Positions 1-64,000 of a DNA stretch of 64,000 nucleotides are shown in pieces. The stretch is from Pirellulales bacterium (lineage in GTDB: Bacteria > Planctomycetota > Planctomycetia > Pirellulales > JAEUIK01). The notes beneath the pieces were generated by a model. It did not search any database, had not been told where the DNA came from, and saw nothing but the letters and a program-made list of their open reading frames with translations. Numbering within the stretch: the first letter of the stretch is position 1; every line of letters starts with the position of its first letter. The DNA lies in the NCBI GenBank assembly GCA_019745975.1, contig JAIESQ010000013.1:1-64000 (forward strand), in the 5' to 3' direction. The translations under genes and the position numbers were made by a program.

Positions 1-61
1 CCCGACAAAACGCCGAAGGATTTCGAGTTTTTTTGCGCCATCGACCAACCCAGCTTCGCAG

Positions 62-397
62 CTACGCTGGTTTAAGGCCTAGTGAGGGAAGAACTTGATA
101 TGCACGATAGAACCAGACCAAAAAGGCGATCCCGGCGAGATAGTAAACTCCAAGTCGGCACCAAGTGATCGACCACAGCCAGCGTTCCAATCGACTCATC
201 GTATCGTCGATCGAATCGACCGAATCGGGAAACGTCAAAACGTACAAATAAGCTGCGATCGATGCGATGAGGACGACAGTTAGACTCGCGTCAAGAACCA
301 GCATCGCACGAGTAGCAGTAGACGATGCGTTTTGCGGGCCGACTGGCGACGAAGGTCTAAGAGTTGGCGGCGGGCCTTCGTATGGATTGGTCGACAT
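62..397 (-). CDS. Small two-helix membrane protein
   Basis: This 111-residue protein begins MSTNPYEGPP, a Pro-rich cytoplasmic start that is common in small planctomycete membrane proteins. Hydrophobic segments at about residues 32-55 and 76-97 predict two membrane helices joined by an acidic loop. The frame stays open upstream, but that extension is arginine-rich and runs through a dispersed repeat at 541-620, so the ATG at 397 is preferred. The specific function is not recognised. It could be a small transport or envelope accessory protein, but no motif supports a choice. Confidence 0.6.
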   Translation of the reverse strand: MSTNPYEGPPPTLRPSSPVGPQNASSTATRAMLVLDASLTVVLIASIAAYLYVLTFPDSVDSIDDTMSRLERWLWSITWCRLGVYYLAGIAFLVWFYRAYQVLPSLGLKPA

Positions 398-540
398 ATC
401 GCAGCCCTGTACGACGCAAGGAACGACCGCCCATGAATCGCGAGCCTTCTGGATGTTTTGATCCAAAGTTGCGACGCTGAGAATATCCCGTCGCTGTCGC
501 GAATTCCAGCCATGGAAACTCGTCAATCGCGCCCGTATGA

Positions 541-620
541 CACGGCGTTGTGCCGTGTTGAGTTTGCACTGCTGGGCAAGCCAGCAGTGGCACCCCAACC
601 AGATATTGAAACTGCTTCTA
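541..620 (-). repeat. Dispersed hairpin repeat, copy 1 (MITE-related)
   Basis: The minus strand matches the left part of the element at 6701-6836 over roughly 75 bp. Shared parts include a CTAGAA..CAGTTTCAA end, a CACTGCTGG/CCAGCAGTG hairpin with a 5-nt GCAAG loop (567-589) and an ACACGGC stretch. A second small hairpin, CACGGC/GCCGTG, lies at 541-557. Only one of the two terminal repeats is visible, so this copy looks partial. Confidence 0.65.
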
Positions 621-684
621 GCGTAGCCTGGCACCCGAGTCGGGCAGTGGCATCACGATCGCGCTGACGGCGAGCTGGCCGAGG

Positions 685-3174
685 TCAACGCGCGGAGTCC
701 GGCCCGCGATAGTTGGCGCGCTTGGCTTGGGGCGCGCCAGCCCGCTCGTCGGCCAGGTTGATGCGGCCCGACGGCAGCTCGATGCGGGCCCAGAACGGAT
801 GGAGCCGATCGCCGCGCGTGCGCACGTCTTCCAGCAATACGCCGAGGTCGGGTCGCAGCGTGCCGCCGCTGCGCGCAGCTTTGCCGCCGTTGTAGCTAAC
901 GGTGATCGGCTTGTTGAAATCGACGAGCTCGGGGGCGACCCAGATTGTCACTTCGTCGGCGGCCGCCCGCACCCGCAAGCCGTTCTTGGCGGTGACCTCG
1001 GCCTCGACGACGGTGGGGCGGGTGCCGCGCGGCGGCGGATAATGGGCCGGGTCGACGACGCCCGCCGGCGGAAACCCACGGCATTCGACCCACCAGAAGA
1101 AGTTGTCGATTGTGCGCATGGTGCGGCAGGCGTACTCCCTGGGGAAGAAGTCGCGCTGGTAGCGCGGCAGCCAATCGAAGATCTTCAGCACTTCGTCGGA
1201 GAAATGCTCGTGGCCGCGCCCCTGGTATTCGACGACGGTGACGTTGAAGGCGCGTGAGAGGTAGCGGTCGAGATCGACGGCGTTGGTCAGCACCTTGTCG
1301 CCGTCGAGCTCACCCTGCACGACATAGAAGGGCAAGTAGCGGGCGTTCTCCCAATAATGGTTGCAGAATTTGGCCGACCGCCCCACGACCGGAACCACGC
1401 CTGCCCAAAGATCGGGATGCGCCAGGCCAATATCCCAAGCGGCGTCGCCCCCGATCGAGTGGCCAGAGAGATAGACGCGATCGGTGTCGATGGCGAACCG
1501 CCGGCAGGCGTCGCGCAGGCTGTTGAGCACGGCGGTGTGTTCGATCGCCGAGTAATTGTATTCGCGCTGCCCCTGTTTGCCCCAGCGCGGCGCGATGACG
1601 ATATACCCCAAGCGCGAAGCCTGGCCGAAGCGGCGTCCCTGGGCGTCGGGCGTGCCGGCCCACCATTCGACCTGCATGGCGGGCGTCGTCCCTTCGCCGT
1701 GCAGCGTGACGACAGTGGGGTAGCGACGGAAGGGGTCGTACTCCGGAGGCACCTGCAAGAAGTAGGTGATGAGCGGCTCTTCGGGCTCGCCGGGGACCGT
1801 CAATTCAAACATGCCTGTGGCGCCGGCGACGGGCGCTGGCAGCTTCCACGGCGGTTGCATGTACGCGAGGAGTTGCGCGAGCGTCTTGGGATCGGCGCCT
1901 TCAAGCGAGCGGATCTCGTCCAACAGGCGGTCGCGCTCGATCTTCTTTTCCTCGGTCAGGTACTGGCCCACCAGATCGCGCATCCGCGTCAGCGAGAGGG
2001 CGTTGGTCAGGTTCTGCGTGGCGCCGTTGCTCCCCACGAGCCAACCGCTGATGGCCAGGGCGAGCTTTTCGGCCGGCACCATCGCCGGGTCGTCGGCCAA
2101 TTGACGATAAGCGCTCATGCGATCGAGCGTATTGAGATTGATCAGCGCGGCAATCTCGTCGCGCAGCGGACGGATGCGCTTGCGCAAATCTTCCTGTTCG
2201 ACCGCCTCGAGATGGGCGTCGAGCAGCTTGAGGACTTCGTCGCGCCCGGCGGCGCGGGCCAAATAGTCCTCCTTGCGTTCGCGCACTTCCTGGAGGATCT
2301 CGCCCGCCACTTCGGTGGCCGGAAAGCGCTCGGCAAACGAGCTCAACAGCGAAAAGGCGAAGTCGTGCTGGCCGGCCGCCTCGCGGACCTTGATCTCGCC
2401 CAACACCTGCCGGGCGGTAAGCTGCACGAGCGACTGCCGCACCGGCGCGATCTGCTCCTTGAGATCGGGGAAATCGCGCAGCACGCCGTCGAGCTCCCCG
2501 GCGGCGTCGGTGTAGCGCTCGCTCTGCAGATAGAAGCGGGCGATCTTCAACCGCTCTTCGACGTTCTTCGGATCAATCTGCCGGGCCAACACTTGCGAGA
2601 GGATTTCGCGCGGAATGCTGCTGGTGGCCAGCCGCATGTCCCAGATCTGCTTGATCCCTTCGACCTTCGTCCAGACTGGCGTAACTTCGGTGATCCCCTG
2701 GATGATGTCGGCCTGACCCTTGGGCGTGTTCATCGAAAACACGCGGCGGCCGTGCTCGTCCCAGGGGCCGATCTTGATGACGTCGAGCACGTTGGTGACC
2801 CGCAGCCCGCTGCGCGGCGTCTTCTGGCGAATGAAAAACTTCTCGAGCACTTCGCCTTGTTCGGTCTCGCGCACTTCCTGCACGAGTCGCTTGGGGACGA
2901 AGATGCGGCGCAGGCTATCGTCGAAGAGCAAGATTGGCCGGCTGGCCACGGGGTCGTTCTTGGCGTGGCCGCGCGCGAAGTCGCCCAGGCTGGGGATGGG
3001 AGCGAGCTTGCCGCTGATCACGCGGCCATCTTTGAGGGTGACCGACGCCGCGCGGGCCGGCGCGGCAATGAGCATGAGTATCGCGGTCAGCGACAAGACC
3101 GGCGCAGCGGACGCCACCTTACGCGCCGCGCGGCGGATGCCCATGCCGATTACGCCGAGCCAGGCTGCCAGCAT
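685..3174 (-). CDS. Exported alpha/beta-hydrolase (esterase-like)
   Basis: The 829-residue protein starts with a hydrophobic signal segment ending near APARA|ASV. A long helical middle region contains repeat-like segments. The C-terminal half has an alpha/beta-hydrolase fold: an oxyanion-type strand VVTLHGEG, a nucleophile elbow GHSIGG with Ser573, an Asp at about 624 (GELDGD) and His655 or His657 (GRGHEHF). This arrangement is typical of carboxylesterases and PHB-depolymerase-like enzymes, so a role in hydrolysing an ester outside the cytoplasm is likely. The natural substrate is unknown. The frame extends upstream to 3480, but the sequence before 3174 lacks protein character. An alternative start is the ATG at 3144. 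Confidence 0.8.
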   Translation of the reverse strand: MLAAWLGVIGMGIRRAARKVASAAPVLSLTAILMLIAAPARAASVTLKDGRVISGKLAPIPSLGDFARGHAKNDPVASRPILLFDDSLRRIFVPKRLVQEVRETEQGEVLEKFFIRQKTPRSGLRVTNVLDVIKIGPWDEHGRRVFSMNTPKGQADIIQGITEVTPVWTKVEGIKQIWDMRLATSSIPREILSQVLARQIDPKNVEERLKIARFYLQSERYTDAAGELDGVLRDFPDLKEQIAPVRQSLVQLTARQVLGEIKVREAAGQHDFAFSLLSSFAERFPATEVAGEILQEVRERKEDYLARAAGRDEVLKLLDAHLEAVEQEDLRKRIRPLRDEIAALINLNTLDRMSAYRQLADDPAMVPAEKLALAISGWLVGSNGATQNLTNALSLTRMRDLVGQYLTEEKKIERDRLLDEIRSLEGADPKTLAQLLAYMQPPWKLPAPVAGATGMFELTVPGEPEEPLITYFLQVPPEYDPFRRYPTVVTLHGEGTTPAMQVEWWAGTPDAQGRRFGQASRLGYIVIAPRWGKQGQREYNYSAIEHTAVLNSLRDACRRFAIDTDRVYLSGHSIGGDAAWDIGLAHPDLWAGVVPVVGRSAKFCNHYWENARYLPFYVVQGELDGDKVLTNAVDLDRYLSRAFNVTVVEYQGRGHEHFSDEVLKIFDWLPRYQRDFFPREYACRTMRTIDNFFWWVECRGFPPAGVVDPAHYPPPRGTRPTVVEAEVTAKNGLRVRAAADEVTIWVAPELVDFNKPITVSYNGGKAARSGGTLRPDLGVLLEDVRTRGDRLHPFWARIELPSGRINLADERAGAPQAKRANYRGPDSAR

Positions 3175-3379
3175 GACACGGTGGCCTTCTCTCGTGTGCG
3201 ATTGTTCCGCGAACGGCCGTGGAGGGGCCGGAGCCAGAGTGCGCGCCGCGGCAGATTCCATTCTCGACCACTGTTCCCCTAAGTCAATGCGACCAGCCAA
3301 GTTCGCTGGCGACCGGCGCGATTGACAGCGCGCTTGACCGCCCCGAAAATTGGCAAACCTCGCGAAATTGGAGCGCGCC

Positions 3380-3640
3380 GTGCCTTGGCAAAAGACCTTT
3401 CTGACCGTGCTTGGCGCGGCACTGACATTGCCGATCGTGTGCATTGTGCTCGTCGGGCTCGGCCGTTTGCTGGGGGCCATGGGCGATACGGCCGGCGCCG
3501 CGGCGGTTGATCGATTCGCGCTGGCGGCCGGCGTGCTCTGGGTGCTGGCGTTGATCGGGCTGGTGCTGCTTCTGGCCGTGGCGCGTGCCCTGGAGCCGCC
3601 GCGCGAGGCCAGCGGCGAGCACGAAATCGACGAGCGTTAA
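3380..3640 (+). CDS. Small two-helix membrane protein
   Basis: The GTG at 3380 is preceded by GGAG at a good distance and gives 86 residues; a TTG at 3350 would add ten residues without a ribosome site. Two hydrophobic segments (about residues 6-30 and 45-70) predict two membrane helices, and the tail is acidic (EHEIDER). No enzymatic or transport motif is seen. It lies divergent from the esterase and upstream of the Gly/Pro-rich protein at 3723, probably in one transcript. Function not recognised. Confidence 0.55.
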   Translation: MPWQKTFLTVLGAALTLPIVCIVLVGLGRLLGAMGDTAGAAAVDRFALAAGVLWVLALIGLVLLLAVARALEPPREASGEHEIDER

Positions 3641-3722
3641 ATCGACCGCATGGAGCGCTTTCGCTCTAATAGCTCTAATAGTCTGTGCTCTCTCGATTCG
3701 ACAGCCCGTTGGAGCATCAACC

Positions 3723-4397
3723 GTGAGCTGGAAAATCATCGTGCCGGCGAGTGTCGTCTTGCTGTCGCTGGGGCTGGGCTTGTATTGGTGGCGCGGGGGC
3801 GCGGAGGCTGCCGATCCGGCGGTCGAGCGCGTGGTGGCAATGCAGGCGCAAATCATGCCGGCCGAAGGTCCGCGTCCGTCGGTCGACCAGCAGGTCAAGG
3901 CGATGACCGAGATGGGCAAGAGCATGCGCGAGCTCTCGCCCGAGCAGCGGCAGCAGGTATTCGAGCGGAGTGGTTTTCGCGAGCGCATCCGGCGCGATCT
4001 CGACGCGTACTTCGAGTTGCCTGTCGAAAAGCGCAAGGCCTTCCTCGACGAGCGGATCGACGAAATGGAGCGGATGCGCAAGGTCTTCGAGAAAATGCGC
4101 GAGCAGAACGAGAAGAATGGCGGCGCGGCAGGCAGCGGTGGCGGGCCGGGCGGTCGTCAAGGTGGCGGACCGAGTGGTGGGCCAGGCGCTGGTCCGCCAG
4201 GGCCTCCTCCCAGCGACGCGGGGCCGCGGCCGGGTGGGCCGGGATTTGGCTCGCCGGGATCGACGCGCCACGAGCGCATGCGTGGGATGCTCGACAGCAC
4301 GACGCCCGAGGAGCGCGCCAAAGGGGCGGAGTTTTTCCGCGACCTGATGAAGCGCCGTGAAGAGCGCGGTCTGCCGGCGTTTCCCGGCCGGCCCTAA
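3723..4397 (+). CDS. Membrane-anchored Gly/Pro-rich protein
   Basis: The GTG at 3723 gives 224 residues. An N-terminal helix (residues about 3-22, ending YWW) acts as a membrane anchor or uncleaved signal. A charged helical region with the pattern LSPEQRQQVFE..R follows (residues 60-130), then a low-complexity stretch of Gly/Pro/Gln (about 138-185), and a short charged tail containing STTPEERAKGAEFFRDL. This pattern is common in planctomycete proteins of unknown role; the helical part resembles periplasmic stress-sensing helices but no family is identified. A strong inverted repeat lies just downstream. Confidence 0.6.
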   Translation: MSWKIIVPASVVLLSLGLGLYWWRGGAEAADPAVERVVAMQAQIMPAEGPRPSVDQQVKAMTEMGKSMRELSPEQRQQVFERSGFRERIRRDLDAYFELPVEKRKAFLDERIDEMERMRKVFEKMREQNEKNGGAAGSGGGPGGRQGGGPSGGPGAGPPGPPPSDAGPRPGGPGFGSPGSTRHERMRGMLDSTTPEERAKGAEFFRDLMKRREERGLPAFPGRP

Positions 4398-4416
4398 AGA
4401 CGATGTCAGCGCGGAA

Positions 4417-4489
4417 AGGGACGGGAGTCGTTTCCGGGCTTGGGTCTGACCTACAGCGACGACGTTGGCCGGAAACGACTCCCGTCCCT
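4417..4489. repeat. Perfect 21-bp inverted repeat with 31-nt loop
   Basis: The arm at 4417-4437 (AGGGACGGGAGTCGTTTCCGG, which is 21 nt and so is given here only by its ends AGGGACGG and TTTCCGG) is the exact reverse complement of 4469-4489. The loop is 31 nt. There is no T-run, so a simple intrinsic terminator is unlikely. It may be a transcript-stabilising or terminating hairpin between 4397 and the next gene, or a dispersed planctomycete intergenic repeat. Confidence 0.7.
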
Positions 4490-4643
4490 GTGGCGCAGTT
4501 CGCTTGAATTCCTGGTGAGTCGCGGACGGCTCGCCTATACTCGTTGCCTTGATCGCTCCCTGGGCGCGGGAGCATGAGCACGACCATCGCCGCCGCTCCG
4601 TGGTACCGAGTGGCGTGCGACCAGTTTGGAAGCGAGGGGCCCC

Positions 4644-5543
4644 GTGTCCGAATCATCGCCATCGACTGCGAACTCCGACGATCTGCAGTTCCAGACGGCC
4701 GAAGTCGCCGAAGGGGGTGCGCCCGTCGCCACGGCGCCGACGTGCGCCGTGTGCGCGCAGCCGCTGGCCACAACGTACTATGCGGTCGGCGAGGCAATGC
4801 TCTGCCCCGATTGCGTGGCGCGAGTGAACGCGCCGCCGCCGGGCAACCCGTTGACGCGATTGCTGAAGGCCACTTTCTATGGATTGGCCGCTGGGTTGGT
4901 GGGCGCCCTGATCTGGTTCGCGATTCGCCGCGTGACGAACTACGAGTTGGGGCTGGTCGCGATTCTGGTTGGCTTCATGGTCGGCAAAGCGGTGCATGCC
5001 GGCTCGAGCGGCAAAGGGGGCTTGGGCTATCAATTGCTGGCTGTCGTACTGACGTACACGTGCATCGCCGCCAACTACATGCCTGATATCTTCGAAGCTG
5101 TTTTTCAGGATGACGCGAAAGACCAAGTCGTCGCTGTCGCTGGAGTCGAAGGTGCTGACGCGGCATTGGGAGTCGAGAACCCTGCTGACGCTGCCGCTGA
5201 AGTCGGCGGCGAAGCGGCCAACGACGAGGCTGCGGTTGCCGTGGTTGAAGCTGCCGAACCGCAGAAAGCTGGCGACGCGGTCGGCGAAGATCCCGGCGCC
5301 GCGCCAGACGCAGCGGCCGTCGCACCCGATGAGCCGTTGAGCTTTGGCGGAAAAGTGGTCGCCTGGATACTGCTCTTGATTGTCGTCTTCATCGGAGCGA
5401 TGGCGGCGCCGTTTCTGATGGGGGCCAGCAACATCATCGGCCTGTTGATCATTGGTTTCGCGCTGTGGGAGGCATGGAAGTTCAACGCCCGCCGCAAGCT
5501 GCCGATCACGGGTCCCTATCAGGTCGCGCCCGCCCAAGTCTGA
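4644..5543 (+). CDS. Zinc-ribbon membrane protein with Ala/Glu-rich loop
   Basis: The GTG at 4644 follows GAGGGG and gives 299 residues. The N-terminus carries a CAVC...CPDC zinc-ribbon pair (about residues 35-60). Hydrophobic segments follow at about 78-95, 100-120 and 130-150; then comes a long Ala/Glu/Asp-rich linker (about 160-230) and two more membrane segments near the C-terminus. Zinc ribbon plus membrane helices recurs in uncharacterised planctomycete proteins, and the next gene has the same zinc-ribbon start. Function not recognised. Confidence 0.6.
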   Translation: MSESSPSTANSDDLQFQTAEVAEGGAPVATAPTCAVCAQPLATTYYAVGEAMLCPDCVARVNAPPPGNPLTRLLKATFYGLAAGLVGALIWFAIRRVTNYELGLVAILVGFMVGKAVHAGSSGKGGLGYQLLAVVLTYTCIAANYMPDIFEAVFQDDAKDQVVAVAGVEGADAALGVENPADAAAEVGGEAANDEAAVAVVEAAEPQKAGDAVGEDPGAAPDAAAVAPDEPLSFGGKVVAWILLLIVVFIGAMAAPFLMGASNIIGLLIIGFALWEAWKFNARRKLPITGPYQVAPAQV

Positions 5544-5589
5544 CGCCGCGCGGCCACCACGACGACTTGGTCATAGAATCGGCACGCCG

Positions 5590-6606
5590 TTGACGCTCGA
5601 ACCGCAGTCGATCCTGGCCTGTCCGCAGTGCGGCATGCAGCTTGCGCCGACGTTGAAAGCCTGCCCAGGCTGTGCGCGGCTCGTCCATGCCGAGGCACTC
5701 GCGGCGCTGGCGAACACCGCGCGCGAAGCCGCCGACCGTGGCGACTTAACCGCGGCACTGGCCGCGTGGCGCGAAGCGCTCGATTTGCTCCCGATCGGCT
5801 CCAAGCAACATCACGTGATCGCGGCCAAGATCACCGAATTGGGGAAGGCTCTGCCGTCGAACACGCTATCAGCCGAGCCCGCCAGCGGCGGCAACCGGCG
5901 CGCGTGGGGAGTCGCCAGCGGTGTCGGAGCGCTCGGCTTGCTAGCCTGGAAGTTCAAGGCCATCCTGCTGGGCCTGACCAAGGGGAGCACGCTGTTGTCG
6001 ATGTTCCTGGCGCTGGGCGTTTATTGGACGGCCTGGGGATGGAAGTTCGCGCTGGGGATCGTGCTCTCGATTTACGTGCACGAAATGGGGCACGTCATTG
6101 CGCTGCGCCGCTACGGTTTCAAAGCCTCGGCGCCGATGTTTCTGCCCGGGCTGGGCGCGATCGTGCGTTTGCAGCAGCGGGTGGTCAATCCGCGCGAAGA
6201 TGCCGAAATCGGCCTGGCTGGCCCGATCTACGGCCTGGTGGCGGCGGCCGTGTCGCTGGGATTGTGGGTTGCCACCGATCTGCCGATCTTCGCGGCGATT
6301 GGGTCGGTGGGCGCCTGGATCAATTTGTTCAATCTCTTGCCGGTCGCCTCACTCGACGGCGGGCGGGCCTTTCATGCCATGTCGCGCGAGCAGAAACTCC
6401 TTTCCGGCCTGGTGGTCGCGGCGGCCTGGCTCGTGGCGCGCGACGGCATGTTGATCCTGCTGGGGCTACTCTGCGTCGCCCGGGCATTTTCGGACCCGCC
6501 TCGACCGGCAGCCGGCGCCAAAGCGGCCTGGACCTACTGCCTGCTAATCGTTTCGCTAACGGCCGCGATGCTAGCTGGCCAGCAGATTAATGTCGGCAAC
6601 CCGTGA
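5590..6606 (+). CDS. Site-2-protease-type metalloprotease (M50 family)
   Basis: The 338-residue protein starts at a TTG. It opens with a zinc ribbon (CPQC...CPGC, residues about 10-27) and a helical region. The integral membrane part contains HEMGH at residues 164-168, the zinc-binding catalytic motif of M50 proteases, and a second ligand in LDGGRAF (Asp256). These two motifs on separate membrane helices define intramembrane proteases that cut transmembrane substrates. Homologues release sigma-factor regulators or process membrane proteins; no anti-sigma gene is adjacent here, so the target is unknown. The start is uncertain because no clear ribosome site precedes the TTG. Confidence 0.75.
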   Translation: MTLEPQSILACPQCGMQLAPTLKACPGCARLVHAEALAALANTAREAADRGDLTAALAAWREALDLLPIGSKQHHVIAAKITELGKALPSNTLSAEPASGGNRRAWGVASGVGALGLLAWKFKAILLGLTKGSTLLSMFLALGVYWTAWGWKFALGIVLSIYVHEMGHVIALRRYGFKASAPMFLPGLGAIVRLQQRVVNPREDAEIGLAGPIYGLVAAAVSLGLWVATDLPIFAAIGSVGAWINLFNLLPVASLDGGRAFHAMSREQKLLSGLVVAAAWLVARDGMLILLGLLCVARAFSDPPRPAAGAKAAWTYCLLIVSLTAAMLAGQQINVGNP

Positions 6607-6700
6607 GCCGATGCGGTAGGCTCAAGTTGCAAGTTGGCGAGCGTCTCGTTGCAGTGTCCATCGCGCAATCGACGAGTGGGGTGAAGTGATGTCAAAAGCG

Positions 6701-6836
6701 CTAGAACCAGTTTCAAAACTTGGCTTGCGTGCCACTGCTGGCTTGCCGAGCAGTGCAAAGTTCGACACGGCACTGCTAGACGAGCTAGCAGTGGCACCCG
6801 ACGTCGGTTCAAGGATGGATTTGAAACCGCTTCTAG
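6701..6836 (+). repeat. MITE-like element with 17-bp terminal inverted repeats
   Basis: The left end CTAGAACCAGTTTCAAA (6701-6717) and the right end TTTGAAACCGCTTCTAG (6820-6836) are inverted copies with two mismatches. Inside are two hairpins, CACTGCTGG near 6733 and CACTGCTAG/CTAGCAGTG near 6773-6797. The element encodes no protein and shares about 75 bp with the copy at 541-620. No clear target duplication is visible. The lipase start codon (6815) lies inside the right end. Confidence 0.7.
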
Positions 6837-7807
6837 TGGTCGTCGGCGCATGGTTCCTGGGGATTGGCACGGTGCTGGTTTTGCATCCGGAGCAAGCCCG
6901 GAGTGTCGATGGTCCGACGCTCGGAGGAACGCAATTCTGGACCGATCGGCTGATTCACGGCGACTGGCGCATTCAGCAGAACGCCGTGACAGGGCATTTC
7001 CGCCTGCTCGACGATCACAACGTGCGGCAAGCGTCGGGCACGTACAGCCAGTGCCGCGCCGAGTTCCTGCGACTGAAGGCCGAGCGCGAGCTCCCGGCGC
7101 TCAAGTCGACGGCGGTGGTCACGCTGCACGGGCTGGGAGGCTGGCGCGGCCTCATGCAGCCCTTGGCCGACTACATTGCCGAACAAGGGAACTGGACGCC
7201 GATCAACTTCACGTATGCCAGCACGCGCAAGACGGTCGAGGATCACGCGCAATCTCTGGCCCTGGTGATCGACAACTTGACCGATGTCGAACAAGTGCAC
7301 TTCGTCGCGCATAGTCTGGGGAACGTCGTGGTGCGGCGCTATCTCGACTTGCACGCCAAGGATCCGGCTGCCGAGCGGCGCGGGGCCAAGATCGGCCGCG
7401 TGGTGATGATCGGCCCGCCGAACAACGGCTCGTCGGTCGCGCGGCTCTTGGAGTCGAACAAGCTCTTCGAATGGATCGGTGGATCGAGTGCCCAGCAGCT
7501 CGGCACCGCCTGGGACGAGCTGAAGCCGCGGCTGGCGACGCCGCAAGACTTCGGCATTATCGCGGGTTCGACGTTTGGCGGGGCGGGGGGCAACCCGCTC
7601 GTGGAGGGGGACGACGACTTGTTCGTCGGCGTGGAGGAGACCAAGCTGCCCGGCGCCGCCGACTTCCTGACCGTGCCATCGACGCACACGCTGTTGCTGG
7701 CGAAGCGCGAGGTTCGTGAGGCGACGTTGCGTTTTCTCGAGCACGGCTACTTTATTTCGGCCGACGCGCGAAAGCCGCTCGGCAACGACGCGGTCGCCGC
7801 CGAGTGA
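6815..7807 (+). CDS. Lipase/esterase, alpha/beta-hydrolase fold
   Basis: The ATG at 6815 follows AAGG and gives 330 residues. One hydrophobic N-terminal helix (residues 5-24) is a signal or membrane anchor. The hydrolase core shows HGLGG (105-109), the nucleophile motif AHSLG with Ser167, an acidic residue in EGDDD (266-268) and His291 in PSTHTL. GPPNNGS after the third strand is typical of lipases of the PGAP1/LipB type. It probably hydrolyses acyl esters at or outside the membrane. The frame is open upstream to 6686, but that part is the MITE-like repeat. The first residues, MDLKPLL, are themselves encoded by the repeat's right end. Confidence 0.75.
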   Translation: MDLKPLLVVVGAWFLGIGTVLVLHPEQARSVDGPTLGGTQFWTDRLIHGDWRIQQNAVTGHFRLLDDHNVRQASGTYSQCRAEFLRLKAERELPALKSTAVVTLHGLGGWRGLMQPLADYIAEQGNWTPINFTYASTRKTVEDHAQSLALVIDNLTDVEQVHFVAHSLGNVVVRRYLDLHAKDPAAERRGAKIGRVVMIGPPNNGSSVARLLESNKLFEWIGGSSAQQLGTAWDELKPRLATPQDFGIIAGSTFGGAGGNPLVEGDDDLFVGVEETKLPGAADFLTVPSTHTLLLAKREVREATLRFLEHGYFISADARKPLGNDAVAAE

Positions 7808-7835
7808 GTTTTGGCGGCCGAGTTCCAGCAAGCGG

Positions 7836-9074
7836 CTAGCGCTCGGGATGCGTGAACACCAACGTGCAGTTGGTGCCGCCGAAGCCGAACGAGTTGCTCA
7901 GCGCGCAGCGGATTTCCGCGCGGCGCGCTTCGCGGACGACGGGCAAGCCGTCGATCACGGGATCGGGGTCTTCGAGATTGATGTTCGGCGCGAGAAAGTT
8001 TTCCTGCATCATCAAGATGCAGAAGATGGCCTCCAGCGCGCCGGCGGCCCCCAGTGCATGTCCTGTCATCGACTTGGTCGAGGAGAAAGCCGGGACTTGC
8101 GCGGCGAACACCGCGCGGAGCGCTTCGATTTCCTTGGTGTCGCCGATCGGCGTCGACGTGCCGTGCAAGTTCACGTAGTCGACTTGCCCGGCGGTCAGCC
8201 CGGCGTCGTCGAGCGCGAGCCGCATGGCGGCTTCGGCGCCGAGACCGTTGGGGGAGACCATGTCCTCGCCGTCGCAAGTTGCGGCCGCGCCGGCGACGAT
8301 GGCCCACACCTTCGCGCCGCGCGCCCGGGCTTTGTCCAGTGGTTCGAGCACGAGGACTCCCGCGCCGCCGGAGAAAACGAAGCCGTCGCGGTTCTTGTCG
8401 AGCGGCCGCGACGCACGCCACGGCTCGTCGTTAAAGGCGCTGGACAGCGCGCCCATGCCGTCGAAGGCCGACGCCGAGATGATGTTCACGTCCTCGGCCC
8501 CGCCCACGAACACGCGATCTTGCCGGCCGCTGCGAATGAGATCGAGCCCCTGCATGATCGTGTGCGCCGACGTCGAACAGGCCGACGTCATACAGTACGA
8601 ATGGCCGTGAATCTGAAACATCACCCCCAAATTGGCCGAGAGCGACGAGCCCATGATCAGCGGGACTTGATACGCGCCGACTTTGGAGCCGCCACGGGCT
8701 TTCAAGCGTTCGCCGAGCGCGACGGCGTCGGGCATGCTGGCGCCGGCCCCCGTCCCCATCACCAGCCCGGTGCGCGGGTGCCGCACTTCGCCGGTCGAAA
8801 GCTCGGCGTGCGCGACGGCGTCGGTCATGGCCGCGGCGGCCAACAGCGCGGAATCGCAGAGAAAGCGGTTCTGCTTGCGATCGAACATCGCACGCAGCGG
8901 CTCGGGATCGACCTTGCCCGACACCTGCGAGCGCAGCCCGGCGTCGCTCCACTCGGGGCGACGGGAGACGATACCCGACTTGCCGGCGCGCAGCGCGGCG
9001 GCATTTTCCGCCGGCCCGCGGCCCAACGGGCTGAGCACGCCGAAGCCGGTGACTGCGACCTGGGTGACCGTCAT
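7836..9074 (-). CDS. fabB: Beta-ketoacyl-ACP synthase I (FabB type)
   Basis: This 412-residue cytoplasmic enzyme condenses malonyl-ACP with acyl-ACP in fatty-acid elongation. The thiolase-fold triad is complete: Cys166 in TSACSTS, His304 in HGTSTPIGD and His339 in KSMTGHALGAAG, followed by the glycine-rich NSFGFGGTN near the C-terminus. Length matches the KAS I/II family. Its ATG overlaps the fabA stop by 4 nt (ATGA), so the two are translationally coupled. This pairing is the reason to favour FabB over FabF: in the anaerobic unsaturated fatty-acid pathway FabA makes the cis-3-decenoyl intermediate and FabB elongates it. Confidence 0.9.
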   Translation of the reverse strand: MTVTQVAVTGFGVLSPLGRGPAENAAALRAGKSGIVSRRPEWSDAGLRSQVSGKVDPEPLRAMFDRKQNRFLCDSALLAAAAMTDAVAHAELSTGEVRHPRTGLVMGTGAGASMPDAVALGERLKARGGSKVGAYQVPLIMGSSLSANLGVMFQIHGHSYCMTSACSTSAHTIMQGLDLIRSGRQDRVFVGGAEDVNIISASAFDGMGALSSAFNDEPWRASRPLDKNRDGFVFSGGAGVLVLEPLDKARARGAKVWAIVAGAAATCDGEDMVSPNGLGAEAAMRLALDDAGLTAGQVDYVNLHGTSTPIGDTKEIEALRAVFAAQVPAFSSTKSMTGHALGAAGALEAIFCILMMQENFLAPNINLEDPDPVIDGLPVVREARRAEIRCALSNSFGFGGTNCTLVFTHPER

Positions 9075-9589
9075 GGGTACTCGTAGTCGAGGTTAGCGAA
9101 CAGACCCACCATGATCCCGCTCACTTCGACCGACAGCTTGCCGTCGACGTGGGCCGAAGCCTCGGCAAAAGCGATCGGCGTGGGGCGTTCGGCGATCTTC
9201 TTGAAGTCGAGCCGATAGCTGACCAGCTTGTGGTGCGGTCGCACCTGTTCGCGAAACGTCAGCTTGCCGGCCTTCAGGGCGCGGCCACGGCCATCGAATC
9301 CGCTGTGCATCAGAAAGAAGCCGGCCAACTGCAGGATGGCATCGAGTTGCAGCACGCCAGGCATCACCGGATCGCCCTCGAAGTGGGAGAAGAAGAACCA
9401 CTCCTTGAAGAGCACGTCCTTCTCGGCCACGATCCAGCCCTTGCCGAATTGGCCGCCATCGAGGTGGATTTCGGGAATCCGATCGAACATCAACAGCGGG
9501 GGCGCCGGCAGCCGTCGCACCTTGTTCTCGCGATCGTGCACGCAGAGGTGCAGGACGTCCTTCTCTGAGTACGACGTTTTCGTCGTCAT
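9071..9589 (-). CDS. fabA: 3-hydroxydecanoyl-ACP dehydratase/isomerase (FabA type)
   Basis: The 172-residue protein has the hot-dog fold signature with catalytic His69 in SHFEGDPVMPGVLQLDA and Asp83, as in FabA, which dehydrates 3-hydroxydecanoyl-ACP and isomerises the double bond. The GRALKAGKL segment after it is also FabA-like. The ATG at 9589 has GAGG upstream; the frame remains open to 9637 but adds a non-family extension. It is the first gene of a two-gene operon with fabB. A FabZ-like dehydratase is the alternative, but the Asp catalytic partner and fabB coupling favour FabA. Confidence 0.85.
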   Translation of the reverse strand: MTTKTSYSEKDVLHLCVHDRENKVRRLPAPPLLMFDRIPEIHLDGGQFGKGWIVAEKDVLFKEWFFFSHFEGDPVMPGVLQLDAILQLAGFFLMHSGFDGRGRALKAGKLTFREQVRPHHKLVSYRLDFKKIAERPTPIAFAEASAHVDGKLSVEVSGIMVGLFANLDYEYP

Positions 9590-9937
9590 TTCGCCTCGAT
9601 CCTCCGTGCAGGCGAGCGGCCGGGCGCGGGCATCCATCCCTGGGATGCTTCGATTCGCGCTCCGTGGGCGCGGACCGATGCCGGCCCATTCTCCGCCCCG
9701 CGAGGTAGGCGAATACGAGCCTACCTAAATTGCCGTAGCAGCACTGTTGTGCAATCGGGCCAGCTTGGCAAGAGCAATTGTTGATAGCTGCGCTGTCAAT
9801 GAACCATCTGGAGCGATTTAGAACAGGGCTCCCGGCCTTCCGCTGGTCGGCCGGGGGTCATTCTCCGCGCAGCGAGGAATAGGGCGATTGCATCACGTGA
9901 GGCGGAATTCGGCGATCTTCAAGTGATGACAGCACAC
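9590..9937. other. Intergenic stretch upstream of fabA
   Basis: No convincing gene is present. The fabA promoter is expected here on the minus strand, but I cannot point to a clear -35/-10 pair. Confidence 0.4.
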
Positions 9938-10150
9938 TCACGCGGGGCGATTCTGGGCTTCACGCGGGATTCGCACATAGGCAACAAGAAAGAGCACGAC
10001 CCAGGTGGCATCCATGGCCGCGGAGGCCAGCATGGATGAATTGACACGACCGAGCGCAAACAGAATCAGAATGGTTGTAACAAAGCTCCCCTTGGCGGCG
10101 GCCGCCAGCAACATCGGCGGCCGGTAGCGGGCCGGGTCGGTGGCGCTCAC
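9938..10150 (-). pseudogene. Probable C-terminal half of a small membrane protein
   Basis: The 70 residues begin MSATDPARYRPPML and contain two hydrophobic segments, then end in VAYVRIPREAQ. Small four-helix proteins of about 130 residues often have DPARYRP at their midpoint followed by two helices and a tail of this kind, so this may be the second half of such a gene. The upstream sequence shows no matching first half in any frame. It could also be a short intact gene. No function can be given. Confidence 0.4.
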
Positions 10151-10359
10151 GAGGTTTTCAGTCTCAAGATTGTCACCGTCGGCGTCGTTCTTTGGAATGG
10201 TCTTGAGGGAAAGCCTGTGCCATGAGTCCGCGACCGTCGATGCCGCCCTTGACGCGGACTGGCGGGGGAACCGGCCGGACGGCGATCCGCGCGGGGGATC
10301 TTAGTTCCTGGCGATGGGGCAGGTTGGATCGCGCGTTCTCGATGGGCCAAGCCACTCGC

Positions 10360-10418
10360 TTGACATCCTAATTCGAGCGTCTAGATTGTGATTCGTCGTA
10401 TTTAACCAATTGGTAAAA
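10360..10418 (+). promoter_or_regulatory. Promoter with downstream operator for the AHSA1-type gene
   Basis: TTGACA (10360-10365) and TAGATT (10382-10387) are 16 nt apart, which places transcription start near 10394. Immediately after lies an 18-bp dyad centred on CCAATTGG (10401-10418) with one mismatched pair. An operator at the start point would suit a dimeric repressor of the ArsR or TetR kind. No such regulator gene is adjacent. Confidence 0.55.
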
Positions 10419-10482
10419 TACCTACCGGCCGCCGAGCGACGCGCTTGCTTTTAGCAGCCGCCGCACGACAAGGAGTCATGAA

Positions 10483-10953
10483 ATGACCCGCACTGCGAAT
10501 CCTGAGACAACGCTGCGAATGTCGCGAAGAATTGCCGCGGACCGCGAGCGCGTCTATGCGGCGCTGTTGGACGCCAACGTCTTGCAGCAGATCTGGTCGG
10601 CCGAAGCCTACACGATCGCGAGGATTGCGGTGGATCCACGAGTCGGCGGCGGCTGGCAGATGGCCATGCGCGACGAAGCCACCGGCACCGAAAACCGCTG
10701 TTCGGCGACGTATTTGGAGCTCGATCCGCCGCAACGCATCGTCTGGCTTACCAAATGGCACGACGGGCCGCTGGCCGACGCTGCCGAAATGCGCGTCACC
10801 TTGCAACTCTCGTCAATCGGTGGCGACACCCAGATCGACCTGGTGCATGAGTTCTTTCCCGACAGCACCACGCGCGACCATCACGCTTCGGGCTGGGGAG
10901 CCGGCTTCGATCGGCTCGCGGCCCTGCTGGAAGGGAGCCAGCAGGCTCGCTAG
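10483..10953 (+). CDS. SRPBCC/AHSA1-domain protein
   Basis: The 156-residue protein matches the AHSA1 branch of the START-like fold: an N-terminal strand with ADRERVYAALLD, the VDPRVGGGWQM turn, LELDPPQRIVWL, and a C-terminal helix GWGAGFDRLAALLEG. Such proteins form a deep hydrophobic cavity for a small ligand; relatives include activators of Hsp90 ATPase in eukaryotes and many uncharacterised bacterial stress genes. AGGAG precedes the ATG by 7 nt. The promoter and operator upstream show it is individually regulated. The ligand is unknown. Confidence 0.75.
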   Translation: MTRTANPETTLRMSRRIAADRERVYAALLDANVLQQIWSAEAYTIARIAVDPRVGGGWQMAMRDEATGTENRCSATYLELDPPQRIVWLTKWHDGPLADAAEMRVTLQLSSIGGDTQIDLVHEFFPDSTTRDHHASGWGAGFDRLAALLEGSQQAR

Positions 10954-11124
10954 TCGGTTCGTGCTCGCAGTTGATGTCGGAAGATCCGCATGCGTCAAAG
11001 CGGCAAGCGAGATCAACGAGAATTCGAATTGCGTCGCGCGTTCGGGGCCTTTTCTTTTCACGACGAGAGTAGCTTGAAGTACTTCGCCACGGGAAAGAGA
11101 CCAAAGCCGCTCTTTTCGTAGGTT

Positions 11125-11154
11125 CGGCGGGCCGGGGCATGGCCCGGCACGCCG
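11125..11154. repeat. Interrupted GC-rich hairpin in the 10.95-11.27 kb gap
   Basis: The 318-bp gap before the TPR gene holds one clear structure: CGGCG (11125-11129) and GCCGGG (11131-11136) pair with CCCGGC (11143-11148) and CGCCG (11150-11154). No T-run follows. It may be a dispersed intergenic repeat or a transcript hairpin. Nothing else is recognised in the gap. Confidence 0.45.
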
Positions 11155-11271
11155 ACTCGTGCCAGTCACAAGCACACGACCGCGGATCGACAAAGCTTGC
11201 CGCGCCGAGCCCAAGGAGTAAAACATGGCTGGCGAGCAGGTTGGAGTCGGGCAACGCACGGAGGCCTCCGC

Positions 11272-13293
11272 ATGGCGCGCGACAAAAGTCGGCAGCGAAA
11301 ACTCGAGCGAAAGGCCAAGAAGGCCGCGAAGCGACGCCAGCGGGTGCGCCAAGACGCCGCCAAAGCCAACTTGTCCTTAGGCGCTGCCCGCGGCCTGGAC
11401 GAAGCCGACGAGTTGCTCAACCGGGGCGAGTACGATCAGGCCGTCGAAGTGCTCGAGGAGCTGGGGCGACGCTATCCGCGTCGCCTGGAGATTCTATCTC
11501 GCCTGGCCGAGACATATTTCCGAACCAACAACCAGTGGTCGTATCAGGCGACCTGCGCACGACTGGTTGTCGTCGATCCTGACGAGCCGATGTCGTGGCT
11601 AGTGCTGGGTTCGGCGGCCCTAGGGAATGGCCAGGCCGCCACTGCCCAGCGGGCGTTTGCGCACTTGGCGGCCACCTGGCCCGATCATCCCGAGTCGGTC
11701 CAAGCGCGGCAGATGCAGGAATCGCTCCGCGAGTTTCTCGCGGACGAGTGTCGGCGACGCGGACTGGATGAAGAATCCGGAGTTCGCGTTCTGCTACTGC
11801 ACGACGAGGTCAATCTGCAATTGCACCTCGGAAATTACGACAAGACTTGCGACGCGGCGGCGCGACTGCTGACCATTTGCCCGACCTTTGCGCCCGCGCT
11901 GAATAATCGCAGCGAGGCGCATTTTCGCTCGGCCCGCTACGGTGAAGCGATCACCGATTGCCAGCGGGTGCTTCAATTCGATTCGACGAACTACCAGGCC
12001 CTGGCCAACTTGACGCGCTATCTGTATCTGTCCGGGCGTTTCGACGAAGCGCAAACGGCCGCGGCGGCGCTCAAAGCGTGTGAAGCGGACGAGCCCGATG
12101 CATTTCTCAAAAAAGCCGAGGCTTTTGCGCTCCGCGGCGACTGGGAAGCCGTCCGTCAGGCTGTGCGCGATGGCCAAAGCGTCTGGTCCGAATCGGGCGG
12201 AACGCCGGGGCTCGCCGAGCACCTGGCCGCCGTCGCGTCCGCCAACCTGGGCGATCTAGACGCGGCCCGCGAACACTGGCGCAGGGCCAAGGGATTCGCG
12301 TGGGCGAGTGCGAACCTCGAAGACTCGCAGCGGCCCGGCGGCAGCCGGCACGGTCCGTGGGCCTTTCCGCTCGAAAGCTGGTTGCCGCGCGGCGTGATCG
12401 CCGGGCTCGTCGAAACCATGGCGCCAACGCGCCGCGCGGCCGACGTGACGCGACTCGTCCGGCGGCATTTCGAGCGGTATCCACAAGTGGAGTTGTTAGC
12501 CGATCTCCTGCTGCAACGCAGCGACCCTAGCGCCTGCGAACTGCTGATTCGCCTGGCTCCGCTTGTTAAACGTCCCGCCATTTTCGCCGCGCTTAAATCG
12601 TTCGCGCTCGGAGAGCGGGGGAGCGACGAACTGCGGATGCAAACGCTGGTGGTGCTAACACAGGCGGGGCACGTCGAGGGCGAGGTTCAGGTCTGGCGCG
12701 AGGGAAAACCAGGTCCCATGCTGCTCATGTCGCAAGAGATCTTCCGCGAGCCGACCGTCAGCTTGCCGCCCGAGATCAACGATCTCATGGTCTCGGCCTA
12801 CGAGACCTTGCGCCAAGGCCGCGCCGCCGAAGCCGAGCGGCTCTTCGACAAAATCTTGCGATTGCGTCCCGACGACGTCTCGGTGCAATACAACCGAGCC
12901 GTCGCGCTGGGCCTCCAAGGTCGCAAACAGGAAGCTTTGGAGATCATCCGCCGGGTCCATCGCGATCAGCCCGATTACGTGTTCGCTCGCACGCACCTGG
13001 CCGACGAGTGCATCGCCGCCGGCGACCTGGAGGGGGCCAAATCGCTGCTGGCCCCCATCGCCCAAAAACGGCGGCTTCACGCCAGCGAGTACGCCGCGTG
13101 GTGCAGCGCGAACATCAACCTCGCGCTGGCGATGTGCGATCCCAAGGCGGCCAAAAGTTTCCTCAGCGCATGGGAGCAAGTCGATCCCGACGACGATCGG
13201 ATCGAGATCTGGAAAGAGCGCGTCCAAGGCGGGAGCGGTCTGCTCGAACGCTTGAAATTCCACCTGGGAATGTTAAGCGGCGACGCGAGATAG
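11272..13293 (+). CDS. Tetratricopeptide-repeat protein
   Basis: The 673-residue protein starts with a very basic segment (ARDKSRQRKLERKAKKAAKR) and continues as tandem helix pairs with TPR-like spacing. Clear examples are LLNRGEYDQAVEVLEELGRRYP, given here as LLNRGEYDQAVEVL near residue 50, and AYETLRQGRAAEAERLFDKI near 520. There is no signal peptide, so it should be cytoplasmic. TPR arrays act as protein-binding scaffolds; the partner is unknown. GGAGG precedes the ATG at 11272, and the frame upstream to 11197 does not look coding. Confidence 0.75.
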   Translation: MARDKSRQRKLERKAKKAAKRRQRVRQDAAKANLSLGAARGLDEADELLNRGEYDQAVEVLEELGRRYPRRLEILSRLAETYFRTNNQWSYQATCARLVVVDPDEPMSWLVLGSAALGNGQAATAQRAFAHLAATWPDHPESVQARQMQESLREFLADECRRRGLDEESGVRVLLLHDEVNLQLHLGNYDKTCDAAARLLTICPTFAPALNNRSEAHFRSARYGEAITDCQRVLQFDSTNYQALANLTRYLYLSGRFDEAQTAAAALKACEADEPDAFLKKAEAFALRGDWEAVRQAVRDGQSVWSESGGTPGLAEHLAAVASANLGDLDAAREHWRRAKGFAWASANLEDSQRPGGSRHGPWAFPLESWLPRGVIAGLVETMAPTRRAADVTRLVRRHFERYPQVELLADLLLQRSDPSACELLIRLAPLVKRPAIFAALKSFALGERGSDELRMQTLVVLTQAGHVEGEVQVWREGKPGPMLLMSQEIFREPTVSLPPEINDLMVSAYETLRQGRAAEAERLFDKILRLRPDDVSVQYNRAVALGLQGRKQEALEIIRRVHRDQPDYVFARTHLADECIAAGDLEGAKSLLAPIAQKRRLHASEYAAWCSANINLALAMCDPKAAKSFLSAWEQVDPDDDRIEIWKERVQGGSGLLERLKFHLGMLSGDAR

Positions 13294-13389
13294 TCGCCAC
13301 TTTGGTAGGCGACCCGACGACGGTGCGCTCGGCGGCAGCCGCGCAATTCGAAGCCGCCGTTACACCGGCTGCTGTGGAGATTGTCCAAG

Positions 13390-13428
13390 TGGAGGCGGCG
13401 GGAATCGAACCCGGACGACGGTTTCTCT
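13390..13428 (-). ncRNA. ssrA: tmRNA-like 3' end fragment, probable attachment-site remnant
   Basis: Read on the minus strand, this is GTCCGGGTTCGATTCCCGC followed by CGCCTCCA: a T-arm with the TTCGATT loop and the 3' acceptor strand. This ending is typical of tmRNA. The rest of the molecule is absent, because the sequence that should hold it (beyond 13430) is unrelated repeat A. The 3' end of ssrA is a frequent target of tyrosine recombinases, so this is probably an att core left by insertion or excision. A tRNA-Ser 3' fragment is the main alternative. Confidence 0.55.
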
Positions 13429-13431
13429 AAC

Positions 13432-13617
13432 CGATTCAATGGCCACGAGTTGCAGTCAGTGCAACAGGCGGGAGCAGCGCCTGAGCATCGCGCGAGCGTC
13501 ACTTGCGGTCACTGCTTGGCATCAACTGGCTCGCTGAACTCGTCGTTGCCGCCGTCAGTGTCTCGCATCGCCGACGCTTGGCTGGCTCTTCCTCCTCACA
13601 TTCGGGAGGCGATAATC
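13432..13617 (+). repeat. Direct repeat A (left boundary of 15.5-kb module)
   Basis: About 185 bp match the segment at 28912-29100 in the same orientation, at roughly 80% identity by eye. The longest shared blocks are around GCAGCGCCTGAGCATCG and CGAGCGTCACTTGCGGTCAC. It starts directly after the tmRNA-like fragment. The matching reading frames suggest remnants of one ancestral coding end (see the pseudogene entry). Confidence 0.75.
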
Positions 13618-13869
13618 ACGCTTGTCGACGCTGCCTTGCCGGTCGGCTGCGAAGGAGAATCGCCCACATTCGTGATCTCATCGACAAATGGGAATTGCGG
13701 CGAATGCCACCGAGGTGCAAACGACGCTGCTGCATGGCGGATCGCCCAAGACTGCCGGAGAATCATTCAAAGCTGCCTGCGTGAGGAAGAGTGGGCGGCT
13801 GCGGACCGGGAGTTTTTCGGGATTATCGCGGCGGCGTTGCGACTTCCGAGCCCATCCGGACTGCCATGA
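13437..13869 (+). pseudogene. Coding remnant resembling the tail of planctomycete integrases
   Basis: A plus-strand frame reads ...SVSRIADAWLALPPHIREA, then IITLVDAALP, then CRRIIQSCLREEEWAAADREFF before stopping at 13869. An LPPHIREAI-LTLV-type segment is, from memory, typical of the sequence trailing planctomycete tyrosine recombinase genes. The recombinase body with its catalytic Arg/His/Tyr is absent; upstream the frame runs into the tmRNA-like fragment and is not coding. In repeat B the same frame is broken by a stop. I read this as the leftover end of an integrase-linked gene, but the family link is not verified. Confidence 0.4.
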
Positions 13870-14946
13870 AGTCTGCCTGGAACGCCAAGACGATAAAGTT
13901 CTCGGGTGGCGATCCGGGAATCATCGCAACAGACACCTCCGGTCTATTTGTAAGCCGAGAATTCGGCATACAATGGTCCTCCGATTTATGGAAACGGATC
14001 GACACCACGACGCCTGTCGGTCATCCCCGCCACCTGGGCGTTTACCGCTCGCTCAGGACTGGGAATTGTTGCAGCAAGAGTCGCAGAACCGGCAAACGCT
14101 AGGGGGTAATCACCAGTGCGCTTTATTCCCAGGAAGCCGAGCAAAGGGACTTTCGCGGCTTAATGTCCTACCAGGGGCAACAGGTGGCAGTTGATTTGGT
14201 CAACGGTGTATCCAGAATCCCAAAGAGAGGTTTTCTGGTTCGGCGCGGGGAAGTCAACGATCATGACCTGACTTCGATTCTAGTTGCCTTGCAGCCGCGC
14301 CGCAACCTTGGGTCTGTTTCTCGTCTAGGCGATCCAACCGGCGATCCGTCGCAACTCGTTTACCGGTATCCGCGCTGCATTCTGGACGCCTCGAATGGCT
14401 CGAAACCGCTCTACATGACGCTGATTTACAGCGGGCCATCACGGCCTTGGCACTCAACGCCCGAGGCGATTCGCATTGCCATTGTGGCCATGATTCGAAT
14501 GATCTCACCGCGCACGCGACGAACCGGGCACTCACGAACTCCGTATTAATGCGCTTTGCTAGCGACTCCGACGTATCGGTGAAGATGTAGTGCGCTTGTC
14601 CGTATGAATCGGATAGCGACACCGCTCAACTTTGCATTCATCATGACCCAACCAGGCCTCAATTGGTGAAGTTCGCGATTCAGCCTGCCACGCCGAAGTG
14701 GAAGGGTCACGTACGATAGTTGCTGGGTTGAGGGAGCGACTTGGCAACGCCTTCATGCGCACTGCGTTGCTAGCAGTTGCCGACGCTTTGAGATGGTATC
14801 GCCACGGGCGAAACGTTAGACTCTAAAGCACCACTGCTGACCATTGGGCTGGGGAAATTTTCTGTGACTTCGCGAAGTTCATCTTTGTCGTGTGATGAAG
14901 ATCCGCGTCACGTCCCTGGCCCGGCCTGCTACCACAAGGAAGACTC
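13870..14946. other. Gene-poor stretch with broken reading frames
   Basis: No intact gene is supported. Short open stretches, such as 14163-14549 starting MSYQGQQVAVDLVNG, have partly protein-like composition but are interrupted by stops and frame changes and match no family I recognise. The region most likely contains decayed genes next to the integration boundary. Confidence 0.4.
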
Positions 14947-15435
14947 ATGTATTTTCCAGCGAAAAAGTTGAATGGACTTTTGTTTGCCGCGGTCTGCACT
15001 GTGGCCATCGCTGCCCAGGCATTCGGAGCGCCGCCTCCTGCGAAGGCTGGTGCCCACGGCCACGTTGAAGTGGGACCGCACAAGGGAGTGCTTATCGAGC
15101 TGGGTGAAGAGGAATATCACGCCGAGTTATTGGTAGACGAGAAGACGCACACCGTGTCGATCTTCCTGCTGGATGGAGCCGGCAAGAACAATGTCGCGAT
15201 CCCGGTGAAAGAGATTACGGTTACGCTGAAGCACGATGGCAAACCGGAGTCCTTCAAGCTGAAGGCCAAGCCACAGAAGTCAGATTCGGTGGGCATGTCG
15301 TCGATGTTTACGCTTAAGGACGAAGAGTTCGTCGATGATCTTCACCACAAAGGGAGCGATCCCCGGCTCACGCTCACTATAAAGGGCAAGCCTTACGATG
15401 CGAAGATCGAACTGGACCACAAAGACGGAGCATAA
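14947..15435 (+). CDS. Exported His-containing protein, metal-efflux accessory type
   Basis: The 162-residue protein has a signal peptide (hydrophobic residues 9-26, cleavage near AQAFGA). The mature start is His-rich (GAHGHVEVGPHKGVLIELG) and is followed by alternating strands such as EEYHAELLVDEKTHTVSIFLL, quoted in part as YHAELLVDEK. The tail includes FVDDLHHKGSDPRLTLTIKG. Proteins starting GPHKGxLIELG occur next to RND metal-efflux genes in planctomycetes, so a periplasmic metal-binding or adaptor-support role is likely but inferred. An AAGGAAG site precedes the ATG. Confidence 0.6.
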   Translation: MYFPAKKLNGLLFAAVCTVAIAAQAFGAPPPAKAGAHGHVEVGPHKGVLIELGEEEYHAELLVDEKTHTVSIFLLDGAGKNNVAIPVKEITVTLKHDGKPESFKLKAKPQKSDSVGMSSMFTLKDEEFVDDLHHKGSDPRLTLTIKGKPYDAKIELDHKDGA

Positions 15436-15976
15436 AGACGCAGCTAAGCCCAAAAGATGACGGCGATCTCGGGTCAATCTGAAGTAGGCCCACTCGAGGG
15501 CGAAAGTCTAATCCAGCTCGCTCATTTCGTACCTTTCGCACTACTTGCGTTTGACTGTCGGACCTCGTCCATTCAGTGTGACGATAATTCCGAGCCGAGG
15601 GCAGTGTCGAAAGAGCGACATGGCGCCTGGGAGCAGTCCTGAGACGGAACGGCGCCATATCTGAAACAGGGTCGCGATCGACAGCCGCTGCTGGGAACGC
15701 GTTGCTCAATTCTGACGGCGCGATGTGCGGCTCCGCTCAAGCCCCATAGACCGCCGCTTTGGCGAGTAAACGTCAAGTTGGCAGCGACGATCCGCTAGCC
15801 GACTATGACAGCGGCTATACCGCCTTGGCTGACACCGGCAAAAGACCGAAGATTTTCGTCACGTTCACGAGGATCCGAAAATTCGACTCAACTTCCACTT
15901 CTCACCCAGCCGATACACCCGTAAGCTATAAAAGGCCGACAGGCGGCCCCAATTCAATTTCATTGATGCAGGAATC
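15436..15976. other. Intergenic region before the Cys-rich exported gene
   Basis: No gene is supported. A frame at 15759-15980 has some protein-like composition but lacks an initiation signal. TATAAA at about 15929 lies some 45 nt before the next start and could be a -10 element, without a clear -35. Confidence 0.35.
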
Positions 15977-16420
15977 GTGAGACGGATGGCGCGGGCCTGG
16001 CTGCTAATCTGCTTGCTTGTGTTTGGGCCGGGAGGGCTATTGCTCTGTCCTTGCTCCGCGCAGCAATTTTTGTCTGCGCTTGCGGCCTCGAAACTCGATG
16101 GAGCGGTTCAACAAGTTCCTAAGGCACCCTGCTGCCCGGGACTGCCGACGCCTGCGCGCGGCATTCCATCCAGGGGACAGTCGTCAGGTGGATCGGAGTG
16201 TCCCTGCCAGTCTCGCGGAGAGACTGTCGTCGTCTCGACTGGCGCTCGGCAATTTAGCGAATCGAGTGCCAAGTGTCGCTGCCCTTTGATTGGCTTTCCG
16301 CAGCTGCGGTCATTTGACATCGCCAGGCTTCGCACGAAACTCAGCTTGATTGCTGAACTTGGCGGAGATTTCCTGTCGCCTCGTGATCGCCTGCACGTCA
16401 TCTGCCTCATGCGCTGTTGA
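15977..16420 (+). CDS. Cys-rich exported protein
   Basis: The 147-residue protein starts at GTG 15977 (AGGA upstream) or ATG 15986. A signal peptide (LLICLLVFGPGGLLLCPCSA) is followed by several Cys pairs: CPC, CC, CPC and CRC. The C-terminus ends RDRLHVICLMRC. A similar design (signal, Cys-rich middle, RLH-type C-terminus) is encoded at 43193-43594 at the head of the RND efflux operon. Metal binding in the periplasm is a reasonable inference; no defined family is assigned. Confidence 0.5.
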   Translation: MRRMARAWLLICLLVFGPGGLLLCPCSAQQFLSALAASKLDGAVQQVPKAPCCPGLPTPARGIPSRGQSSGGSECPCQSRGETVVVSTGARQFSESSAKCRCPLIGFPQLRSFDIARLRTKLSLIAELGGDFLSPRDRLHVICLMRC

Positions 16421-16660
16421 GGATTCTTGAGGAGTGCGTGTCTCTGCGCCCTTGGCGCGTTAGAGGCAGTCTTCCACTCCTACCGACCAGAACCATCCGC
16501 TTGACCAGGCCCTTCTGTGTCTCTCGGTGGTCTTTATCGTTCGCGATTTCGTTTGGCGGTTAGTACGCTCGTCGTTGACGTGCGGTCTGCCCCCAGGATT
16601 TCGCCGTCCCTAAACGACGGTCGTACCTCGCATCATCCAATCACTGTTAGGAAACTGCGC

Positions 16661-17341
16661 ATGTATCTCAACACGCTAGAAGATTCCGAATTTGAAGTTT
16701 CTTTGTCAGGTCCGCAATTTGATCCTGCTCGCGGCAACACGGCTTGCGAAGGAGCTGCAATCGATTTCCACTGCCCGCTCGGTGTACTGGTGATCGAGGA
16801 TCAGCGGCTGATGCTCAAGGCGATGGAGCAAGGTTTGCAAAGGCAAGGATTCGTGGTGTGGACTGCCCCCAACGGGCGTGAGGGAGTGGAGCTGTACCGG
16901 CGTTTCGGGGCAAAGATCGACATCGTGTTGTCGGACGTGCGGATGCCAGTCTTGGACGGACCGAAGACGCTCGACGCAATCCGCGAGATCAATCCGATTG
17001 TCCGTTTCTGCTTCATGACGAGTGATACGCGGGCTTCCACGCAGGCGAACTTGGTCGAGCGTGGAGCGCTATGTGTTTTTACGAAGCCCTTCCAGTCGGT
17101 GGCAGGGGTCGCAATGGAACTCTGGAAGCTCGCGAAGCAACCACCTGAATCCATTGGGGGCCTGGAAGTTGAGGAAGATAAACTCGCCGGCTTGCAAAAC
17201 GCGTTGAGCCAGTTCGAAGGGACTGCAAGAAGCAGCTCAATTAGATGGACGTTCTCGCCACTGATTCGATCGGTCATCGGGTTCGGCTCACTGTTTGGTA
17301 AGCCGCGATCAAAACCACCACGGTCCGTGCCACCAGCGTAA
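16661..17341 (+). CDS. Response regulator with a single receiver domain
   Basis: The 226-residue protein holds a CheY-like receiver domain at about residues 40-155. The acidic pocket is Glu46/Asp47 (VIEDQ), the phospho-acceptor Asp92 (VLSDVRMPVLDGP), the switch residue in FMTSD and Lys142 in FTKPF. No DNA-binding or enzymatic output domain follows; the C-terminal 70 residues are low in structure. No histidine kinase is encoded nearby, so it must take phosphate from a distant kinase. Its place before the carbonic anhydrase/SulP gene suggests a control role there, which is unproven. The ATG at 16661 has AGGA upstream. Confidence 0.75.
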   Translation: MYLNTLEDSEFEVSLSGPQFDPARGNTACEGAAIDFHCPLGVLVIEDQRLMLKAMEQGLQRQGFVVWTAPNGREGVELYRRFGAKIDIVLSDVRMPVLDGPKTLDAIREINPIVRFCFMTSDTRASTQANLVERGALCVFTKPFQSVAGVAMELWKLAKQPPESIGGLEVEEDKLAGLQNALSQFEGTARSSSIRWTFSPLIRSVIGFGSLFGKPRSKPPRSVPPA

Positions 17342-17504
17342 TAGGTCAGCTCTGCAGATTCTCATGTTTCATTCCTGTGTTCCCGGTTTTCAAAAGCCCG
17401 TTCCAATTCGCTTGCAGGTCAAAAAACAGAGAACGAGCGATGGTACTGCAAGACGCCGTATCTCGAATCGGTTCCTTCGCTGAATTGTAGAAGAGGACAT
17501 TGTC

Positions 17505-19793
17505 ATGAAAAAGCTGGTCGAAGGATTGAAGCATTTTCAGGACCACATGTTGTGGGAAAGGCGTGAGCAGTTCGAACGTAGCACGGTTGGCCAAAAGCCG
17601 TACGCTTTGCTGATCACGTGTTCTGACTCGCGCGTCTTGCCGGAGATGCTGATGCAGGCCGATCCCGGCGACTTGTTCGTTTCCCGCAACGCCGGCAACC
17701 TCGTTCCCCCTTCAGATGCTCCTAGCGGAGAAGCAGCTACCATCGAGTACGCCGTTACAGCGCTCGGTGTGACAGACATCATCATCTGTGGGCACTACCG
17801 CTGCGGCGCCGTCAAGGCGATCCTGCATCCCGAAGAAGCCATCGGATTGACCAAGACGCAGGAATGGCTTGCTCACGCCGCTGAAACGAGAGCTCTCATC
17901 CAGCAGGAGCATCCCGACCTTGAGGGGGAAGCACTCTGGGATAAGGCGGTCGAGCGAAACGCGCTATTGCAAGTGAGCCATCTATCAAAGCATCCGGTAG
18001 TTGCCTCGGCGCTCGCCGCGGGGAAGGTCCGCTTGCACGCCTGGGTTTTGCGGTTCGAGACGAGCGACGTCTTGGCCTACGATCCGCTGGCGAATGCCTT
18101 TACACCACTGGTGGAGATGCCCACGATCCGCGGCGTATTGCCCTCCCCAGAGATGTCCACAGAAGCTGTGCACATCGCAACCCCAGACGCTGCTTTGGTT
18201 CCGGCCCGCCCCAAGTGGTCCGAATCGCTTAGGAACGATCTGCCTGCCTCTCTGGTGGTATTTGCCGTGGCACTGCCATTGTGCGTTGCCATCGCCAAAG
18301 CATGTGGAGTTCCCACGGCTGCGGGCATTATTACGGCAGTCATCGGCGGTGTTGTCGCCGGACTGCTGGGTGGCGGTCCATTGCAGGTGAGTGGTCCGAC
18401 TGCTGGCTTGATCGTGGTTCTGCTTGGTATCAGCGACCAGCTAGGACTGGCATCGCTGGGAGTGGTGGTTTTTCTGGCTGGACTTATTCAGATCGCTGCC
18501 GGTTTACTCCGTTTGGGCCAATGGTTTCGGGCCGTGTCACCGGCGGTGATCCTGGGCATGCTAGCCGGTATCGGCGCCATGCTGTTCGCCCAGCAGTTCC
18601 ATGTCGCCGTCGATGACGCTCCCTCTCGCTCACCGCTGATGAACCTCGTCGGCATTCCCCAATCCTTCTTAGATATCTTCGACGGACATCATGGTCACCC
18701 AGAACATTTACCAGCGGCTCTAATCGGAATGCTGACGCTCGGCATTCTTCTATTATGGAATCCGCTTCGTCCAAAGCGGCTGAAGGCAATTCCAGGCGTG
18801 CTCGTCGCCGTCGTGACGGCGACCGTCGTGACGTTTGTACTCCGGTTGCCCATTCAGCGGGTGGAATTCGAAAGCCTTGCGTCCGGGGTAACAGCCTTCA
18901 ACATTGCGGCCCTGCCAAGCCTGTTCGCCGATCGCCTAGTCTGGCAGTTGGCAGTGACCGTCGCGATCGTGGCCAGCGCCGAAACGCTCTTAACCGCGGC
19001 TGCGGTAGACCAGATGCATACGGGACCACGGACTCGATTTGACCGGGAGCTAGCGGCACAGGGCATCGGGAACGCGCTGTGCGGGCTGCTAGGCGCATTG
19101 CCAATGGCAAGCGTAATCGTCCGCAGTTCCACTAATGTCCAGGCCGGCGCGAAGACTCGCTGGGCAACGGTCCTGCATGGTTTGTGGATGCTAGCCTTCG
19201 TGCTGCTAGCGCCGGGATTGCTGCGACTGATGCCCACGGCAGCCCTGGCGGCGGTGTTGGTTCTCACGGGCGTGAAGCTGATCGAGGTGCAGGCGATCCG
19301 CGATTTATGGCGGGAAAGCCGGGTTGAGGGCATGATCTGCATCCTTACCGCCATCACAGTCCTGTCGGTCAACCTTCTCGCAGGAGTACTGCTTGGCGTG
19401 GGTCTGTCTGTACTCAAGCTGATCCACACGTTCTCGCAGTTGCATATCCACCAGCTCGGCGCCTCGGCAAACGGTCGAACAACGCTGGTGTTGGAAGGTT
19501 CCGCGACGTTCATTCGCCTACCAAAATTGGCGGCGGCGCTGGAGAGGGTGCCCGTCGGGACGGCCCTGCATATTGACCTCAAAGGAGTGAGCTATATCGA
19601 CCACGCCTGCTTGACGCTACTGATGAGCTGGGAAAAGCAGCACGAAGCGACAGGGGGCACCCTGGTGCTGGATTGGGAGACATTGCGCGCAAGGTTTCAG
19701 GATGCGCGCCCGCGTCCGCGAAGTTTGCGTAACACGCATAAAGAGGCCGTGCTCGCGAGCGGCGGTGACCATGAACGACGGCGAGCCGCGTAA
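17505..19793 (+). CDS. Beta-carbonic anhydrase fused to SulP anion transporter (CA first)
   Basis: The 762-residue protein joins two functions. Residues 1-200 form a beta-carbonic anhydrase with zinc ligands Cys39, His97 and Cys100 (CSDSR and GHYRCGAV) and the Asp41/Arg43 dyad, so CO2/bicarbonate conversion is expected. Residues about 235-640 are a SulP transporter with many membrane helices and motifs such as VALPLCVAIA and QVSGPTAG, and a STAS domain lies at the C-terminus (about 650-735). SulP members carry sulfate or bicarbonate; the fusion strongly favours bicarbonate, as with BicA. The second fusion at 20874 has the reverse order. Confidence 0.88.
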   Translation: MKKLVEGLKHFQDHMLWERREQFERSTVGQKPYALLITCSDSRVLPEMLMQADPGDLFVSRNAGNLVPPSDAPSGEAATIEYAVTALGVTDIIICGHYRCGAVKAILHPEEAIGLTKTQEWLAHAAETRALIQQEHPDLEGEALWDKAVERNALLQVSHLSKHPVVASALAAGKVRLHAWVLRFETSDVLAYDPLANAFTPLVEMPTIRGVLPSPEMSTEAVHIATPDAALVPARPKWSESLRNDLPASLVVFAVALPLCVAIAKACGVPTAAGIITAVIGGVVAGLLGGGPLQVSGPTAGLIVVLLGISDQLGLASLGVVVFLAGLIQIAAGLLRLGQWFRAVSPAVILGMLAGIGAMLFAQQFHVAVDDAPSRSPLMNLVGIPQSFLDIFDGHHGHPEHLPAALIGMLTLGILLLWNPLRPKRLKAIPGVLVAVVTATVVTFVLRLPIQRVEFESLASGVTAFNIAALPSLFADRLVWQLAVTVAIVASAETLLTAAAVDQMHTGPRTRFDRELAAQGIGNALCGLLGALPMASVIVRSSTNVQAGAKTRWATVLHGLWMLAFVLLAPGLLRLMPTAALAAVLVLTGVKLIEVQAIRDLWRESRVEGMICILTAITVLSVNLLAGVLLGVGLSVLKLIHTFSQLHIHQLGASANGRTTLVLEGSATFIRLPKLAAALERVPVGTALHIDLKGVSYIDHACLTLLMSWEKQHEATGGTLVLDWETLRARFQDARPRPRSLRNTHKEAVLASGGDHERRRAA

Positions 19794-19948
19794 ACGTCGG
19801 CGTGAGAAAATTGAACTATTTGGACAGGCGCCATCGAAATCGTGTTTGCGATTTCAGATTGCAAGATGGCTGTAACGGATCGTTGAACAGCACGTGAAGT
19901 GAACTTGACTATTCGAAACCCCGGCCGCGACGGTACATCCCTTGCGCT

Positions 19949-20833
19949 CTACGTTTTTTGGTCTGGCGAGGGGGTGTCCTCGGGCGGTGGAGGGGCCTGC
20001 TCCTCGGGGGCCGAGTGATCCTGTTCTATTCCAACATCATAGAGCAAGTGATGGAGGATGGATTCCACGACCTCAGTTTTGTTGTTGAGATTTCCGTCGC
20101 GAACAGGCCGGCGTTCTTCCCGGGTCCAGGAGCTGATTTTTTCCTGCACTTGGTGGAACAATGGTTCGATGGTGGCAATTTCCGTGCGAATTGCCGCGCG
20201 ATTCGTGCGAGGTTCAGCAGAATGAATGGACTTCGCTGCCAGCAGGACTTTGTACGCCTCGCGGTAAGTCGCGGCAAAGTCGGGGTTGTGGCGGTAGTTG
20301 TAGTGCATGTCAAGGCACCACCGATTAGCTTCGATTTCGAGGCGGCCAGAAAGGTCTTCGATTTGTCGAAAGCCACCAAATTCTAATTTGACGGACTGCG
20401 GCGCGATGGGTTCGGCCGTCGGGGCCGGAGGCGGAACGAAGGCCTGGCGCGAATCGCTCTGTGCGCGCAATACCTGCACTTGAACAGGTGGGGCTATGGG
20501 CGTGTAGTAGTTGGCGCCGCCGTAAGAGTAATATAGGCCCGAGTAATGGTGATGATGATAGCTTGGGACAAAGTGCCCCCAGCCACTGTGATGACCGCCA
20601 TGATGAAATGTTCCGTGGCCGCCGCCGTGATGCGACGAGCCGTGGTGGCCACCACCGTGATGGCCACCATGATGTTGGGCATTCGCGGGTCGTCCAACGA
20701 CAGTAACGAACGCCAAGCAGATGATTGCCGCCGAGCAGCGAATGGTTTTGATAGTAATGATCGTTTCCTCCAGGCAGGAGAACGTGGTGACGACGACGCC
20801 GCCGCCACTGTAATGTTCCGCACCAACGCTCAA
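19949..20833 (-). CDS. His-rich exported protein
   Basis: The frame encodes up to 294 residues. A signal peptide (CSAAIICLAFVTVVG, cleavage near PANA) is followed by a His/Gly-rich region of HHGG repeats (mature residues 1-45) and a Tyr/His stretch. A helical, charged domain with PDFAATYREAYKVLLAAK comes next, and a Pro/Glu-rich tail ends the protein. The His clusters suggest binding of Zn, Ni or Cu. The only ATG/GTG/TTG upstream of the signal is a TTG at 20833 that overlaps a TATAAT box. A GGAGG lies 5 nt before an ATC (20761) and 8 nt before an ATT (20758), so a non-standard start is possible. It is divergent from the second SulP gene. Confidence 0.6.
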   Translation of the reverse strand: MSVGAEHYSGGGVVVTTFSCLEETIITIKTIRCSAAIICLAFVTVVGRPANAQHHGGHHGGGHHGSSHHGGGHGTFHHGGHHSGWGHFVPSYHHHHYSGLYYSYGGANYYTPIAPPVQVQVLRAQSDSRQAFVPPPAPTAEPIAPQSVKLEFGGFRQIEDLSGRLEIEANRWCLDMHYNYRHNPDFAATYREAYKVLLAAKSIHSAEPRTNRAAIRTEIATIEPLFHQVQEKISSWTREERRPVRDGNLNNKTEVVESILHHLLYDVGIEQDHSAPEEQAPPPPEDTPSPDQKT

Positions 20834-20838
20834 TTATA
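20833..20838 (-). promoter_or_regulatory. Perfect TATAAT -10 box for the His-rich gene
   Basis: The minus strand reads TATAAT in the 40-bp divergent gap between this gene and the SulP gene at 20874. The matching -35 region is weak (GGGTCT at about 20861-20856). Transcription would begin near 20826, inside the reading frame. Confidence 0.45.
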
Positions 20839-20873
20839 CCGCTCCCTCGACGCCTAGACCCGCGAAAACTGCC

Positions 20874-23135
20874 ATGAAACCCAGTCGCCCTTCAGCATCG
20901 ACAATATCGCGTGATCTCACGGCCGGCTTGGTGGTATTCCTGGTCGCGCTGCCTTTGTGCCTGGGAATCGCGCTTGCGTCGGGCGCGCCGCTGTTCTCCG
21001 GACTGATCTCCGGAATAATCGGCGGTATCCTGGTCGGCGCGATCAGTGGCTCTCGGGTCAGCGTCAGCGGCCCTGGAAACACGCTCATGGTGATTGTCGC
21101 AACACAGATTGCGACGCTGGGATCGTTCGAAGCATTCTTGCTGGCGCTGTTATTCGCTGGCGTCATCCAGATCGCGCTGGGGTTGGCGCGACTGGGGTTC
21201 TTGGCCGCGTATTTCCCGTCGAGCGTCATCAAGGGACTACTGGCAGCTATCGGCATCATTTTGGTGATGAAGCAGATCCCTCACCTGCTCGGGCACAGCG
21301 CGGACCCACAAGGCGACATGGCATTTCAGCAACACGATCACGCCAATACGTTCAGCGAACTTATTCACATGGTCGATCATATTCATCCTACCGCGGTCGT
21401 CATTGGACTCACATCGCTCGCCTTGCTCTATTGCTGGGCACGCTTCAAGCCACTCAGACAGTTCCCAGTACCGGCACCGCTTGTTGTTGTGATCTTCGGA
21501 ATGGGTATGGGTTTATTGTTTAGACAACTCGGTGGAACTTGGTCACTTGAGTCAAGCAACTTCGTGCAGGTGCCCAAACCCGATAACCTTTCGGGGCTAT
21601 TGGAATTCGTGCAGACGCCCGACTTTTCCCAATGGCGCAATCCTGCATTGTACATGGCAAGCTTGACCATTGCGGCGGTGGCTTCACTGGAGACGCTGCT
21701 CAACCTGGAGGCAATCGACAAGCTTGATCCGCAGCAACATACCTCTCCCCCGAGTCGGGAATTATTGGCCCAAGGCATTGGCAATGTCGCAGCCGGATTG
21801 CTTGGCGGAATCCCAATCACAGCCGCAATCGTCCGCAGTTCCGTGAATGTCAACGCGGGCGGCAGAACCAAGCTGGCTACCATTGCTCATGGTGCCCTTC
21901 TGCTGGCGAGCATCGCATTCATTCCCACATGGCTCAATCAGATCCCGTTGTCTTGTCTGGCTGCCATCCTGCTTGTTACCGGTGTCAGGCTCGCCAGCCC
22001 GACCTTGTTGCGCCAAATGTGGAACGAGGGGCGGATGCAGTTCGTTCCGTTCGCATTGACCGTAACCGCGATCATTTTCACCGACTTACTCGTAGGCGTC
22101 TTGATCGGGCTGTCGGTGAGCCTCGGATTCATTTTGCATAGCAACTTCCGCCGCCCGATCCGCCGCTTTGTGGAAAAGCACTTGGGCGGCGACGTGTTGC
22201 ACATCGAACTGGCCAATCAGGTCAGTTTTCTGAATCGAGCCGCTCTTTGGAAAGTCCTGGATGCCGTTCCGCGTGGCGGACAAGTTCTGCTTAACGCACA
22301 GAGCACCGACTACATCGACCCGGATGTGCTGGACCTATTGCGCGATTTTGACGAGAAGACTGCCCCGGCGCGCGGCGTCAAGGTCAGTCTTGTCGGGTTC
22401 CGAAACAAGTACGATTTCCGTGACAGAACGCAATACGTGGACTACTCCACGCGCGATCTTCAGAGCCAACTCACACCGCAACAAGTGCTGCAGATCTTGA
22501 AGGAGGGCCACGAACGCTTCCGCACGGGCCAGCGTCTAACCCGCGACCTCGGTCGCCAGGTCGATGCCACGGCCGGTGGACAGCATCCCCTGGCCGTGGT
22601 CCTGAGTTGCATCGACTCCCGCGCGCCCGCCGAACTGATTTTCGATTTAGGGTTGGGCGACATTTTTAGCGTCCGCATTGCCGGAAACGTCATCTGCCGC
22701 GAGGTCGTGGGCAGCATGGAGTATGCATGCGCCGTGGCCGGGGCAAAGCTGATCCTCGTCATGGGGCACACGCGTTGCGGTGCCGTGACCGCCGCCGTCG
22801 ATCTCGCCTGCTCGGCAGAACCCACGGCCCATGCCACAGGCTGCCATGACCTGGAGCCCATCGTTCGTTTCATTCAACAATCGATTGACCCGCAAACGTG
22901 CCAGCGCGTCCGACAATTGTCGAATTCCCAAAAGGAAGCGTTCGTCAACGCAGTGGCGCGCGGCAATGTGTGCCGCGTGGTCGAAACAATTCTCCAGCAA
23001 AGCCAAATGCTCCACAAGCTCCACGATGAGGGCCGGGTTGCGATCATTGGCGCAATCTACGATGTCGTTACTGGGGAGATCGAATTTCTTCCGCATGCGG
23101 ATGCGTGCGTGGGAGACATTGGGACCGGAACCTGA
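20874..23135 (+). CDS. SulP anion transporter fused to beta-carbonic anhydrase (CA last)
   Basis: In this 753-residue protein the SulP transporter comes first (residues about 10-425, with VALPLCLGIALASGAPL and SVSGPGN), then a STAS domain (about 440-510), then a beta-carbonic anhydrase (about 535-750). The anhydrase zinc ligands are Cys579, His632 and Cys635 (CIDSR, GHTRCGAV) with Asp581/Arg583. A bicarbonate or other anion carrier working together with CO2 hydration at the inner membrane face is expected. It has the same two functions as the gene at 17505 in the opposite order, so they arose by separate fusions or domain shuffling. The MgtC gene follows after 57 bp. Confidence 0.88.
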   Translation: MKPSRPSASTISRDLTAGLVVFLVALPLCLGIALASGAPLFSGLISGIIGGILVGAISGSRVSVSGPGNTLMVIVATQIATLGSFEAFLLALLFAGVIQIALGLARLGFLAAYFPSSVIKGLLAAIGIILVMKQIPHLLGHSADPQGDMAFQQHDHANTFSELIHMVDHIHPTAVVIGLTSLALLYCWARFKPLRQFPVPAPLVVVIFGMGMGLLFRQLGGTWSLESSNFVQVPKPDNLSGLLEFVQTPDFSQWRNPALYMASLTIAAVASLETLLNLEAIDKLDPQQHTSPPSRELLAQGIGNVAAGLLGGIPITAAIVRSSVNVNAGGRTKLATIAHGALLLASIAFIPTWLNQIPLSCLAAILLVTGVRLASPTLLRQMWNEGRMQFVPFALTVTAIIFTDLLVGVLIGLSVSLGFILHSNFRRPIRRFVEKHLGGDVLHIELANQVSFLNRAALWKVLDAVPRGGQVLLNAQSTDYIDPDVLDLLRDFDEKTAPARGVKVSLVGFRNKYDFRDRTQYVDYSTRDLQSQLTPQQVLQILKEGHERFRTGQRLTRDLGRQVDATAGGQHPLAVVLSCIDSRAPAELIFDLGLGDIFSVRIAGNVICREVVGSMEYACAVAGAKLILVMGHTRCGAVTAAVDLACSAEPTAHATGCHDLEPIVRFIQQSIDPQTCQRVRQLSNSQKEAFVNAVARGNVCRVVETILQQSQMLHKLHDEGRVAIIGAIYDVVTGEIEFLPHADACVGDIGTGT

Positions 23136-23192
23136 ATCTCAAGCCCGTCAGCAAGCGATCTCAGTGAGGCAGGCTCGGGAACGGAGAGAGCA

Positions 23193-23681
23193 ATGGATTG
23201 GAAGCAGGAAGCACTCATGTCTTTTCAGGCGGTTGTTGCCGCGCTCCTGGGCGGGTTCGTTGGCTGGGAGCGAGAATGGCATGGCCGAGAGGCCGGGATT
23301 CGCACCTACGGAGCGGTTTCGCTGGGAGCATGTGTCTTTGCCCTATTGTCGACTCACATCACCACGGGGAACAATCCGCACGTGATCGCGGCTGGCGTAG
23401 TGACCGGGATCGGCTTCCTCGGCGGCGGTGTTATTCTCCGCGACCAGGGCAATGTCGTTGGCCTAACCACGGCCGCGACGCTCTGGTCCACGGCCTCCAT
23501 TGGGTTAGCTACTGGGTACGGGATGTATGCCCTGTCGGTACTCGTAGCTCTGATTACCTTCGGGCTTTTGACTATGCATCATGTTCCAGGATGGGGGCGG
23601 TTGAAACGTCGAAACAGTCCCGTTCCGCCCGAACATGGAGCGCTGTCATCGCAGACGACCTCCGATCGAAAGACGCATTGA
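23193..23681 (+). CDS. MgtC/SapB-family membrane protein
   Basis: The 162-residue protein matches the MgtC membrane domain: LLGGFVGWEREWHGREAGIRT, here noted by its key part GWEREWHGREAGIRT (residues 24-38), then GVVTGIGFLGGGVI and GLTTAATLWSTASIGLA. Four to five membrane helices are predicted. MgtC proteins are linked to growth at low Mg2+ and to control of membrane ATPase activity or pH balance. The cytoplasmic C-terminal domain of Salmonella MgtC is missing, as in many short SapB-type members. It sits between the SulP fusion and the P-type ATPase, likely in one operon. Confidence 0.85.
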   Translation: MDWKQEALMSFQAVVAALLGGFVGWEREWHGREAGIRTYGAVSLGACVFALLSTHITTGNNPHVIAAGVVTGIGFLGGGVILRDQGNVVGLTTAATLWSTASIGLATGYGMYALSVLVALITFGLLTMHHVPGWGRLKRRNSPVPPEHGALSSQTTSDRKTH

Positions 23682-23772
23682 TGGTGAAACGAGCTGGACC
23701 AAATCCAAAGGCAGTATCAGCCGCCAATTTCCAGCACGTGGGATTATCAACTTATCGAAACAGGCGAAAACG

Positions 23773-26253
23773 ATGACTAACAAGACGCAGATTGAAATTG
23801 GAGTCTTGTTACCCGCGGTGCCGGATGCTCGCGACGCGTGCGTTCAGCGGCTCGCCGATTTGCTAAAAGCAAAAGATGGAATCGAAGCCGCGCACCTGGC
23901 GGAAAAGAAAGATCAGGGGTCCGACCAAATCTGCATCCATTACGATCCCGCTCGACTGTCAATCGGTCAAGTTCGAGATTTGGCCCGACGGGCAGGAATG
24001 GAACTAGACAAGCGGTTTGGGCACCTTCTGCTTACGTCGGAACCAATGCACGCTCGCCAGGCTCGCACGGTGGAAGCGCGAGCGCGAAAAATCGCCGGGG
24101 TGTTGGAAGCTGCCGCATCACCCGCTGGGGTGCTGCGCATCGAGTTTGATCGCCAGGCAATCGACGAGGCAGCTGTACGCGCGAGTGTGCAACAAATCGG
24201 AGTCCGCATCCTCGAACAGCCAGAACGGCGACCACAAGCCAAACCATCCGAAACGGGCGTGAAGCCTGCTGGGAAAGAGCCCGAACATGAACATGGGGGA
24301 CTGCTGGGCGAGAAAACGGAGCTGATATTCGCCGCGATTTGCGGGGCGCTTTTGCTTGTCGGATGGCTGCTGGCAGCGCTGACCAGCATATCGTCGTGGG
24401 TGCCTTGGAGCCTTTATCTAGCGGCCTACTTTTTCGGCGGCTTCTTCACCTTTCGCGAAGCGATTGAGAACATCCGCGCCGGCCGGTTCGAAATCGATTT
24501 CCTGATGCTGGTGGCTGCTATTGGGGCCGCGACGCTCGGAGAATGGGCCGAAGGCGCTCTGCTCCTGTTTCTATTCAGTCTCGGCCACTCGCTCGAACAC
24601 TACGCAATGGGCCGCGCCAAACGGGCGATTGAGGCCCTGGCCGAATTGGCTCCCCAAACCGCGCTGGTGCGCCGACAAGGAAAGACCGAGGAAGTCGCGG
24701 TGGAACAGCTGCTGGTTGGCGACGTGGTGATCGTCAAACCGAATGAACGAATCCCTGCTGACGGCTTCGTGATTAAGGGAGAAGGCAGCATCAACCAGGC
24801 CCCAATTACCGGCGAGAGCGTGCCGGTAGAAAAACGGGCCGTCGACGATCCACAAAAAGCGACGGCGAATCCAGATCGGCTTGATCCCCAGTATCGAGCC
24901 TTTGCCGGCACCATCAATGGAAGTGGCGCCCTGGAGATTCAGGTCACCAAGCTGGCCAGTGAATCGACGCTGGCGCGCGTCGTTCAAATGGTGAATGAGG
25001 CCGAAACACAAAAATCGCCAACGCAACGATTCACCGACAGATTTGAGCGTTACTTCGTTCCCGCGGCGTTGGCCTTCGTCGTCCTATTGCTGTTAGCCTG
25101 GGTCGTCATTGACGAACCATTTAGCGCTTCGTTCTACCGCGCGATGGCGGTGCTAGTGGCGGCCAGCCCGTGTGCGTTAGCTATCTCGACTCCGAGCGCC
25201 GTTTTAAGCGGCGTGGCGCGGGCCGCGCGCGGCGGCGTGCTCGTAAAAGGTGGCGCTCCGCTAGAGAACTTGGGGAGGCTCGGAGCGATCGCTTTCGATA
25301 AAACCGGTACGTTGACCGAAGGTAAACCGCGTCTCACCGACGTTGTCAGTTCCGAAGGGATCGCCGAAGAAGAGTTGCTGCGGATTGCCGTAGCCGTGGA
25401 AACACTCAGCGACCATCCGCTAGCCGCCGCCGTGGTGTTGGGCGGCAAAGAGCGGTTGAAAAGCGATTCGGCCGTACAGGCTCACGACGTGCAAAGCATC
25501 ACCGGCCGTGGGGTTAAAGCCACTGTCGATGGCCAGTTGGTTCATATTGGCAAGGACAGCCTTTTTGCAGAAGTTGAAGGCCCGCCGCTGCCAGATGCGT
25601 TGCGCGCGTCTGTCGAGAAGCTGAAAGCCGGGGGACGAACGACGATGATCGTCCGTCGCGGCGACACCTACCTTGGTGTCTTAGGCTTGATGGACACGCC
25701 GCGAGCAGCAGCTAAGAGCGTGATTGCCCGATTAAAAGAGCTGGGCGTCCGACGCATGATCATGCTCTCCGGCGACAACCAACAAGTGGCGGAAGCAATA
25801 GCCAAAGAAGTCGGTATCGACGAAGCCATGGGTGACTTGATGCCCGATGATAAAGTCGAGGCCATTAAGAAACTCAGCGATCAAGACGGCGTGGCTATGG
25901 TCGGAGACGGCGTGAACGATGCGCCGGCCATGGCCAATGCCACGGTCGGGATCGCCATGGGCGCTGCCGGCTCCGACGTCGCGCTTGAAACGGCGGACGT
26001 GGCATTGATGGCAGACGATCTAAGCCATCTTCCGTTCGCGGTCGGCCTGAGCCGAAAGACGAGCCGCATCATCCGGCAGAATCTCTGGTTTAGCCTCGGC
26101 ATGGTTGCGTTTTTGGTGCCCGCGACGGTGCTCGGACTGCAAATCGGCGCCGCTGTGGTGTTTCATGAAGGCTCGACCCTCTTGGTGGTCTTCAATGCCC
26201 TGCGTCTCCTGGCGTATCAAGACGCCCCCACGCGTGAATTAAAACAAGCATGA
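23773..26253 (+). CDS. P1B-4-type heavy-metal ATPase (SPC/HEGxT)
   Basis: The 826-residue protein has the P-type ATPase core: TGESV (actuator), Asp509 in DKTGT (phosphorylation site), an SDHPLA motif and GDGVNDAPA. The metal-site helix carries Ser465-Pro466-Cys467 and the last helix His798-Glu-Gly-Ser-Thr. SPC plus HEGxT is the signature of P1B-4 pumps, which export Co, Zn, Cd or Fe. The N-terminus contains two HMA-like folds (about residues 8-75 and 95-150) without CxxC, plus an EHEHGG stretch. The ATG at 23773 is chosen because the upstream frame overlaps the MgtC gene and is not family-like. Confidence 0.88.
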   Translation: MTNKTQIEIGVLLPAVPDARDACVQRLADLLKAKDGIEAAHLAEKKDQGSDQICIHYDPARLSIGQVRDLARRAGMELDKRFGHLLLTSEPMHARQARTVEARARKIAGVLEAAASPAGVLRIEFDRQAIDEAAVRASVQQIGVRILEQPERRPQAKPSETGVKPAGKEPEHEHGGLLGEKTELIFAAICGALLLVGWLLAALTSISSWVPWSLYLAAYFFGGFFTFREAIENIRAGRFEIDFLMLVAAIGAATLGEWAEGALLLFLFSLGHSLEHYAMGRAKRAIEALAELAPQTALVRRQGKTEEVAVEQLLVGDVVIVKPNERIPADGFVIKGEGSINQAPITGESVPVEKRAVDDPQKATANPDRLDPQYRAFAGTINGSGALEIQVTKLASESTLARVVQMVNEAETQKSPTQRFTDRFERYFVPAALAFVVLLLLAWVVIDEPFSASFYRAMAVLVAASPCALAISTPSAVLSGVARAARGGVLVKGGAPLENLGRLGAIAFDKTGTLTEGKPRLTDVVSSEGIAEEELLRIAVAVETLSDHPLAAAVVLGGKERLKSDSAVQAHDVQSITGRGVKATVDGQLVHIGKDSLFAEVEGPPLPDALRASVEKLKAGGRTTMIVRRGDTYLGVLGLMDTPRAAAKSVIARLKELGVRRMIMLSGDNQQVAEAIAKEVGIDEAMGDLMPDDKVEAIKKLSDQDGVAMVGDGVNDAPAMANATVGIAMGAAGSDVALETADVALMADDLSHLPFAVGLSRKTSRIIRQNLWFSLGMVAFLVPATVLGLQIGAAVVFHEGSTLLVVFNALRLLAYQDAPTRELKQA

Positions 26254-26339
26254 GCATGCCGACGCACGCATCATCACCACCCGGAAGTTACTGTAGGGGG
26301 GAATGGAAGCGGATTGGATTCTTGAAAAGGAAATATTAG

Positions 26340-28814
26340 ATGCCGCGCCTCAATGATCGAGCGATTTTAGCGATCAGCTATCTCGCCTTCTTCATTTCGG
26401 GCGGGGCTGCGCTGGTCTATGAAATCTCTTGGTCGCGGCAGATTGGATTGCTCTTCGGACATACGTCTCAATCGGCGACCGTTGTACTTGTTAGCTATTT
26501 CACCGGGACGGCGTTTGGTTGCCTGGCGGGCGCGCGATGGGCGAGGCGGGTGCAGCCTCTGCTTGCCTATGCAGTGGCCGAGCTTGCCGCAGCCGGGTGG
26601 GCGTGCATTGTCCCCGCGCTGATGCGTCTTTCGGAGGCGCCAACGAGCGGCGTCTGGATGAACAGTTCGTCACCGGTTCTGCAAACGACCATGCGTGCGG
26701 CCTTTTGCTTTTTGCTCCTGATGCCGGCGACCATTGCCTTGGGCGCGACATTGCCGATGATGGCTGAGTTTCTTTCCTCGAGTCGGTGGCGCGAAACCGA
26801 CTTCCCCGGCGTAGATCGCGTGTCCGTGGCCTACGCATTAAACACGGCTGGCGCCCTATTTGGAGTTACCGTCGCCACCTTCTTCCTGCTGCCTGTCGTG
26901 GGTGTTAGCGCGAGCGGTTATATCGCGGCGGGACTCTCTGCTGCCTGTGCCCTATTGGCGTGCGCAGTGTCCGTCGTGGAGAGGCAAAAGGGCGCCTCCG
27001 CGAATCCGTCCAGAGATGAAACGTCGATAATGACGTTCGAGCGATTTGCGGAGCGGAATCGCAAACGACTTGTGGAGGCGACCTGTGAAGTGAGCGTTCG
27101 GGAGAGTCGCCCGAACCAACGAAGATGGTTGGTCGTCGTGGCCCTTTCAGGATTCGGCGCGATGAGTCTGGAAGTCCTCTATATCCGCTTGTTCTCGCTA
27201 GTGTTTCACAACAGTACCTATACCTTTGGCGCAGTAATCGCCGTGTTTGTGGCGGCCCTGGCGGCAGGTGCTGCGATCGTTGCGAGGCTGCAACGTGTCT
27301 GCCGTATGGGTGGTCTTGCCGCACACATCGCGTGCTTGAGTGCGCTTGCAACGCTGCTCTCACTTCTGGTTTTCTCGCAACTGACCGGCCTGGACTATTT
27401 CAGCTATGGTCACTCTTTCAGTAGCTACATGTGCGGCGTATTTCTGCTGGTCGGTGTCGTGGTCGGCCCTCCAGTCACGAGCTTAGGCGTGTTGCTCCCG
27501 GCGGCCTGGCAGGGGAGCGGTCAGGAAATGAGCGCCGGCAGGGTCGTGGGACGTCTAACGGCCGTCAATGCAGGTTGTTCGGCAGTCGGTGCGGCAACAA
27601 CAACGTTTTTCATTCTTCCCTGGCTGGGGTTGTGGCTGTCGTTCACGCTCGTCGCAGCCCTGTTTTTCGCAGTCTCGTTCGTTTTACTACTTCAGGACGG
27701 TCAACGATGGTTGGCTGCGGGCGGTGGGGTGCTGTTTGCCGTGTTAGCGGGCTTCGCGTTGAGCGTCCCTCTTGAATCCAACAATTCTCGCACCGAGGCC
27801 AGTGAACGGCTCGTGCGCCGCTGGCAGTCGACTTACGGCGTTGTCGACGTGATGCAGAATCGCGAGACCGGCTCCTTCAAGGTGCGCCAGAATCTGCACT
27901 ATCGGTTTGGTGAAACAAGAACCGCCGTGCGCGAGTCTCGACAAGCCCATATCCCACTGCTGTTGCATGAGCGACCGACGGATATATTTGTCATGGGCCT
28001 GGGAACCGGGTTGACCGCAGGGGGAGTGATCGCGCACAATGATGTCGAAAGCATCGTTGTCGTTGAGCTGATTCCCGAAGTCATTCAGGCCGCAAGATTG
28101 CTGGCGGACTACAACCATGGGGTGGTCGACCATCCCAAGGTCGAAATGCGAATCGACGATGCGCGGCATTCTTTGCTGACATGCGCCCGGCGCTTCGACG
28201 TTATCGTCTCAGATATGTTCGTGCCGTGGGAGAGCGAAACCGGGTACCTATACACGGTCGAACATTACCAAGTTGCACGCCAACGGCTGAAGCCGGGAGG
28301 GCTCTTCTGCCAGTGGATTCCTCTCTACCAACTCGGCGAGCAAGAGTTCGAGTTGATCGCGGACAGCTTCGCTAGCGTTTTTCCCAGGACGACGGTCTGG
28401 TGGGGAAACATCGACCCATCGCAACCAATCATCGCCCTCATCGGTAGCGAATCGGTTATTGAAGTTGATGCCCTGCGATTGAGCGCGCGACTCGCGCATC
28501 TCCACAGGGTAGCTGTGCAACGTGACGAGTATTTAGGGACCGCCCAGCTGTTCCACACGCTCTACCTAGGAGATTGGACTGCGGTTAAGGCAAACTTTCT
28601 GAACACGGATGAACAGCCACGCGTCGAATTCTTGACGCCGATCTCTCATCGTGAACAGCGGTTATTGCATGGCTCCACGTTGCATGAGTACTTCGACGAA
28701 AAGCTCGTCCGACTTCAAAGTCGTAACGCTTGGCTTCAGTACCCTGGCGGGCAAGCGCCAGCCACTGCTGCCAAGCGCCATGCTGGGAACCGCTTTGTTC
28801 TTTTCGGTCAATGA
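26340..28814 (+). CDS. Membrane protein with C-terminal spermidine-synthase-like domain
   Basis: The 824-residue protein has about 12-14 membrane helices (residues 1-480) and a Rossmann-type C-terminal domain of the spermidine synthase family: VMGLGTGLTAGG (nucleotide-binding loop), VVELIPEVIQAA, and DDARHSL...FDVIVSDMF. The membrane start SGGAALVYEISWSRQIG is typical of these fused SpeE-like proteins. Their substrate is not established; some are thought to make polyamines or modify other small molecules at the membrane. It lies 86 bp after the metal ATPase and is the last gene before repeat B. Confidence 0.8.
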   Translation: MPRLNDRAILAISYLAFFISGGAALVYEISWSRQIGLLFGHTSQSATVVLVSYFTGTAFGCLAGARWARRVQPLLAYAVAELAAAGWACIVPALMRLSEAPTSGVWMNSSSPVLQTTMRAAFCFLLLMPATIALGATLPMMAEFLSSSRWRETDFPGVDRVSVAYALNTAGALFGVTVATFFLLPVVGVSASGYIAAGLSAACALLACAVSVVERQKGASANPSRDETSIMTFERFAERNRKRLVEATCEVSVRESRPNQRRWLVVVALSGFGAMSLEVLYIRLFSLVFHNSTYTFGAVIAVFVAALAAGAAIVARLQRVCRMGGLAAHIACLSALATLLSLLVFSQLTGLDYFSYGHSFSSYMCGVFLLVGVVVGPPVTSLGVLLPAAWQGSGQEMSAGRVVGRLTAVNAGCSAVGAATTTFFILPWLGLWLSFTLVAALFFAVSFVLLLQDGQRWLAAGGGVLFAVLAGFALSVPLESNNSRTEASERLVRRWQSTYGVVDVMQNRETGSFKVRQNLHYRFGETRTAVRESRQAHIPLLLHERPTDIFVMGLGTGLTAGGVIAHNDVESIVVVELIPEVIQAARLLADYNHGVVDHPKVEMRIDDARHSLLTCARRFDVIVSDMFVPWESETGYLYTVEHYQVARQRLKPGGLFCQWIPLYQLGEQEFELIADSFASVFPRTTVWWGNIDPSQPIIALIGSESVIEVDALRLSARLAHLHRVAVQRDEYLGTAQLFHTLYLGDWTAVKANFLNTDEQPRVEFLTPISHREQRLLHGSTLHEYFDEKLVRLQSRNAWLQYPGGQAPATAAKRHAGNRFVLFGQ

Positions 28815-28911
28815 AGATATCGGGCATGACGTGTCCCTGCGAATTGCAACGGGCGACCTTTTCCGCCGGCTCCGGACTGCGGCCCGGCGTTCGCCGTATC
28901 GTCTGGCGGAA

Positions 28912-29100
28912 ACCAATTCAATTGCCACGAGATGCAGTCAGTGCAAGAAGCGGGTGCAGCGCCTGAGCATCGCGCGAGCGTCACTTGCGGTCACTGCCTG
29001 GCGTCGACTGGCTCGCTGACCTAGTCGTTGCCGCAGTCCGTGTCTCGCATTTGCCATAGCCTGGCCGGCGCTTCTGCCTCACAGTCGGGAGGCTATTCTG
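28912..29100 (+). repeat. Direct repeat B (right boundary of 15.5-kb module)
   Basis: This is the second copy of the ~185-bp repeat at 13432-13617, in the same orientation. The coding-like frame of copy A is interrupted here (LASTGSLT then stop). No tmRNA-like fragment is attached to this copy. The pair brackets the nine genes from 14947 to 28814. Confidence 0.75.
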
Positions 29101-29222
29101 ACACGGGTCGTCGTGGAAAATGAACTTCGCGGCAAGTGATGCTCCCCGTCATTCGCTTTATTGCTCAGTTCGTGGCGTAATGGCCGGCTGGTGTCGCGTG
29201 GGTAAGTGAGAACGATCGACTC

Positions 29223-29240
29223 TATTCCCGATCGGGATCA
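29223..29240. promoter_or_regulatory. HipB-type operator O1
   Basis: ATTCCCGATCGGGATCA is centred at 29231.5, with a perfect CCCGATCGGG core and A/T-rich flanks. It is the farthest of three related dyads upstream of hipB. Confidence 0.6.
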
Positions 29241-29293
29241 TTTGTCGTCAGTTGTGCCGATTGCATGGACTTCGGAGGCAGTGGAATATCATT

Positions 29294-29311
29294 TATTCCC
29301 GATCGGTATCA
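29294..29311. promoter_or_regulatory. HipB-type operator O2
   Basis: TATTCCCGATCGGTATCA is centred at 29302.5, exactly 71 bp from O1. The left half site matches O1 exactly and the right half carries one change (GGT for GGG). Confidence 0.6.
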
Positions 29312-29364
29312 TTCTCGTTGCCAGGCGGCTTGAAATGGGCTAGAGTTGCTCCAGATGGCCTAAA

Positions 29365-29382
29365 TCTTCCCGTTCGGGAATA
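29365..29382. promoter_or_regulatory. HipB-type operator O3
   Basis: TCTTCCCGTTCGGGAATA is centred at 29373.5, exactly 71 bp from O2 and about 30 bp before the hipB start codon. It probably overlaps the promoter. Confidence 0.6.
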
Positions 29383-29404
29383 ATACTGGCCGAAAAGAGC
29401 AGGT

Positions 29405-29635
29405 ATGGGCAAGGAAATCGAGGAAACCATCGGGACGTTCGTCCGGGACCGCCGCAAGGCGGGCCAGATGACGCAGCGCGAGCTGGGCGAACTGGCCGGC
29501 GTCGGCACGCGGTTCGTTTCCGAGCTTGAGCGTGGCAAACCGTCCGTCCGTTTGAGCGTCGTCAAGAAGGTGCTCGCCGTATTCGGCAAGTCGCTGGGAA
29601 TCGTTGATGCTCCCCGGCAGGATGAACAACCATGA
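29405..29635 (+). CDS. hipB: HipB-like antitoxin/repressor (HTH XRE)
   Basis: The 76-residue protein has a helix-turn-helix of the Cro/C1 type: RKAGQMTQRELGELAGVGTR followed by SELERGKPSVRLSVVKKVL. This matches HipB, which dimerises, binds palindromic operators and represses its own operon. Three dyads directly upstream fit that role. The stop overlaps the hipS start by 4 nt, so the operon is tightly coupled. In tripartite HipBST systems HipB mainly regulates while HipS neutralises the toxin; whether that division holds here is inferred from the domain split. Confidence 0.85.
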   Translation: MGKEIEETIGTFVRDRRKAGQMTQRELGELAGVGTRFVSELERGKPSVRLSVVKKVLAVFGKSLGIVDAPRQDEQP

Positions 29636-29964
29636 CGGAACGTCGCGCTATTGTGTGCCTTGATGGTCAGCCTGTCGGCACGCTTGTGGAAACCGGCAAG
29701 CAGGTCGCGTTTGCCTACGACGCGGAATGGCTAGCGCGACGCGATGCTGTTCCGGTGTCACTCACCATTCCGCTGCGGCCTGAGCCCTATGTCACGGAGG
29801 GACTCCATCCCTACTTCGAGAATCTGCTGCCGGAAGGATGGTTGCTGGAGCTTGCGACCAAGAAGCTCAAGATTTCCAAGGACGACGCATTCGGCCTTCT
29901 TGTCGCCACCTGCGCCGATTGCATCGGCGCGGTTGAAATCCTTCCGGTGGAGGAAGGCGTATGA
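29632..29964 (+). CDS. hipS: HipS-like small protein (separate HipA N-terminal subdomain)
   Basis: These 110 residues correspond to the N-terminal subdomain of HipA: ICLDGQPVGTL at the start, SLTIPLRPEPY, HPYFENLLPEGWLLE and a DDAFGLLVATCADCIGAVEI end. In normal HipA this is joined to the kinase; here it is its own gene. In the E. coli HipBST system the equivalent protein, HipS, is the antitoxin that blocks the HipT kinase. It overlaps hipB and hipT by 4 nt each. I infer the antitoxin role from this arrangement. Confidence 0.8.
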   Translation: MTERRAIVCLDGQPVGTLVETGKQVAFAYDAEWLARRDAVPVSLTIPLRPEPYVTEGLHPYFENLLPEGWLLELATKKLKISKDDAFGLLVATCADCIGAVEILPVEEGV

Positions 29965-30896
29965 GCCGGGTCTGCCGCATCTGCCTTGAAAACGTGCGGG
30001 GCGAAGCCGACTACCATGCGCGCTGTCTGCGGGCGCTCTTCGGATCGGCCAAGGTGCCGCACCTGGACATTGAGCTAGGCAAGCTTCATACAGCGGCGCT
30101 GGCGATGGTCGGGCACACTTCGCTCTCCGGCGTGCAGAAGAAGATCTCCGTTGGGCTTTCCGCTGACCGCGAAACGCTGCAAGTCGAGGCCGAAGGCGGT
30201 CGCTATATCTTGAAGCCGCAGACGGAGACATATCCCTTCCTGCCCGAGAACGAACACGTCACCACGCAACTAGCAAGGCTCGTCGGCATTGAAGTCGCGC
30301 CGAGCGGACTTGTCACCCTCAAGGGTGGCTCCCTCGCCTATGTGGTCCGCCGCTTCGATCGCTTACCAAGCCGGCGAAAGCTCCGCCAGGAAGATTTCTG
30401 CCAACTCGCCGAGAAGTCGCCCAAGGAGAAGTACGACGGATCGGCAGAGTTCTGCGTCCGGCTCCTTCGCAAGTATGCGACGGAGCCGCTTGTCGAGATT
30501 CTCAAGCTCTACCGGCTAATGCTTTTCATTTGGTGGTCAGGCAATGGGGATATGCACTTGAAGAACTTCTCGCTGCTGACTGGCGAAGATGGCGTTATGC
30601 GGCTTACCCCGGCCTACGACCTGGTATGCACGCGATTGGTAATCCCCGATGATCCGCTGGCATTGCCTCTCGTTGGCAAAAAAGATCGGCTCGATCGCGC
30701 CGATTGGCTCGATTTTGCGAAATACTGCAATCTTCCCGAGAAGCCGGCGATACGAGTTTTGGATGAACTCACGTTGGCGGCACCCAAAGCCACCGCTCTG
30801 ATAGTACACAGCTTTCTTCCAGATGAGCAACGGAAGCAATTTGCGCAGCTTGTAACCGATCGCACTGCTGTACTTCGTTTAGAATCGCGCCATTAG
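29961..30896 (+). CDS. hipT: HipT-like Ser/Thr kinase toxin
   Basis: The 311-residue protein has the HipA C-terminal kinase without the N-terminal subdomain. It starts with a Cys/His cluster (Cys5, Cys8, His19, Cys22), probably a small zinc site seen in many split HipA-like kinases. The Gly-rich loop SLSGVQKK contains two serines (54 and 56), as in the SxS motif autophosphorylated in HipT. Lys85 lies in ILKP. The catalytic loop is GNGDMHLKNF (Asp197, His199, Asn202) and the metal-binding Asp220 is in TPAYDLV. Known HipA/HipT kinases phosphorylate aminoacyl-tRNA synthetases; the target here is unknown. Confidence 0.85.
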   Translation: MSRVCRICLENVRGEADYHARCLRALFGSAKVPHLDIELGKLHTAALAMVGHTSLSGVQKKISVGLSADRETLQVEAEGGRYILKPQTETYPFLPENEHVTTQLARLVGIEVAPSGLVTLKGGSLAYVVRRFDRLPSRRKLRQEDFCQLAEKSPKEKYDGSAEFCVRLLRKYATEPLVEILKLYRLMLFIWWSGNGDMHLKNFSLLTGEDGVMRLTPAYDLVCTRLVIPDDPLALPLVGKKDRLDRADWLDFAKYCNLPEKPAIRVLDELTLAAPKATALIVHSFLPDEQRKQFAQLVTDRTAVLRLESRH

Positions 30897-31035
30897 TTCG
30901 CACGATTTGAACTGTAAATCTGAGTAGGTTCCGAATTGTTCGGTTGCGATCACTTATTCAGGGTCTGAACCAACTAAGAGGTAGGGGATGGATACTCATA
31001 ACTCAAGATGGCTGGTTTGAACGCCGTCTGACAGG

Positions 31036-32697
31036 TCAGGGAAGGATTCTTAGTGCAACGACCGTATTGAGTCGCAGCGCGGTGCGGCGATGGCGGATCA
31101 AGGCATCTCGATATTGTCTGACGACTTCGCTATACTCACGCTGCGCATTGAGGTAGCCGATCGCCCCCTCCTCGCCGGCCTTGAATAGCTCAAACGTCCT
31201 GTCGCGTATTGAACGCGCCCGTGGTAGAACGGTGCGTTCGAGCCGCTGCACTGTCCCAAGCGAGGTTTCAAAGTCTCTAAACGCACCTCGCACTTCAGTG
31301 TCGATTTGTCGTTGTATTCCTGCCAACTCAATCGTTGTCTGTGACGCGTTGATTTCTGCTCGACGGATGTTGCCCTGGTTCCTGTTGAATAGCGGCACGC
31401 TTGCCATCACGCCGAGGCTCCACGAGGTCGCGTCTTGGCCACCCGTGGGCGTGTTGTTCCGGTAACCGAATGGCGTGTACAATACGAAAACATCAGGGAA
31501 CGCCTCCGCGCGCGCGAGGCTTACGTCCGCTTGGGCACGCTGAATTCCTAAGCGATAGGCCATAAGGTCTGGACGGTTCGCTTGAGCCAATCCGATGAGT
31601 TCTTCCAGCGGTGCGATGTTATCGGCTGAAGTGATGATCCGACCTCGCACAGCAAGTTGATCTCCTTCGATCGCAGGAATGTTTAGTCGGGCTGCTAGGA
31701 TCTGGTTGGTCTTTGACAAGGATGCCTTGGCTTCGTCTAAGGCGATCAGTGCGGAGTCTTGCTGAACGGTGAGGCGGTCAAGTTCAATTCCCGATCGTTC
31801 TTGACCTCGAAGCTGTTGCTTGGCGACGGTTTGTGCCTCGTTCAGTCCTGTCAGGCTGGCTTCCAGATACCGAACCGCTTCCCGTGCTGCAAGCACGTCC
31901 ACGAACGCCGTATAGAGATTGTCGATCTCAAGCCGGACTGCATCTTGATATTGAGCATCAAGCACGCGTTTGGCTCGCTGAGCGGAGAGAACCCGTACGC
32001 CACGCTTGTGGTTCACATCAAAAGGCTGAATCACTGTGATGCCGTATCCATTCTCGCCAGGCCTTTGCGGTGAGTAACTGCCGTAGGGCACGTCGTCGGC
32101 ACTGGCAAAAACTAGTGGGTTCCCTCGCAGCCCGGCCGAAAGGATATCTGCCTGAGCTTTTGGGATCTCCTGGAATTTTGTCCGCAAATCAAAATTTTCG
32201 CGCCTGAGCCGCTCGATCGCCATGTCGAGGGTTAATCCATCAGACGGTCCTTCCTCGTCTTGGCGAGGAATCTCCAAAGATCCGTAGAGCGGCAACTCAG
32301 AGGCCGAAAGCTTCGGTGGCGGCGCGATGATCGGTTCAGGAGCGCCGAAGGGCTGTCCACCAGCAGGAGCTGACGCTGCGGAAAGTACGTCACGACGAGC
32401 CATCCCCGTGCCGGCGATCCGTTCGCCCAACCTAGGTTCGCCACTTCCCGGGACGATCCCAAAGCGGCTCTGACCGGCGCCGGGGGTGTTGCCCAAGTGC
32501 GATGTTGTCCGTCCGCTCTCCTGCTCGCGCACTCCCTTGGTGATGACGATAATGTCTTCAGCAAGCTGAGCTTGTGCGTCCGCCCGCCGCTGCGCACCGA
32601 AGAGGAGCACTGAGAAGGTTAAGGCGACAAGGAGGGATCGTAAGCGGATCCTTGCCAATAAATACGCGACTTCGGCGCATGGAATGATGTCTCGCAT
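31036..32697 (-). CDS. TolC/CzcC-family outer-membrane efflux protein
   Basis: The 553-residue protein has a signal peptide (hydrophobic residues about 18-40) and a Pro/Gly-rich stretch to about residue 150. The rest has the two-repeat helical pattern of TolC-type channels: LTLDMAIERLRRENFDLR, given from the first repeat, and a second repeat containing SLGVMASVPLFNRNQGNIRRA, here cited as VPLFNRNQGNIRRA. VPLFxRNQGxI is characteristic of CzcC. It is likely the outer-membrane exit for the efflux systems encoded next to it and lies 98 bp after the P-type ATPase gene on the same strand. Confidence 0.85.
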   Translation of the reverse strand: MRDIIPCAEVAYLLARIRLRSLLVALTFSVLLFGAQRRADAQAQLAEDIIVITKGVREQESGRTTSHLGNTPGAGQSRFGIVPGSGEPRLGERIAGTGMARRDVLSAASAPAGGQPFGAPEPIIAPPPKLSASELPLYGSLEIPRQDEEGPSDGLTLDMAIERLRRENFDLRTKFQEIPKAQADILSAGLRGNPLVFASADDVPYGSYSPQRPGENGYGITVIQPFDVNHKRGVRVLSAQRAKRVLDAQYQDAVRLEIDNLYTAFVDVLAAREAVRYLEASLTGLNEAQTVAKQQLRGQERSGIELDRLTVQQDSALIALDEAKASLSKTNQILAARLNIPAIEGDQLAVRGRIITSADNIAPLEELIGLAQANRPDLMAYRLGIQRAQADVSLARAEAFPDVFVLYTPFGYRNNTPTGGQDATSWSLGVMASVPLFNRNQGNIRRAEINASQTTIELAGIQRQIDTEVRGAFRDFETSLGTVQRLERTVLPRARSIRDRTFELFKAGEEGAIGYLNAQREYSEVVRQYRDALIRHRRTALRLNTVVALRILP

Positions 32698-32735
32698 GAG
32701 AACCTCCCTGTTCGCATGTATTGTTTCTTCTGAGA

Positions 32736-32755
32736 CAACCGCGTACGAGCGGTTA
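32736..32755. other. Small hairpin between P-type ATPase and tolC-like genes
   Basis: AACCGC (32737-32742) and GCGGTT (32749-32754) are complementary with a 6-nt gap. No T-run is present, so attenuation or transcript processing is more likely than intrinsic termination. Function not shown. Confidence 0.3.
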
Positions 32756-32795
32756 ACTCTGACGGACCGTCTTTTCCGACGAGTCTATTTCCCTT

Positions 32796-34934
32796 TCAAC
32801 TGCGCAACATGCGCAGCCCACTTGCGATCACAATGAACTCGCTGAGCTCGTGTCCCACGACGGCGACGGGCAACGAGAAGACCCCGGCGACTGCCCCCAC
32901 AACCAATACCCCGATAACAACCATGGAAAGTGCGAGGTTCTGGTTGACAACGGACTGGGTGCGTCGAGCCAGTCGTAGCGCGTAAACGAGCTTCTCCAAA
33001 TCGTCGGCCATCAAGGCGACATCCGCCGTCTCTAGTGCTACGTCCGTCCCGGCCGTCCCCATCGCGATGCCGACCGTCGCCTCGGCAAGGGCTGGCGCGT
33101 CGTTTACTCCATCCCCAACCATGGCGACGTGCCCGTACTTTTGGGCGAGCTCTCGCACCTTCACTACCTTGTCCTCTGGCTTCAGATCCGCGTAGACCTG
33201 GTCGATGCCGAGCTCGCGGGCGATAGTCTGAGCCGTGCGTAGGTTGTCCCCGGTCAACATGGCCACGGTCTGCACGCCAACTGTGTGCAATGCATCAATG
33301 GCCTTCCGTGCATTGGGACGGACATTGTCACGGAGAGCGAGCACGCCCCAAACACGTTCATCATCACCGAGAAGCACAGCCGTTTTGCCTTCGTCCTGTA
33401 GCCGGTCAATCTCGTCACGGATACGGTCCAAGTTGACGCGGAGTTGCTTCTCAAAGAAATCTGGCTTCCCGATAAAGATACTCCGATCCTGGAAGCGGCC
33501 GGATGCGCCCGCACCAGTCATCGCCCGAAACTCGGTGATATCAACCGGTGCAACGGACTTCGTTTGAGCGTGGCGAAGAATGGCGCGGGCTAGCGGGTGC
33601 TCGCTGTACCGCTCGACGCCTGCTGCCAGAGCTAGTAGTTGTTCCGGCGATTCGACGTCAGCGCGTCCATCGGCGCAAGCCAGTATGTCTGTCACCTCCG
33701 GTTCACCACGCGTCAGCGTGCCGGTCTTGTCTAGAGCAACGGTCTTAATCTTCGCCAACTCTTCCAGGTACATCCCCCCTTTGATGAGCACGCCTTGGCG
33801 CGCCCCCGTCCCTAGAGCTGCCACCAGAGTGATTGGGACTGAAATAACCAATGCGCAGGGCGCTGCCGCTACGATAAACACGGTGGCACGTGTGAGAGAC
33901 GTTACCCAGTCGGTGCCAAAAACGAGCGGGAGTACGACGGCCAACAAAATACCAATAAGCAGAACGCCGGGGCTGTAGCGCGTGCCAAAGCGCTCAATGA
34001 ACCTCTGGCTCTTCCCTTTGCGCTCCTGCGCTTCCTCAACCATTTCGATGATCCGAGAGACCGTGTTCTCCGCAAAGGTCTTCGTTGCCTTGACCTCTAA
34101 GACGCCTTCACCGTTAATTGTCCCGGCAAAGACGGTATCGCCGGGCTGCTTCTCGACCGGCACGCTCTCGCCGGTGATCGGCGCTTGGTTCACCCCAGAA
34201 CTACCGACTAACACGAGGCCGTCGGTCGCCACGGACTGTCCGGGACGGACAATGAACACATCGCCAAGCACGATTTCCTCGACCGGGATCTCCAATTCGA
34301 GTCCCTCTCGCTTCACGAGCGCGTGCTTCGGCGTAAGATCCATGAGAGCCTTAATTGCCGAGCGGGTCTTTTCCTCGGTATACCCCTCAGCCGCCTCGGA
34401 AATGGAGTACAGGAAGGCCAACATCGCACCTTCGGCTGCCTGGCCCATCGAGGCCGAGACAATTGCAGCCGTACTCATCAAGAATTCGATACCGACCCGA
34501 CGTTCGAATATCAGTTCTTCGATGGCCTCTCGTCCGAAGAAGTAGCCGCCGAGGAGGATTGCCGCAATATAGGTGGCTGTCGAAACCGATTCGGATGCGC
34601 CGGCCAGGCCAAACAGCCATCCAAGTAGAAGCAAAAGCCCTGACGCTGCAGACGCGATTACCTTGGGATTGCGCCAGGGTCTGGGTCGGGCCGCCATCCC
34701 AATTCCCTTTTGCGGTGGGAAACCAAGCGAATCGAGCTTTTCATTAAGCCTTTCAACCGAAGTCGTCGCCGGGTCATAAGTCAGGAACACTTTGGCGGAA
34801 TTAGGCAGAACCTTCACTTCGCCTAGACCGGTGACGCCGGACAAGGCGCGCTTCAGCGCCGCGACATCGTGGTCGCAATCCAAGTTTCCGACTCGCACCT
34901 CGTACGTTTGAAGGACACTGTCACTTGTCACCAT
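32796..34934 (-). CDS. P1B-type ATPase with unusual APC metal motif
   Basis: The 712-residue pump has the P-type core: TGESV, Asp402 in DKTGT, SEHPLA and GDGVNDAPA. In the metal-site helix the usual CPC/SPC/TPC is replaced by Ala358-Pro359-Cys360 (AAAPCALV), and the last helix reads GHELSEF rather than HEGxT. The N-terminal HMA domain has CDHD in place of CxxC (GNLDCDHDV). These features separate it from the well-known P1B-1 to P1B-5 groups, so the metal cannot be predicted by motif. The ATG is 2 nt after the PaaK-like stop, so the two are co-translated. Confidence 0.85.
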   Translation of the reverse strand: MVTSDSVLQTYEVRVGNLDCDHDVAALKRALSGVTGLGEVKVLPNSAKVFLTYDPATTSVERLNEKLDSLGFPPQKGIGMAARPRPWRNPKVIASAASGLLLLLGWLFGLAGASESVSTATYIAAILLGGYFFGREAIEELIFERRVGIEFLMSTAAIVSASMGQAAEGAMLAFLYSISEAAEGYTEEKTRSAIKALMDLTPKHALVKREGLELEIPVEEIVLGDVFIVRPGQSVATDGLVLVGSSGVNQAPITGESVPVEKQPGDTVFAGTINGEGVLEVKATKTFAENTVSRIIEMVEEAQERKGKSQRFIERFGTRYSPGVLLIGILLAVVLPLVFGTDWVTSLTRATVFIVAAAPCALVISVPITLVAALGTGARQGVLIKGGMYLEELAKIKTVALDKTGTLTRGEPEVTDILACADGRADVESPEQLLALAAGVERYSEHPLARAILRHAQTKSVAPVDITEFRAMTGAGASGRFQDRSIFIGKPDFFEKQLRVNLDRIRDEIDRLQDEGKTAVLLGDDERVWGVLALRDNVRPNARKAIDALHTVGVQTVAMLTGDNLRTAQTIARELGIDQVYADLKPEDKVVKVRELAQKYGHVAMVGDGVNDAPALAEATVGIAMGTAGTDVALETADVALMADDLEKLVYALRLARRTQSVVNQNLALSMVVIGVLVVGAVAGVFSLPVAVVGHELSEFIVIASGLRMLRS

Positions 34935-34936
34935 AG

Positions 34937-36313
34937 CTAAGCCCCCTCCATGGGGATGACTTGCCGATGATCTCCGAACCCGGAACGTCGGTCGACAATC
35001 TTGAAGGCTTTGATCTGCGATCCCAACGATACGCCAATTTGAATATCGAGCAAGATATTTCCGTTAGAGATGTTGGTTGAAAACTCCGGGTACGCGACAA
35101 ACAGCGCCCCGCGCACGGCGTCCTCGTTTACGTCCTTTCCCTCGACGCGCAGGACCACACGATCTGCGGCTTCCACTCTGTCCAATTCGATTGTGATTCG
35201 TCCGGTTGCGCCTGTGACTCGCTCAACTGCGGCGGCGACCACATTGGCGTACAAGTTCATGTCGCCTGCCACAAACATGTCGTCCGTGCGACCCGTGAGT
35301 TGAATTGCCTGGAAGGGCAGTCCACAAGGGCACAGTGACCAGCGACCGCGATCGCCGGACCGATATCGCAACAGGGGCATCGCCTCCCGCAGCAACGTGG
35401 TGAAGACCAACTCGCCCTCGTCAGTAGATTGTCCTGTGTCAGGATCGATAATCTCCGTGACGAGGTGCATGTCGTTCAAGTTGAATGCTGTGCACTCCGG
35501 CAAGGCGAGGGTCTGTCCTCCGCCGATCTCCGTAGAGCCGTAGCTGTCCAACACCTCAGTATTCCAGTACTCTTGGAACAGCGATCGGCGATCGGGCGTT
35601 ACCGTTTCGCCTCCGAGAAGTACGCGCTCCAGCCGAGGCCGGTATCCCTCTCGCTCCGCTTGTCGGGTAATTGCGGCAAGGTAGGAGCAGGAGGAGATGA
35701 CCACGTTCGGCGAGAATCGCCTCATCCAGGCAACGGCCTCCACTGGGTCGTCCGCTCCGACCGGCAATGGCAGGCCGCCAGCCCGCTCCACGACGCGCTG
35801 CGCGGTCGCCGAGCCGATCCAAAAACCGTGACTCATCGGTAGCGCGAGAAGCGCGACCAGCCGACCGGGCTGCCCGAAGCGGAGCGCGAACGCAGCAAAG
35901 TTCGTCATTGCGTTCAGCTCCCGCGACGTAAAATAAACTCGTTTCGGTTCACCGGTCGTACCGGATGTCGTGAAAACGGCTGACACGTCATCTTCTGGAA
36001 CGCAGAGAAATTGCTGCCAATTGCGAATATCGGCCGCGGTAGTGAACGGCAGGTGACGCAGGTCGGCTATCGTGCGAATATCACGCGGATGAAGGCCAGT
36101 CTGTGAGAAGTGGGAACGATAGTAGGGGGATCGTTGATACGCATACGAGATCGTTCGCCGCATCCTGCGGTTCTGAACGGCTCGCAACACCTTGGGTGCC
36201 ATGCCATTTCTGCGGAACCGCTGTGCAAAATAAGCGATCTGTCGGACCCGTTGCGGACGGTGGGTGTACAGCTCGAAGGCGCGCGTCGTCAAATCAACGG
36301 CAATAGCTAGCAT
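34937..36313 (-). CDS. PaaK-like adenylate-forming enzyme
   Basis: The 458-residue protein belongs to the ANL superfamily. The phosphate-binding loop is TTSGTTGEPKRVYF and the adenine-side motif is SYGSTEIGGG, followed by YRSGDRG and a GRTDDM hinge. Overall layout resembles phenylacetate-CoA ligase (PaaK), which activates a carboxylate with ATP. Neither phenylacetate degradation genes nor a carrier protein is nearby; instead it sits between a ferredoxin and a metal ATPase, 2 bp from the latter. The substrate is therefore unknown. The ATG at 36313 replaces a longer upstream frame that does not fit the family. Confidence 0.8.
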   Translation of the reverse strand: MLAIAVDLTTRAFELYTHRPQRVRQIAYFAQRFRRNGMAPKVLRAVQNRRMRRTISYAYQRSPYYRSHFSQTGLHPRDIRTIADLRHLPFTTAADIRNWQQFLCVPEDDVSAVFTTSGTTGEPKRVYFTSRELNAMTNFAAFALRFGQPGRLVALLALPMSHGFWIGSATAQRVVERAGGLPLPVGADDPVEAVAWMRRFSPNVVISSCSYLAAITRQAEREGYRPRLERVLLGGETVTPDRRSLFQEYWNTEVLDSYGSTEIGGGQTLALPECTAFNLNDMHLVTEIIDPDTGQSTDEGELVFTTLLREAMPLLRYRSGDRGRWSLCPCGLPFQAIQLTGRTDDMFVAGDMNLYANVVAAAVERVTGATGRITIELDRVEAADRVVLRVEGKDVNEDAVRGALFVAYPEFSTNISNGNILLDIQIGVSLGSQIKAFKIVDRRSGFGDHRQVIPMEGA

Positions 36314-36350
36314 CGGGCCACCCACTTCCTGAAGTCCTGATAACGGCTCC

Positions 36351-36647
36351 TCATTTCCGGCGGTTGCACAGCGGGCCCTCCAAGGGTGGCCTTTGCTCGG
36401 TAATGCTGGGGCACTTTGGTGCCATCTCGGCATTGAGGGCAATGAAGTCCTTCCATTCTTCCGGCACGTCATCCTCCTGATAGATTGCCTCTACCGGACA
36501 TTCGGGCACGCACGCTTCGCAATCGATGCACTCGTCTGGCTGGATATACAACAGTTGCTCGCCTTCGTAGAAGCATTCCACCGGACAAACGACGACACAG
36601 TTCGTGTACTTGCAGTCAAAACACGGCTGACAGACAACGTGGGTCAT
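36351..36647 (-). CDS. Ferredoxin with [3Fe-4S]/[4Fe-4S]-type cysteines (FdxA-like)
   Basis: The 98-residue protein has Cys at 6, 9, 12, 17, 21 and 25 (CFDCKYTNCVVVCPV) and a second set at 40, 43, 46 and 50 (CIDCEACVPECPV). The pattern and the THVV...C start match seven-iron FdxA-type ferredoxins, which carry electrons at low potential. It heads the operon containing the PaaK-like enzyme and the APC-type ATPase. A redox step in that pathway is implied but unknown. Confidence 0.88.
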   Translation of the reverse strand: MTHVVCQPCFDCKYTNCVVVCPVECFYEGEQLLYIQPDECIDCEACVPECPVEAIYQEDDVPEEWKDFIALNAEMAPKCPSITEQRPPLEGPLCNRRK

Positions 36648-36723
36648 AGCTTCGACCCTCCTTCATGAGTTCAACTGCTGATGCAGCACCTGCCGCCAGC
36701 ATTGCTACCATCTCACACCACGA

Positions 36724-36957
36724 CTAAGTTGCCCGCCGATCCGCCGTGCCATCGATCATGAAGCCGATTCCTGCCAGCGCCCATATGAGTCCATCGCTGA
36801 AGTAGTGCTGTTCGCTGGCACCGAGGAGCGAGCCTCCGTTCCACATCGCCAAGGTAGCGCCGACGATCTCAAGAAGGGCCATCACGAGGAGCACGCGTCC
36901 CAAGATAATTCGAATGTTCCGAGGTCGCCTCGAATTGGAGACAGTCGCCTGATTCAT
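36724..36957 (-). CDS. Small membrane protein
   Basis: The 77-residue protein starts at an ATG preceded by AAAGGA. After a basic start (RRPRNIRII) two hydrophobic segments (about 22-40 and 55-70) predict two membrane helices. It is upstream of the ferredoxin operon on the same strand. No family is recognised. Confidence 0.55.
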   Translation of the reverse strand: MNQATVSNSRRPRNIRIILGRVLLVMALLEIVGATLAMWNGGSLLGASEQHYFSDGLIWALAGIGFMIDGTADRRAT

Positions 36958-37060
36958 GGCACGGTCCTTTCGTTCGTTATTGTGGTCCTGCCCGCACCGT
37001 GCGAGCAAAATGTGCTGTCACCGAGTCGCCCTATCGATCCGCTGACTCATGGTTGCCACA

Positions 37061-37261
37061 CTAGGCCGCTTCGCGCGGTCTTCGCCCTTGCTTCAGTCCA
37101 ATTCCAAACTCTTTCGCGAACTTCAGGAGAGTGGCAGCGCAGATCGAATTCGATAGCATCTCGCGCGTTCTACTGGCACCGTGCCGTTGAATCAGTTCCG
37201 CCAGCCGTTTACGCTCCGCAAACTTGTAAGTCAGAGGGCGCCCGCGTCTTTTTCGTGGCAT
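37061..37261 (-). CDS. Small basic protein, possible HTH
   Basis: The 66-residue protein is rich in Arg/Lys (MPRKRRGRPLTYKFAERK). The middle, ELIQRHGASRTREMLSNS, has the spacing of a helix-turn-helix. It may be a small DNA-binding protein of the efflux region, but no known family is matched. An upstream GGACGGA could serve as a weak ribosome site. Confidence 0.45.
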   Translation of the reverse strand: MPRKRRGRPLTYKFAERKRLAELIQRHGASRTREMLSNSICAATLLKFAKEFGIGLKQGRRPREAA

Positions 37262-37385
37262 ATTCTGTCCGTCCTAATTCAACCAGGTTTGCGTAATGGC
37301 TGCATCCGCGTGCCCTTTGGGACTTCGACTTGGTTTTGTCAGTGCGAAAGTTCGTTGGGCACGATCTTATGCCGCTATCGGCCGC

Positions 37386-37730
37386 TTAGAACTTCGGCTT
37401 TGCCTCGAAGGTCCCATTTGGACCAGCTAACCGGATCGGTTGCTCACCACCATGTTCCACGGTCTCCCAAAGCTCTCGCGGCGAAAGCGCGCGGCCGCGA
37501 ACAGGATGGATCACGAACGTTTTTGACTCGACGTCCGCACGCACTTCAGCCACGCCGTCGAGTTTGCGAACTTTGTCCGCTATTTTCTTGGCGCACACTG
37601 GACACATCTTTTTCGTCGTTATTGTTGTCGCGGCGTTTGTCTCTGCCGCCCCAGCGGTCGAGCTAAAGCCAATCGCAACAGTCATAACAACGGCGACAAA
37701 CCATCGTCTCGAAAATTGCTGAGAATACAT
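37386..37730 (-). CDS. Periplasmic HMA-domain protein (MerP-like)
   Basis: The 114-residue protein has a signal peptide (residues 10-28, cleavage near AGAAE) and an HMA domain with Cys43/Cys46 in KMCPVCAKKI. The CxxC pair of HMA proteins binds Hg, Cu or Zn. The rest, VRKLDGVAEVRADVESKTF, matches the HMA beta-alpha-beta fold. It is the last gene of the RND efflux operon and likely hands metal to or buffers metal for the pump. Confidence 0.75.
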   Translation of the reverse strand: MYSQQFSRRWFVAVVMTVAIGFSSTAGAAETNAATTITTKKMCPVCAKKIADKVRKLDGVAEVRADVESKTFVIHPVRGRALSPRELWETVEHGGEQPIRLAGPNGTFEAKPKF

Positions 37731-37813
37731 TCTTGCACTCCTTTAGAAAGCAGAAGTAGTCCGAAAAAGGCCGCACGGGCTTTTGAACAATGAGGGACGT
37801 TTCGTCCGGACCC

Positions 37814-38170
37814 TCATTCCGTCCGCGCCGGCGGTTTCGTACCGAATTTGGCTTCATACTGAGCGGCGAATTTCGCTTCGAAGTCTGGGTGGCAAATGAA
37901 GCACTGTGACTCCGGCCGGTTGTGTTCTTTGCACCAGTCGCCCTTCTTCTGAAACTCGGCGGCCAGTTTCGTGCTGCATTGCGCACAACTCCCTTCCGGG
38001 ACGCCATGCTCGACGCACCACCATCCGCCGTGCTCTGGGGCCGCGACTTTCGTCGCTGCCGGGGCTCCAGCTTCGCCCTGTCCTGGCTGCGCCTGGCCGC
38101 AGCCGCCGACAAAAACCATCGCGGAGCCTAGCACCATTGCCAAACCAATCCACTTGATGTTTAAAGACAT
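37814..38170 (-). CDS. Lipoprotein with duplicated WCxEH...PE..C..C motif
   Basis: The 118-residue protein has a lipobox (VFVGGC, Cys24) and is anchored as a lipoprotein. The mature part contains two copies of a Cys/His motif, WCVEHGVPEGSCAQC and WCKEHNRPESQCFIC. The same motif occurs in the N-terminal part of the adaptor encoded at 41409-43052. Each copy offers three Cys and one His, so metal binding is likely. It probably passes metal to the adaptor/pump, much as CusF does in another system; this is inferred. Confidence 0.65.
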   Translation of the reverse strand: MSLNIKWIGLAMVLGSAMVFVGGCGQAQPGQGEAGAPAATKVAAPEHGGWWCVEHGVPEGSCAQCSTKLAAEFQKKGDWCKEHNRPESQCFICHPDFEAKFAAQYEAKFGTKPPARTE

Positions 38171-38200
38171 TGCTTCTCCTTTTGTGTTGTTCGCGCGAAC

Positions 38201-41200
38201 CTAAGGTAACCGTACTGAAACAATCTCCGATTCCTCTCGGATGTCGAATGAGTCCTGTGTTTGTTCAATGGCTTCCACGTCGTCGTGAGAGCGAATTGGA
38301 AGATTGAAGATCATGTAAAGGACGCGCAGCACCAGCAGGCTCATGATCATGGCGCTACACACGCCGCCGATCACGACGGTGGCCAGCGGCCGTTGAACCT
38401 CTGCACCCATGCCGGTGCTAAAAGCCATCGGCACGAAGCCGAGGCTTGCAACGAGCGTAGTCATTAAGATCGGCCGAAGTCGCGTCATGGCTGCTTCTTC
38501 CACGGCCTGATCCAATGAGCGCCCCAACCGCCGCAATTGGCGGATTGTTGAGACTAACAGCATGTCGTCCAGCACAGCGACCCCTGACAATGCAATGAAT
38601 CCTACCGCGGCTGAGATTGAAAACGGCATATCCCGAATCCAGAGCGCGACGATGCCCCCAATCCAAGCAAAAGGAACTCCGGTGAAGACTCTCACGGAGT
38701 CGACGACATTGCGATACGTCATGTAGAGCAATGCGAAGATCATGACTAGCGCAATGGGGACCACAAGCATCAGGCGCGACTGGGCGCGCGCGAGGTTTTC
38801 GAACTGACCGCCCCACTCAACGCGATAGCGGCCCGTGGGCAGTTGCACCTGCTCGGCTACTTTTCGACGCGCCTCAGCCACGAAGGTTCCCATATCCCGA
38901 CCCCGCACGTTGGCCGAAACGGTGATGCGACGCTGGTACCACTCGCGTTTAATCGTGTTTGGTCCTTCCACGGTCTCGACCGTGGCCAGCCGCGATAACG
39001 GGATATTCTCTCCGGTCGGAGTGGCTACGAGGATCGACTTGATTGCGTCCGAATTCGCTCGGGCCTTCTCGGGGAGACGAACGACCAGCGGAAATCGCAA
39101 TTGGCCTTCGTAGACTTCACCAACATGGTTGCTGCCTAGCGATTCAACGAGGGTCAGGATCGTCTTTGCAGGGATTCCGTAGCGGGCGATTTCATCCTGC
39201 TTGATATGGATTTGGAGGACAGGCTGGCCAGTCATTTGCTCCGTGTTCACATCGGCTGCTCCATCGATCGAGCGCAGCACGCCTTCGATTTCACTGGCCT
39301 TCTTGACCAGCACATCAAAGTCATCCCCATAGAGAATCGCTGCGACTTCTGATCGAACACCCGAGATCATCTCATTCATCCGCATCTCGATCGGTTGAGT
39401 CATGGCAAGCCTCGGGCCGAGGAGGGCGCGGAGTTCCTCCTGGATCGAGACGGTCAACTCGTCCTGTGTCTCGGCGCGCTTCCACTCGCCACGTGGCCGC
39501 AAAGTGATGAACAAATCAGTCAGCTCGACTCCCATCGGGTCCGTGGCAACCTCGGCCGTGCCTACACGGCTCCACACCTGGGCGATTTCCGAGGGGAATT
39601 TCTCAAGCAGCGTCCGCTCCATCTGCGTGTTGTAGCGGTTGGTCTCCTCCAGGTCCGTGCCCGCTAGGCGGACCACATTCACCACGATGGCCCCTTCCGA
39701 CAGCTTGGGCACGAACTCGGAGCCGAGTTGTGGAGCAATCACACCGAAAGCGAACACCAAGGCGCCCACAGCGAAGGCGATCACGGCGACCTTGTGCGTC
39801 ATCGTGAAATGCAGCACTGGCTTATAGAGCCGCTTCAGGATGCGGATCAGCAGAGGGTCGCGTTCCTCTATCTTCTTGGGCAAAAGGAGGCTTGCTAACA
39901 CGGGCATCAGCGTCAGCGACAGGACCATCGAGCCGGCCAGGGCGAAGATTACCGTCAATGCCATCGGCCGGAACAACTTCCCTTCGACCCCTTCAAGCGT
40001 GAGGATCGGAAGGTAAACAATCATGATGATCAGCTCGCCGAACATGGTGGGCTTGCGAACCTCGACAGCCGCGTCGCGCACCACGTCGATCATGCTTCGT
40101 CTGCGGTTGTCCCCATGTGCAATATGACGCACACAGTTCTCGACCATCACGACCGAACTATCGACGACGAGACCGAAGTCGATTGCCCCGAGGCTCAAGA
40201 GACTGGCTGAGATCCCAAACTGCAACATGCCCGAAAAGGCAAACAACATCGAAAGCGGTATTGCAAGCGCCACAATCAATCCGGCTCGCAAGTTGCCAAG
40301 AAAGACGAATAAGACCGCAACCACCAGAAGTCCGCCTTCCAGCAGGTTCTTCTTGACTGTCTCGATGACGTGGTCAATCAGTTCAGTCCGGTCATAGACG
40401 GTTTGAATCTGCATGCCGCTCGGAAGCGTACTCTTAATCTCTTCGAGCTTGTTCTTGAGCGCCCACGTCACGTCGTGGCTGTTTTCGCCCATCAACATGA
40501 AACCCAGGCCGAGCACAGCTTCCCCACGACCATTGGCTGTGACAGTGCCGCGGCGAATCTCGTGGCCGACCTGTACGTCGGCCACGTCGCGCACCCGGAT
40601 CGGCACGCCATCCTTAGCGGTGACTACAATATTCTCTATCTGTTGAGCATTTACCGTGCGGCCGACGCCGTGAACAAGCTGCAACCGTTTCTCTTCGGTG
40701 ATCGTGCCGCCGCCGACATTGCGGTTGTTGGCGGCAACCGCCTCGACGACTTCGTCAAAGGTCAACTCGTATTTGATCAAGCGATCGGGATCAATTCGCA
40801 CCTGGTACTGCTTCTCGTATCCGCCCCAACTGTTCACCTCCGCGACCCCGCGCACCGAGCGCAACTGTGGCTTTACGACCCAATCATGCGTTGTGCGCAG
40901 ATTGGTCAGCAACTCGATACGTTTCGCCTCTGGCAATGTCGAAACGTCCACGCCCTCGTAGGTGAGCACGTAATGGAAAACCTCGCCTAATCCCGTCGAC
41001 ACCGGGCCCATTTGTGGGCGACTGATTCCATCTGGCAGAACGACGGTAGTTAGTCGCTCGTTGATCAACTGCCGGGCAAAATAGATGTCGATGCCGTCCT
41101 CGAATGTCACCACCACTTGCGACAGGCCGAACTTTGAGATCGACCGCAGCATTTCCAGACCCGGCAGGCCGCTGATCGCTTGCTCAACCGGAAAGGTGAT

Positions 41201-41392
41201 CTGCCGCTCGACTTCTTCCGGTGAGAGTGATGGAGCGATGGTGTTGATTTGTACCTGAACCGGCGTCGTGTCGGGAAACGCGTCGATATCCAAGTGTCGC
41301 AATGACACGGCGCCCGCGGCAGCAAACGCCAGGACCGCTAGGATTACCAGCGCGCGGTGGCGGAGCGAAAAATCGATGATCGAGTTGAGCAC
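38201..41392 (-). CDS. RND heavy-metal efflux pump (CzcA/CusA family)
   Basis: The 1063-residue protein has full RND length and layout: an N-terminal helix (LVILAVLAFAAAGAVSL), a large periplasmic loop, a six-helix group around 340-520, and a repeat of this in the second half. The proton-relay segment on the fourth helix reads DFGLVVDSSVVMVEN, typical of the heavy-metal subfamily. Proton-driven export of divalent or monovalent metal from periplasm or cytoplasm is expected. It lies 16 bp downstream of the adaptor gene. Motifs do not distinguish between Zn/Cd/Co and Cu/Ag export. Confidence 0.9.
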   Translation of the reverse strand: MLNSIIDFSLRHRALVILAVLAFAAAGAVSLRHLDIDAFPDTTPVQVQINTIAPSLSPEEVERQITFPVEQAISGLPGLEMLRSISKFGLSQVVVTFEDGIDIYFARQLINERLTTVVLPDGISRPQMGPVSTGLGEVFHYVLTYEGVDVSTLPEAKRIELLTNLRTTHDWVVKPQLRSVRGVAEVNSWGGYEKQYQVRIDPDRLIKYELTFDEVVEAVAANNRNVGGGTITEEKRLQLVHGVGRTVNAQQIENIVVTAKDGVPIRVRDVADVQVGHEIRRGTVTANGRGEAVLGLGFMLMGENSHDVTWALKNKLEEIKSTLPSGMQIQTVYDRTELIDHVIETVKKNLLEGGLLVVAVLFVFLGNLRAGLIVALAIPLSMLFAFSGMLQFGISASLLSLGAIDFGLVVDSSVVMVENCVRHIAHGDNRRRSMIDVVRDAAVEVRKPTMFGELIIMIVYLPILTLEGVEGKLFRPMALTVIFALAGSMVLSLTLMPVLASLLLPKKIEERDPLLIRILKRLYKPVLHFTMTHKVAVIAFAVGALVFAFGVIAPQLGSEFVPKLSEGAIVVNVVRLAGTDLEETNRYNTQMERTLLEKFPSEIAQVWSRVGTAEVATDPMGVELTDLFITLRPRGEWKRAETQDELTVSIQEELRALLGPRLAMTQPIEMRMNEMISGVRSEVAAILYGDDFDVLVKKASEIEGVLRSIDGAADVNTEQMTGQPVLQIHIKQDEIARYGIPAKTILTLVESLGSNHVGEVYEGQLRFPLVVRLPEKARANSDAIKSILVATPTGENIPLSRLATVETVEGPNTIKREWYQRRITVSANVRGRDMGTFVAEARRKVAEQVQLPTGRYRVEWGGQFENLARAQSRLMLVVPIALVMIFALLYMTYRNVVDSVRVFTGVPFAWIGGIVALWIRDMPFSISAAVGFIALSGVAVLDDMLLVSTIRQLRRLGRSLDQAVEEAAMTRLRPILMTTLVASLGFVPMAFSTGMGAEVQRPLATVVIGGVCSAMIMSLLVLRVLYMIFNLPIRSHDDVEAIEQTQDSFDIREESEIVSVRLP

Positions 41393-41408
41393 GGTCCGTC
41401 AAGCCTCC

Positions 41409-43052
41409 TTACTTGCCGCAGGTACAGCCTTCGCCCAAATTGTTCTTCAAAAGCTGGGCGCTGATCACGTCGCTTCCCTTCGTTGCCACAACTTCGCCGG
41501 GCAGAAGGCCCGCGATAATTTCCGTGAATCCGTCCTGTTTTGCCCCCAGCCGGACCGAGCGGACATGGAAGACCTTGGGGCTTTCCGGGCTGTCGAAGTA
41601 ATGCTTGTCTCGCACGAAGACGACGTGGCAACAGCCTTCCCAGTGGACCGACTCGTTCGGGACAACAATTGCTTCCGGCTCTTCACGGAGGATGATCCGG
41701 CCTGCCCCGAAGGTCTCGTCACGAAGCCCGCCGTCGGCGTTCGGCAATTCAGCCCGGACTTTGACCATCCGAGTCTTCTTGTCGGCGGCAGTGCTGATCC
41801 AACTCAGGGACCCCGTGATTTCTTGCTGGCTTCCATCCGGCCGGAATCGGACCGGTTGACCTACGGACAATCTGCCTGCCTCTTCCAGCGGGACGTTTAG
41901 GTTCAGCCACATCCGGCTCGCATCCGCGATTTGAAACAGGATCGTCGACGTATCAACCACTTCACCGGCGACCACCTGTCGTTCGATGACAACGCCATCC
42001 ATTGGGGAGCGAACGGGCAAGAGGTTGGCCGTTACGACCGTGCTAAGCAAGTCAGGTGAGAGCGCATCTTCCAGACCAAGGTGCCGCAAGCGAGCTACCC
42101 GCTCCTCACTCGACAGGCCCTTCAATGTACCCAAGTCGACGGGTATTCCCAGGTTGGCAAACGCTTGCTGCGTCTTGAGCACAGCAACGCGGGCCTTTTC
42201 AAATGCAGCCTCGGCTTCCAGCACCTGTCGGCCCGCAATCGAACCTTCGGGAAGAGCTTGCAACCGTTCCATTGTCTTTCGAAGGAGGTCTTCCTGAACG
42301 AGTGCGTCTACGAGTTCACTCTTCGCCTGACCGATCAACAACGAGTCGAGGATTACCACCACCTCGCCTGCGCGTACGCGGTCGCCGACCTTCTTCTCGA
42401 CGCGCCAGATCGTTCCCGCTGCTCGCGGTGACAGATTGGCGTATCGCGTTTGGTCGTATGTGATATCGCCGTTGCCGCCGATCCATTCGCTGATCGCACG
42501 GCGTTCCACCAGTTCCACGTCTACGCCGGCATGTTTTACTGCTTCGAGCGACGCGAACTGAATACGCCGCTGATACACCTTGCACGCGCTGTTGTTCTTC
42601 GGCCTGTCCGCCAATTCCAAAGCACGCTTTGCCCGTTCGAAGTCGGCGTGCACAATCGATGGCGTTTCTTTCAACTGAGCGACGTTTGGATGGTGGAGCG
42701 GGCAGTTGTGAACGCCGTGCTCGGCACACCAACCATAGTCCGGCCCCTTAGGCAGCAAGTCTGGGTTGCACTCGACACACTTCGATTCAGGGACACCGTG
42801 CTCCTCGCACCAGTCCCTTTGAACCAGGTCGCCACTCCCAATGAGGGCAGAGAACTTCGGGAGCTTCCAGTCGGTGCTATGACCCCAAACCGCTAGAGCG
42901 GCCAAGCCGCCGACGACGGCTGCCGTCGGTATCATCTTTGTGAGCCAGGGCCAAAGTGCGGCGCTTCGGCGCGGTGGAGCGGCTGGGCTTGCCGGTTCGG
43001 TCACTGGCGGTGGCATCAGAGCGCCGCGGTGCGTGCTTGCAGATTGAGACAT
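41409..43052 (-). CDS. Periplasmic adaptor of RND metal efflux (CzcB family) with Cys/His domain
   Basis: The 547-residue protein has one N-terminal membrane helix (about residues 39-58) and then two Cys/His motifs: DWCEEHGVPESKCVEC and GWCAEHGVHNCPLHHP. The remainder is a membrane-fusion protein: lipoyl halves around YANLSPRAAGTIWRVEKKVGDRV, cited here as PRAAGTIWRVEKKVGD, and SPMDGVVIERQVVAGEVVD, a helical hairpin between them, and beta-barrel domains. The C-terminus ends EGCTCGK. It links the RND pump to the outer-membrane channel; the Cys/His part may collect metal. The ATG at 43052 has GGAG upstream. Confidence 0.88.
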   Translation of the reverse strand: MSQSASTHRGALMPPPVTEPASPAAPPRRSAALWPWLTKMIPTAAVVGGLAALAVWGHSTDWKLPKFSALIGSGDLVQRDWCEEHGVPESKCVECNPDLLPKGPDYGWCAEHGVHNCPLHHPNVAQLKETPSIVHADFERAKRALELADRPKNNSACKVYQRRIQFASLEAVKHAGVDVELVERRAISEWIGGNGDITYDQTRYANLSPRAAGTIWRVEKKVGDRVRAGEVVVILDSLLIGQAKSELVDALVQEDLLRKTMERLQALPEGSIAGRQVLEAEAAFEKARVAVLKTQQAFANLGIPVDLGTLKGLSSEERVARLRHLGLEDALSPDLLSTVVTANLLPVRSPMDGVVIERQVVAGEVVDTSTILFQIADASRMWLNLNVPLEEAGRLSVGQPVRFRPDGSQQEITGSLSWISTAADKKTRMVKVRAELPNADGGLRDETFGAGRIILREEPEAIVVPNESVHWEGCCHVVFVRDKHYFDSPESPKVFHVRSVRLGAKQDGFTEIIAGLLPGEVVATKGSDVISAQLLKNNLGEGCTCGK

Positions 43053-43192
43053 ACGTAAAGCTCCGAGGAAATAATCCAAGGTGTCGGCCGATCAGGCGTA
43101 CCAAAGGATTCTTAGGCCCAAAGAGAACTGCCGGGCTCACTTCACTGAGCGCGCAGCACCAACCGCAGAGGGTCAGTCGTGGGCGAGACGCT

Positions 43193-43594
43193 TCAAATCA
43201 AGAGGATTTGATGCAAGAGGTGAAGGCGAAGCGGAGGCTCCAGTGCGGAGGCTCCACTAGCAACATAAGCCCAATTGGAGGATTCAGTTTGGCTGTCTGC
43301 GACCACGGCAATGAAGGCCAAATAGTCGAAGCCAAACACCAGTTGCGGCGCATCGAGTTGAGTCTTCTCGGGAGGGACAAACGTGCAGACGCCACTGCAC
43401 TCTAGCCGACAGTTGCACGGGGCCTGCGAAGGCTCCCCTTCCCCGGCGTCCTCGCAATCGCAACACCTGACGGTCGAGACAACCTGGATTGAGGAAGTTT
43501 CGAGGGCGCAGTCGCGCGCAGGATGCCAGCACCAACCAGACAATGCCTGGATTAGCAGCAAACCCGCCATCAGATTGGACGAAACCGCGCGCAT
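43193..43594 (-). CDS. Cys-rich exported protein heading the efflux operon
   Basis: The 133-residue protein has a signal-like start (LMAGLLLIQALSG) and a Cys-rich middle: CWHPARDC, CCDC, CNC and ECSGVC. The C-terminus ends LRLHLLHQILLI. It resembles in design the protein at 15977-16420. As first gene of the RND operon, behind a plausible promoter at 43620-43648, it may sense or sequester metal. No domain family is assigned. Confidence 0.55.
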   Translation of the reverse strand: MRAVSSNLMAGLLLIQALSGWCWHPARDCALETSSIQVVSTVRCCDCEDAGEGEPSQAPCNCRLECSGVCTFVPPEKTQLDAPQLVFGFDYLAFIAVVADSQTESSNWAYVASGASALEPPLRLHLLHQILLI

Positions 43595-43619
43595 CTGCTT
43601 GGTACCTTATCCTAAAACC

Positions 43620-43648
43620 ATCATCACGATTGTCGGCCTTTGGGTCAA
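43620..43648 (-). promoter_or_regulatory. Candidate promoter of the RND efflux operon
   Basis: On the minus strand TTGACC (43648-43643) and GATGAT (43625-43620) are 17 nt apart and lie 26 nt before the Cys-rich gene. The -10 is weak, which suits an activated promoter. No MerR or ArsR gene is adjacent. Confidence 0.35.
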
Positions 43649-44501
43649 GCTGCCTTGCGGAAATCCGCTAAAATCTACGGATTCGGCCCAAGCCTATCGC
43701 CGACTCTGCATGGCGATACCAGTCACTGCAGGCATGTCAATTCACCTCCGAAGGTGATTTTGGGAGCTCCTTGGCGCTCTTGCTAGCCGCGGCCGCCGGC
43801 GCAACATGGTCGCCCTCGATTCAGATATGGAACCGGGCCGATCGTGCAGCACTGTCCCCAAACGTGTGGATAGTATACGCATGTCAGCCATTAGGGCATA
43901 GCAGCGGTGCTTGCTACGAACCGCCGTAGATGCTCTAAGTCTCATCCGAAAAGTCGGTTGTGATCGACTTATGGAGAAATCAATAGCCGAGCGCAATAGA
44001 GAGCGGGCCAGGTGGGGGAAAGGATTCAGGGGGTAGCCAAGTGGCATTTTCACCTGAATCGCGTCTCTGAATGCCCTCAGCGTTCGATTTTCCCATAGGT
44101 CCACTCGGGAACCTGGTCACTTCTTCCTGAATGCCACTTCAATCTAAGCACCAACCTCCGGCGATTCGGTTCTGTAGTTGTGCTGAACGATCAATGACTT
44201 GTCAGGCATCTCTACACTGTTGTTGCTGATTTCTGATGCTGCCGCGCCTTCTTAAAAAAGGGCAGTGATACCCTCCGCCGTCGCCAGCGCATTGGAACGC
44301 GCGCCGTCGTCGGGTTCAGTGCAGGGCTTTTTAAGTATAAGAAAGAGGAACGGCATAACTGTTTGATTTTGTTGAATCGGAAACGACAGATTCGGGCGGT
44401 GAAGCGTCACGAATGGACGGTTGGCCGTCAGAAATCGCTTGCGCTTTTGTCGGTCGTCTGCCAGTGTGCTGACTGTTAAGTGACAAAAATGGAGGGGGAA
44501 A
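43649..44501. other. Non-coding region upstream of the Rep-like gene
   Basis: No gene is supported in 850 bp. Inverted repeats are present: GATTCAGG (44023-44030) with CCTGAATC (44053-44060), and AAGTGGCAT near 44040 with ATGCCACTT near 44134. The sequence just before 44502 is A/T-rich with GGAGGGGG at the ribosome site. This is a reasonable place for a plasmid origin, but no iterons are evident. Confidence 0.4.
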
Positions 44502-45134
44502 ATGACGGATCAGCGCCAGATTGCGGAACAGCCGGGTAATCAAATCAGTACGAAGCGCGGCTTCCCCGTCTACCGCACCAACCCGAGCGTCCCTTCGACG
44601 AACGGAATGCCGACTCGCAACAAGCGGTTTCATGTGCCTGGCGGCAAGGCCTCGATGATCGTCGATAACAGCACCGGCGAAATCAAAGGCATCGGCGGCA
44701 TGGGGTTCTGGTGGGAAGAAGAAGTCGACAGCAGCCGGTTCGTCAAACTGTTCCTCGATGGCATCAAGCAGGCCGCCGGACTGTCGAAGACCGGCATCCA
44801 GGTCTTTGAACTGGTCTATCACCAGATGCGTGCCAATCCTGGCTCCGATGAAATCAAGCTGAATCAGTACGTGGCGAAGGACCACGGCATGAGTGACCGC
44901 ACCTACCAGCGTGGTGTCCGGGAACTGCTCGAAAAGGAATTCCTGTACCGCAGCCCCAGCGATGGGGTCTTCTTCGTCAACATCCGGTTCATGTTCAACG
45001 GCGACCGTCTGGCATTTGTCAAAACGTATCACTTGAAGGGCGCAGCCCGGCAGCAGCAGTTGCCATTAGTCGAAATACCAGCCCTCCCCGCCCCTATTGA
45101 TTTCGAGGCAGAGTCGGAATCAGAAATCATTTGA
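44502..45134 (+). CDS. Plasmid replication-initiator-like protein (winged helix, RepL-like)
   Basis: The 210-residue protein has a central winged-helix region: LSKTGIQVFELVYHQMRAN, MSDRTYQRGVRELLEKEFLY, then a wing ending FFVNIRFMFNGDRLAFVKTYHL, cited by VNIRFMFNGDRLAF. The I-P/R-x-FNGDR ending after a wHTH resembles plasmid RepL-type proteins. With ParA and a ribbon-helix-helix protein next to it, a replication or maintenance role is likely. The ribosome site GGAGGGGG is strong. Its stop overlaps the end of the convergent RHH gene. The RepL link is from pattern only. Confidence 0.6.
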   Translation: MTDQRQIAEQPGNQISTKRGFPVYRTNPSVPSTNGMPTRNKRFHVPGGKASMIVDNSTGEIKGIGGMGFWWEEEVDSSRFVKLFLDGIKQAAGLSKTGIQVFELVYHQMRANPGSDEIKLNQYVAKDHGMSDRTYQRGVRELLEKEFLYRSPSDGVFFVNIRFMFNGDRLAFVKTYHLKGAARQQQLPLVEIPALPAPIDFEAESESEII

Positions 45135-45435
45135 GGTATCCGTTCGACTTAAGCCAGGGTTCTACGGCTTCTTCGAGGATGTCTTGCAAAGAATTCGGCT
45201 CAACGCCTTCCAATTGGCGTTCGAGCGATGCGCGTTTGAGGGCCTTGGAAAAATCTTCTCGCATGCGTGTGCCGATTGGAACGCGGTTGATGCGTGGCGT
45301 CGTGGGCGTAGCTGTCAAAGCGGGTGCAGTAGCCGGTGCTTTGTCTTGATAGACGAAGCCCTTCTCGATGCTTTTGTCGATCGGCGGCGGTGTGGTTTTC
45401 AATCCTTCGGTTAAGCTGCGACGTTGCTCAGCCAT
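45127..45435 (-). CDS. Ribbon-helix-helix partition protein (ParG-like)
   Basis: The 102-residue protein has a disordered, Pro/Thr-rich N-terminal half and a C-terminal ribbon-helix-helix: RVPIGTRMREDFSKALKRAS followed by SLQDILEEAVEPWL. It follows parA by 7 nt on the same strand. A flexible N-terminus plus RHH is the plan of ParG/omega-type centromere-binding proteins, in which the N-terminus stimulates the ParA ATPase. The octad array upstream of parA is its natural candidate binding site. Confidence 0.7.
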   Translation of the reverse strand: MAEQRRSLTEGLKTTPPPIDKSIEKGFVYQDKAPATAPALTATPTTPRINRVPIGTRMREDFSKALKRASLERQLEGVEPNSLQDILEEAVEPWLKSNGYLK

Positions 45436-45442
45436 AATCCCT

Positions 45443-46120
45443 CTATGTGTTCGCGGCGCGGCGTGAAACAGCGAGCCGTTTCTTGACGACATCCGGCAGT
45501 ATCTCGCGGAACAGGTCGTCAACTTCGTGGGCGGCGTCCTTCGCCCGCGACCCCATCTGCCAAACGACAGATCCCTGCCCTGGCGCATCCGCGTAAATCT
45601 GCCGCAGAATCATGGCCTTAGCTGCCAGCGGCAAATTCAGTGCGGTGGCGGCGTCTTTCATGTCTTGGGTCAGTCGGTAGTGCTGCCCGACCATGCTCAA
45701 GACGATCACGGCTTTGGGTATCCCTCCCCTGATGTCTTGCGCCTGGCGCAACACTTCGGTTGCCTTGGCCAGTGCCCGTATTTCAAGCATGCTCGCTTTG
45801 CATGGCACAATCGCCAAGTCGGCGCGGAGCAATAGCGCACGGCTGGTCTCGGTCTGGCTGCCCGGTCCATCGGCCACGACGAAGTCGGCATCCTGCCCAA
45901 GGCTGGGCAATTCGTTCAGGATCGTGTCCGGGTTGTCGAGGCGGACGGCCTTAATGGCAGGCACAGCCTCGCGTATCCACTCGGAGCTTGATTGCTGGGT
46001 GTCGCAGTCGGCCAGTGTGACGCGGCAGCCCTGCTCGTGGAGCCAGGCCGCCAGGTGAACTGCGAGCGTCGACTTGCCGACCCCGCCCTTGGAATTCGCA
46101 ACGGCAATAATCATGGGCAA
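45443..46120 (-). CDS. parA: ParA-family partition ATPase
   Basis: The 225-residue protein begins with the deviant Walker A motif NSKGGVGKSTLA, contains DCDTQQSSSEW and VVADGPG (Walker A'/B region) and has the short length of type Ib ParA/ParF proteins, which lack the N-terminal HTH. These ATPases bind DNA as ATP-dimers and move plasmid copies by interplay with a centromere protein. The gene is followed by the RHH gene and preceded by an 8-bp-periodic repeat array reaching the start codon. This arrangement is typical of low-copy plasmid partition cassettes. Confidence 0.9.
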   Translation of the reverse strand: MPMIIAVANSKGGVGKSTLAVHLAAWLHEQGCRVTLADCDTQQSSSEWIREAVPAIKAVRLDNPDTILNELPSLGQDADFVVADGPGSQTETSRALLLRADLAIVPCKASMLEIRALAKATEVLRQAQDIRGGIPKAVIVLSMVGQHYRLTQDMKDAATALNLPLAAKAMILRQIYADAPGQGSVVWQMGSRAKDAAHEVDDLFREILPDVVKKRLAVSRRAANT

Positions 46121-46131
46121 GCCATAGCACG

Positions 46132-46387
46132 ATTACATGCAAACATGCAAGCAGGAAATCAATCTTGCAGTCCGACAAGCTTTCAAGCATGACGGCCAGC
46201 ATGTTTTCATTCTTGCATGCTAACAGTCTTACAACGTGACGTTCTGACAATCTACCAAGCATGATTGCTTGCAATCTTTCATGATTTCATTCTGTCTTGA
46301 TTGCCAGTCAGATTTCTTTCTTGCTTTCACGTCAGCAAGCCAGAAAGCCATCAGTCTTTCAAGCTGGCAGGATTTCTTTCATGCATT
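46132..46387. repeat. Array of 32 phased degenerate 8-bp repeats (candidate centromere)
   Basis: Cutting the sequence into octamers from 46132 gives 32 units with a plus-strand consensus CTTNCANN. Position 5 is C in 28 of 32 units, position 6 is A in 24 and position 1 is C in 23. Examples are cttgcagt (46164), ctttcaag (46180), cttgcatg (46212), cttgcaat (46268) and ctttcatg (46276). The phase is unbroken for 256 bp and runs up to the parA start region. It encodes no credible protein. The likely role is a parS-type centromere and operator for the RHH protein. Confidence 0.8.
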
Positions 46388-46452
46388 TTCACGGTGAAAA
46401 AGACACCTATGCACTGCATAGGGAAGATGTCTGCACTCGATTTGGCTTTTTT

Positions 46453-46466
46453 CTCCTGCGCAGGAG
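46453..46466. promoter_or_regulatory. Perfect 14-bp palindrome
   Basis: CTCCTGCGCAGGAG is a perfect palindrome in the gene-free stretch between the octad array and the terminator at 46603. It could be an operator. The preceding T-run makes it unlike a normal plus-strand terminator. Confidence 0.35.
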
Positions 46467-46602
46467 TTAGAAGACTGACTGCGGAGCGGGATGCTCCTCC
46501 ATCGACCTTCCTGAGCGGTGCCGAAGTGTGCCGGGATGGCAACGCCGATGACGCTGGATGCGGCTGCGGCGTGTCACTTTGGGACGCTCAATGGAAGGCT
46601 TG

Positions 46603-46628
46603 CCGGGGAAAGGATGCCCCGGTTTTTA
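46603..46628 (+). terminator. Rho-independent terminator without an obvious upstream gene
   Basis: CCGGGG (46603-46608), an 8-nt loop and CCCCGG (46617-46622) are followed directly by TTTTTAT. The T-run points to plus-strand termination. The nearest genes on both sides are on the minus strand, so the terminated transcript must come from 46388-46600 and is unidentified. Confidence 0.6.
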
Positions 46629-46646
46629 TGGTGAGGCGTCAGGAGG

Positions 46647-46895
46647 TTATTCGCCGAGCTGGATTTGCTTGATGGTCGAGAGGTTCTTGACGTTGACTCG
46701 GGGAGGTAGCTCAGGCTTGTCCCAATCGATCTCGGCCAGAATGGTGTCGGTGCTAAGCGGTAGCAGGGCCGTGACCTTGCCGCGCGCGAACGGGACGTCT
46801 CCGGTGTACTGGCCGGTGCTTTGCAGAAAGCGCTTGCTGTAACCGACCGTATCTCCGACCTGAATCGGCTGCGTTCGTTTGATCCAATCCGTCAT
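46647..46895 (-). CDS. Small plasmid-type hypothetical protein
   Basis: The 82-residue protein starts MTDWIKRTQPIQVGDTVGYS and has alternating strands (GDVPFARGKVTALLPL, TILAEIDWD), a small beta-barrel-like pattern as in KOW/SH3-type folds. It ends the minus-strand run 48717-46647. GGAG lies upstream of the ATG. A role is not known; such short proteins often accompany mobilisation genes. Confidence 0.6.
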   Translation of the reverse strand: MTDWIKRTQPIQVGDTVGYSKRFLQSTGQYTGDVPFARGKVTALLPLSTDTILAEIDWDKPELPPRVNVKNLSTIKQIQLGE

Positions 46896-46945
46896 GCGTG
46901 CTCCGCTGTAGTTCGACGGAGCTATAGCGCGACGGATTGCGAATG

Positions 46946-47125
46946 TCAAAGCTTGGCGTGTTGGCGCGTGCGACTGCCTTTCTCGGCGAGGGCTTCCTCG
47001 TAGAGGGAGTAAGCCCGGCGGCGCGTTGCCTCCTGGTCGGGCCATTGGCGGCATTGCGCCGATTGCTCAAGGAAGGCCCGTAAGGCGCAGGCGTGAAAAA
47101 GGTCGTCGAGCGGGTCGTGCGTCAT
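46946..47125 (-). CDS. Small plasmid-type protein of 59 residues
   Basis: This short gene begins MTHDPLDDLFHACALRAFLE and continues with CRQWPDQEATRRRAYSLYEE; the whole chain is predicted helical. It starts 5 nt after the preceding gene's stop, consistent with coupled translation in the run of small genes here. Composition and frame use match its neighbours. Function not recognised. Confidence 0.6.
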   Translation of the reverse strand: MTHDPLDDLFHACALRAFLEQSAQCRQWPDQEATRRRAYSLYEEALAEKGSRTRQHAKL

Positions 47126-47130
47126 GCCGG

Positions 47131-47376
47131 TCAGAAGAGGCTTGGTTGCCGCAGGTGGCCTTCGACCTGTTCGCGAAGGTCGCGCAGCTCGGCATGCACG
47201 CTGGCTGGCTCGGATGGATACGGCTGAGGCAAATGATGCAGCATTGCCTCGATGGCTGCCGTCCGTGTTTTCGCGAGCGAGTCGAACGATTCGTCATTGA
47301 TGCCGATCGGGAATGCGAAGCCGCCGTAGCTGTACATCATGTCCAAGCCATAGCGGAACCGGCCGTCTTCGCACAA
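47131..47376 (-). CDS. Small plasmid-type hypothetical protein
   Basis: The protein of about 81 residues contains GRFRYGLDMMYSYGGFAFPIG and a helical C-terminus (AELRDLREQVEGHL). The first possible start is a TTG (47376). Before it, eleven or so in-frame residues (ATITIAL...) look like real protein, and an in-frame stop lies further up, so initiation may be at a non-standard codon such as ATT or ATC. Function not recognised. Confidence 0.5.
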   Translation of the reverse strand: MCEDGRFRYGLDMMYSYGGFAFPIGINDESFDSLAKTRTAAIEAMLHHLPQPYPSEPASVHAELRDLREQVEGHLRQPSLF

Positions 47377-47453
47377 GGCAATTGTGATCGTGGCATGAGA
47401 TCGGCCCCGGCTGGCGAGGCCCCTCGGTTAACACGCCGTGTTCGTTGGGATGG

Positions 47454-48224
47454 CTAACCAGCATGGGCGGCCTCCTTCCGTGGCTTCTCGAAGACCATGC
47501 ACGTGTCGTGCAGGCCGGGGATGAACGATGAGCGGTAAACCTTCCGGCTGCTCGATGCCCCGTGGCTGAATCGGATGATGTCGGTGCATGGCTGCATGAG
47601 TCCGGCCTCGAAGGCAAGTCGCTTGGTGTGGAAGGTGAGGGGGACGAATCCTTCCTCCCGGTCGCAATAGTCGCCCATCAGGATGGCCAGTTTGCCACCC
47701 GGTTTCAGGGCCTTGGCGGCATTGCGGATGAACTGGCCGTATCGGCGCAGGAAGTCCGAAAGCGTCGGCGATCGTGACAAGTCGCGTGGATCGTCGGCGT
47801 AGAGCTTCTGCCGCCAGTAGGCCGGATGCGCCCAGATAAAGTCGAACGCTTCCGAGGTGCAGAAATCGCTCGGATCGCAAGCGTCGAAGCCGTCATGGAT
47901 ATCCCACGATAGGCAGGGAATGCCCAGCTCTTCGCACACGTCGCGACAAGTGCCGCTGCCGGCCATTGGGTCGAAGACCAGGCCGGGGCGGAAGTAGGTC
48001 AGCAAGTCCTTGATGAGGTTGCCGCCGCAGTTGCCCGGATAAGAACGGTCGCCATATTCGCCAGCCCGTGAGTTGTGGTAAAGGCTCGTGAGGTGAGGGA
48101 CCGGACTGGCGTTGATCGGTGCCTGCGGTAGCTTGGCATAGACCGGGGCCAGCTTCTTAGCCGCTGGTGACGGCATGCCCTTGAGGCGGGCCGCATAGAA
48201 GGGGTTGATTGTTACTGAGAGCAT
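47454..48224 (-). CDS. DNA methyltransferase-like protein (degenerate motif IV)
   Basis: The 256-residue protein has the AdoMet-binding motif DPMAGSGT (motif I) and KPGGKLAILMGDY near the C-terminal half. The catalytic motif, DPPY in N6-adenine/N4-cytosine enzymes, appears as HPAYW (WAHPAYWRQK). An early block, GDRSYPGNCGGNLIKDLL, fits the target-recognition side of beta-class enzymes. AGGAGGT is followed by the ATG at 48224. Mobile elements use such enzymes to protect against restriction. The altered motif leaves activity open. Confidence 0.65.
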   Translation of the reverse strand: MLSVTINPFYAARLKGMPSPAAKKLAPVYAKLPQAPINASPVPHLTSLYHNSRAGEYGDRSYPGNCGGNLIKDLLTYFRPGLVFDPMAGSGTCRDVCEELGIPCLSWDIHDGFDACDPSDFCTSEAFDFIWAHPAYWRQKLYADDPRDLSRSPTLSDFLRRYGQFIRNAAKALKPGGKLAILMGDYCDREEGFVPLTFHTKRLAFEAGLMQPCTDIIRFSHGASSSRKVYRSSFIPGLHDTCMVFEKPRKEAAHAG

Positions 48225-48233
48225 GGCCACCTC

Positions 48234-48434
48234 CTATGCGTTGCCGGTTGATTCGGCGTCGAAGTGGTCGCGAGCCATGCGGAGGCAGCGATCAAAGTCC
48301 TCGGCATTGAGATTGCACCAGTGCATGGCATCGGCGAGTAAGTCGATGAGGTTTGCCTCGTCGATGTCGTCGACATAGCGGGAGATGCTTTTGGCGGCCC
48401 GCTTGGCGCGTTTGGGATTGGTCATGGTCGTCAT
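48234..48434 (-). CDS. Small acidic/basic helical protein
   Basis: The 66-residue protein starts MTTMTNPKRAKRAAKSI with a Lys/Arg-rich end and continues as a helical acidic part, VDDIDEANLIDLLADAMHWC, with a Trp-Cys pair. AAGGAAT is a fair ribosome site. It sits between the methyltransferase and the gene at 48717. No function can be given. Confidence 0.55.
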   Translation of the reverse strand: MTTMTNPKRAKRAAKSISRYVDDIDEANLIDLLADAMHWCNLNAEDFDRCLRMARDHFDAESTGNA

Positions 48435-48501
48435 ATTCGGATTCCTTTCCTGGTTGTGGCCTTGGCGGGCGCTTCCTTGCACCCGCCGTCGGCCGGTTGA
48501 G

Positions 48502-48717
48502 TTACTCTTTTTTCTCGTTGGCCACTCGCAGAGTGATGCGGCCGTCGAGGGGGACGCATTCGAGCTGGATGTTGAACCCATTGCCGTCGGAGTGCGCCCA
48601 GGCACTGCCAATGCGGGTCCAGAATCCCTTCTGACCTTCGCGGTCGCGGACCTGGTAGGCGATGTGGCTCGGAGACTTGGAGCCGGTAGCGGTTTCTTTG
48701 GTGTTCGTGTTCGACAT
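48502..48717 (-). CDS. Small plasmid-type hypothetical protein
   Basis: The 71-residue protein reads MSNTNTKETATGSKSPSHIA then AYQVRDREGQKGFWTRIGSAW, a short beta-rich unit seen in accessory proteins of mobilisable elements (GFWxRIGxAWxHxDGxGF). It is first in the minus-strand run that ends at 46647. A G-rich leader precedes it. No enzymatic motif is present. Confidence 0.6.
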   Translation of the reverse strand: MSNTNTKETATGSKSPSHIAYQVRDREGQKGFWTRIGSAWAHSDGNGFNIQLECVPLDGRITLRVANEKKE

Positions 48718-49081
48718 AACTAAGTTCCTTTCGCATTGGTGACTGGCCACGACCATCGCGGCCTTTCGGGCACCACAACCGAAGCGGACCAGCCGGAGCC
48801 GAAGGCGCTGCGGACAAGCGGAAAATTCGGAGCGGGACCCGTCTGCACGAAGCGCAGCGCAGGAAGATGGGGAGGGGCCGCCATTTTCTGCTTGCCGGAC
48901 CGGCGACGCTTCGTAAGTGCCAGAGAAGAAGGCCGCGGGCGAGGGGAGCTCACCGACTGATTGCGAATGGACAGTTAGTCGAACGACTCACGAACAATTA
49001 CCGAACCGCTGACTGGCTGTGCCAACAAGAGACACTCGCTGCCAGCAATTCCGATTGACGATCCGCAAAGATTCTGGCTCG
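48718..49081. other. Divergent regulatory region, possible oriT
   Basis: This 364-bp gap separates minus-strand small genes from mobF. It contains a G-rich segment (48840-48875) closely matching 62508-62541, and a small inverted repeat AGTCG-AA-CGACT (48977-48988). MobF relaxase genes often lie next to their transfer origin, so oriT may be here, but the nick site cannot be identified by eye. Confidence 0.4.
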
Positions 49082-49087
49082 TATAAT
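49082..49087 (+). promoter_or_regulatory. TATAAT -10 box directly before mobF
   Basis: TATAAT ends 5 nt before the mobF ATG. Transcription would start at or next to the ATG, giving a leaderless transcript. A TTGACG at 49055 is 21 nt away, longer than normal spacing. Confidence 0.4.
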
Positions 49088-49092
49088 CGCGC

Positions 49093-51732
49093 ATGTTGCG
49101 CATCATCCAGAGCACCAGTTCAGCCCAAGCGAAGAGCTACTACTCGACGGCTGACTATTACCTGGCCAACGAACAGGAACTAGCCGGCCAATGGCGCGGT
49201 GAGGGCGCCCGCCTGCTTGGCCTTGATGGCAAGGTCCACCAAGCCGAATGGGAATCGCTGTGCGACAACCGCAATCCGCAAACCGGTGAACGGATCACCT
49301 CAAGGCAACGCGCGGATCGGACGATCGGCTACGATTTCAACTTCCATGTCCCCAAGAGTGTGTCGCTGCTCTATGTGGCGACGCGCGACGAACGGCTCCT
49401 GGAGGCGTTTCGGGAATCGGTCGATGCAACGATGCAGGACATCGAGGCGGAGACCCAAGCCCGCGTCCGCAAGAGCGGTAAGAACGAGAACCGCCAGACG
49501 GGGAACCTGGCCTGGGGCGAGTTTATCCATTTCACATCGCGGCCGGTCGACGGCGTGCCTGATCCGCATTTGCACGCGCACTGCTTTGTCCACAACGTGA
49601 CGTTTGATGCCCAGGAGGAGAAATGGAAGGCGGGCCAATTCCAGGACCTAAAGCGTGATGCACCGTATTTCGAGGCGTTGTTCCATTCAAGGCTCGCCCA
49701 CAAGCTCACGGACCTGGGTCTTCCGGTCGAGCGGACGGCCAAAGGCTGGGAACTCGCCGGTATCGACAAGGGATTCGTCCGCAAGTTCTCCCGGCGGACG
49801 AAACTGATTGAAGACAAGGCCCGAGAAATGGGCATCGACAGCGCCCAGGCCAAGGACGGGCTGGGGGCCAAGACGCGCGAACACAAGCAGAAGGATCTGT
49901 CATTCGCCGAGCTGCAACAAAGCTGGAATGACCGCATGTCACAACCGGAGCGCAATGCCCTGGCGGCGCTGGCCAAGCGGATCGGCGGTCGGCCGCAACC
50001 GGCGGACGGCGATGCGGCCAGGCGATCGGTCGAGTATGCGATGGACCATGAGTTTGAGCGCAAGTCGGTTGTTCCCGAACGGATGCTGCTGGCCCGGGCG
50101 CTGAAGCACTCGGTCGGCAAGGCCACGGTGGACCAGGTCCGGCGTGACGCGAACAAGGCGGACTTGATTGTCGCCACCCGCAACGGGCGGCGCATGGTCA
50201 CGTCGCGGCGCGTGCTCGCCGAAGAAAAGCGGCTCGTCGATTTCGCCCGGAAAGGGCGGGGAACGTGCCGGCCCTTTGCACGCAAGCTCGATAGCTACCG
50301 CCGCGACTTCCTCAACAATGACCAGAAGCGCGCAGTCAAGCACATCGTTGAGTCGCGGGATCGGGTGATTCTGTTGCGCGGCAAGGCCGGCGTCGGCAAA
50401 ACGACACTGCTGCAAGAGGCCAAGGACGTCATTGAACATTCCGGCACGAAAGTATTCGCGTTTGCCCCCTCGGCGGAGGCCAGCCGTGGCGTTTTGCGCA
50501 CGGATGGATTTGCCGACGCCGATACGGTGGCGATGTTGCTGAAGGATGAACGCAAGCAGCGCCAGGCGGCGGGCAACCTGATTCTGATCGACGAAGCGGG
50601 GCAGGTGGGCAGCAGGACCATGGCCGAGGTGTTCTCCTTGGCGGAGCGGATCAACGCTCGTGTCTTGCTGTCGGGCGATCGTTACCAGCATGCCAGCGTC
50701 GAACGCGGGGCGGCGTTGCGGCTCTTGGAAGAGGAGGCGGGGATTGTTCCCGCCGAGGTGAAAGAGATTCAGCGGCAATCGGGCAAATACAAATTGGCCG
50801 TGAAGGCGATCAGCGACGGCCATGTCGCTGAAGGATTCAAGCGGCTCGACGAACTGGGCTGGATTGTCGAGGCGCCGGGGCTTGACCGTTACCAGCGGAT
50901 TGCAGCGGACTATGTCGAGGCGGTGGCGGCGGGCAAGACGACGCTGGTGATTGCGCCGACGCACGCCGAAGGGGACCGACTGACGGCGGCGATCCGCAAC
51001 CGGCTGCGCGACGAGGGGGAGCTTGGCAAGAACGAGCAGACCTTTCGCGTCCTGCAGAACGCCAACCTCACGGAAGCGGAGCGGGGGGACGAGACCAGCT
51101 ACATTCCAGGGCACGACGTGCTGGTTTTCCACCAGAACGCCAAGGGGTTTACACGCGGGCAGCGGGTCGAGGTATCGCCTGGCAAGTCGCTGCCGCTGGA
51201 TCAAAAATCCCGCTTCCAGGTCTTCCACACGGGTGAATTGTCCCTGGCCGCCGGGGACCAGATCCGGATTACCCGCAACGGGTTTACGGCCGACGGCAAG
51301 CACCGTCTCGATAATGGCGCCTTATATAAGGTCAAAGCCTTTGACGCTGCGGGCAACATCGTGTTGGCCAATGGCTGGGCGGTGGCCAAGGATTACGGGT
51401 TTCTCGACTATGGGCATGTCGTCACCTCCTACGCCAGCCAGGGCCGGACCGTGCAGCGCGTGTTTGTGGCGCAGGGACACGAGTCGATGCCGGCGTCGTC
51501 CCTGGAGCAGTTTTATGTCAGCGCCTCGCGTGGAAAAGAACGGGTCACGATCTACACCGGCAACAAGCGGGAGTTACTGGAAGCTGTCAGTAAATCCGAC
51601 GAGCGGATCACGGCGATGGAGTTGGTAGGCGGCAATGGGCTGCCACCCTTGCCGCCTGAGCCATTGCGCGGGCGCGGCGACTTAGCTGTTTCGGCTGGTC
51701 GCGAATTGCAGGAGTTGGAATATGAGCGGTAG
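49093..51732 (+). CDS. MobF-family relaxase/helicase (TraI/TrwC type)
   Basis: The 879-residue protein nicks and unwinds plasmid DNA for conjugative transfer. The relaxase part (residues 1-300) has two tyrosine pairs, Tyr16/Tyr17 and Tyr22/Tyr23 (SYYSTADYY), and the three-His metal site His159/His161/His163 (PHLHAHCF). The helicase part has Walker A GKAGVGKTT (430-438), Walker B LIDEAG (Asp500/Glu501) and a late SF1 motif VTSYASQGRTVQRVFV. Length is near that of TrwC. No type IV secretion genes are present, so the element is probably mobilisable, or its transfer genes lie outside this window. Confidence 0.92.
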   Translation: MLRIIQSTSSAQAKSYYSTADYYLANEQELAGQWRGEGARLLGLDGKVHQAEWESLCDNRNPQTGERITSRQRADRTIGYDFNFHVPKSVSLLYVATRDERLLEAFRESVDATMQDIEAETQARVRKSGKNENRQTGNLAWGEFIHFTSRPVDGVPDPHLHAHCFVHNVTFDAQEEKWKAGQFQDLKRDAPYFEALFHSRLAHKLTDLGLPVERTAKGWELAGIDKGFVRKFSRRTKLIEDKAREMGIDSAQAKDGLGAKTREHKQKDLSFAELQQSWNDRMSQPERNALAALAKRIGGRPQPADGDAARRSVEYAMDHEFERKSVVPERMLLARALKHSVGKATVDQVRRDANKADLIVATRNGRRMVTSRRVLAEEKRLVDFARKGRGTCRPFARKLDSYRRDFLNNDQKRAVKHIVESRDRVILLRGKAGVGKTTLLQEAKDVIEHSGTKVFAFAPSAEASRGVLRTDGFADADTVAMLLKDERKQRQAAGNLILIDEAGQVGSRTMAEVFSLAERINARVLLSGDRYQHASVERGAALRLLEEEAGIVPAEVKEIQRQSGKYKLAVKAISDGHVAEGFKRLDELGWIVEAPGLDRYQRIAADYVEAVAAGKTTLVIAPTHAEGDRLTAAIRNRLRDEGELGKNEQTFRVLQNANLTEAERGDETSYIPGHDVLVFHQNAKGFTRGQRVEVSPGKSLPLDQKSRFQVFHTGELSLAAGDQIRITRNGFTADGKHRLDNGALYKVKAFDAAGNIVLANGWAVAKDYGFLDYGHVVTSYASQGRTVQRVFVAQGHESMPASSLEQFYVSASRGKERVTIYTGNKRELLEAVSKSDERITAMELVGGNGLPPLPPEPLRGRGDLAVSAGRELQELEYER

Positions 51733-52138
51733 CAATGTGCTGGACAAATACGTCTCCCGTATCCCGGAGCCCGTGAAAAAACCGGCCGAGGAGCCGGGGG
51801 CCGTCGATGACGTGGGCGCCTTCGGCCTGCTGCGCGGCATCCATGACCGCGCATTGATGCTGGAGCTACGCATGAAGGACGGCAATGCCGTGGCCTTCAG
51901 CTATAGCTACATGCAGCAGGCCAGTTTCGATCCGTCGGAGGGCATTACGCTGCACTTTGGAGGTAAGTCCGTGAAGATCGTAGGGACGAACCTGGGCGTC
52001 GAGGTGCGCCCTAATCTCAAACTGTTTCAGGCGATAAACCGTCACCGTGTCGCCTGGATTCAGGAATGCGACGCGCAAGCGGCGCTGAGCGCGCCGCCGA
52101 GGTCGCTGGTCATCGATAGAATTGAGCTCGACGGCTAA
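51722..52138 (+). CDS. Conserved hypothetical protein coupled to mobF
   Basis: The 138-residue protein overlaps the mobF end by 11 nt (ATGAGC in the other frame). It reads MSGSNVLDKYVSRIPEPVKK, then AFGLLRGIHDRALMLELRMKDG; the second half is beta-rich (ITLHFGGKSVKIVGTN). Overlap points to translational coupling and a shared role with the relaxase, possibly an accessory. No family is recognised. Confidence 0.6.
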   Translation: MSGSNVLDKYVSRIPEPVKKPAEEPGAVDDVGAFGLLRGIHDRALMLELRMKDGNAVAFSYSYMQQASFDPSEGITLHFGGKSVKIVGTNLGVEVRPNLKLFQAINRHRVAWIQECDAQAALSAPPRSLVIDRIELDG

Positions 52139-52220
52139 GTGTGTCCCTATAACGGAGCGTAGAGCGGACCACACGCTCGGAAACGTGTCGGCATCCGACA
52201 TCGACCACGAGGTGGATGAA

Positions 52221-53393
52221 CTATACGGTTGGAAGGATGCGTCTAGCGCGCCAGGCGTGAAGTTTGGCTGCCCAACGATGGTGGGGGACTTCAAACCGAT
52301 AGGCGAACCAGACAGCAAATGCGTTGCACAGAAGCCATTTAATGATCGCCGGAAGGGAAAAGTTATTTAGGAACCCAACCAGACTGTAGTGTGTGAGATA
52401 CAGCGAGTAGGCGTACGACGCCAGGAAGCGGGTCAGACGTCTGATGGTTGCCGACGACAGGATACTGCCCCAAGGATGTTGGACGAGCCACAGCGAGACC
52501 AAGAACAATGCGGTTAGATTGAACGCACCCAGGGCATCATATGGGCTCCCGGAAATTTGGTAGCGGAATAGTGTCGTTAAGCAGAGGAGGAGCGCGGCAA
52601 CGGCGATGAGATTGCGGACATACTTCTTGGTCAAGTCAACGCGGCAAGCGTTGTAGACGAAACTGGCGATCGCTCCCATCAACCAGACGGCCGCCATACC
52701 CTCCCCGGTCACCGGGTTACCCTGGAACATGAAGAAGAACGGGATGTAGGCGAATAGCAGGAGAAGTGCGTAATCACGCAGGACGAATCGTTTTCGTTTC
52801 AATGTCAGCACCAGGTAGCCCACCGTCATATAGAGCCACCATTCAACCGGCAGCGACCAGAATTGACTGGCACTGCCGAAGATCATGAGGTTCTGAGGAC
52901 CGACAAGCGAAGTCAGGAATGGCGTCTTGAAGACCATGAGTGCGGTGGCGATGAAATTGGCCACCGTGTACGAGTAGTCGCCCAGACCGTTGAGATAGAT
53001 GTGGTAATTCTGTGGGTAATAGAGGCGATGGGCATAGTCGATTAAGGCGATGAACACGAGAGCGGCGAGGTAGGCCGGGTAGATGCGGCAGAAGCGATCG
53101 ATGAGGAAATGCACGAAGTCGTAATCGGCGTCCGTGTAGCGGAGTAACAGAGTACGGCCGATGAGGAATCCGGAGAGAATGTAGAAGACAACGACTGCGA
53201 TGCTGGCGAGCGGCGGTAGAAGAAATGGATTGGCCTCGAACCGGTGCAGTAGCTCCAGATGCGCCAGCACAACAACTTGGGCGCTTAGGGCTCGCACCAG
53301 ATCGAGCCAGGACACAGCGGCGGGCGGCAATGCCGTGCCGCGGAGTGTCGGGCGAGTGGTCTGTCGAATGGGCATACAATCCGACAAATACAC
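52221..53393 (-). CDS. Membrane acyltransferase (acyltransferase-3 family)
   Basis: The 390-residue protein has 10 predicted membrane helices and the family pattern: LVRALSAQVVVLAHLELL with the catalytic His, VFYILSGFLIGR, RFCRIYPAYL and a conserved EWWLY in the middle. These enzymes move acyl groups (often O-acetyl) onto sugars or lipids at the cell surface. A closer start is the ATG at 53375. It is convergent with the mobF operon and its stop lies about 80 bp away. Substrate unknown. Confidence 0.85.
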   Translation of the reverse strand: MYLSDCMPIRQTTRPTLRGTALPPAAVSWLDLVRALSAQVVVLAHLELLHRFEANPFLLPPLASIAVVVFYILSGFLIGRTLLLRYTDADYDFVHFLIDRFCRIYPAYLAALVFIALIDYAHRLYYPQNYHIYLNGLGDYSYTVANFIATALMVFKTPFLTSLVGPQNLMIFGSASQFWSLPVEWWLYMTVGYLVLTLKRKRFVLRDYALLLLFAYIPFFFMFQGNPVTGEGMAAVWLMGAIASFVYNACRVDLTKKYVRNLIAVAALLLCLTTLFRYQISGSPYDALGAFNLTALFLVSLWLVQHPWGSILSSATIRRLTRFLASYAYSLYLTHYSLVGFLNNFSLPAIIKWLLCNAFAVWFAYRFEVPHHRWAAKLHAWRARRILPTV

Positions 53394-53568
53394 CCCTCGC
53401 GCGGCGCTGTAAACAACTTTTGGCGAGGAGAGAGCGCGACCGTTTCGTCAAGCGTGCCAGTCGTGGGGTCGGAATACCGCAGCCAGCAGTCGAGAGCCGG
53501 GATGGGATTGCGCTGTGATCACGCAATTTAGGTGGCGGAACCCGAGAGAACTTCGCTATGCGCGGCCG

Positions 53569-55332
53569 TCACACCTTCCGGCGCATGCAACGGCGACGAA
53601 CGTGACAACCGAGCAGACCGATTACGCCGCTTGCCCCCAGCAACCAAGAACTGGGCTCGGGGACACCGACGAATTCCGCTCGCAGGATCGTGCCGCCTTC
53701 AACAAGCGAAAAGCTCCACAACCCCGGGTTGATTTCGTTGAGCCGGTCGGGGTCATTGCTGAATCCGCTGACAAAGGGAGTTTGCGTGACCCCAAATCCA
53801 CTGAGATAAGGCGCACCGTCTTGGGTGATGAGGCTGACAAAAGCCAGACTCGGATCGATCGTGATTCCGCCAGCCGCCTTGAGGATGTCGAACGTCTGGC
53901 CAAGATGCGGTAGGAAGCCGAACGTCTCCGGTTGTAGCACGAGTTGCAACGAGCCGGCGAGCGAAACATGTTCCCCGACCGACAGAACGCTGTACCGCTC
54001 ATTGCCGGGCTCGTGAACGTCTCCGGCGATGAACAATCTGAGGGCGCCGGTTTCTGTCTGCGTGTAGCTGCCGGTAATGTCAAGGCTGGCGTCCAAGGAA
54101 AGCGCGCCATCAACATGGATTCCGCCACCGGTCCATTGCGCGTGAGGTGCGGATCCAATGCCGCCACCACCGCCGTTACCACCACCTCCGCCACCACCAC
54201 TGCTAGACCCGGTGAAACCAACAAACGTATCCCCTTGAACAACAACGTCGCCGGGCGGTGCCGGGATCACTACCGGAACGGTCGGATTGGGCGGCGTAGG
54301 CAATACGACGCTGATGGCACCGCCGTGGGTTTGAGAAATCGTCCCAACACTACCGCCGGAAACGATGGCGATGCGCACCAAACCGGAATTGAGCACGTTG
54401 CCCTGAATGAGGCCATTTCCGTTGAATACCGCGCCAGGAGCGATATAGAGTGGTCCGTCCGTAAGAATCAGTGTGTCGGATGGAGCAAGTGTCGCTGTTG
54501 CGCCGGGTCTGATTTCCATTGACTTGTATGTGACCGTTTGGTTCGTTCCTGGCGAAGCATAGGAACCAGACACAAACGCCGATTGAGTGGGACTCGCCGA
54601 AGCGGCGGGGACGGCCTGTGGATAGAAATAGCGAGACACCAACACGTTGTCGATGCCGACTCCATCTGCGGCGAATGCAGGGTTGATGAGTCGGATCGTT
54701 GAGAAAGGGGTGGCAGACACGACGCCAAAATAATTGACCGACACGTCCGGAACGTCGTTCGGATTGACATTGAGCACATTGATTGGAGTGCCACCGTCTA
54801 GCGACACTGCGATAGGCGGCGTGCCTGAGCCAAAACCAAAGTAATCACTGAAGCCAACGCCATAAAAGCCGACGGCATTTTGAGGGCTGTCAAAGGTCAG
54901 GTCGAAGAACGGCTGGCCGGCTCCCGTGACGGCATGGACGTACTTGGTGCCGTCAATGCTGAATTCATTGAAGCCGGGGATGTATTGGTCGGATACGGTC
55001 GCAGCGCCGCCGCTGAGGAGATTGACGGTCGCTGTCGTTGAAGCGGGCGGAAACGTCATTGTCTGACCCGCGAGCGTGCCAAGCGTAAGACCCTCGAAGG
55101 ATTCGACGCCGGTCAAAGTCGGGTCCAGGATGCTCAGGAATTGAGAAAAGGCTGCATCTGAGTTGGGATGGGCGCCGCCGAATCCCGCAGCCGGGTCGAA
55201 ACCGTAGAAAACCTGCGGGTCGGCCGCTGATGCTGCCGCTATGCCTTGCAAGGTCATCGCCAACAGTAAGCTTGGCACGAAACGGCGTTTTGTTCGGGAC
55301 AATAGTCGATGCGGCTCTCGCGGGGTCATCAT
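53569..55332 (-). CDS. PEP-CTERM exported protein
   Basis: The 587-residue protein has a signal peptide (residues about 15-35, SLLLAMTLQGIAAASA). The long beta-rich body includes a glycine run near the middle (GSSSGGGGGGGNGGGGG) and ends with a PEP-CTERM tag: VPEPSSWLLGASGVIGLLG followed by CHVRRRCMRRKV. Such tags direct cleavage by an exosortase and release or surface attachment. The first part, VESFEGLTLGTLAGQ, is typical of large planctomycete surface proteins. The ATG at 55332 has GGAGC upstream. A second PEP-CTERM gene is at 59686. Confidence 0.85.
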   Translation of the reverse strand: MMTPREPHRLLSRTKRRFVPSLLLAMTLQGIAAASAADPQVFYGFDPAAGFGGAHPNSDAAFSQFLSILDPTLTGVESFEGLTLGTLAGQTMTFPPASTTATVNLLSGGAATVSDQYIPGFNEFSIDGTKYVHAVTGAGQPFFDLTFDSPQNAVGFYGVGFSDYFGFGSGTPPIAVSLDGGTPINVLNVNPNDVPDVSVNYFGVVSATPFSTIRLINPAFAADGVGIDNVLVSRYFYPQAVPAASASPTQSAFVSGSYASPGTNQTVTYKSMEIRPGATATLAPSDTLILTDGPLYIAPGAVFNGNGLIQGNVLNSGLVRIAIVSGGSVGTISQTHGGAISVVLPTPPNPTVPVVIPAPPGDVVVQGDTFVGFTGSSSGGGGGGGNGGGGGIGSAPHAQWTGGGIHVDGALSLDASLDITGSYTQTETGALRLFIAGDVHEPGNERYSVLSVGEHVSLAGSLQLVLQPETFGFLPHLGQTFDILKAAGGITIDPSLAFVSLITQDGAPYLSGFGVTQTPFVSGFSNDPDRLNEINPGLWSFSLVEGGTILRAEFVGVPEPSSWLLGASGVIGLLGCHVRRRCMRRKV

Positions 55333-55660
55333 GTAGCTGCTCCAAGATGCTCCGGACCGATGCTCTCCCCGCATGTCATAACGACGGTAAGAAGTGGGGC
55401 GATGGGGAGCAGCCCCTACTAATCACTTCATGCGCCACACGGAAAAACCGGACAGATTTCAACCAAGAAAGGCGAAGTTTCTCCTGGCAGCACTGGTTCA
55501 AGCTCATGGTATGCGCAGGCGATTGGAACCGGACAGATTATTTTCGAGAAGACACATCCTTCCAAGATCGGCCGCCGCGACGTTGAATCAGGCTCCCCGC
55601 CAAGGGAGAATAGGCCCGACTGGTCGAGCGACAGGATCGTCTACCGCGAAGGGGAAGGGG
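55333..55660. other. Divergent region between PEP-CTERM and sigma-factor genes
   Basis: No gene is present. A 12-bp direct repeat, ACCGGACAGATT, occurs at 55447-55458 and 55528-55539, 81 bp apart. It could be a binding site for a regulator of one of the two divergent genes. No standard promoter is evident. Confidence 0.35.
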
Positions 55661-56317
55661 ATGCCGGGGAGTTGCGATGAGCGGACGCCCAAGGGCTCGT
55701 CGAGCGAACGGCGGCGGTCCGAGATTGCCGGCCAGGCGGAGCTGGACGCGCTCATCGTTCAGGCCCGTGGCGGCTCGGTGGCGGCACTCGACGAATTGAT
55801 CGAGCGGCTATCGGAGCATCTTTGGGCCGAACTTCGGGGCCGTCGAGGGAAGCGCAACACCGGAGCCTCACATGGATCGTCCGATCTCGTGCAGGATACG
55901 CTGGTGCGGGTGCGCGAACAGTTCGATAAGTTCGAGCGCGACACGTTCGCCGACTTCAAACGCTGGGCCCGGGCGGTGCTCTATCGTCGGCGGCAAGAAT
56001 GGTCGCGCAACTACCATGCTCGCAATGACGAGCGGCACAAGCGGATGATCTGGAACGAGTTGCACTCACGCTCAGCCGCGGAGCAAGGCGGTTCGCAGGG
56101 TGTATCACCGGCTGAGCAGCGGGAGGAATTGGAGCGTGCTTTTTCGCTGTTTCAAGCACTCAAGCCGAACGAGCAATTCATCATCGACCTGCGGTTGCTG
56201 AATGGACTCAGTTACAAGGAAATCTCGGCGATGACCGGCTCGACCGAAGACGCGACCAGGAAGGCGTATGATCGCGCGATGACACGGCTGAAAGCCAGTT
56301 ATTACGACAATGGGTAA
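55661..56317 (+). CDS. ECF-type sigma factor
   Basis: The 218-residue protein has sigma region 2 (GSSDLVQDTLVRVREQFDKF and FKRWARAVLYRRRQEW) and region 4 (LKPNEQFIIDLRLLNGLSYK, EISAMTGSTEDATRKAYDRA). This is the planctomycete ECF class commonly followed by a Ser/Thr kinase gene. The ATG is preceded by GGGGAAGGGG; the longer frame from 55394 is not sigma-like. It overlaps the kinase gene by 8 nt, so the kinase probably controls it, replacing a classical anti-sigma factor. Confidence 0.85.
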   Translation: MPGSCDERTPKGSSSERRRSEIAGQAELDALIVQARGGSVAALDELIERLSEHLWAELRGRRGKRNTGASHGSSDLVQDTLVRVREQFDKFERDTFADFKRWARAVLYRRRQEWSRNYHARNDERHKRMIWNELHSRSAAEQGGSQGVSPAEQREELERAFSLFQALKPNEQFIIDLRLLNGLSYKEISAMTGSTEDATRKAYDRAMTRLKASYYDNG

Positions 56318-59300
56318 TCCGTTGCCTGATGAACTGGACGACGCGAAATCGACCGGCGTCCGCGCGGACGTGAATGGCTCGAGCGAAGGCAGCGTCGCGG
56401 ATACCATCGGGTTTCTGACTTGGCTGGGACAGTTCGGTCGGTCCGATGCCGCTTCACACTCGACGGGCGCTGCGGTCGCGCAGGATTTCCACTTTCCACG
56501 CAGCTTCGGCCGGTTCCAACTGGAAAGCTTACTCGGCGCCGGCACCTATGGCGCGGTGTTCCGCGCCCTCGATACCGAGTTGCAACGTCTTGTCGCGCTA
56601 AAAGTGGCATGGCCGGCCGTCTTGATGGACCCGGATGCGAGCCGGAGGTTTGTCGACGAGCCGAAAACGGTCGCGGCGCTGGACCATCCCGGGATCGTCA
56701 AGGTCTACGATTCGGGCAGTGTGGATATGGCCCGTTTCATTTCGCTAGAGTTGATCGAAGGCCCGACGCTGGCCGACTGGCTCAAGAGCCAGGAACAAGT
56801 TTCGGTTCGTAACGCGTCGTCCGCGATTCGGTCCGTGGTAGAAGCGGTGCATTACGCGCACCAGCAAGGAGTCATCCATCGTGATCTCAAACCACGCAAC
56901 ATCCTGTTACGGCCCTGTGGCGAGAGCAAAGTGGGATTTCCCTACAAACCGGTGGTCACCGACTTCGGACTTGCGCGGCGATCGCCTCGGACCGACGCCT
57001 CAGCATTCACGGCAACCGTTGCCATCTTGGGCACCGACCGCTACATGTCCCCCGAGCAGGCGGCGGGGCAGGTCGGGGAGGTCGGCGCGGCGTCGGACGT
57101 CTTCTCGTTAGGGGTGATACTTTATGAGTTGGTCGTCGGCAAACGTCCTTTCGACGGGGAGAGCGGTCAACAAGTCCGCGAGCGGATTCAACAGGATGAG
57201 CCGCCCCCGATTCGTCCCTGGCGGAAGGGAGTTCCCAGGGACCTGGAGACGATCATTTTCAAGTGCCTGGAGAAGGCTCCGGGTAAGCGGTACGAGACAG
57301 CAGCCGATCTGGCCGAGGACCTGGGCAGATTTCTCGACCATGCGCCGATTCTGGCGAAGCCCGCATCTTTTGCGGAGCGCGCATGGAAATATGTGCGTCG
57401 GCGGCCGTTGACGGTTGCGCTGGTATTGGTCGGCGCGGTTGCGGCCCTCGCGATCGCTGGGATTTCAGGGGCACTTATCGCGGAGCGCCGCGCAGCGGCT
57501 GAGCGGGTGGCCACGGCTACCGCACAGGCCGTCCATGCCGAGGGCATGGAACGCCAACATCAATATGCCACCACGATACGTTATGCAGCGCGATCGCAGG
57601 CGAGGGGGAATCGAGACGAGGCCCTGGCGTATCTGAAGGAATGCGATGCGCTCGCCGTCGAGCCCGTACATCGAGGCATCGAGTGCGATCTGTTGTCGGT
57701 TTTGACCAACGATGTGGATCACGAGTTGAAGGCCAACTTTGGCGGCGTTCGTATCGTCCGTTTTGCTCCCGACGACGACATCCTGGTCTCCGGTGGCCCT
57801 GACTGTCGTCTGATTTTCTGGGACATGAAAACCTGGATGCCGCGCCGATCCGTGCTGAGCAAAGGGGGCCCGATCCGGGCGGCCGAGTTTTCGGCGGACG
57901 GATCGCTGCTGGCGGTGGGTGGTGACAATGGGCGAGTGATCGTGCATCGAATGGCGGACGAATCGATCATTTTCGACGAAAAGCTTGTGCGTGGTCGCGT
58001 GTTTGCAGTCGCTTGGCTGGGAGAGAAGCTTAACTTCGCCGTCGGGGGTGAGGATGCCGTGTTGTCGATTGTCAATCCGGTGACCAAAGAAATTCGCCAG
58101 AGCGAGCCTCTGCAACCTTCGGCACAGACAAGAGTCCTCGATCCAGCACATCCGAACGAAATTGCATCCCTGGCCTATGCGCCGGCGAGGTCCTTAATTG
58201 CGGTGGTCAAAACTCCGTCAGAAGTCGTCATGGTTGACCCCACGACTCTGGACGTCGTCGATACGTGGCAAGGGGACTTGATGAAAGAGGGCGTTGGGTC
58301 GACCTGCTACGTTTCTCAGGGGTCGGGCTACCTGGCGTTCGCCGGCTCGAATCGGATTTCGATCTGCGCCGAAGCCAACGGCGCGGTGGCAGCGTCGATT
58401 CCGATTTCATCCTTGGTCGAGGAGCTGCGCTACGACACTGGTCTCGGAATTCTGATTGCAGGATTTCGTGACGGGGCGATCCGAACCTGGCCAATTTCAG
58501 AAGTTGTCGCAGGCCGTGCCGGCGCGCGTAGATCCTATGCGGGCCATCGAGGACGAGCCTTCAGCGTCGACGTGTCTCGGAAGGGAAACTTGTTGGCGTC
58601 GGGCGGTAAAGACGGCTCAGTCAGGATTTGGGGGAATCCGACGGCCGGAAGCACCTCCCAATTCGCCATGTCCAGTCAGCCGCTTGCCATGGAGTTTTCT
58701 CCCTGTGGGCGCTGGTTTGGCATTTCTGCAAAACCTGCCGTCGGACAGGCCATAGTGTCGGTCTTCGAGGTTAGCACCGGACGCAAGCTTTGGTCGGTTG
58801 ACCAACGACCGACATTGCAACTCCCCGAAAAACTCAATGAATTCTCATGGAGGGGCGCTCTCGCCTTTCACCCTGCGGGCGAAGAAATCGTCTTGCTGGA
58901 ACCGGACGGAACGGTCGGCGTGTATTCATGTGTATCCGGCAACCGGATTGCAATTTACCCGCCACCTGATGAAGCCGCGAGAGATGTGTACTTCGCTTCC
59001 AATGGAAAAACAATTGTGATTCAAGGCACGACCAAGGCCGTTGCCTTGGATCGCGGACATGGCGGCGTCATCGCGGAATGGACGATATACAATCACTTTC
59101 TGGGCGTCGCCGCCACACACCAAGGCGAGTTGTGGGTCGAAGCTCGTTCAGGCAAGCGTTGTGTTTTGACAAGACAACCGGCGGGTGAACCATTTAGGAC
59201 CATCGGTCCGGTCGCGGAGCGTCTTAGCAGCGTGGCCGTGACTTCGGACGGGCGGTTTCTCGCCGGCGGCGGCAAAGGCCCGATCGTCTATGTGTGGGAT

Positions 59301-59621
59301 CTTTCCGTTGACAAAAGTCCCGCGAGATTGATTGGCCATGAGGGAGGCATTTATGGCCTGCAATTCTCGCGTGACGGCAAAACGCTCTTTTCCCATGCCA
59401 GTGATGGAACATTACGGCTTTGGCACGTGGCCACCAGGTCAGAGTTGCTGACGCTCGGGTCCTCCGACGAACGGATACAATGCATGGGTTTGCACCCCCA
59501 TGGCAAGCTTCTCGTGCTGGGTATCGAGCAGGACAAGCGATTCGGCTTGCGACTCCACCGGCTGGGGGCCGGCGGAGCCGCTCTGCCGAGCACTTTTGAG
59601 ATTGAATCGCCCGTTCAGTGA
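56310..59621 (+). CDS. Ser/Thr protein kinase with WD40-type beta-propeller
   Basis: The 1103-residue protein has a complete kinase domain (residues about 69-345): GAGTYG (76-81), Lys98, HRDLKPRN (190-197) and DFGLAR (218-223), with MSPEQAAG in the activation segment. A membrane helix follows (about 367-390). The extracytoplasmic part (about 430-1100) contains WD40-type repeats (FSADGSLLAVGGDNGRVIVH and FSRDGKTLFSHASDGTLRLW). It overlaps the sigma-factor gene by 8 nt and likely transmits an external signal to it by phosphorylation. Confidence 0.88.
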   Translation: MGNPLPDELDDAKSTGVRADVNGSSEGSVADTIGFLTWLGQFGRSDAASHSTGAAVAQDFHFPRSFGRFQLESLLGAGTYGAVFRALDTELQRLVALKVAWPAVLMDPDASRRFVDEPKTVAALDHPGIVKVYDSGSVDMARFISLELIEGPTLADWLKSQEQVSVRNASSAIRSVVEAVHYAHQQGVIHRDLKPRNILLRPCGESKVGFPYKPVVTDFGLARRSPRTDASAFTATVAILGTDRYMSPEQAAGQVGEVGAASDVFSLGVILYELVVGKRPFDGESGQQVRERIQQDEPPPIRPWRKGVPRDLETIIFKCLEKAPGKRYETAADLAEDLGRFLDHAPILAKPASFAERAWKYVRRRPLTVALVLVGAVAALAIAGISGALIAERRAAAERVATATAQAVHAEGMERQHQYATTIRYAARSQARGNRDEALAYLKECDALAVEPVHRGIECDLLSVLTNDVDHELKANFGGVRIVRFAPDDDILVSGGPDCRLIFWDMKTWMPRRSVLSKGGPIRAAEFSADGSLLAVGGDNGRVIVHRMADESIIFDEKLVRGRVFAVAWLGEKLNFAVGGEDAVLSIVNPVTKEIRQSEPLQPSAQTRVLDPAHPNEIASLAYAPARSLIAVVKTPSEVVMVDPTTLDVVDTWQGDLMKEGVGSTCYVSQGSGYLAFAGSNRISICAEANGAVAASIPISSLVEELRYDTGLGILIAGFRDGAIRTWPISEVVAGRAGARRSYAGHRGRAFSVDVSRKGNLLASGGKDGSVRIWGNPTAGSTSQFAMSSQPLAMEFSPCGRWFGISAKPAVGQAIVSVFEVSTGRKLWSVDQRPTLQLPEKLNEFSWRGALAFHPAGEEIVLLEPDGTVGVYSCVSGNRIAIYPPPDEAARDVYFASNGKTIVIQGTTKAVALDRGHGGVIAEWTIYNHFLGVAATHQGELWVEARSGKRCVLTRQPAGEPFRTIGPVAERLSSVAVTSDGRFLAGGGKGPIVYVWDLSVDKSPARLIGHEGGIYGLQFSRDGKTLFSHASDGTLRLWHVATRSELLTLGSSDERIQCMGLHPHGKLLVLGIEQDKRFGLRLHRLGAGGAALPSTFEIESPVQ

Positions 59622-59685
59622 ACCGCCTTCCATTACTGGCGGACTAAATCTATTGAACGCAGTGAGCCGCGCCGCGTGCTTGCTG

Positions 59686-60282
59686 CTACCCCTGCCAAAT
59701 AGGTCGGCCACAGGGTTTCCGCCGCAGGCCGTAAGCGGCGAGCCCAATCGCCCCGACGATTGCCAAAACCATTCCGCCGGGTTCCGGCACTGAGGCGACG
59801 CTGATGGCCAGCTTGTCTCCTGCGAGGATCGGCAGACCGGAGACATTCAAATAAAGATTGTGGTCGTCGTGCGTGATACGCGAATTACTGAATCCGGCCA
59901 GGGTGTTGGTAGGCGCTACATGCGCGATTTCAAAAGGTGCGACGGGGTGGGACAAGTCCTTCAAGATATAGCCGTTGAAATCGGCGGTCAGGAAAAAGTC
60001 CGTCCGGGTCATGTTGAACGTGATCGTGTCGTCTGAAATGTCCAAGTCGAACCAGGCGAAGCCGGCCTTGTTGGTGAGGCTGAACTCGATGCCATCGCCG
60101 ACGACAAAAGGAGGCGACACATACTGGATAAAATCCGTTGTGGGCCAGGCGATCGTCAGTTGCATTTCCTTGCCGGTGAGCAGACCGGCCTGGAGCGGGT
60201 TGGCCAGCAGGACGTTCCCAATGCCGACGATGGCGGCCAGGATGCAGGTTTTCAGGCGAAGGGGTGTTGGCGAGCAAATCAT
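59686..60282 (-). CDS. Small PEP-CTERM exported protein
   Basis: The 198-residue protein has a signal peptide (AAIVGIGNVLLANPLQA), a beta-rich body (FSLTNKAGFAWFDLDISDDT, quoted in part) and a PEP-CTERM tag VPEPGGMVLAIVGAIGLAAYG followed by LRRKPCG; the tag is named here by its VPEPGG core and RRK end. It should be processed by an exosortase and displayed or released. It is convergent with the kinase gene. Confidence 0.82.
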   Translation of the reverse strand: MICSPTPLRLKTCILAAIVGIGNVLLANPLQAGLLTGKEMQLTIAWPTTDFIQYVSPPFVVGDGIEFSLTNKAGFAWFDLDISDDTITFNMTRTDFFLTADFNGYILKDLSHPVAPFEIAHVAPTNTLAGFSNSRITHDDHNLYLNVSGLPILAGDKLAISVASVPEPGGMVLAIVGAIGLAAYGLRRKPCGRPIWQG

Positions 60283-60454
60283 GTTGAATCCCTAATTAGA
60301 GAAGCTGTGTCAGGGGATCGACCGCATTCGACACGGCGCCAGACAAGGTCGCCGATCGATTCGCCGCAAGGAAGATGGACCGGCCGGCGGCTATTGACCG
60401 TCGGCCGACCGTTCGCGGCGTTAGAGGTTGAGCATTAGCGTGGCTCGGGCGTGG

Positions 60455-60862
60455 TCATTGACCGTTGCGGTTGGGCCAGTCGTAGCGCTTGGGCTCGACG
60501 AGCTGGCGGAATGTCCAAAACACGCGGTAGACCATGCCGATACGGTCCTCGGCGGCCAGGCGCGCCTTGGTCTCGATCAAATGGGTCCGAACCGTTGACT
60601 TGCTGATCGAAAGCGCCGCGCCGATTTCCTTGTCTTTGCGGCCCTGGATCACCATGCCGACGATCTGGGCTTGCCTGGGGGACAACGACAGCGCGCCCAC
60701 AATCTCCCGCCACTCTTCACTGGAGAAGAGGGGCGGGAGCCAAGGTTCTTCGGGCGCGCATACCTCGGCAGCTATTGCCATCGCCAGCCCCGGGCCGTCG
60801 TTCGATCGTTCCCCAAGTGCGTTGTGCCACCTGTTCGATGGATTGAGGATAGCCAGGCTCAA
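60455..60862 (-). CDS. LuxR/GerE-type HTH protein, copy 1
   Basis: The 135-residue protein has a C-terminal LuxR-type HTH: LSLSPRQAQIVGMVIQGRKD then KEIGAALSISKSTVRTHL. The N-terminal part has no receiver or sensory motif. The paralogue at 60917 has the same layout (FS.EEWR.IV..L.LSPRQA). Two short LuxR-type proteins side by side suggest joint control of nearby PEP-CTERM genes, which is inferred. Confidence 0.8.
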   Translation of the reverse strand: MSLAILNPSNRWHNALGERSNDGPGLAMAIAAEVCAPEEPWLPPLFSSEEWREIVGALSLSPRQAQIVGMVIQGRKDKEIGAALSISKSTVRTHLIETKARLAAEDRIGMVYRVFWTFRQLVEPKRYDWPNRNGQ

Positions 60863-60916
60863 CGCGTGCGCGGATCGGCATTTGTGAGGTCATCATTTGT
60901 GATGATGGACGGGTGA

Positions 60917-61204
60917 CTAGCTCTGCCGGCGGAAGGCTTCAAAGATGCGGCAGGCAAGGCCTACGCGATCGAAGGCGTCCAACTGCTGCTTGCATCGATC
61001 GATATAGGTGCGGATCGTCGCCTTGCTGATCTGCATCGCGGCGGCGATCTCCTTGTCCGTCTTGCTTTGCATAATGTGGCCGATCACCTCCGCTTGGCGT
61101 GGGGACAATGCCAGGTCATGGACAATGCGTCGCCACTCCTCCGCCGAAAACATTGGCGGACGGCTGGGATCGTCGCGGGCAGTGGTGAGGTGACGCGGAG
61201 CCAT
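60917..61204 (-). CDS. LuxR/GerE-type HTH protein, copy 2
   Basis: The 95-residue protein is almost entirely the LuxR HTH unit: DLALSPRQAEVIGHIMQSKT then DKEIAAAMQISKATIRTYID. It lacks any sensor domain and is shorter than copy 1. Its start follows the zinc-ribbon gene by 14 nt, so they may share a transcript. Copies 1 and 2 probably come from tandem duplication. Confidence 0.8.
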   Translation of the reverse strand: MAPRHLTTARDDPSRPPMFSAEEWRRIVHDLALSPRQAEVIGHIMQSKTDKEIAAAMQISKATIRTYIDRCKQQLDAFDRVGLACRIFEAFRRQS

Positions 61205-61218
61205 GGGAAGTTGGGCGA

Positions 61219-61386
61219 CTAGTTGCCTGAGTGCTCCTCCGCCAAAACCTCTTCGTCGTCATAGTCGAATCCCGTGTCGCACACGTCGCACGAAACGACG
61301 TTCCACAAGTCGGTGCGGTCTGGCCCGACGGCGTTCGCTGAAACTTCGACGTGTGCCTCGCATGTCGGACAAATCACGTAATACAT
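61219..61386 (-). CDS. 55-residue zinc-ribbon protein
   Basis: The short gene reads MYYVICPTCEAHVEVSANAV, then a second Cys pair in SCDVCDTGFDYDDE, and ends at TAG 61219. CxxC...CxxC with about 25 residues between pairs defines a zinc ribbon. The acidic C-terminus (DYDDEEVLAEE) suggests protein contact. It lies between the ArdC-type gene and the LuxR-type gene. Function unknown; small ribbons of this type accompany many planctomycete regulators. Confidence 0.65.
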   Translation of the reverse strand: MYYVICPTCEAHVEVSANAVGPDRTDLWNVVSCDVCDTGFDYDDEEVLAEEHSGN

Positions 61387-61462
61387 GGCCTGTTAACTCG
61401 TGTTGGTGAATGGCAAGGAAAGAAACCCGGCCGCCCGAGTGCGGCCGGGTAAGTAGTGACCG

Positions 61463-62374
61463 CTACGCTTCAGGCTGCGGTTGCAAGCCGTGGAGAAAGT
61501 CGGCGGCCTTCGATGCGTGGCTGGCGGCAGAGAAGATGGCCCGCTTGTCGTCTTTCAAGACTTTTAGCCAATGCTCGATGTAGCTGGCGTGGTCGTCGCG
61601 AACCTCGGGCGTGATCTGCAAATCAGCACAGACAAACGCCGAACCCAATTCGGCAACGAGTTCCTCCATCGCGTAGCCTTCGTCGCCCCAGCGTTTACGG
61701 CCGAAGTCGTCGCGGTTGAGGCGGGAGGGGTGCCGCGTCCAGTGCGAGAGCTCATGCACCAGCGTTGCGGCGTGGCTTTCAGCGTCGCGGAAGGTCTCGA
61801 ACGGGGGCATCTGGATACGGTCATCGCCCAGCGTGTAGTAGGCTTGGTTCCCTCCGTAGCGAATCTCCGCCTTGGTGTTGGCGACAAACTGCTCCACGGC
61901 TTCGATGCGCTCCAGCTTCTCCTTGGGCTGCTCGGCGAGCTGGTAGAAGTGCTTGGGGAGTCCCTCGCATTGGTCGGCGGAAAACACGGTGTAGGTCTTG
62001 AGGAAGGGAATCTCCTGTTCGGTCTCCTCGCCGGCGTCGTCCTTGTCCTTCTTTTTGAAGGTCGAAGCGTAGACAACCTGGCTGCCGTGCTCCCCTTTCT
62101 TGACGTGTCCGCCAAGTTCCTGGGCCTGCTTGAACGTCAGCCAGAACGGCGACAAAAAGCCGGAGGTTTCGGCGGTCATCCACAACACAATGACATTGAT
62201 GCCGGAATAGGGCTGGGCGTTGTGACGTAGCGGACGAGAGATACGGCCGGCGGCATGGGTCGCATTCCAGGGCTTGAGCCAGGGCCGGGTTCCCTGCTCA
62301 AGCTGCTCCACGATGCGGTTCGTGATGCTCGTGTAGATGTCTGGTCGTGCCGTGGTGTTGGTCGTGGTAGCCAT
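61463..62374 (-). CDS. ArdC-family antirestriction protein with zincin motif
   Basis: The 303-residue protein begins with the ArdC N-terminal domain (YTSITNRIVEQLEQGTRPWLKPW, identified by IVEQLEQGTRPWLKPW; then PYSGINVIVLW) and ends with a metallopeptidase-like domain carrying HELSH (His207 to His211) and EELVAELGSAF. ArdC proteins are carried by plasmids and protect incoming DNA, probably through the ssDNA-binding N-terminus; the zincin part is conserved. GGAGGAG is well placed before the ATG. It supports assignment of this area to a mobile element. Confidence 0.88.
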   Translation of the reverse strand: MATTTNTTARPDIYTSITNRIVEQLEQGTRPWLKPWNATHAAGRISRPLRHNAQPYSGINVIVLWMTAETSGFLSPFWLTFKQAQELGGHVKKGEHGSQVVYASTFKKKDKDDAGEETEQEIPFLKTYTVFSADQCEGLPKHFYQLAEQPKEKLERIEAVEQFVANTKAEIRYGGNQAYYTLGDDRIQMPPFETFRDAESHAATLVHELSHWTRHPSRLNRDDFGRKRWGDEGYAMEELVAELGSAFVCADLQITPEVRDDHASYIEHWLKVLKDDKRAIFSAASHASKAADFLHGLQPQPEA

Positions 62375-62830
62375 TGTGAAAACTCCTCCCTTGAAATTGG
62401 AAATGCCCCTCTTCGCGGAAACGCGCCCGCGTTTTCTGGCGAAGGGGGGGCGAAGCCCGCAGCCACAGGGGGAGGGCAGTCAAGGACGACCGCCGGTGGG
62501 AGGCGCCCGCCTGCACAAGCGCAGCGCGGAAGGTGGGAAGGAAACCGGAAGGCGGTCGCGTGGCCCCGATCCTTGACGGCCCGGGGGATGTGCCCCCTAA
62601 ACCCGGTTCATGCGAGAAGCACGTCTTCAGCCACCGCAGGTGTCAACGGAAGGCCGAAGGCCGGCGCACCATGCGGGCGGAAGGGGGTTCGTCCGTCAGG
62701 ACCGAAGCGAAGCGCAGCCCGAGAGCACGCGGTCGCCACAGGCGAGGTGCCCTTGGAGGGCCAATTGAAGGCCCAGCCCTGCCTATGAAGCGTTCCCAAA
62801 TACCGGCAGCGCGAACGGCTTGACAGGCTC
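62375..62830. other. Structured G-rich leader upstream of ardC-type gene
   Basis: On the plus strand GTCAAGGA (62479-62486) pairs with TCCTTGAC (62570-62577), and inside it GACCGCC (62488-62494) pairs with GGCGGTC (62551-62557). The enclosed segment 62508-62541 matches 48840-48875 at the other mobile-element leader. No gene is supported. A structured RNA or a transfer-linked DNA site is possible. Confidence 0.45.
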
Positions 62831-63577
62831 TTGAATTACGAGAGGGGAACTTCCGACGGCCGATCCAAGAGTTCGCAGAGCTTCGTCGGAGCACGTAGAC
62901 AAGGATATTCTGGGATCCCGTTCGACCGCCGTCGCGCGCATAGTTCGGGGCGACCGCCGCAGGTTAGCGATGCGGTGCGAAGCGTCGGTCGCGACGGTCT
63001 CGGCGCGCACTTACTGGCTCAGGTCGGTTCGTCATGAGCGAGCAACTGTCAACGCATCTCGGGCCAGGTCTTCGTCTCGAAAAACGGTCATTTCTTAGGA
63101 TTCCGAGAAAACGGTTCGGTTGATGCGACAGCGGCAGGCATGTCGGTGCCGGCTTTCCTTGATGCTTATCAACTCCAGAATAGTGCGGGAGACACTGGCT
63201 ATTGAACCCTTCTTGATTGAGGTCCGAAAACTTCTGGCGACGAACCGTGCAAGGCTAAGCGGTTGGCAATCAACCGACCTCAACGACTTGATTTCCCGGC
63301 CCTCCCAGTTTGTCGCGGCAGTTGTTTGTCGGCCTCTAAGTGAAAAACGATAAAATGATGCATCGCCGCAGGTTGCAATGAACGGCCAATTTGTAGGCGT
63401 GATCGATCACGGAGGATTTTCGACTCAAAATGCGCGCCGGCGTTCTTGGTTGGGATCGTCCACGATACATCGAGAGTTGATGGACGCATTGGCCGATCTC
63501 CGCACTCCGCGAGCGGGCCGGGGATATGCAGCGTATCGTACCTGCAACTTTTCAATGCGCTGGTAAACTAACGAGCG
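62831..63577. other. Gene-poor stretch near the right edge
   Basis: No gene is firmly supported. A frame at 63120-63353 ending ...LISRPSQFVAAVVCRPLSEK has moderate protein-like composition but no start signal and no family match. Otherwise nothing is recognised. Confidence 0.35.
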
Positions 63578-64000
63578 ATGGAAATGTCATCTGTATCGTG
63601 TCGAGACTTGGCCCGTCGATTGCTGGCTGTGGAAGCCGCGAGCAAGATCGAGCCCAATGCGCACCAGCCTGAAGCGGTACGCGTGTGTGAGAAGCTGCGT
63701 ATTTCCCTTACCCGATTAGCCGGTTCAGAAGGCTTCACGTCGCTGTTGCGGCGGGCGCTCACATTGGCCCGCGAGGATGACCCTTTGGTTGAAACCGGGT
63801 CAAGCCCGACGGCTCCCTGGAGGGGCTCGAAGCACGCGCCGTTGATGCGCCGTTCCGACGAATTGCACATAGGGGGCGAGGCCGGCAAACGGCCTGAAGA
63901 TCGTCCCGACCGAGAGCGGCGGGTGGTCGAAGCCATCGCAGAACATTTTCGACTTGCACGACACAGTCAATGCGTCCTTCGCGAAGTTCGGGCAGGACAT
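63578..64000 (+). pseudogene. Decayed planctomycete family protein (VCEKLR type)
   Basis: The frame from ATG 63578 reads CRDLARRLLAVEAAS, then VRVCEKLRISLTRLAGSEGF and SLLRRALTLA. A VCEKLRxxLxxLAGxxGFxSLLxRALxLA block is, from memory, common in planctomycete hypothetical proteins and is usually followed by a VKxDGSLEGL segment. Here that segment (VKPDGSLEGLEARA) is found in another frame from about 63800, indicating a frameshift, and it then meets a stop. A different frame near the edge (ESGGWSKPSQNIFDLHDTVN) also looks coding. The gene is broken or cut by the window end. Confidence 0.45.

Follow-up and report, generated by a model that had tools for sequence, protein, structure and literature searches.

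Several mobile elements are known in which the attachment (att) site lies within the gene for the integrase itself. In phage Mx8 attP is situated within int, and integration provides the gene with a new 3' end, the enzyme being altered and not inactivated (PMC6070905); as described in PMC4701971, 112 residues of Mx8 Int are replaced by 13 and its activity is lowered. The SSV-type 'suicidal' archaeal integrases, which contain PF16795, also have att inside int, where integration splits the gene and the intact version is lost; the same source calls self-disrupting recombinases exclusively archaeal (PMC8371274). A further example is provided by serine integrases of streptococcal ICEs residing in rumA: att again lies within the integrase gene, and the excised form has another length and C-terminus (PMC4701971). 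The tDNA islands collected by Islander and the Dehalococcoides ssrA islands are bounded by an intact tDNA and a displaced fragment of it, and can form tandem arrays (PMC4383910, PMC3146451). The Islander account names Mx8 and SSV alone as having integrases that extend across attP (PMC4383910). A literature search based on titles and opening lines, with most subscription journals outside its range, recovered no description of att-spanning integrases in planctomycetes.

The locus described here lies in the genome of a Pirellulales bacterium (G000 in our set), at the start of contig C203; the whole stretch of 64,000 nucleotides that was analysed is called the window, and positions beyond it are given with the contig name. 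With a probability of roughly 77%, we read window 13387-13413 as the distal att of a 92-kb mobilizable island at ssrA, whose attP core lies within int and whose insertion swaps the tail of the integrase. Integration of this kind is itself ordinary; the finding is that the integrase is split, that such splits are spread across the phylum and that the tail is a shared one.

13387-13413, minus strand: distal att copy, the displaced 3' terminus of ssrA (T-loop and acceptor strand, with 3 bases of flank)

These 27 bp form an exact direct repeat with C203:105672-105698, where ssrA has its 3' end; the two copies share contig, strand and orientation and are spaced by 92,285 bp. On the minus strand, 13399-13413 matches positions 348-362 of the Rfam tmRNA model with zero mismatches (13.6 bits; E 0.0021 in a search of 601 bases, and below the gathering score of 47). 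Nothing at the scar reaches the gathering score in the Rfam scan, and ARAGORN calls zero tRNA or tmRNA genes over the 64-kb window. A genome-wide search for the 27-mer (6.98 Mb, up to 3 mismatches) recovers 3 copies, with 0 for the reversed control pattern; the third, with one mismatch, is at C11:2233-2259. This recurrence exceeds chance. The one tmRNA match over the family cut-off in the 6.98-Mb, 204-contig genome is a full-length ssrA at C203:105672-106037 on the minus strand (162 bits, model positions 1-374), whose tag reads AEGSYALAA at the end of an ORF, as judged by eye. ARAGORN misses this gene (L001:1501-1866 in the extracted locus) despite its 162 bits with Rfam, and hence island finders relying on ARAGORN alone could miss such islands.

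Between the two repeats lies DNA of a different character, which the following features delimit and describe:

11197-13293, plus strand: TPR protein (Pfam TPR), the last gene left of the scar, belonging to the flank and not to the island
13414-64000, no strand: left part of the island, which continues to C203:105671 (G+C step, repeats at both ends)
49093-51732, plus strand: TrwC-type relaxase with helicase domains, a mobilization gene (PF08751, E 5.6e-68)
61463-62374, minus strand: ArdC-like protein (PF08401 and PF18818), antirestriction, typical of transferable DNA
C203:93556-94575: second tyrosine recombinase in the island (Pfam scan)
C203:101165-102682: type IV secretion system coupling protein (T4SS-DNA_transf, Pfam scan)

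To the left of the scar the G+C content is 0.642; between the repeats it falls to 0.588 (0.584 for 13387-64000), and beyond ssrA it is 0.638. Pfam was run on 38 of 63 island ORFs (the largest that do not overlap, each 150 aa or longer, and ORFs rather than gene calls). The scans additionally identify OEP, AcrB family and CusB/HlyD components of an efflux set, two P-type ATPases, HipA and transposition genes (IS66, IS21, IS91, DDE); no type IV secretion channel genes were seen in these 38. A TrwC relaxase together with a coupling protein is the hallmark of an integrative mobilizable element, and the island is best described as mobilizable. It also has the anatomy of a tDNA island, here at ssrA: an intact ssrA and a displaced fragment in the same orientation, int inside or overlapping the island, and a length within 2-200 kb. 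No excised form of the 92-kb island was seen, and a search of 53 other genomes with the TPR gene of the left flank, used as a probe for an empty site, gave no match (E up to 1e-10). With respect to cargo, the OEP, AcrB family and CusB/HlyD efflux set and a heavy-metal P-type ATPase are grouped at window 31036-43079 as possible metal-resistance genes, and two adjoining fusions of a sulfate-permease-family domain with carbonic anhydrase, in opposite domain order (17505-19793 and 20874-23135), may act in bicarbonate uptake.

The initial annotation, made from the window alone, had taken a tmRNA-type T-arm plus acceptor strand for an integration scar at the border between ordinary chromosome and accessory DNA, and its integration reading is supported. 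The tmRNA-type fragment is real, as seen in the exact T-arm match and the 27-mer shared with the 3' end of ssrA, and the border is borne out by the drop in G+C at the scar and its recovery past ssrA. Entry of the accessory DNA at the 3' end of ssrA agrees with the identical 27-bp cores and with a tyrosine recombinase gene that reads straight into ssrA. The fragment was drawn at 13390-13428: an att copy is indeed there, but the shared core is 13387-13413, and 13414-13428 is not ssrA, being the beginning of the element. The remainder of ssrA had been expected elsewhere, possibly at the other end of the island outside the window. The counterpart is found just so, on the contig and strand of the window copy at a distance of 92,285 bp, but it is a whole, regenerated ssrA and not a remainder; thus, the copy in the window is best taken for the original 3' end, now displaced. 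The covariance-model search and the search for further core copies that had been proposed return one full-length ssrA and a second exact 27-mer copy beyond 64 kb. Neither of the contrary outcomes, a better fit to a tRNA or an intact ssrA lacking att homology, was encountered: a tRNA origin of the scar is ruled out, with no tRNA called in the window and the identical 27-mer present in the genome's intact ssrA.

Absent from that annotation is the position of the core inside the reading frame of the integrase:

C203:104322-105737: int, a tyrosine recombinase (PF00589, 63.3 bits against a cut-off of 27.1)
13414-13869, plus strand: detached C-terminal integrase tail, 151 codons plus stop, sharing the frame that int uses across the core (ORF listed as 13381-13869)

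The int frame has 451 codons ahead of the core, reads the core as WRRRESNP, remains open through it and ends 12 codons later in antisense ssrA (RPETFPRQLLRV), the integrated copy having 471 aa. The Pfam integrase match covers residues 185-356 and is undivided in this copy. At the far end of the island the tail profile described below matches 13414-13644. A circle closed at the core is predicted to encode 451 + 8 + 151 = 610 residues, versus the 471 of the integrated form. As the core is inside int, insertion appears to swap the tail of the integrase.

Agreement in frame between the two separated parts was scored in ssrA elements with int at ssrA and a tail at another copy of the core. Int reads the core in the frame of the tail in 11 of 12 such pairs (permutation P 0.0003), namely G000, G004 (twice), G011, G047, G057, G061, G023, G067, G069 and G068, with G034 disagreeing; two doubtful pairs (G071 and C8 of G061) both disagree, and with them 11/14 agree (P 0.0007). 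All three frames are used. The same-contig pairs agree in 6/6 cases (G000, G004, G011, G047, G057, G061), which include the named isolates Aeoliella straminimaris and Botrimarina hoheduenensis, these six alone being modest evidence (permutation P 0.017; 0.0014 under equally likely frames). The other agreeing pairs are on different contigs, so that we infer their pairing. The integrase of G047, as judged by eye, is unlike the others and has the same split. Dropped before counting were G018, identical with G058 (with a decayed tail), G005, G006 and G076 (ssrA next to a contig edge and no int in view), G008 (another copy within tRNA-like sequence, by eye), G017, G045 and G066 (second copy without a recognised tail) and G072 (neither ssrA nor a recognised tail follows int, and a sense-orientation tail comes after ssrA); in G003, G025, G026 and G030 a copy of the pattern is present and full-length ssrA absent. 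The loci at G004:C7:11102-57344 and G004:C43 (L046, L047, L048) have int frames 2 and 1, each matched by the frame of its own tail, and are probably two ssrA islands in tandem.

Searching with a profile made from eight integrases of this kind gives 30 relatives in genome contigs, planctomycete by their record titles; these include loci of genomes already in our set (L065 = G018, L079 = G034), and L077 and L088 end alike, so that the 30 loci are not all independent. A T-loop motif, searched with an expression slightly looser than the strict one applied to tails, is inside the integrase ORF in 25 of the 30, after it in 1 and not found in 4. In 23 of those 25 it lies 83-115 codons downstream of the LARH motif, which is close to the catalytic tyrosine; the two earlier matches, at 40 and 58 codons (L071, L078), may be chance. 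ARAGORN calls a tmRNA at the end of int in 13/30 loci and a tRNA in 6/30. Relatives of the integrase in plasmid and phage records are distant only, with identities up to 27%, and three in IMG/VR all read into antisense ssrA and not into a tail, as judged by eye, i.e. they are integrated forms and not circles. Individual loci show variations on the arrangement: in L049 (G006:C29, core at 3081) an integrase like that of C11 reads the same core into tRNA-like sequence, at which ARAGORN calls no gene, instead of ssrA. The contig of L050 (G006:C91) stops right at the ssrA core, as would be seen had the assembler met more than one junction there. The int of L070 reads the T-arm in the sense direction, and L044 and G072:C82 have the tail after ssrA in the sense direction, which suggests mirror-image elements.

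Tails recur in many genomes. At E up to 0.01, a profile built from ten tails has matches in 29 of the 40 genomes of the group, counting the genome of the window itself. At E up to 0.001, it has matches in 17 of 20 genomes where related integrases occur and, with a small number of candidates scored in each genome, in 33 of 149 sampled from the whole phylum; phage records contain none at E up to 0.01. Seventy tail loci, 60 from the best profile matches and ten earlier ones, were scanned for an antisense T-loop motif from 300 bp ahead of the tail to 130 bp into it: 44 have it, 26 are without, and an equal stretch after the tail has it in 6/70. When the window is added to the 44 motif-bearing loci, the frame leading from the motif to the conserved block of the tail is open in 43 of 45, and the other two frames in 16 and 6; part of this openness is selected, as the best hits of the tail profile start close to the core. 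The stretch from core to conserved block has no ATG in 33/45 tails and no ATG, GTG or TTG in 14/45. A decayed second copy, resembling the tail at 13414-13600, is present within the island at window 28830-29137 (profile match 28911-29054, with an internal stop), and is perhaps a remnant of the end of another element.

Copies in which the parts are joined also exist. A single ORF with integrase, T-arm peptide and tail is found in L045 (C11 of the same genome, G000:C11) and in L069, and L138 and L145, which by eye resemble other integrase types, are unsplit at the integrase end, L138 being cut by a contig edge. The 3.5-kb contig of L045 also has AbiE-like ORFs (by eye), and one end repeats the other in inverted orientation, so the contig may have arisen in assembly; together with a damaged N-terminus this makes C11 weak evidence of a circle. 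The predicted structure of the C11 protein (mean pLDDT 74.0) has a recombinase core, a linker (345-427) below pLDDT 50 and a helical tail, and the PDB matches listed for the model are tyrosine recombinases, with the tail outside them.

The tail has no significant match in Pfam, NCBIfam, PHROGs or PDB sequences. A structure search with the predicted fold of the window tail, which is of low confidence (mean pLDDT 64.5), found nothing. The pN/pS ratio is 0.32-0.75 in tails (12 pairs of more than 50% identity, among 11 tails), 0.11-0.26 in catalytic parts (10 pairs) and 0.44-0.97 in linkers (10 pairs), the pairs not being independent. By these ratios the tail looks protein-coding and under less constraint than the catalytic part, and the linkers look weakly constrained. 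A hairpin with a T-run, on the strand of the target gene, within 150 nt of the core and inside the int ORF, is found in 15 of the 28 integrase loci scored (29 given), against 2/28 in a control stretch and 0.4 expected from base shuffles. In this island the terminator-like hairpin is at L001:1432-1453, shuffles giving 1.1 such sites per 901 bases scanned. The element hence seems to supply the 3' end of its target and often the terminator.

The repeat, the island, the intact ssrA, the continuity of the frame and the recurrence of the arrangement can all be read directly in the sequences, and from them we infer excision, the translation of both forms of int and any functional difference between these. 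In the mechanism we propose, the tyrosine recombinase would insert the 92-kb island into the 3' end of ssrA, the element bringing a replacement 3' end, followed some 50 bp farther on by a terminator-like hairpin, so that ssrA would stay whole while the original 3' end is displaced to the window. In the excised circle, int would run from the catalytic domain through a linker of ~95 residues and the core peptide WRRRESNP into the 151-residue tail, about 610 aa altogether. Insertion would cut it at the core, leaving the catalytic domain whole with a new 12-residue end from antisense ssrA and the tail at the far end; excision would restore the tail. The two forms are predicted to differ in activity or direction, the tail signaling whether the element is free or integrated. 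More tentatively, and at somewhat below even odds, we suggest that a portable C-terminal tail across attP is common to unlike planctomycete tyrosine integrases, and that, being stripped by integration and restored by excision, it might act as a built-in sensor or direction switch, i.e. a directionality factor in att. The same stretch would rebuild the target RNA gene and also, in about half of the cases tested, provide it with a terminator, the whole being a phylum-wide, independently evolved counterpart of Mx8.

Four other accounts have to be weighed against this. Least probable by far is an origin of the second 27-mer copy by local duplication or misassembly instead of integration: the genome is a draft of 204 contigs and the left flank finds no empty site in the 53 other genomes, but the repeat is exact and in the right strand and order, int reads into ssrA, the G+C steps between the copies, a relaxase and a coupling protein accompany them, and the arrangement recurs in other genomes. 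An ordinary ssrA island, with an int that ends near attP, a frame running on by chance in G+C-rich DNA and a tail ORF equally due to chance, is unlikely. In its favor, the evolution of linkers is nearly neutral in some pairs, and the antisense T-arm is open in all three frames; frame agreement in 11/14 pairs, the recurrence of the tail in 29/40 genomes, openness of the matching frame in 43/45 against 16 and 6, and the unsplit ORFs nevertheless argue for a genuine continuation. We consider it just as improbable that the tail is a separate small gene, or a dispersed planctomycete repeat near att sites, and no part of the integrase. The decayed copy at window 28911-29054 and the 26/70 tail loci lacking a T-arm motif would fit such an origin, but no ATG lies between core and conserved block in 33/45 tails (no ATG, GTG or TTG in 14), the tail frames match those of the integrases, and contiguous int-core-tail ORFs exist.

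A less remote, though still rather unlikely, account accepts the split and denies it a function, the tail being dispensable and both forms of the integrase acting alike. This is consistent with the undivided catalytic domain of the integrated copy and with the weaker constraint on tails than on catalytic parts. On the other hand, a pN/pS below 1 in 12/12 tail pairs of more than 50% identity and the recurrence of the tail with unlike integrases (G047, L138, L145) both suggest selection, and the corresponding swap in Mx8 is reported to change the enzyme (PMC6070905, PMC4701971).

On the favored reading, an island whose insertion splits its own integrase, an integration scar of a routine kind can be read as the record of an integrase changing its own protein upon integration. 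Should the pattern prove general, the ends of planctomycete islands could be mapped by orphan tails next to tRNA or tmRNA fragments, integrases with odd C-termini could be paired with small hypothetical ORFs, and the bias between integration and excision could be tested with two natural forms of one enzyme.

With regard to the described systems, the islands examined here share with those of Islander and Dehalococcoides the intact tDNA and displaced fragment as bounds and, probably, the tandem arrays, whereas the ssrA islands of Dehalococcoides, as their published description has it, use serine recombinases. The streptococcal ICEs in rumA differ in having a serine in place of a tyrosine recombinase and a protein gene in place of ssrA as target. 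Like the SSV-type integrases, the island has an att site inside an int gene which integration splits; unlike them, its int has only PF00589 above the cut-off and no PF16795, and its catalytic domain stays in one piece. A split planctomycete integrase bears on the statement in PMC8371274 that self-disrupting recombinases are exclusively archaeal. The closest likeness in design is with Mx8 Int, where attP is similarly in the gene of a tyrosine integrase whose C-terminus is exchanged on integration, here 151 residues by 12, as read from the reading frames only; by eye, a T-arm-like peptide, STGLEPV, also stands between the catalytic part and the tail of Mx8 Int. In contrast to this likeness, Mx8 Int has no significant similarity to the planctomycete integrases (0.7 bits) or tails (below 0 bits), and the case here is an island at ssrA, with tails that recur across many genomes at tRNA or tmRNA sites. 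Judged from sequence, the planctomycete system would work like phage Mx8 Int without detectable homology to it, with a corresponding effect on activity predicted.

Follow-up and report, generated by a model that had tools for sequence, protein, structure and literature searches.

A long lattice of palindromic 4-bp units upstream of a ParF-type parA gene is very probably a plasmid centromere of undescribed architecture

Ribbon-helix-helix (RHH) ParB proteins do not spread, and it is an open question how partition systems function that can load only a limited amount of ParB (PMC9499535). In the window, i.e. the whole 64,000-nt stretch of planctomycete DNA analysed here, a parA gene is preceded by a long array of short, degenerate units, which raises the question of what the repeated unit is, which protein reads it and to what end. 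The literature searched, which was largely open-access, yielded no description of such a lattice. We conclude that the array is very probably a plasmid centromere of undescribed architecture, judging from its sequence and from the comparison of related loci.

The original prediction divided the region from position 46132 into 32 octamers, with C at position 5 in 28, A at position 6 in 24 and C at position 1 in 23 of them, and these counts are exact. Identity at lag 8 is 0.492, compared with 0.257 ± 0.030 (maximum 0.347) in 2000 dinucleotide-preserving shuffles, and is the highest among all 256-bp stretches of the window. Lags 4, 12, 20 and 28 are likewise raised (0.38–0.40), and of the 179 bits that an 8-column model captures, 147 are accounted for by one with only 4 columns, indicating that the basic period is 4 bp. 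The array is a 4-bp lattice on which an 8-bp modulation is superimposed; the 8-bp unit proposed originally, with the consensus CTTNCANN, therefore gives way to a strand-symmetric C-H-D-G lattice that is modulated at 8 bp. Period 7 gives no signal in the array (6.2 bits vs 13.7 in shuffles).

The limits of the array were set by a scan matrix built from other loci, excluding the window and the three relatives closest to it. Exactly 46124–46387 comes out as the top-scoring segment of the window, with 110 bits; the runner-up segment reaches 16 bits, and 200 shuffled windows reach at most 25 bits. The predicted continuity of phase holds within these limits, since one unbroken phase passes through all 66 tetramers, and the array does reach the parA promoter and, as had been proposed, the parA start (Table 1). 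Tandem Repeats Finder reports only two exact copies in the array (46135–46150), because the array is too degenerate, and a plasmid collection gave no useful match at the DNA level.

Table 1. Positions of the array and of the neighbouring features in the window.
Feature	Position	Strand	Remarks
RepL-like replication protein gene	44502..45134	+	convergent with parA and the RHH-like gene; not conserved beside arrays
Gene of the 102-aa ParB-like protein, RHH-like; candidate centromere-binding protein	45127..45435	-	from sequence pattern and AlphaFold
parA, small Walker-box ATPase, ParF type	45443..46114	-	start ATG 46112-46114
Candidate parA promoter	46121..46150	-	TTGCAT 46145-46150, TGCTAT 46124-46129; conserved pattern
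Candidate centromere and parA operator array	46124..46387	.	66 in-phase tetramers, 264 bp
Double-hairpin element at the distal array border	46387..46433	-	47 nt; CAGACATCTTCCC, 7-bp stem, then TTTCACCGTGAAA
TrwC/MobF relaxase-helicase gene	49093..51732	+	

Most units of the array follow a loose, palindromic rule, C-[ACT]-[AGT]-G (C, not G, not C, G). On the plus strand of the window array, C occupies tetramer position 1 in 52 and G occupies position 4 in 34 of the 66 units, and the two exclusions are broken by only one G at position 2 and two C at position 3. The matrix pooled over the family differs from its reverse complement by no more than a few per cent: the frequencies are C.66/A.19/T.10/G.05 at position 1, A.29/C.38/T.29/G.04 at position 2, A.30/G.32/T.34/C.04 at position 3 and G.70/T.17/A.10/C.04 at position 4, so that position 2 almost never holds G and position 3 almost never holds C. 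Within the tetramer, positions 2 and 3 share 0.15 bits of mutual information; the same positions of neighbouring tetramers (4-bp offsets) share at most about 0.02 bits. The information is therefore confined to the single tetramer, and the array is not a decayed simple repeat. CTAG is depleted among the array tetramers (13 vs 168 expected); this depletion was rejected as an array-specific feature because it is partly genome-wide, the flanks holding 0.18 of the expected number.

The arrangement recurs across planctomycetes, as shown by a comparison of parA upstream regions, a check suggested with the original prediction. ParA homologues were gathered from named genomes, from 398 genomes of the class and from further stretches, with duplicates removed, and an upstream array was called strong above 40 bits of period-4 signal; the signal in parA coding regions never exceeds 27 bits. 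Strong arrays precede parA at 70 of the 77 loci whose ParA is at least 60% identical (seven close relatives are without one), at 13 of 19 loci with 38–60% identity and at none of the 58 loci below 38%. The 68 strong arrays are 140–628 bp long (median 254). An RHH-like gene follows parA at 92 of 95 family loci and lies beside all strong arrays except one (67/68). The reading of the array as an uncharacterised centromere class in planctomycetes appears a good one, given this recurrence beside a ParF-like parA and an RHH-like gene.

The association is also visible when the search begins with the tetramers. In the 7-Mb genome to which the window belongs, a pattern of nine consecutive degenerate tetramers matches only the window array and the array upstream of another parA copy (contig C186), and the reversed pattern gives zero matches. 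A ten-tetramer pattern and the parA family co-occur among the 398 genomes (Fisher p = 1.9e-15). The pattern-only genomes examined hold mostly simple repeats or short isolated runs, and no parA lies near the matches in the loci examined from genomes without the parA family. The genome of the window has at least five type Ib-like parA loci (contigs C203, C108, C186, C198 and C109), with 4-bp lattices in C203, C108 and C186, an 8-bp array in C109 and no clear array in C198.

The ParA protein is of the small type found in type Ib systems (about 200–230 aa). It has about 223–225 residues, a Walker box of the deviant form KGGVGKST as its only such domain and no N-terminal HTH, and it matches ParA/CbiA/MipZ in Pfam; its nearest solved relative is ParF of TP228 (PDB chain 4dzz, 4.6e-13). 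The ATG start is conserved in the family, and an alternative start of the reading frame is TTG at 46118–46120. The candidate promoter lies at the array's proximal end and keeps the phase of the lattice, and its pattern GCTTGCCAG...GTGCTA is conserved among relatives. An iterated site upstream of parA that overlaps the conserved promoter pattern, as type Ib systems have, is thus present.

The small downstream partner that is characteristic of type Ib begins 7 bp after parA. The prediction of an RHH gene at this place stands as to the small gene itself, while the RHH-like assignment comes from the sequence pattern and an AlphaFold monomer. The 102-aa protein has an N-terminal EQRRSLTEGL tail (ERRSLxxGL type) and a C-terminal strand-helix-helix pattern. 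The AlphaFold monomer contains two helices at high pLDDT and no modelled strand, the Pfam RHH matches are sub-threshold, and the only match in a fold search with the model is MetJ at a non-significant E of 9.7. An N-terminal motif R[RK]x[LIM]xx[GA] is present in 90 of 92 partner proteins of the family, and tblastn of the protein against the plasmid collection gave no match. On sequence and model, the protein is regarded as RHH-like and as a candidate centromere binder.

A link between the RHH strand and the letters of the lattice was also considered. Residue 4 of the strand is S, T or G in the pattern xVPx[ST]TR; proteins with Ser go with A at tetramer position 1 and proteins with Thr go with more T (raw association p = 2.8e-7; 26 of 29 matched pairs). 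As there are just three supported independent switches on the ParA tree, we keep this only as a lead, and in a partial Mantel comparison the strand relates to the lattice no better than the helices do (r = 0.125). One family member (L113, genome G257) has a deviating, GAC/GTC-rich lattice with a weaker fit, and its RHH strand carries VGAR in place of xSTR/xTTR.

Structure beyond the lattice was tested by shuffling the tetramers within each array. At 8 bp, z averages 1.4, compared with -0.1 at 12 bp and 0.0 at 20 bp. The 8-bp modulation exceeds z = 3 in 14 of 79 arrays, about one in six, and reaches 6.3 in the window array; in most arrays it is weak or absent, and even and odd tetramers are equal. 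Two relatives from one genome (L116 and L124, G042) alternate strong CATG-like tetramers with weak ones that have lost C1 and G4 but still keep G out of position 2 and C out of position 3; this looks like a transition from the 4-bp lattice to an 8-bp box-plus-spacer arrangement.

These results bear on the best-surviving alternative, an array of the ParG/parH kind that strictly repeats a box and a spacer every 8 bp and shows a 4-bp signal only incidentally. It would explain why lag 8 exceeds lag 4 in the window array, the significant modulation there, and the alternation of strong and weak tetramers in L116 and L124. However, the equality of even and odd tetramers in most arrays and the bits taken by the 4-column model speak for a genuine 4-bp period, both tetramers of each 8 bp obey the rule where parH would have an unconstrained 4-bp spacer, and even the weak tetramers of L116 keep the two exclusions. 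ParF-like loci outside the family, by contrast, have an 8-bp signal without a 4-bp signal (L037, 41 vs 2 bits). We therefore regard a strict 8-bp array as unlikely.

With the 4-bp lattice as the preferred structure, the array is very probably the centromere (the equivalent of parS/parH) of a plasmid partition system of type Ib (ParA/RHH), and probably serves as its operator as well. We infer RHH binding, the packing distance, the repression of parA and partition itself, in the following manner. A two-fold RHH dimer would read the palindromic tetramer mainly through contacts with C1 and G4. Dimers would pack cooperatively side by side every 8 bp, a distance taken from known RHH proteins because the 8-bp modulation is weak or absent in most arrays, and the array would display roughly 30 of them. 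On the simplest reading, the dimers lie 8 bp apart with a strong tetramer under the dyad, and the two registers that a 4-bp lattice offers would be equally good in most arrays. By analogy with TP228 and pSM19035 (PMC5393062, PMC9499535, PMC2262945), the cooperatively bound protein would repress parA through the overlapped promoter, and its Arg-rich N-terminal tails would stimulate ATP hydrolysis by ParA on the nucleoid, so that the plasmid moves. ParG of TP228 works via an N-terminal Arg tail together with its RHH domain (PMC5393062).

A bolder version of this scheme is that the centromere is register-free. Since each tetramer is palindromic and a new one begins every 4 bp, any tetramer could serve as a loading site for RHH dimers, which could then pack in, or slide between, the two equivalent registers. 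We put this forward tentatively, as a possibility that is more doubtful than the centromere itself. If it is true, a ParB that does not spread could coat several hundred bp without sequence-specified positions, a way of loading that neither heptad (omega) nor box-plus-spacer (ParG) centromeres are known to use.

The RHH-like protein might instead regulate parA at the array and find its centromere elsewhere. Sites bound by RHH-ParB proteins are known to act as operators too (PMC9499535), and the array overlaps the conserved parA promoter pattern. Nevertheless, the lengths of the strong arrays are far beyond the needs of repression, and four loci (L094, L096, L098 and L150) keep a strong array although about 310–430 bp of other DNA separates it from the parA start. 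The conserved ParA-type N-terminal tail also points to partition, and an array serving as operator only is quite improbable.

Iterons of a replication origin would be phased repeats as well, and the RepL-like gene that would encode their reader lies 1 kb away. A RepL-like homologue is, however, found at just 13 of 91 family loci (11 of the 65 with strong arrays), where the RHH-like gene is instead the nearly constant neighbour, which makes this explanation very unlikely. Together with the TrwC-type relaxase gene, the RepL-like gene indicates that the region is a mobile-element backbone.

Selection on the array was assessed only in high-identity pairs, since the lattice forces gaps in multiples of 4 between unrelated arrays. 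In eight close pairs, the phase is kept and small indels are absent; the sole length difference is 48 bp, between the window array and those of two relatives (L090 and L118). Substitution rates in these pairs are 0.084 at position 4, 0.123 at position 1, 0.152 at position 3 and 0.168 at position 2, which suggests that the lattice is under selective constraint. That the array is a tetranucleotide microsatellite in neutral decay is hardly credible: period 4 is common among microsatellites and simple tetramer repeats are present in these genomes, but neighbouring tetramers here have no residual similarity, the exclusion rules are strand-symmetric, the phase is maintained without small indels, substitutions are fewer at the constrained positions and the place upstream of one gene family is fixed.

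The double hairpin at the distal border has the general form CAGRCRTCTYCCC, a 7-bp stem and TTTCACCGTGAAA. It stands beside 46 of the 68 strong arrays, occurs in 39 of 298 genomes of the class and is likewise found upstream of unrelated 8-bp arrays. The two stems pair in 92% of cells, and double changes number 38 compared with 12 in shuffles, i.e. the stems covary; no family was found for it in Rfam. Copies elsewhere lie close to the starts of TrwC-type relaxase genes (L223 and L225) and near an ArdC antirestriction gene (L222). Our best guess is a conjugation-related single-strand element, either oriT or a leading-region element.

A 4-bp lattice that is long and unbroken and follows only a loose rule offers a concrete candidate answer to the question of RHH-ParB loading. 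About 68 strong natural arrays, which range from strict 4-bp to 8-bp-alternating and each have their own RHH protein, make the code of RHH-DNA recognition testable. They would also supply candidate centromeres and partition modules for plasmids of planctomycetes, as well as a simple sequence signature with which to find such replicons.

One comparison lies within the genome itself. The unrelated par locus on contig C109 (L005/L197, G000, upstream of the parA at 13905) has in common with the window a ParA, an RHH gene, a phased upstream array and the border hairpin element. It differs in that its array is strictly 8-bp, WCGW-N4, with CG fixed in 20 of 21 octamers and the signal dominated by 8 bp (84 vs 28 bits), and its ParA is only 31% identical. 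In three relatives of this locus (L199, L200 and L205), the 8-bp arrays are built on different boxes.

Among RHH proteins of other function, MetJ is a chromosomal metabolic repressor with 2–5 boxes and no ParA partner. Its dimers sit on adjacent 8-bp met boxes with two-fold symmetry, resembling the packing proposed here. The parH site of TP228 is described as having tetramer boxes separated by 4-bp spacers. The present array differs from it in sequence and by its length, its palindromic unit and the adherence of every tetramer to the rule. The ParFGH system of TP228, with relatives such as that on pMET1, nonetheless shares the small Walker-box ParA, of which ParF is the best solved relative, a partner of RHH type, RHH-like in the window, that has an N-terminal Arg tail (PMC5393062), and a repeat-bearing site upstream of parA that overlaps the promoter (PMC2262945, PMC5389482); on pMET1 this site has eight imperfect direct repeats (PMC2262945). 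The delta/omega/parS system of pSM19035 likewise has an RHH ParB that binds a short unit with low affinity and reads it cooperatively where such units follow one another in phase, in an array overlapping promoters (PMC9499535). Its units are non-palindromic 7-bp heptads (WATCACW), 7–10 per site at six sites per plasmid, whereas the array described here is without period-7 signal and is a single palindromic 4-bp lattice equivalent to about 33 octamers.
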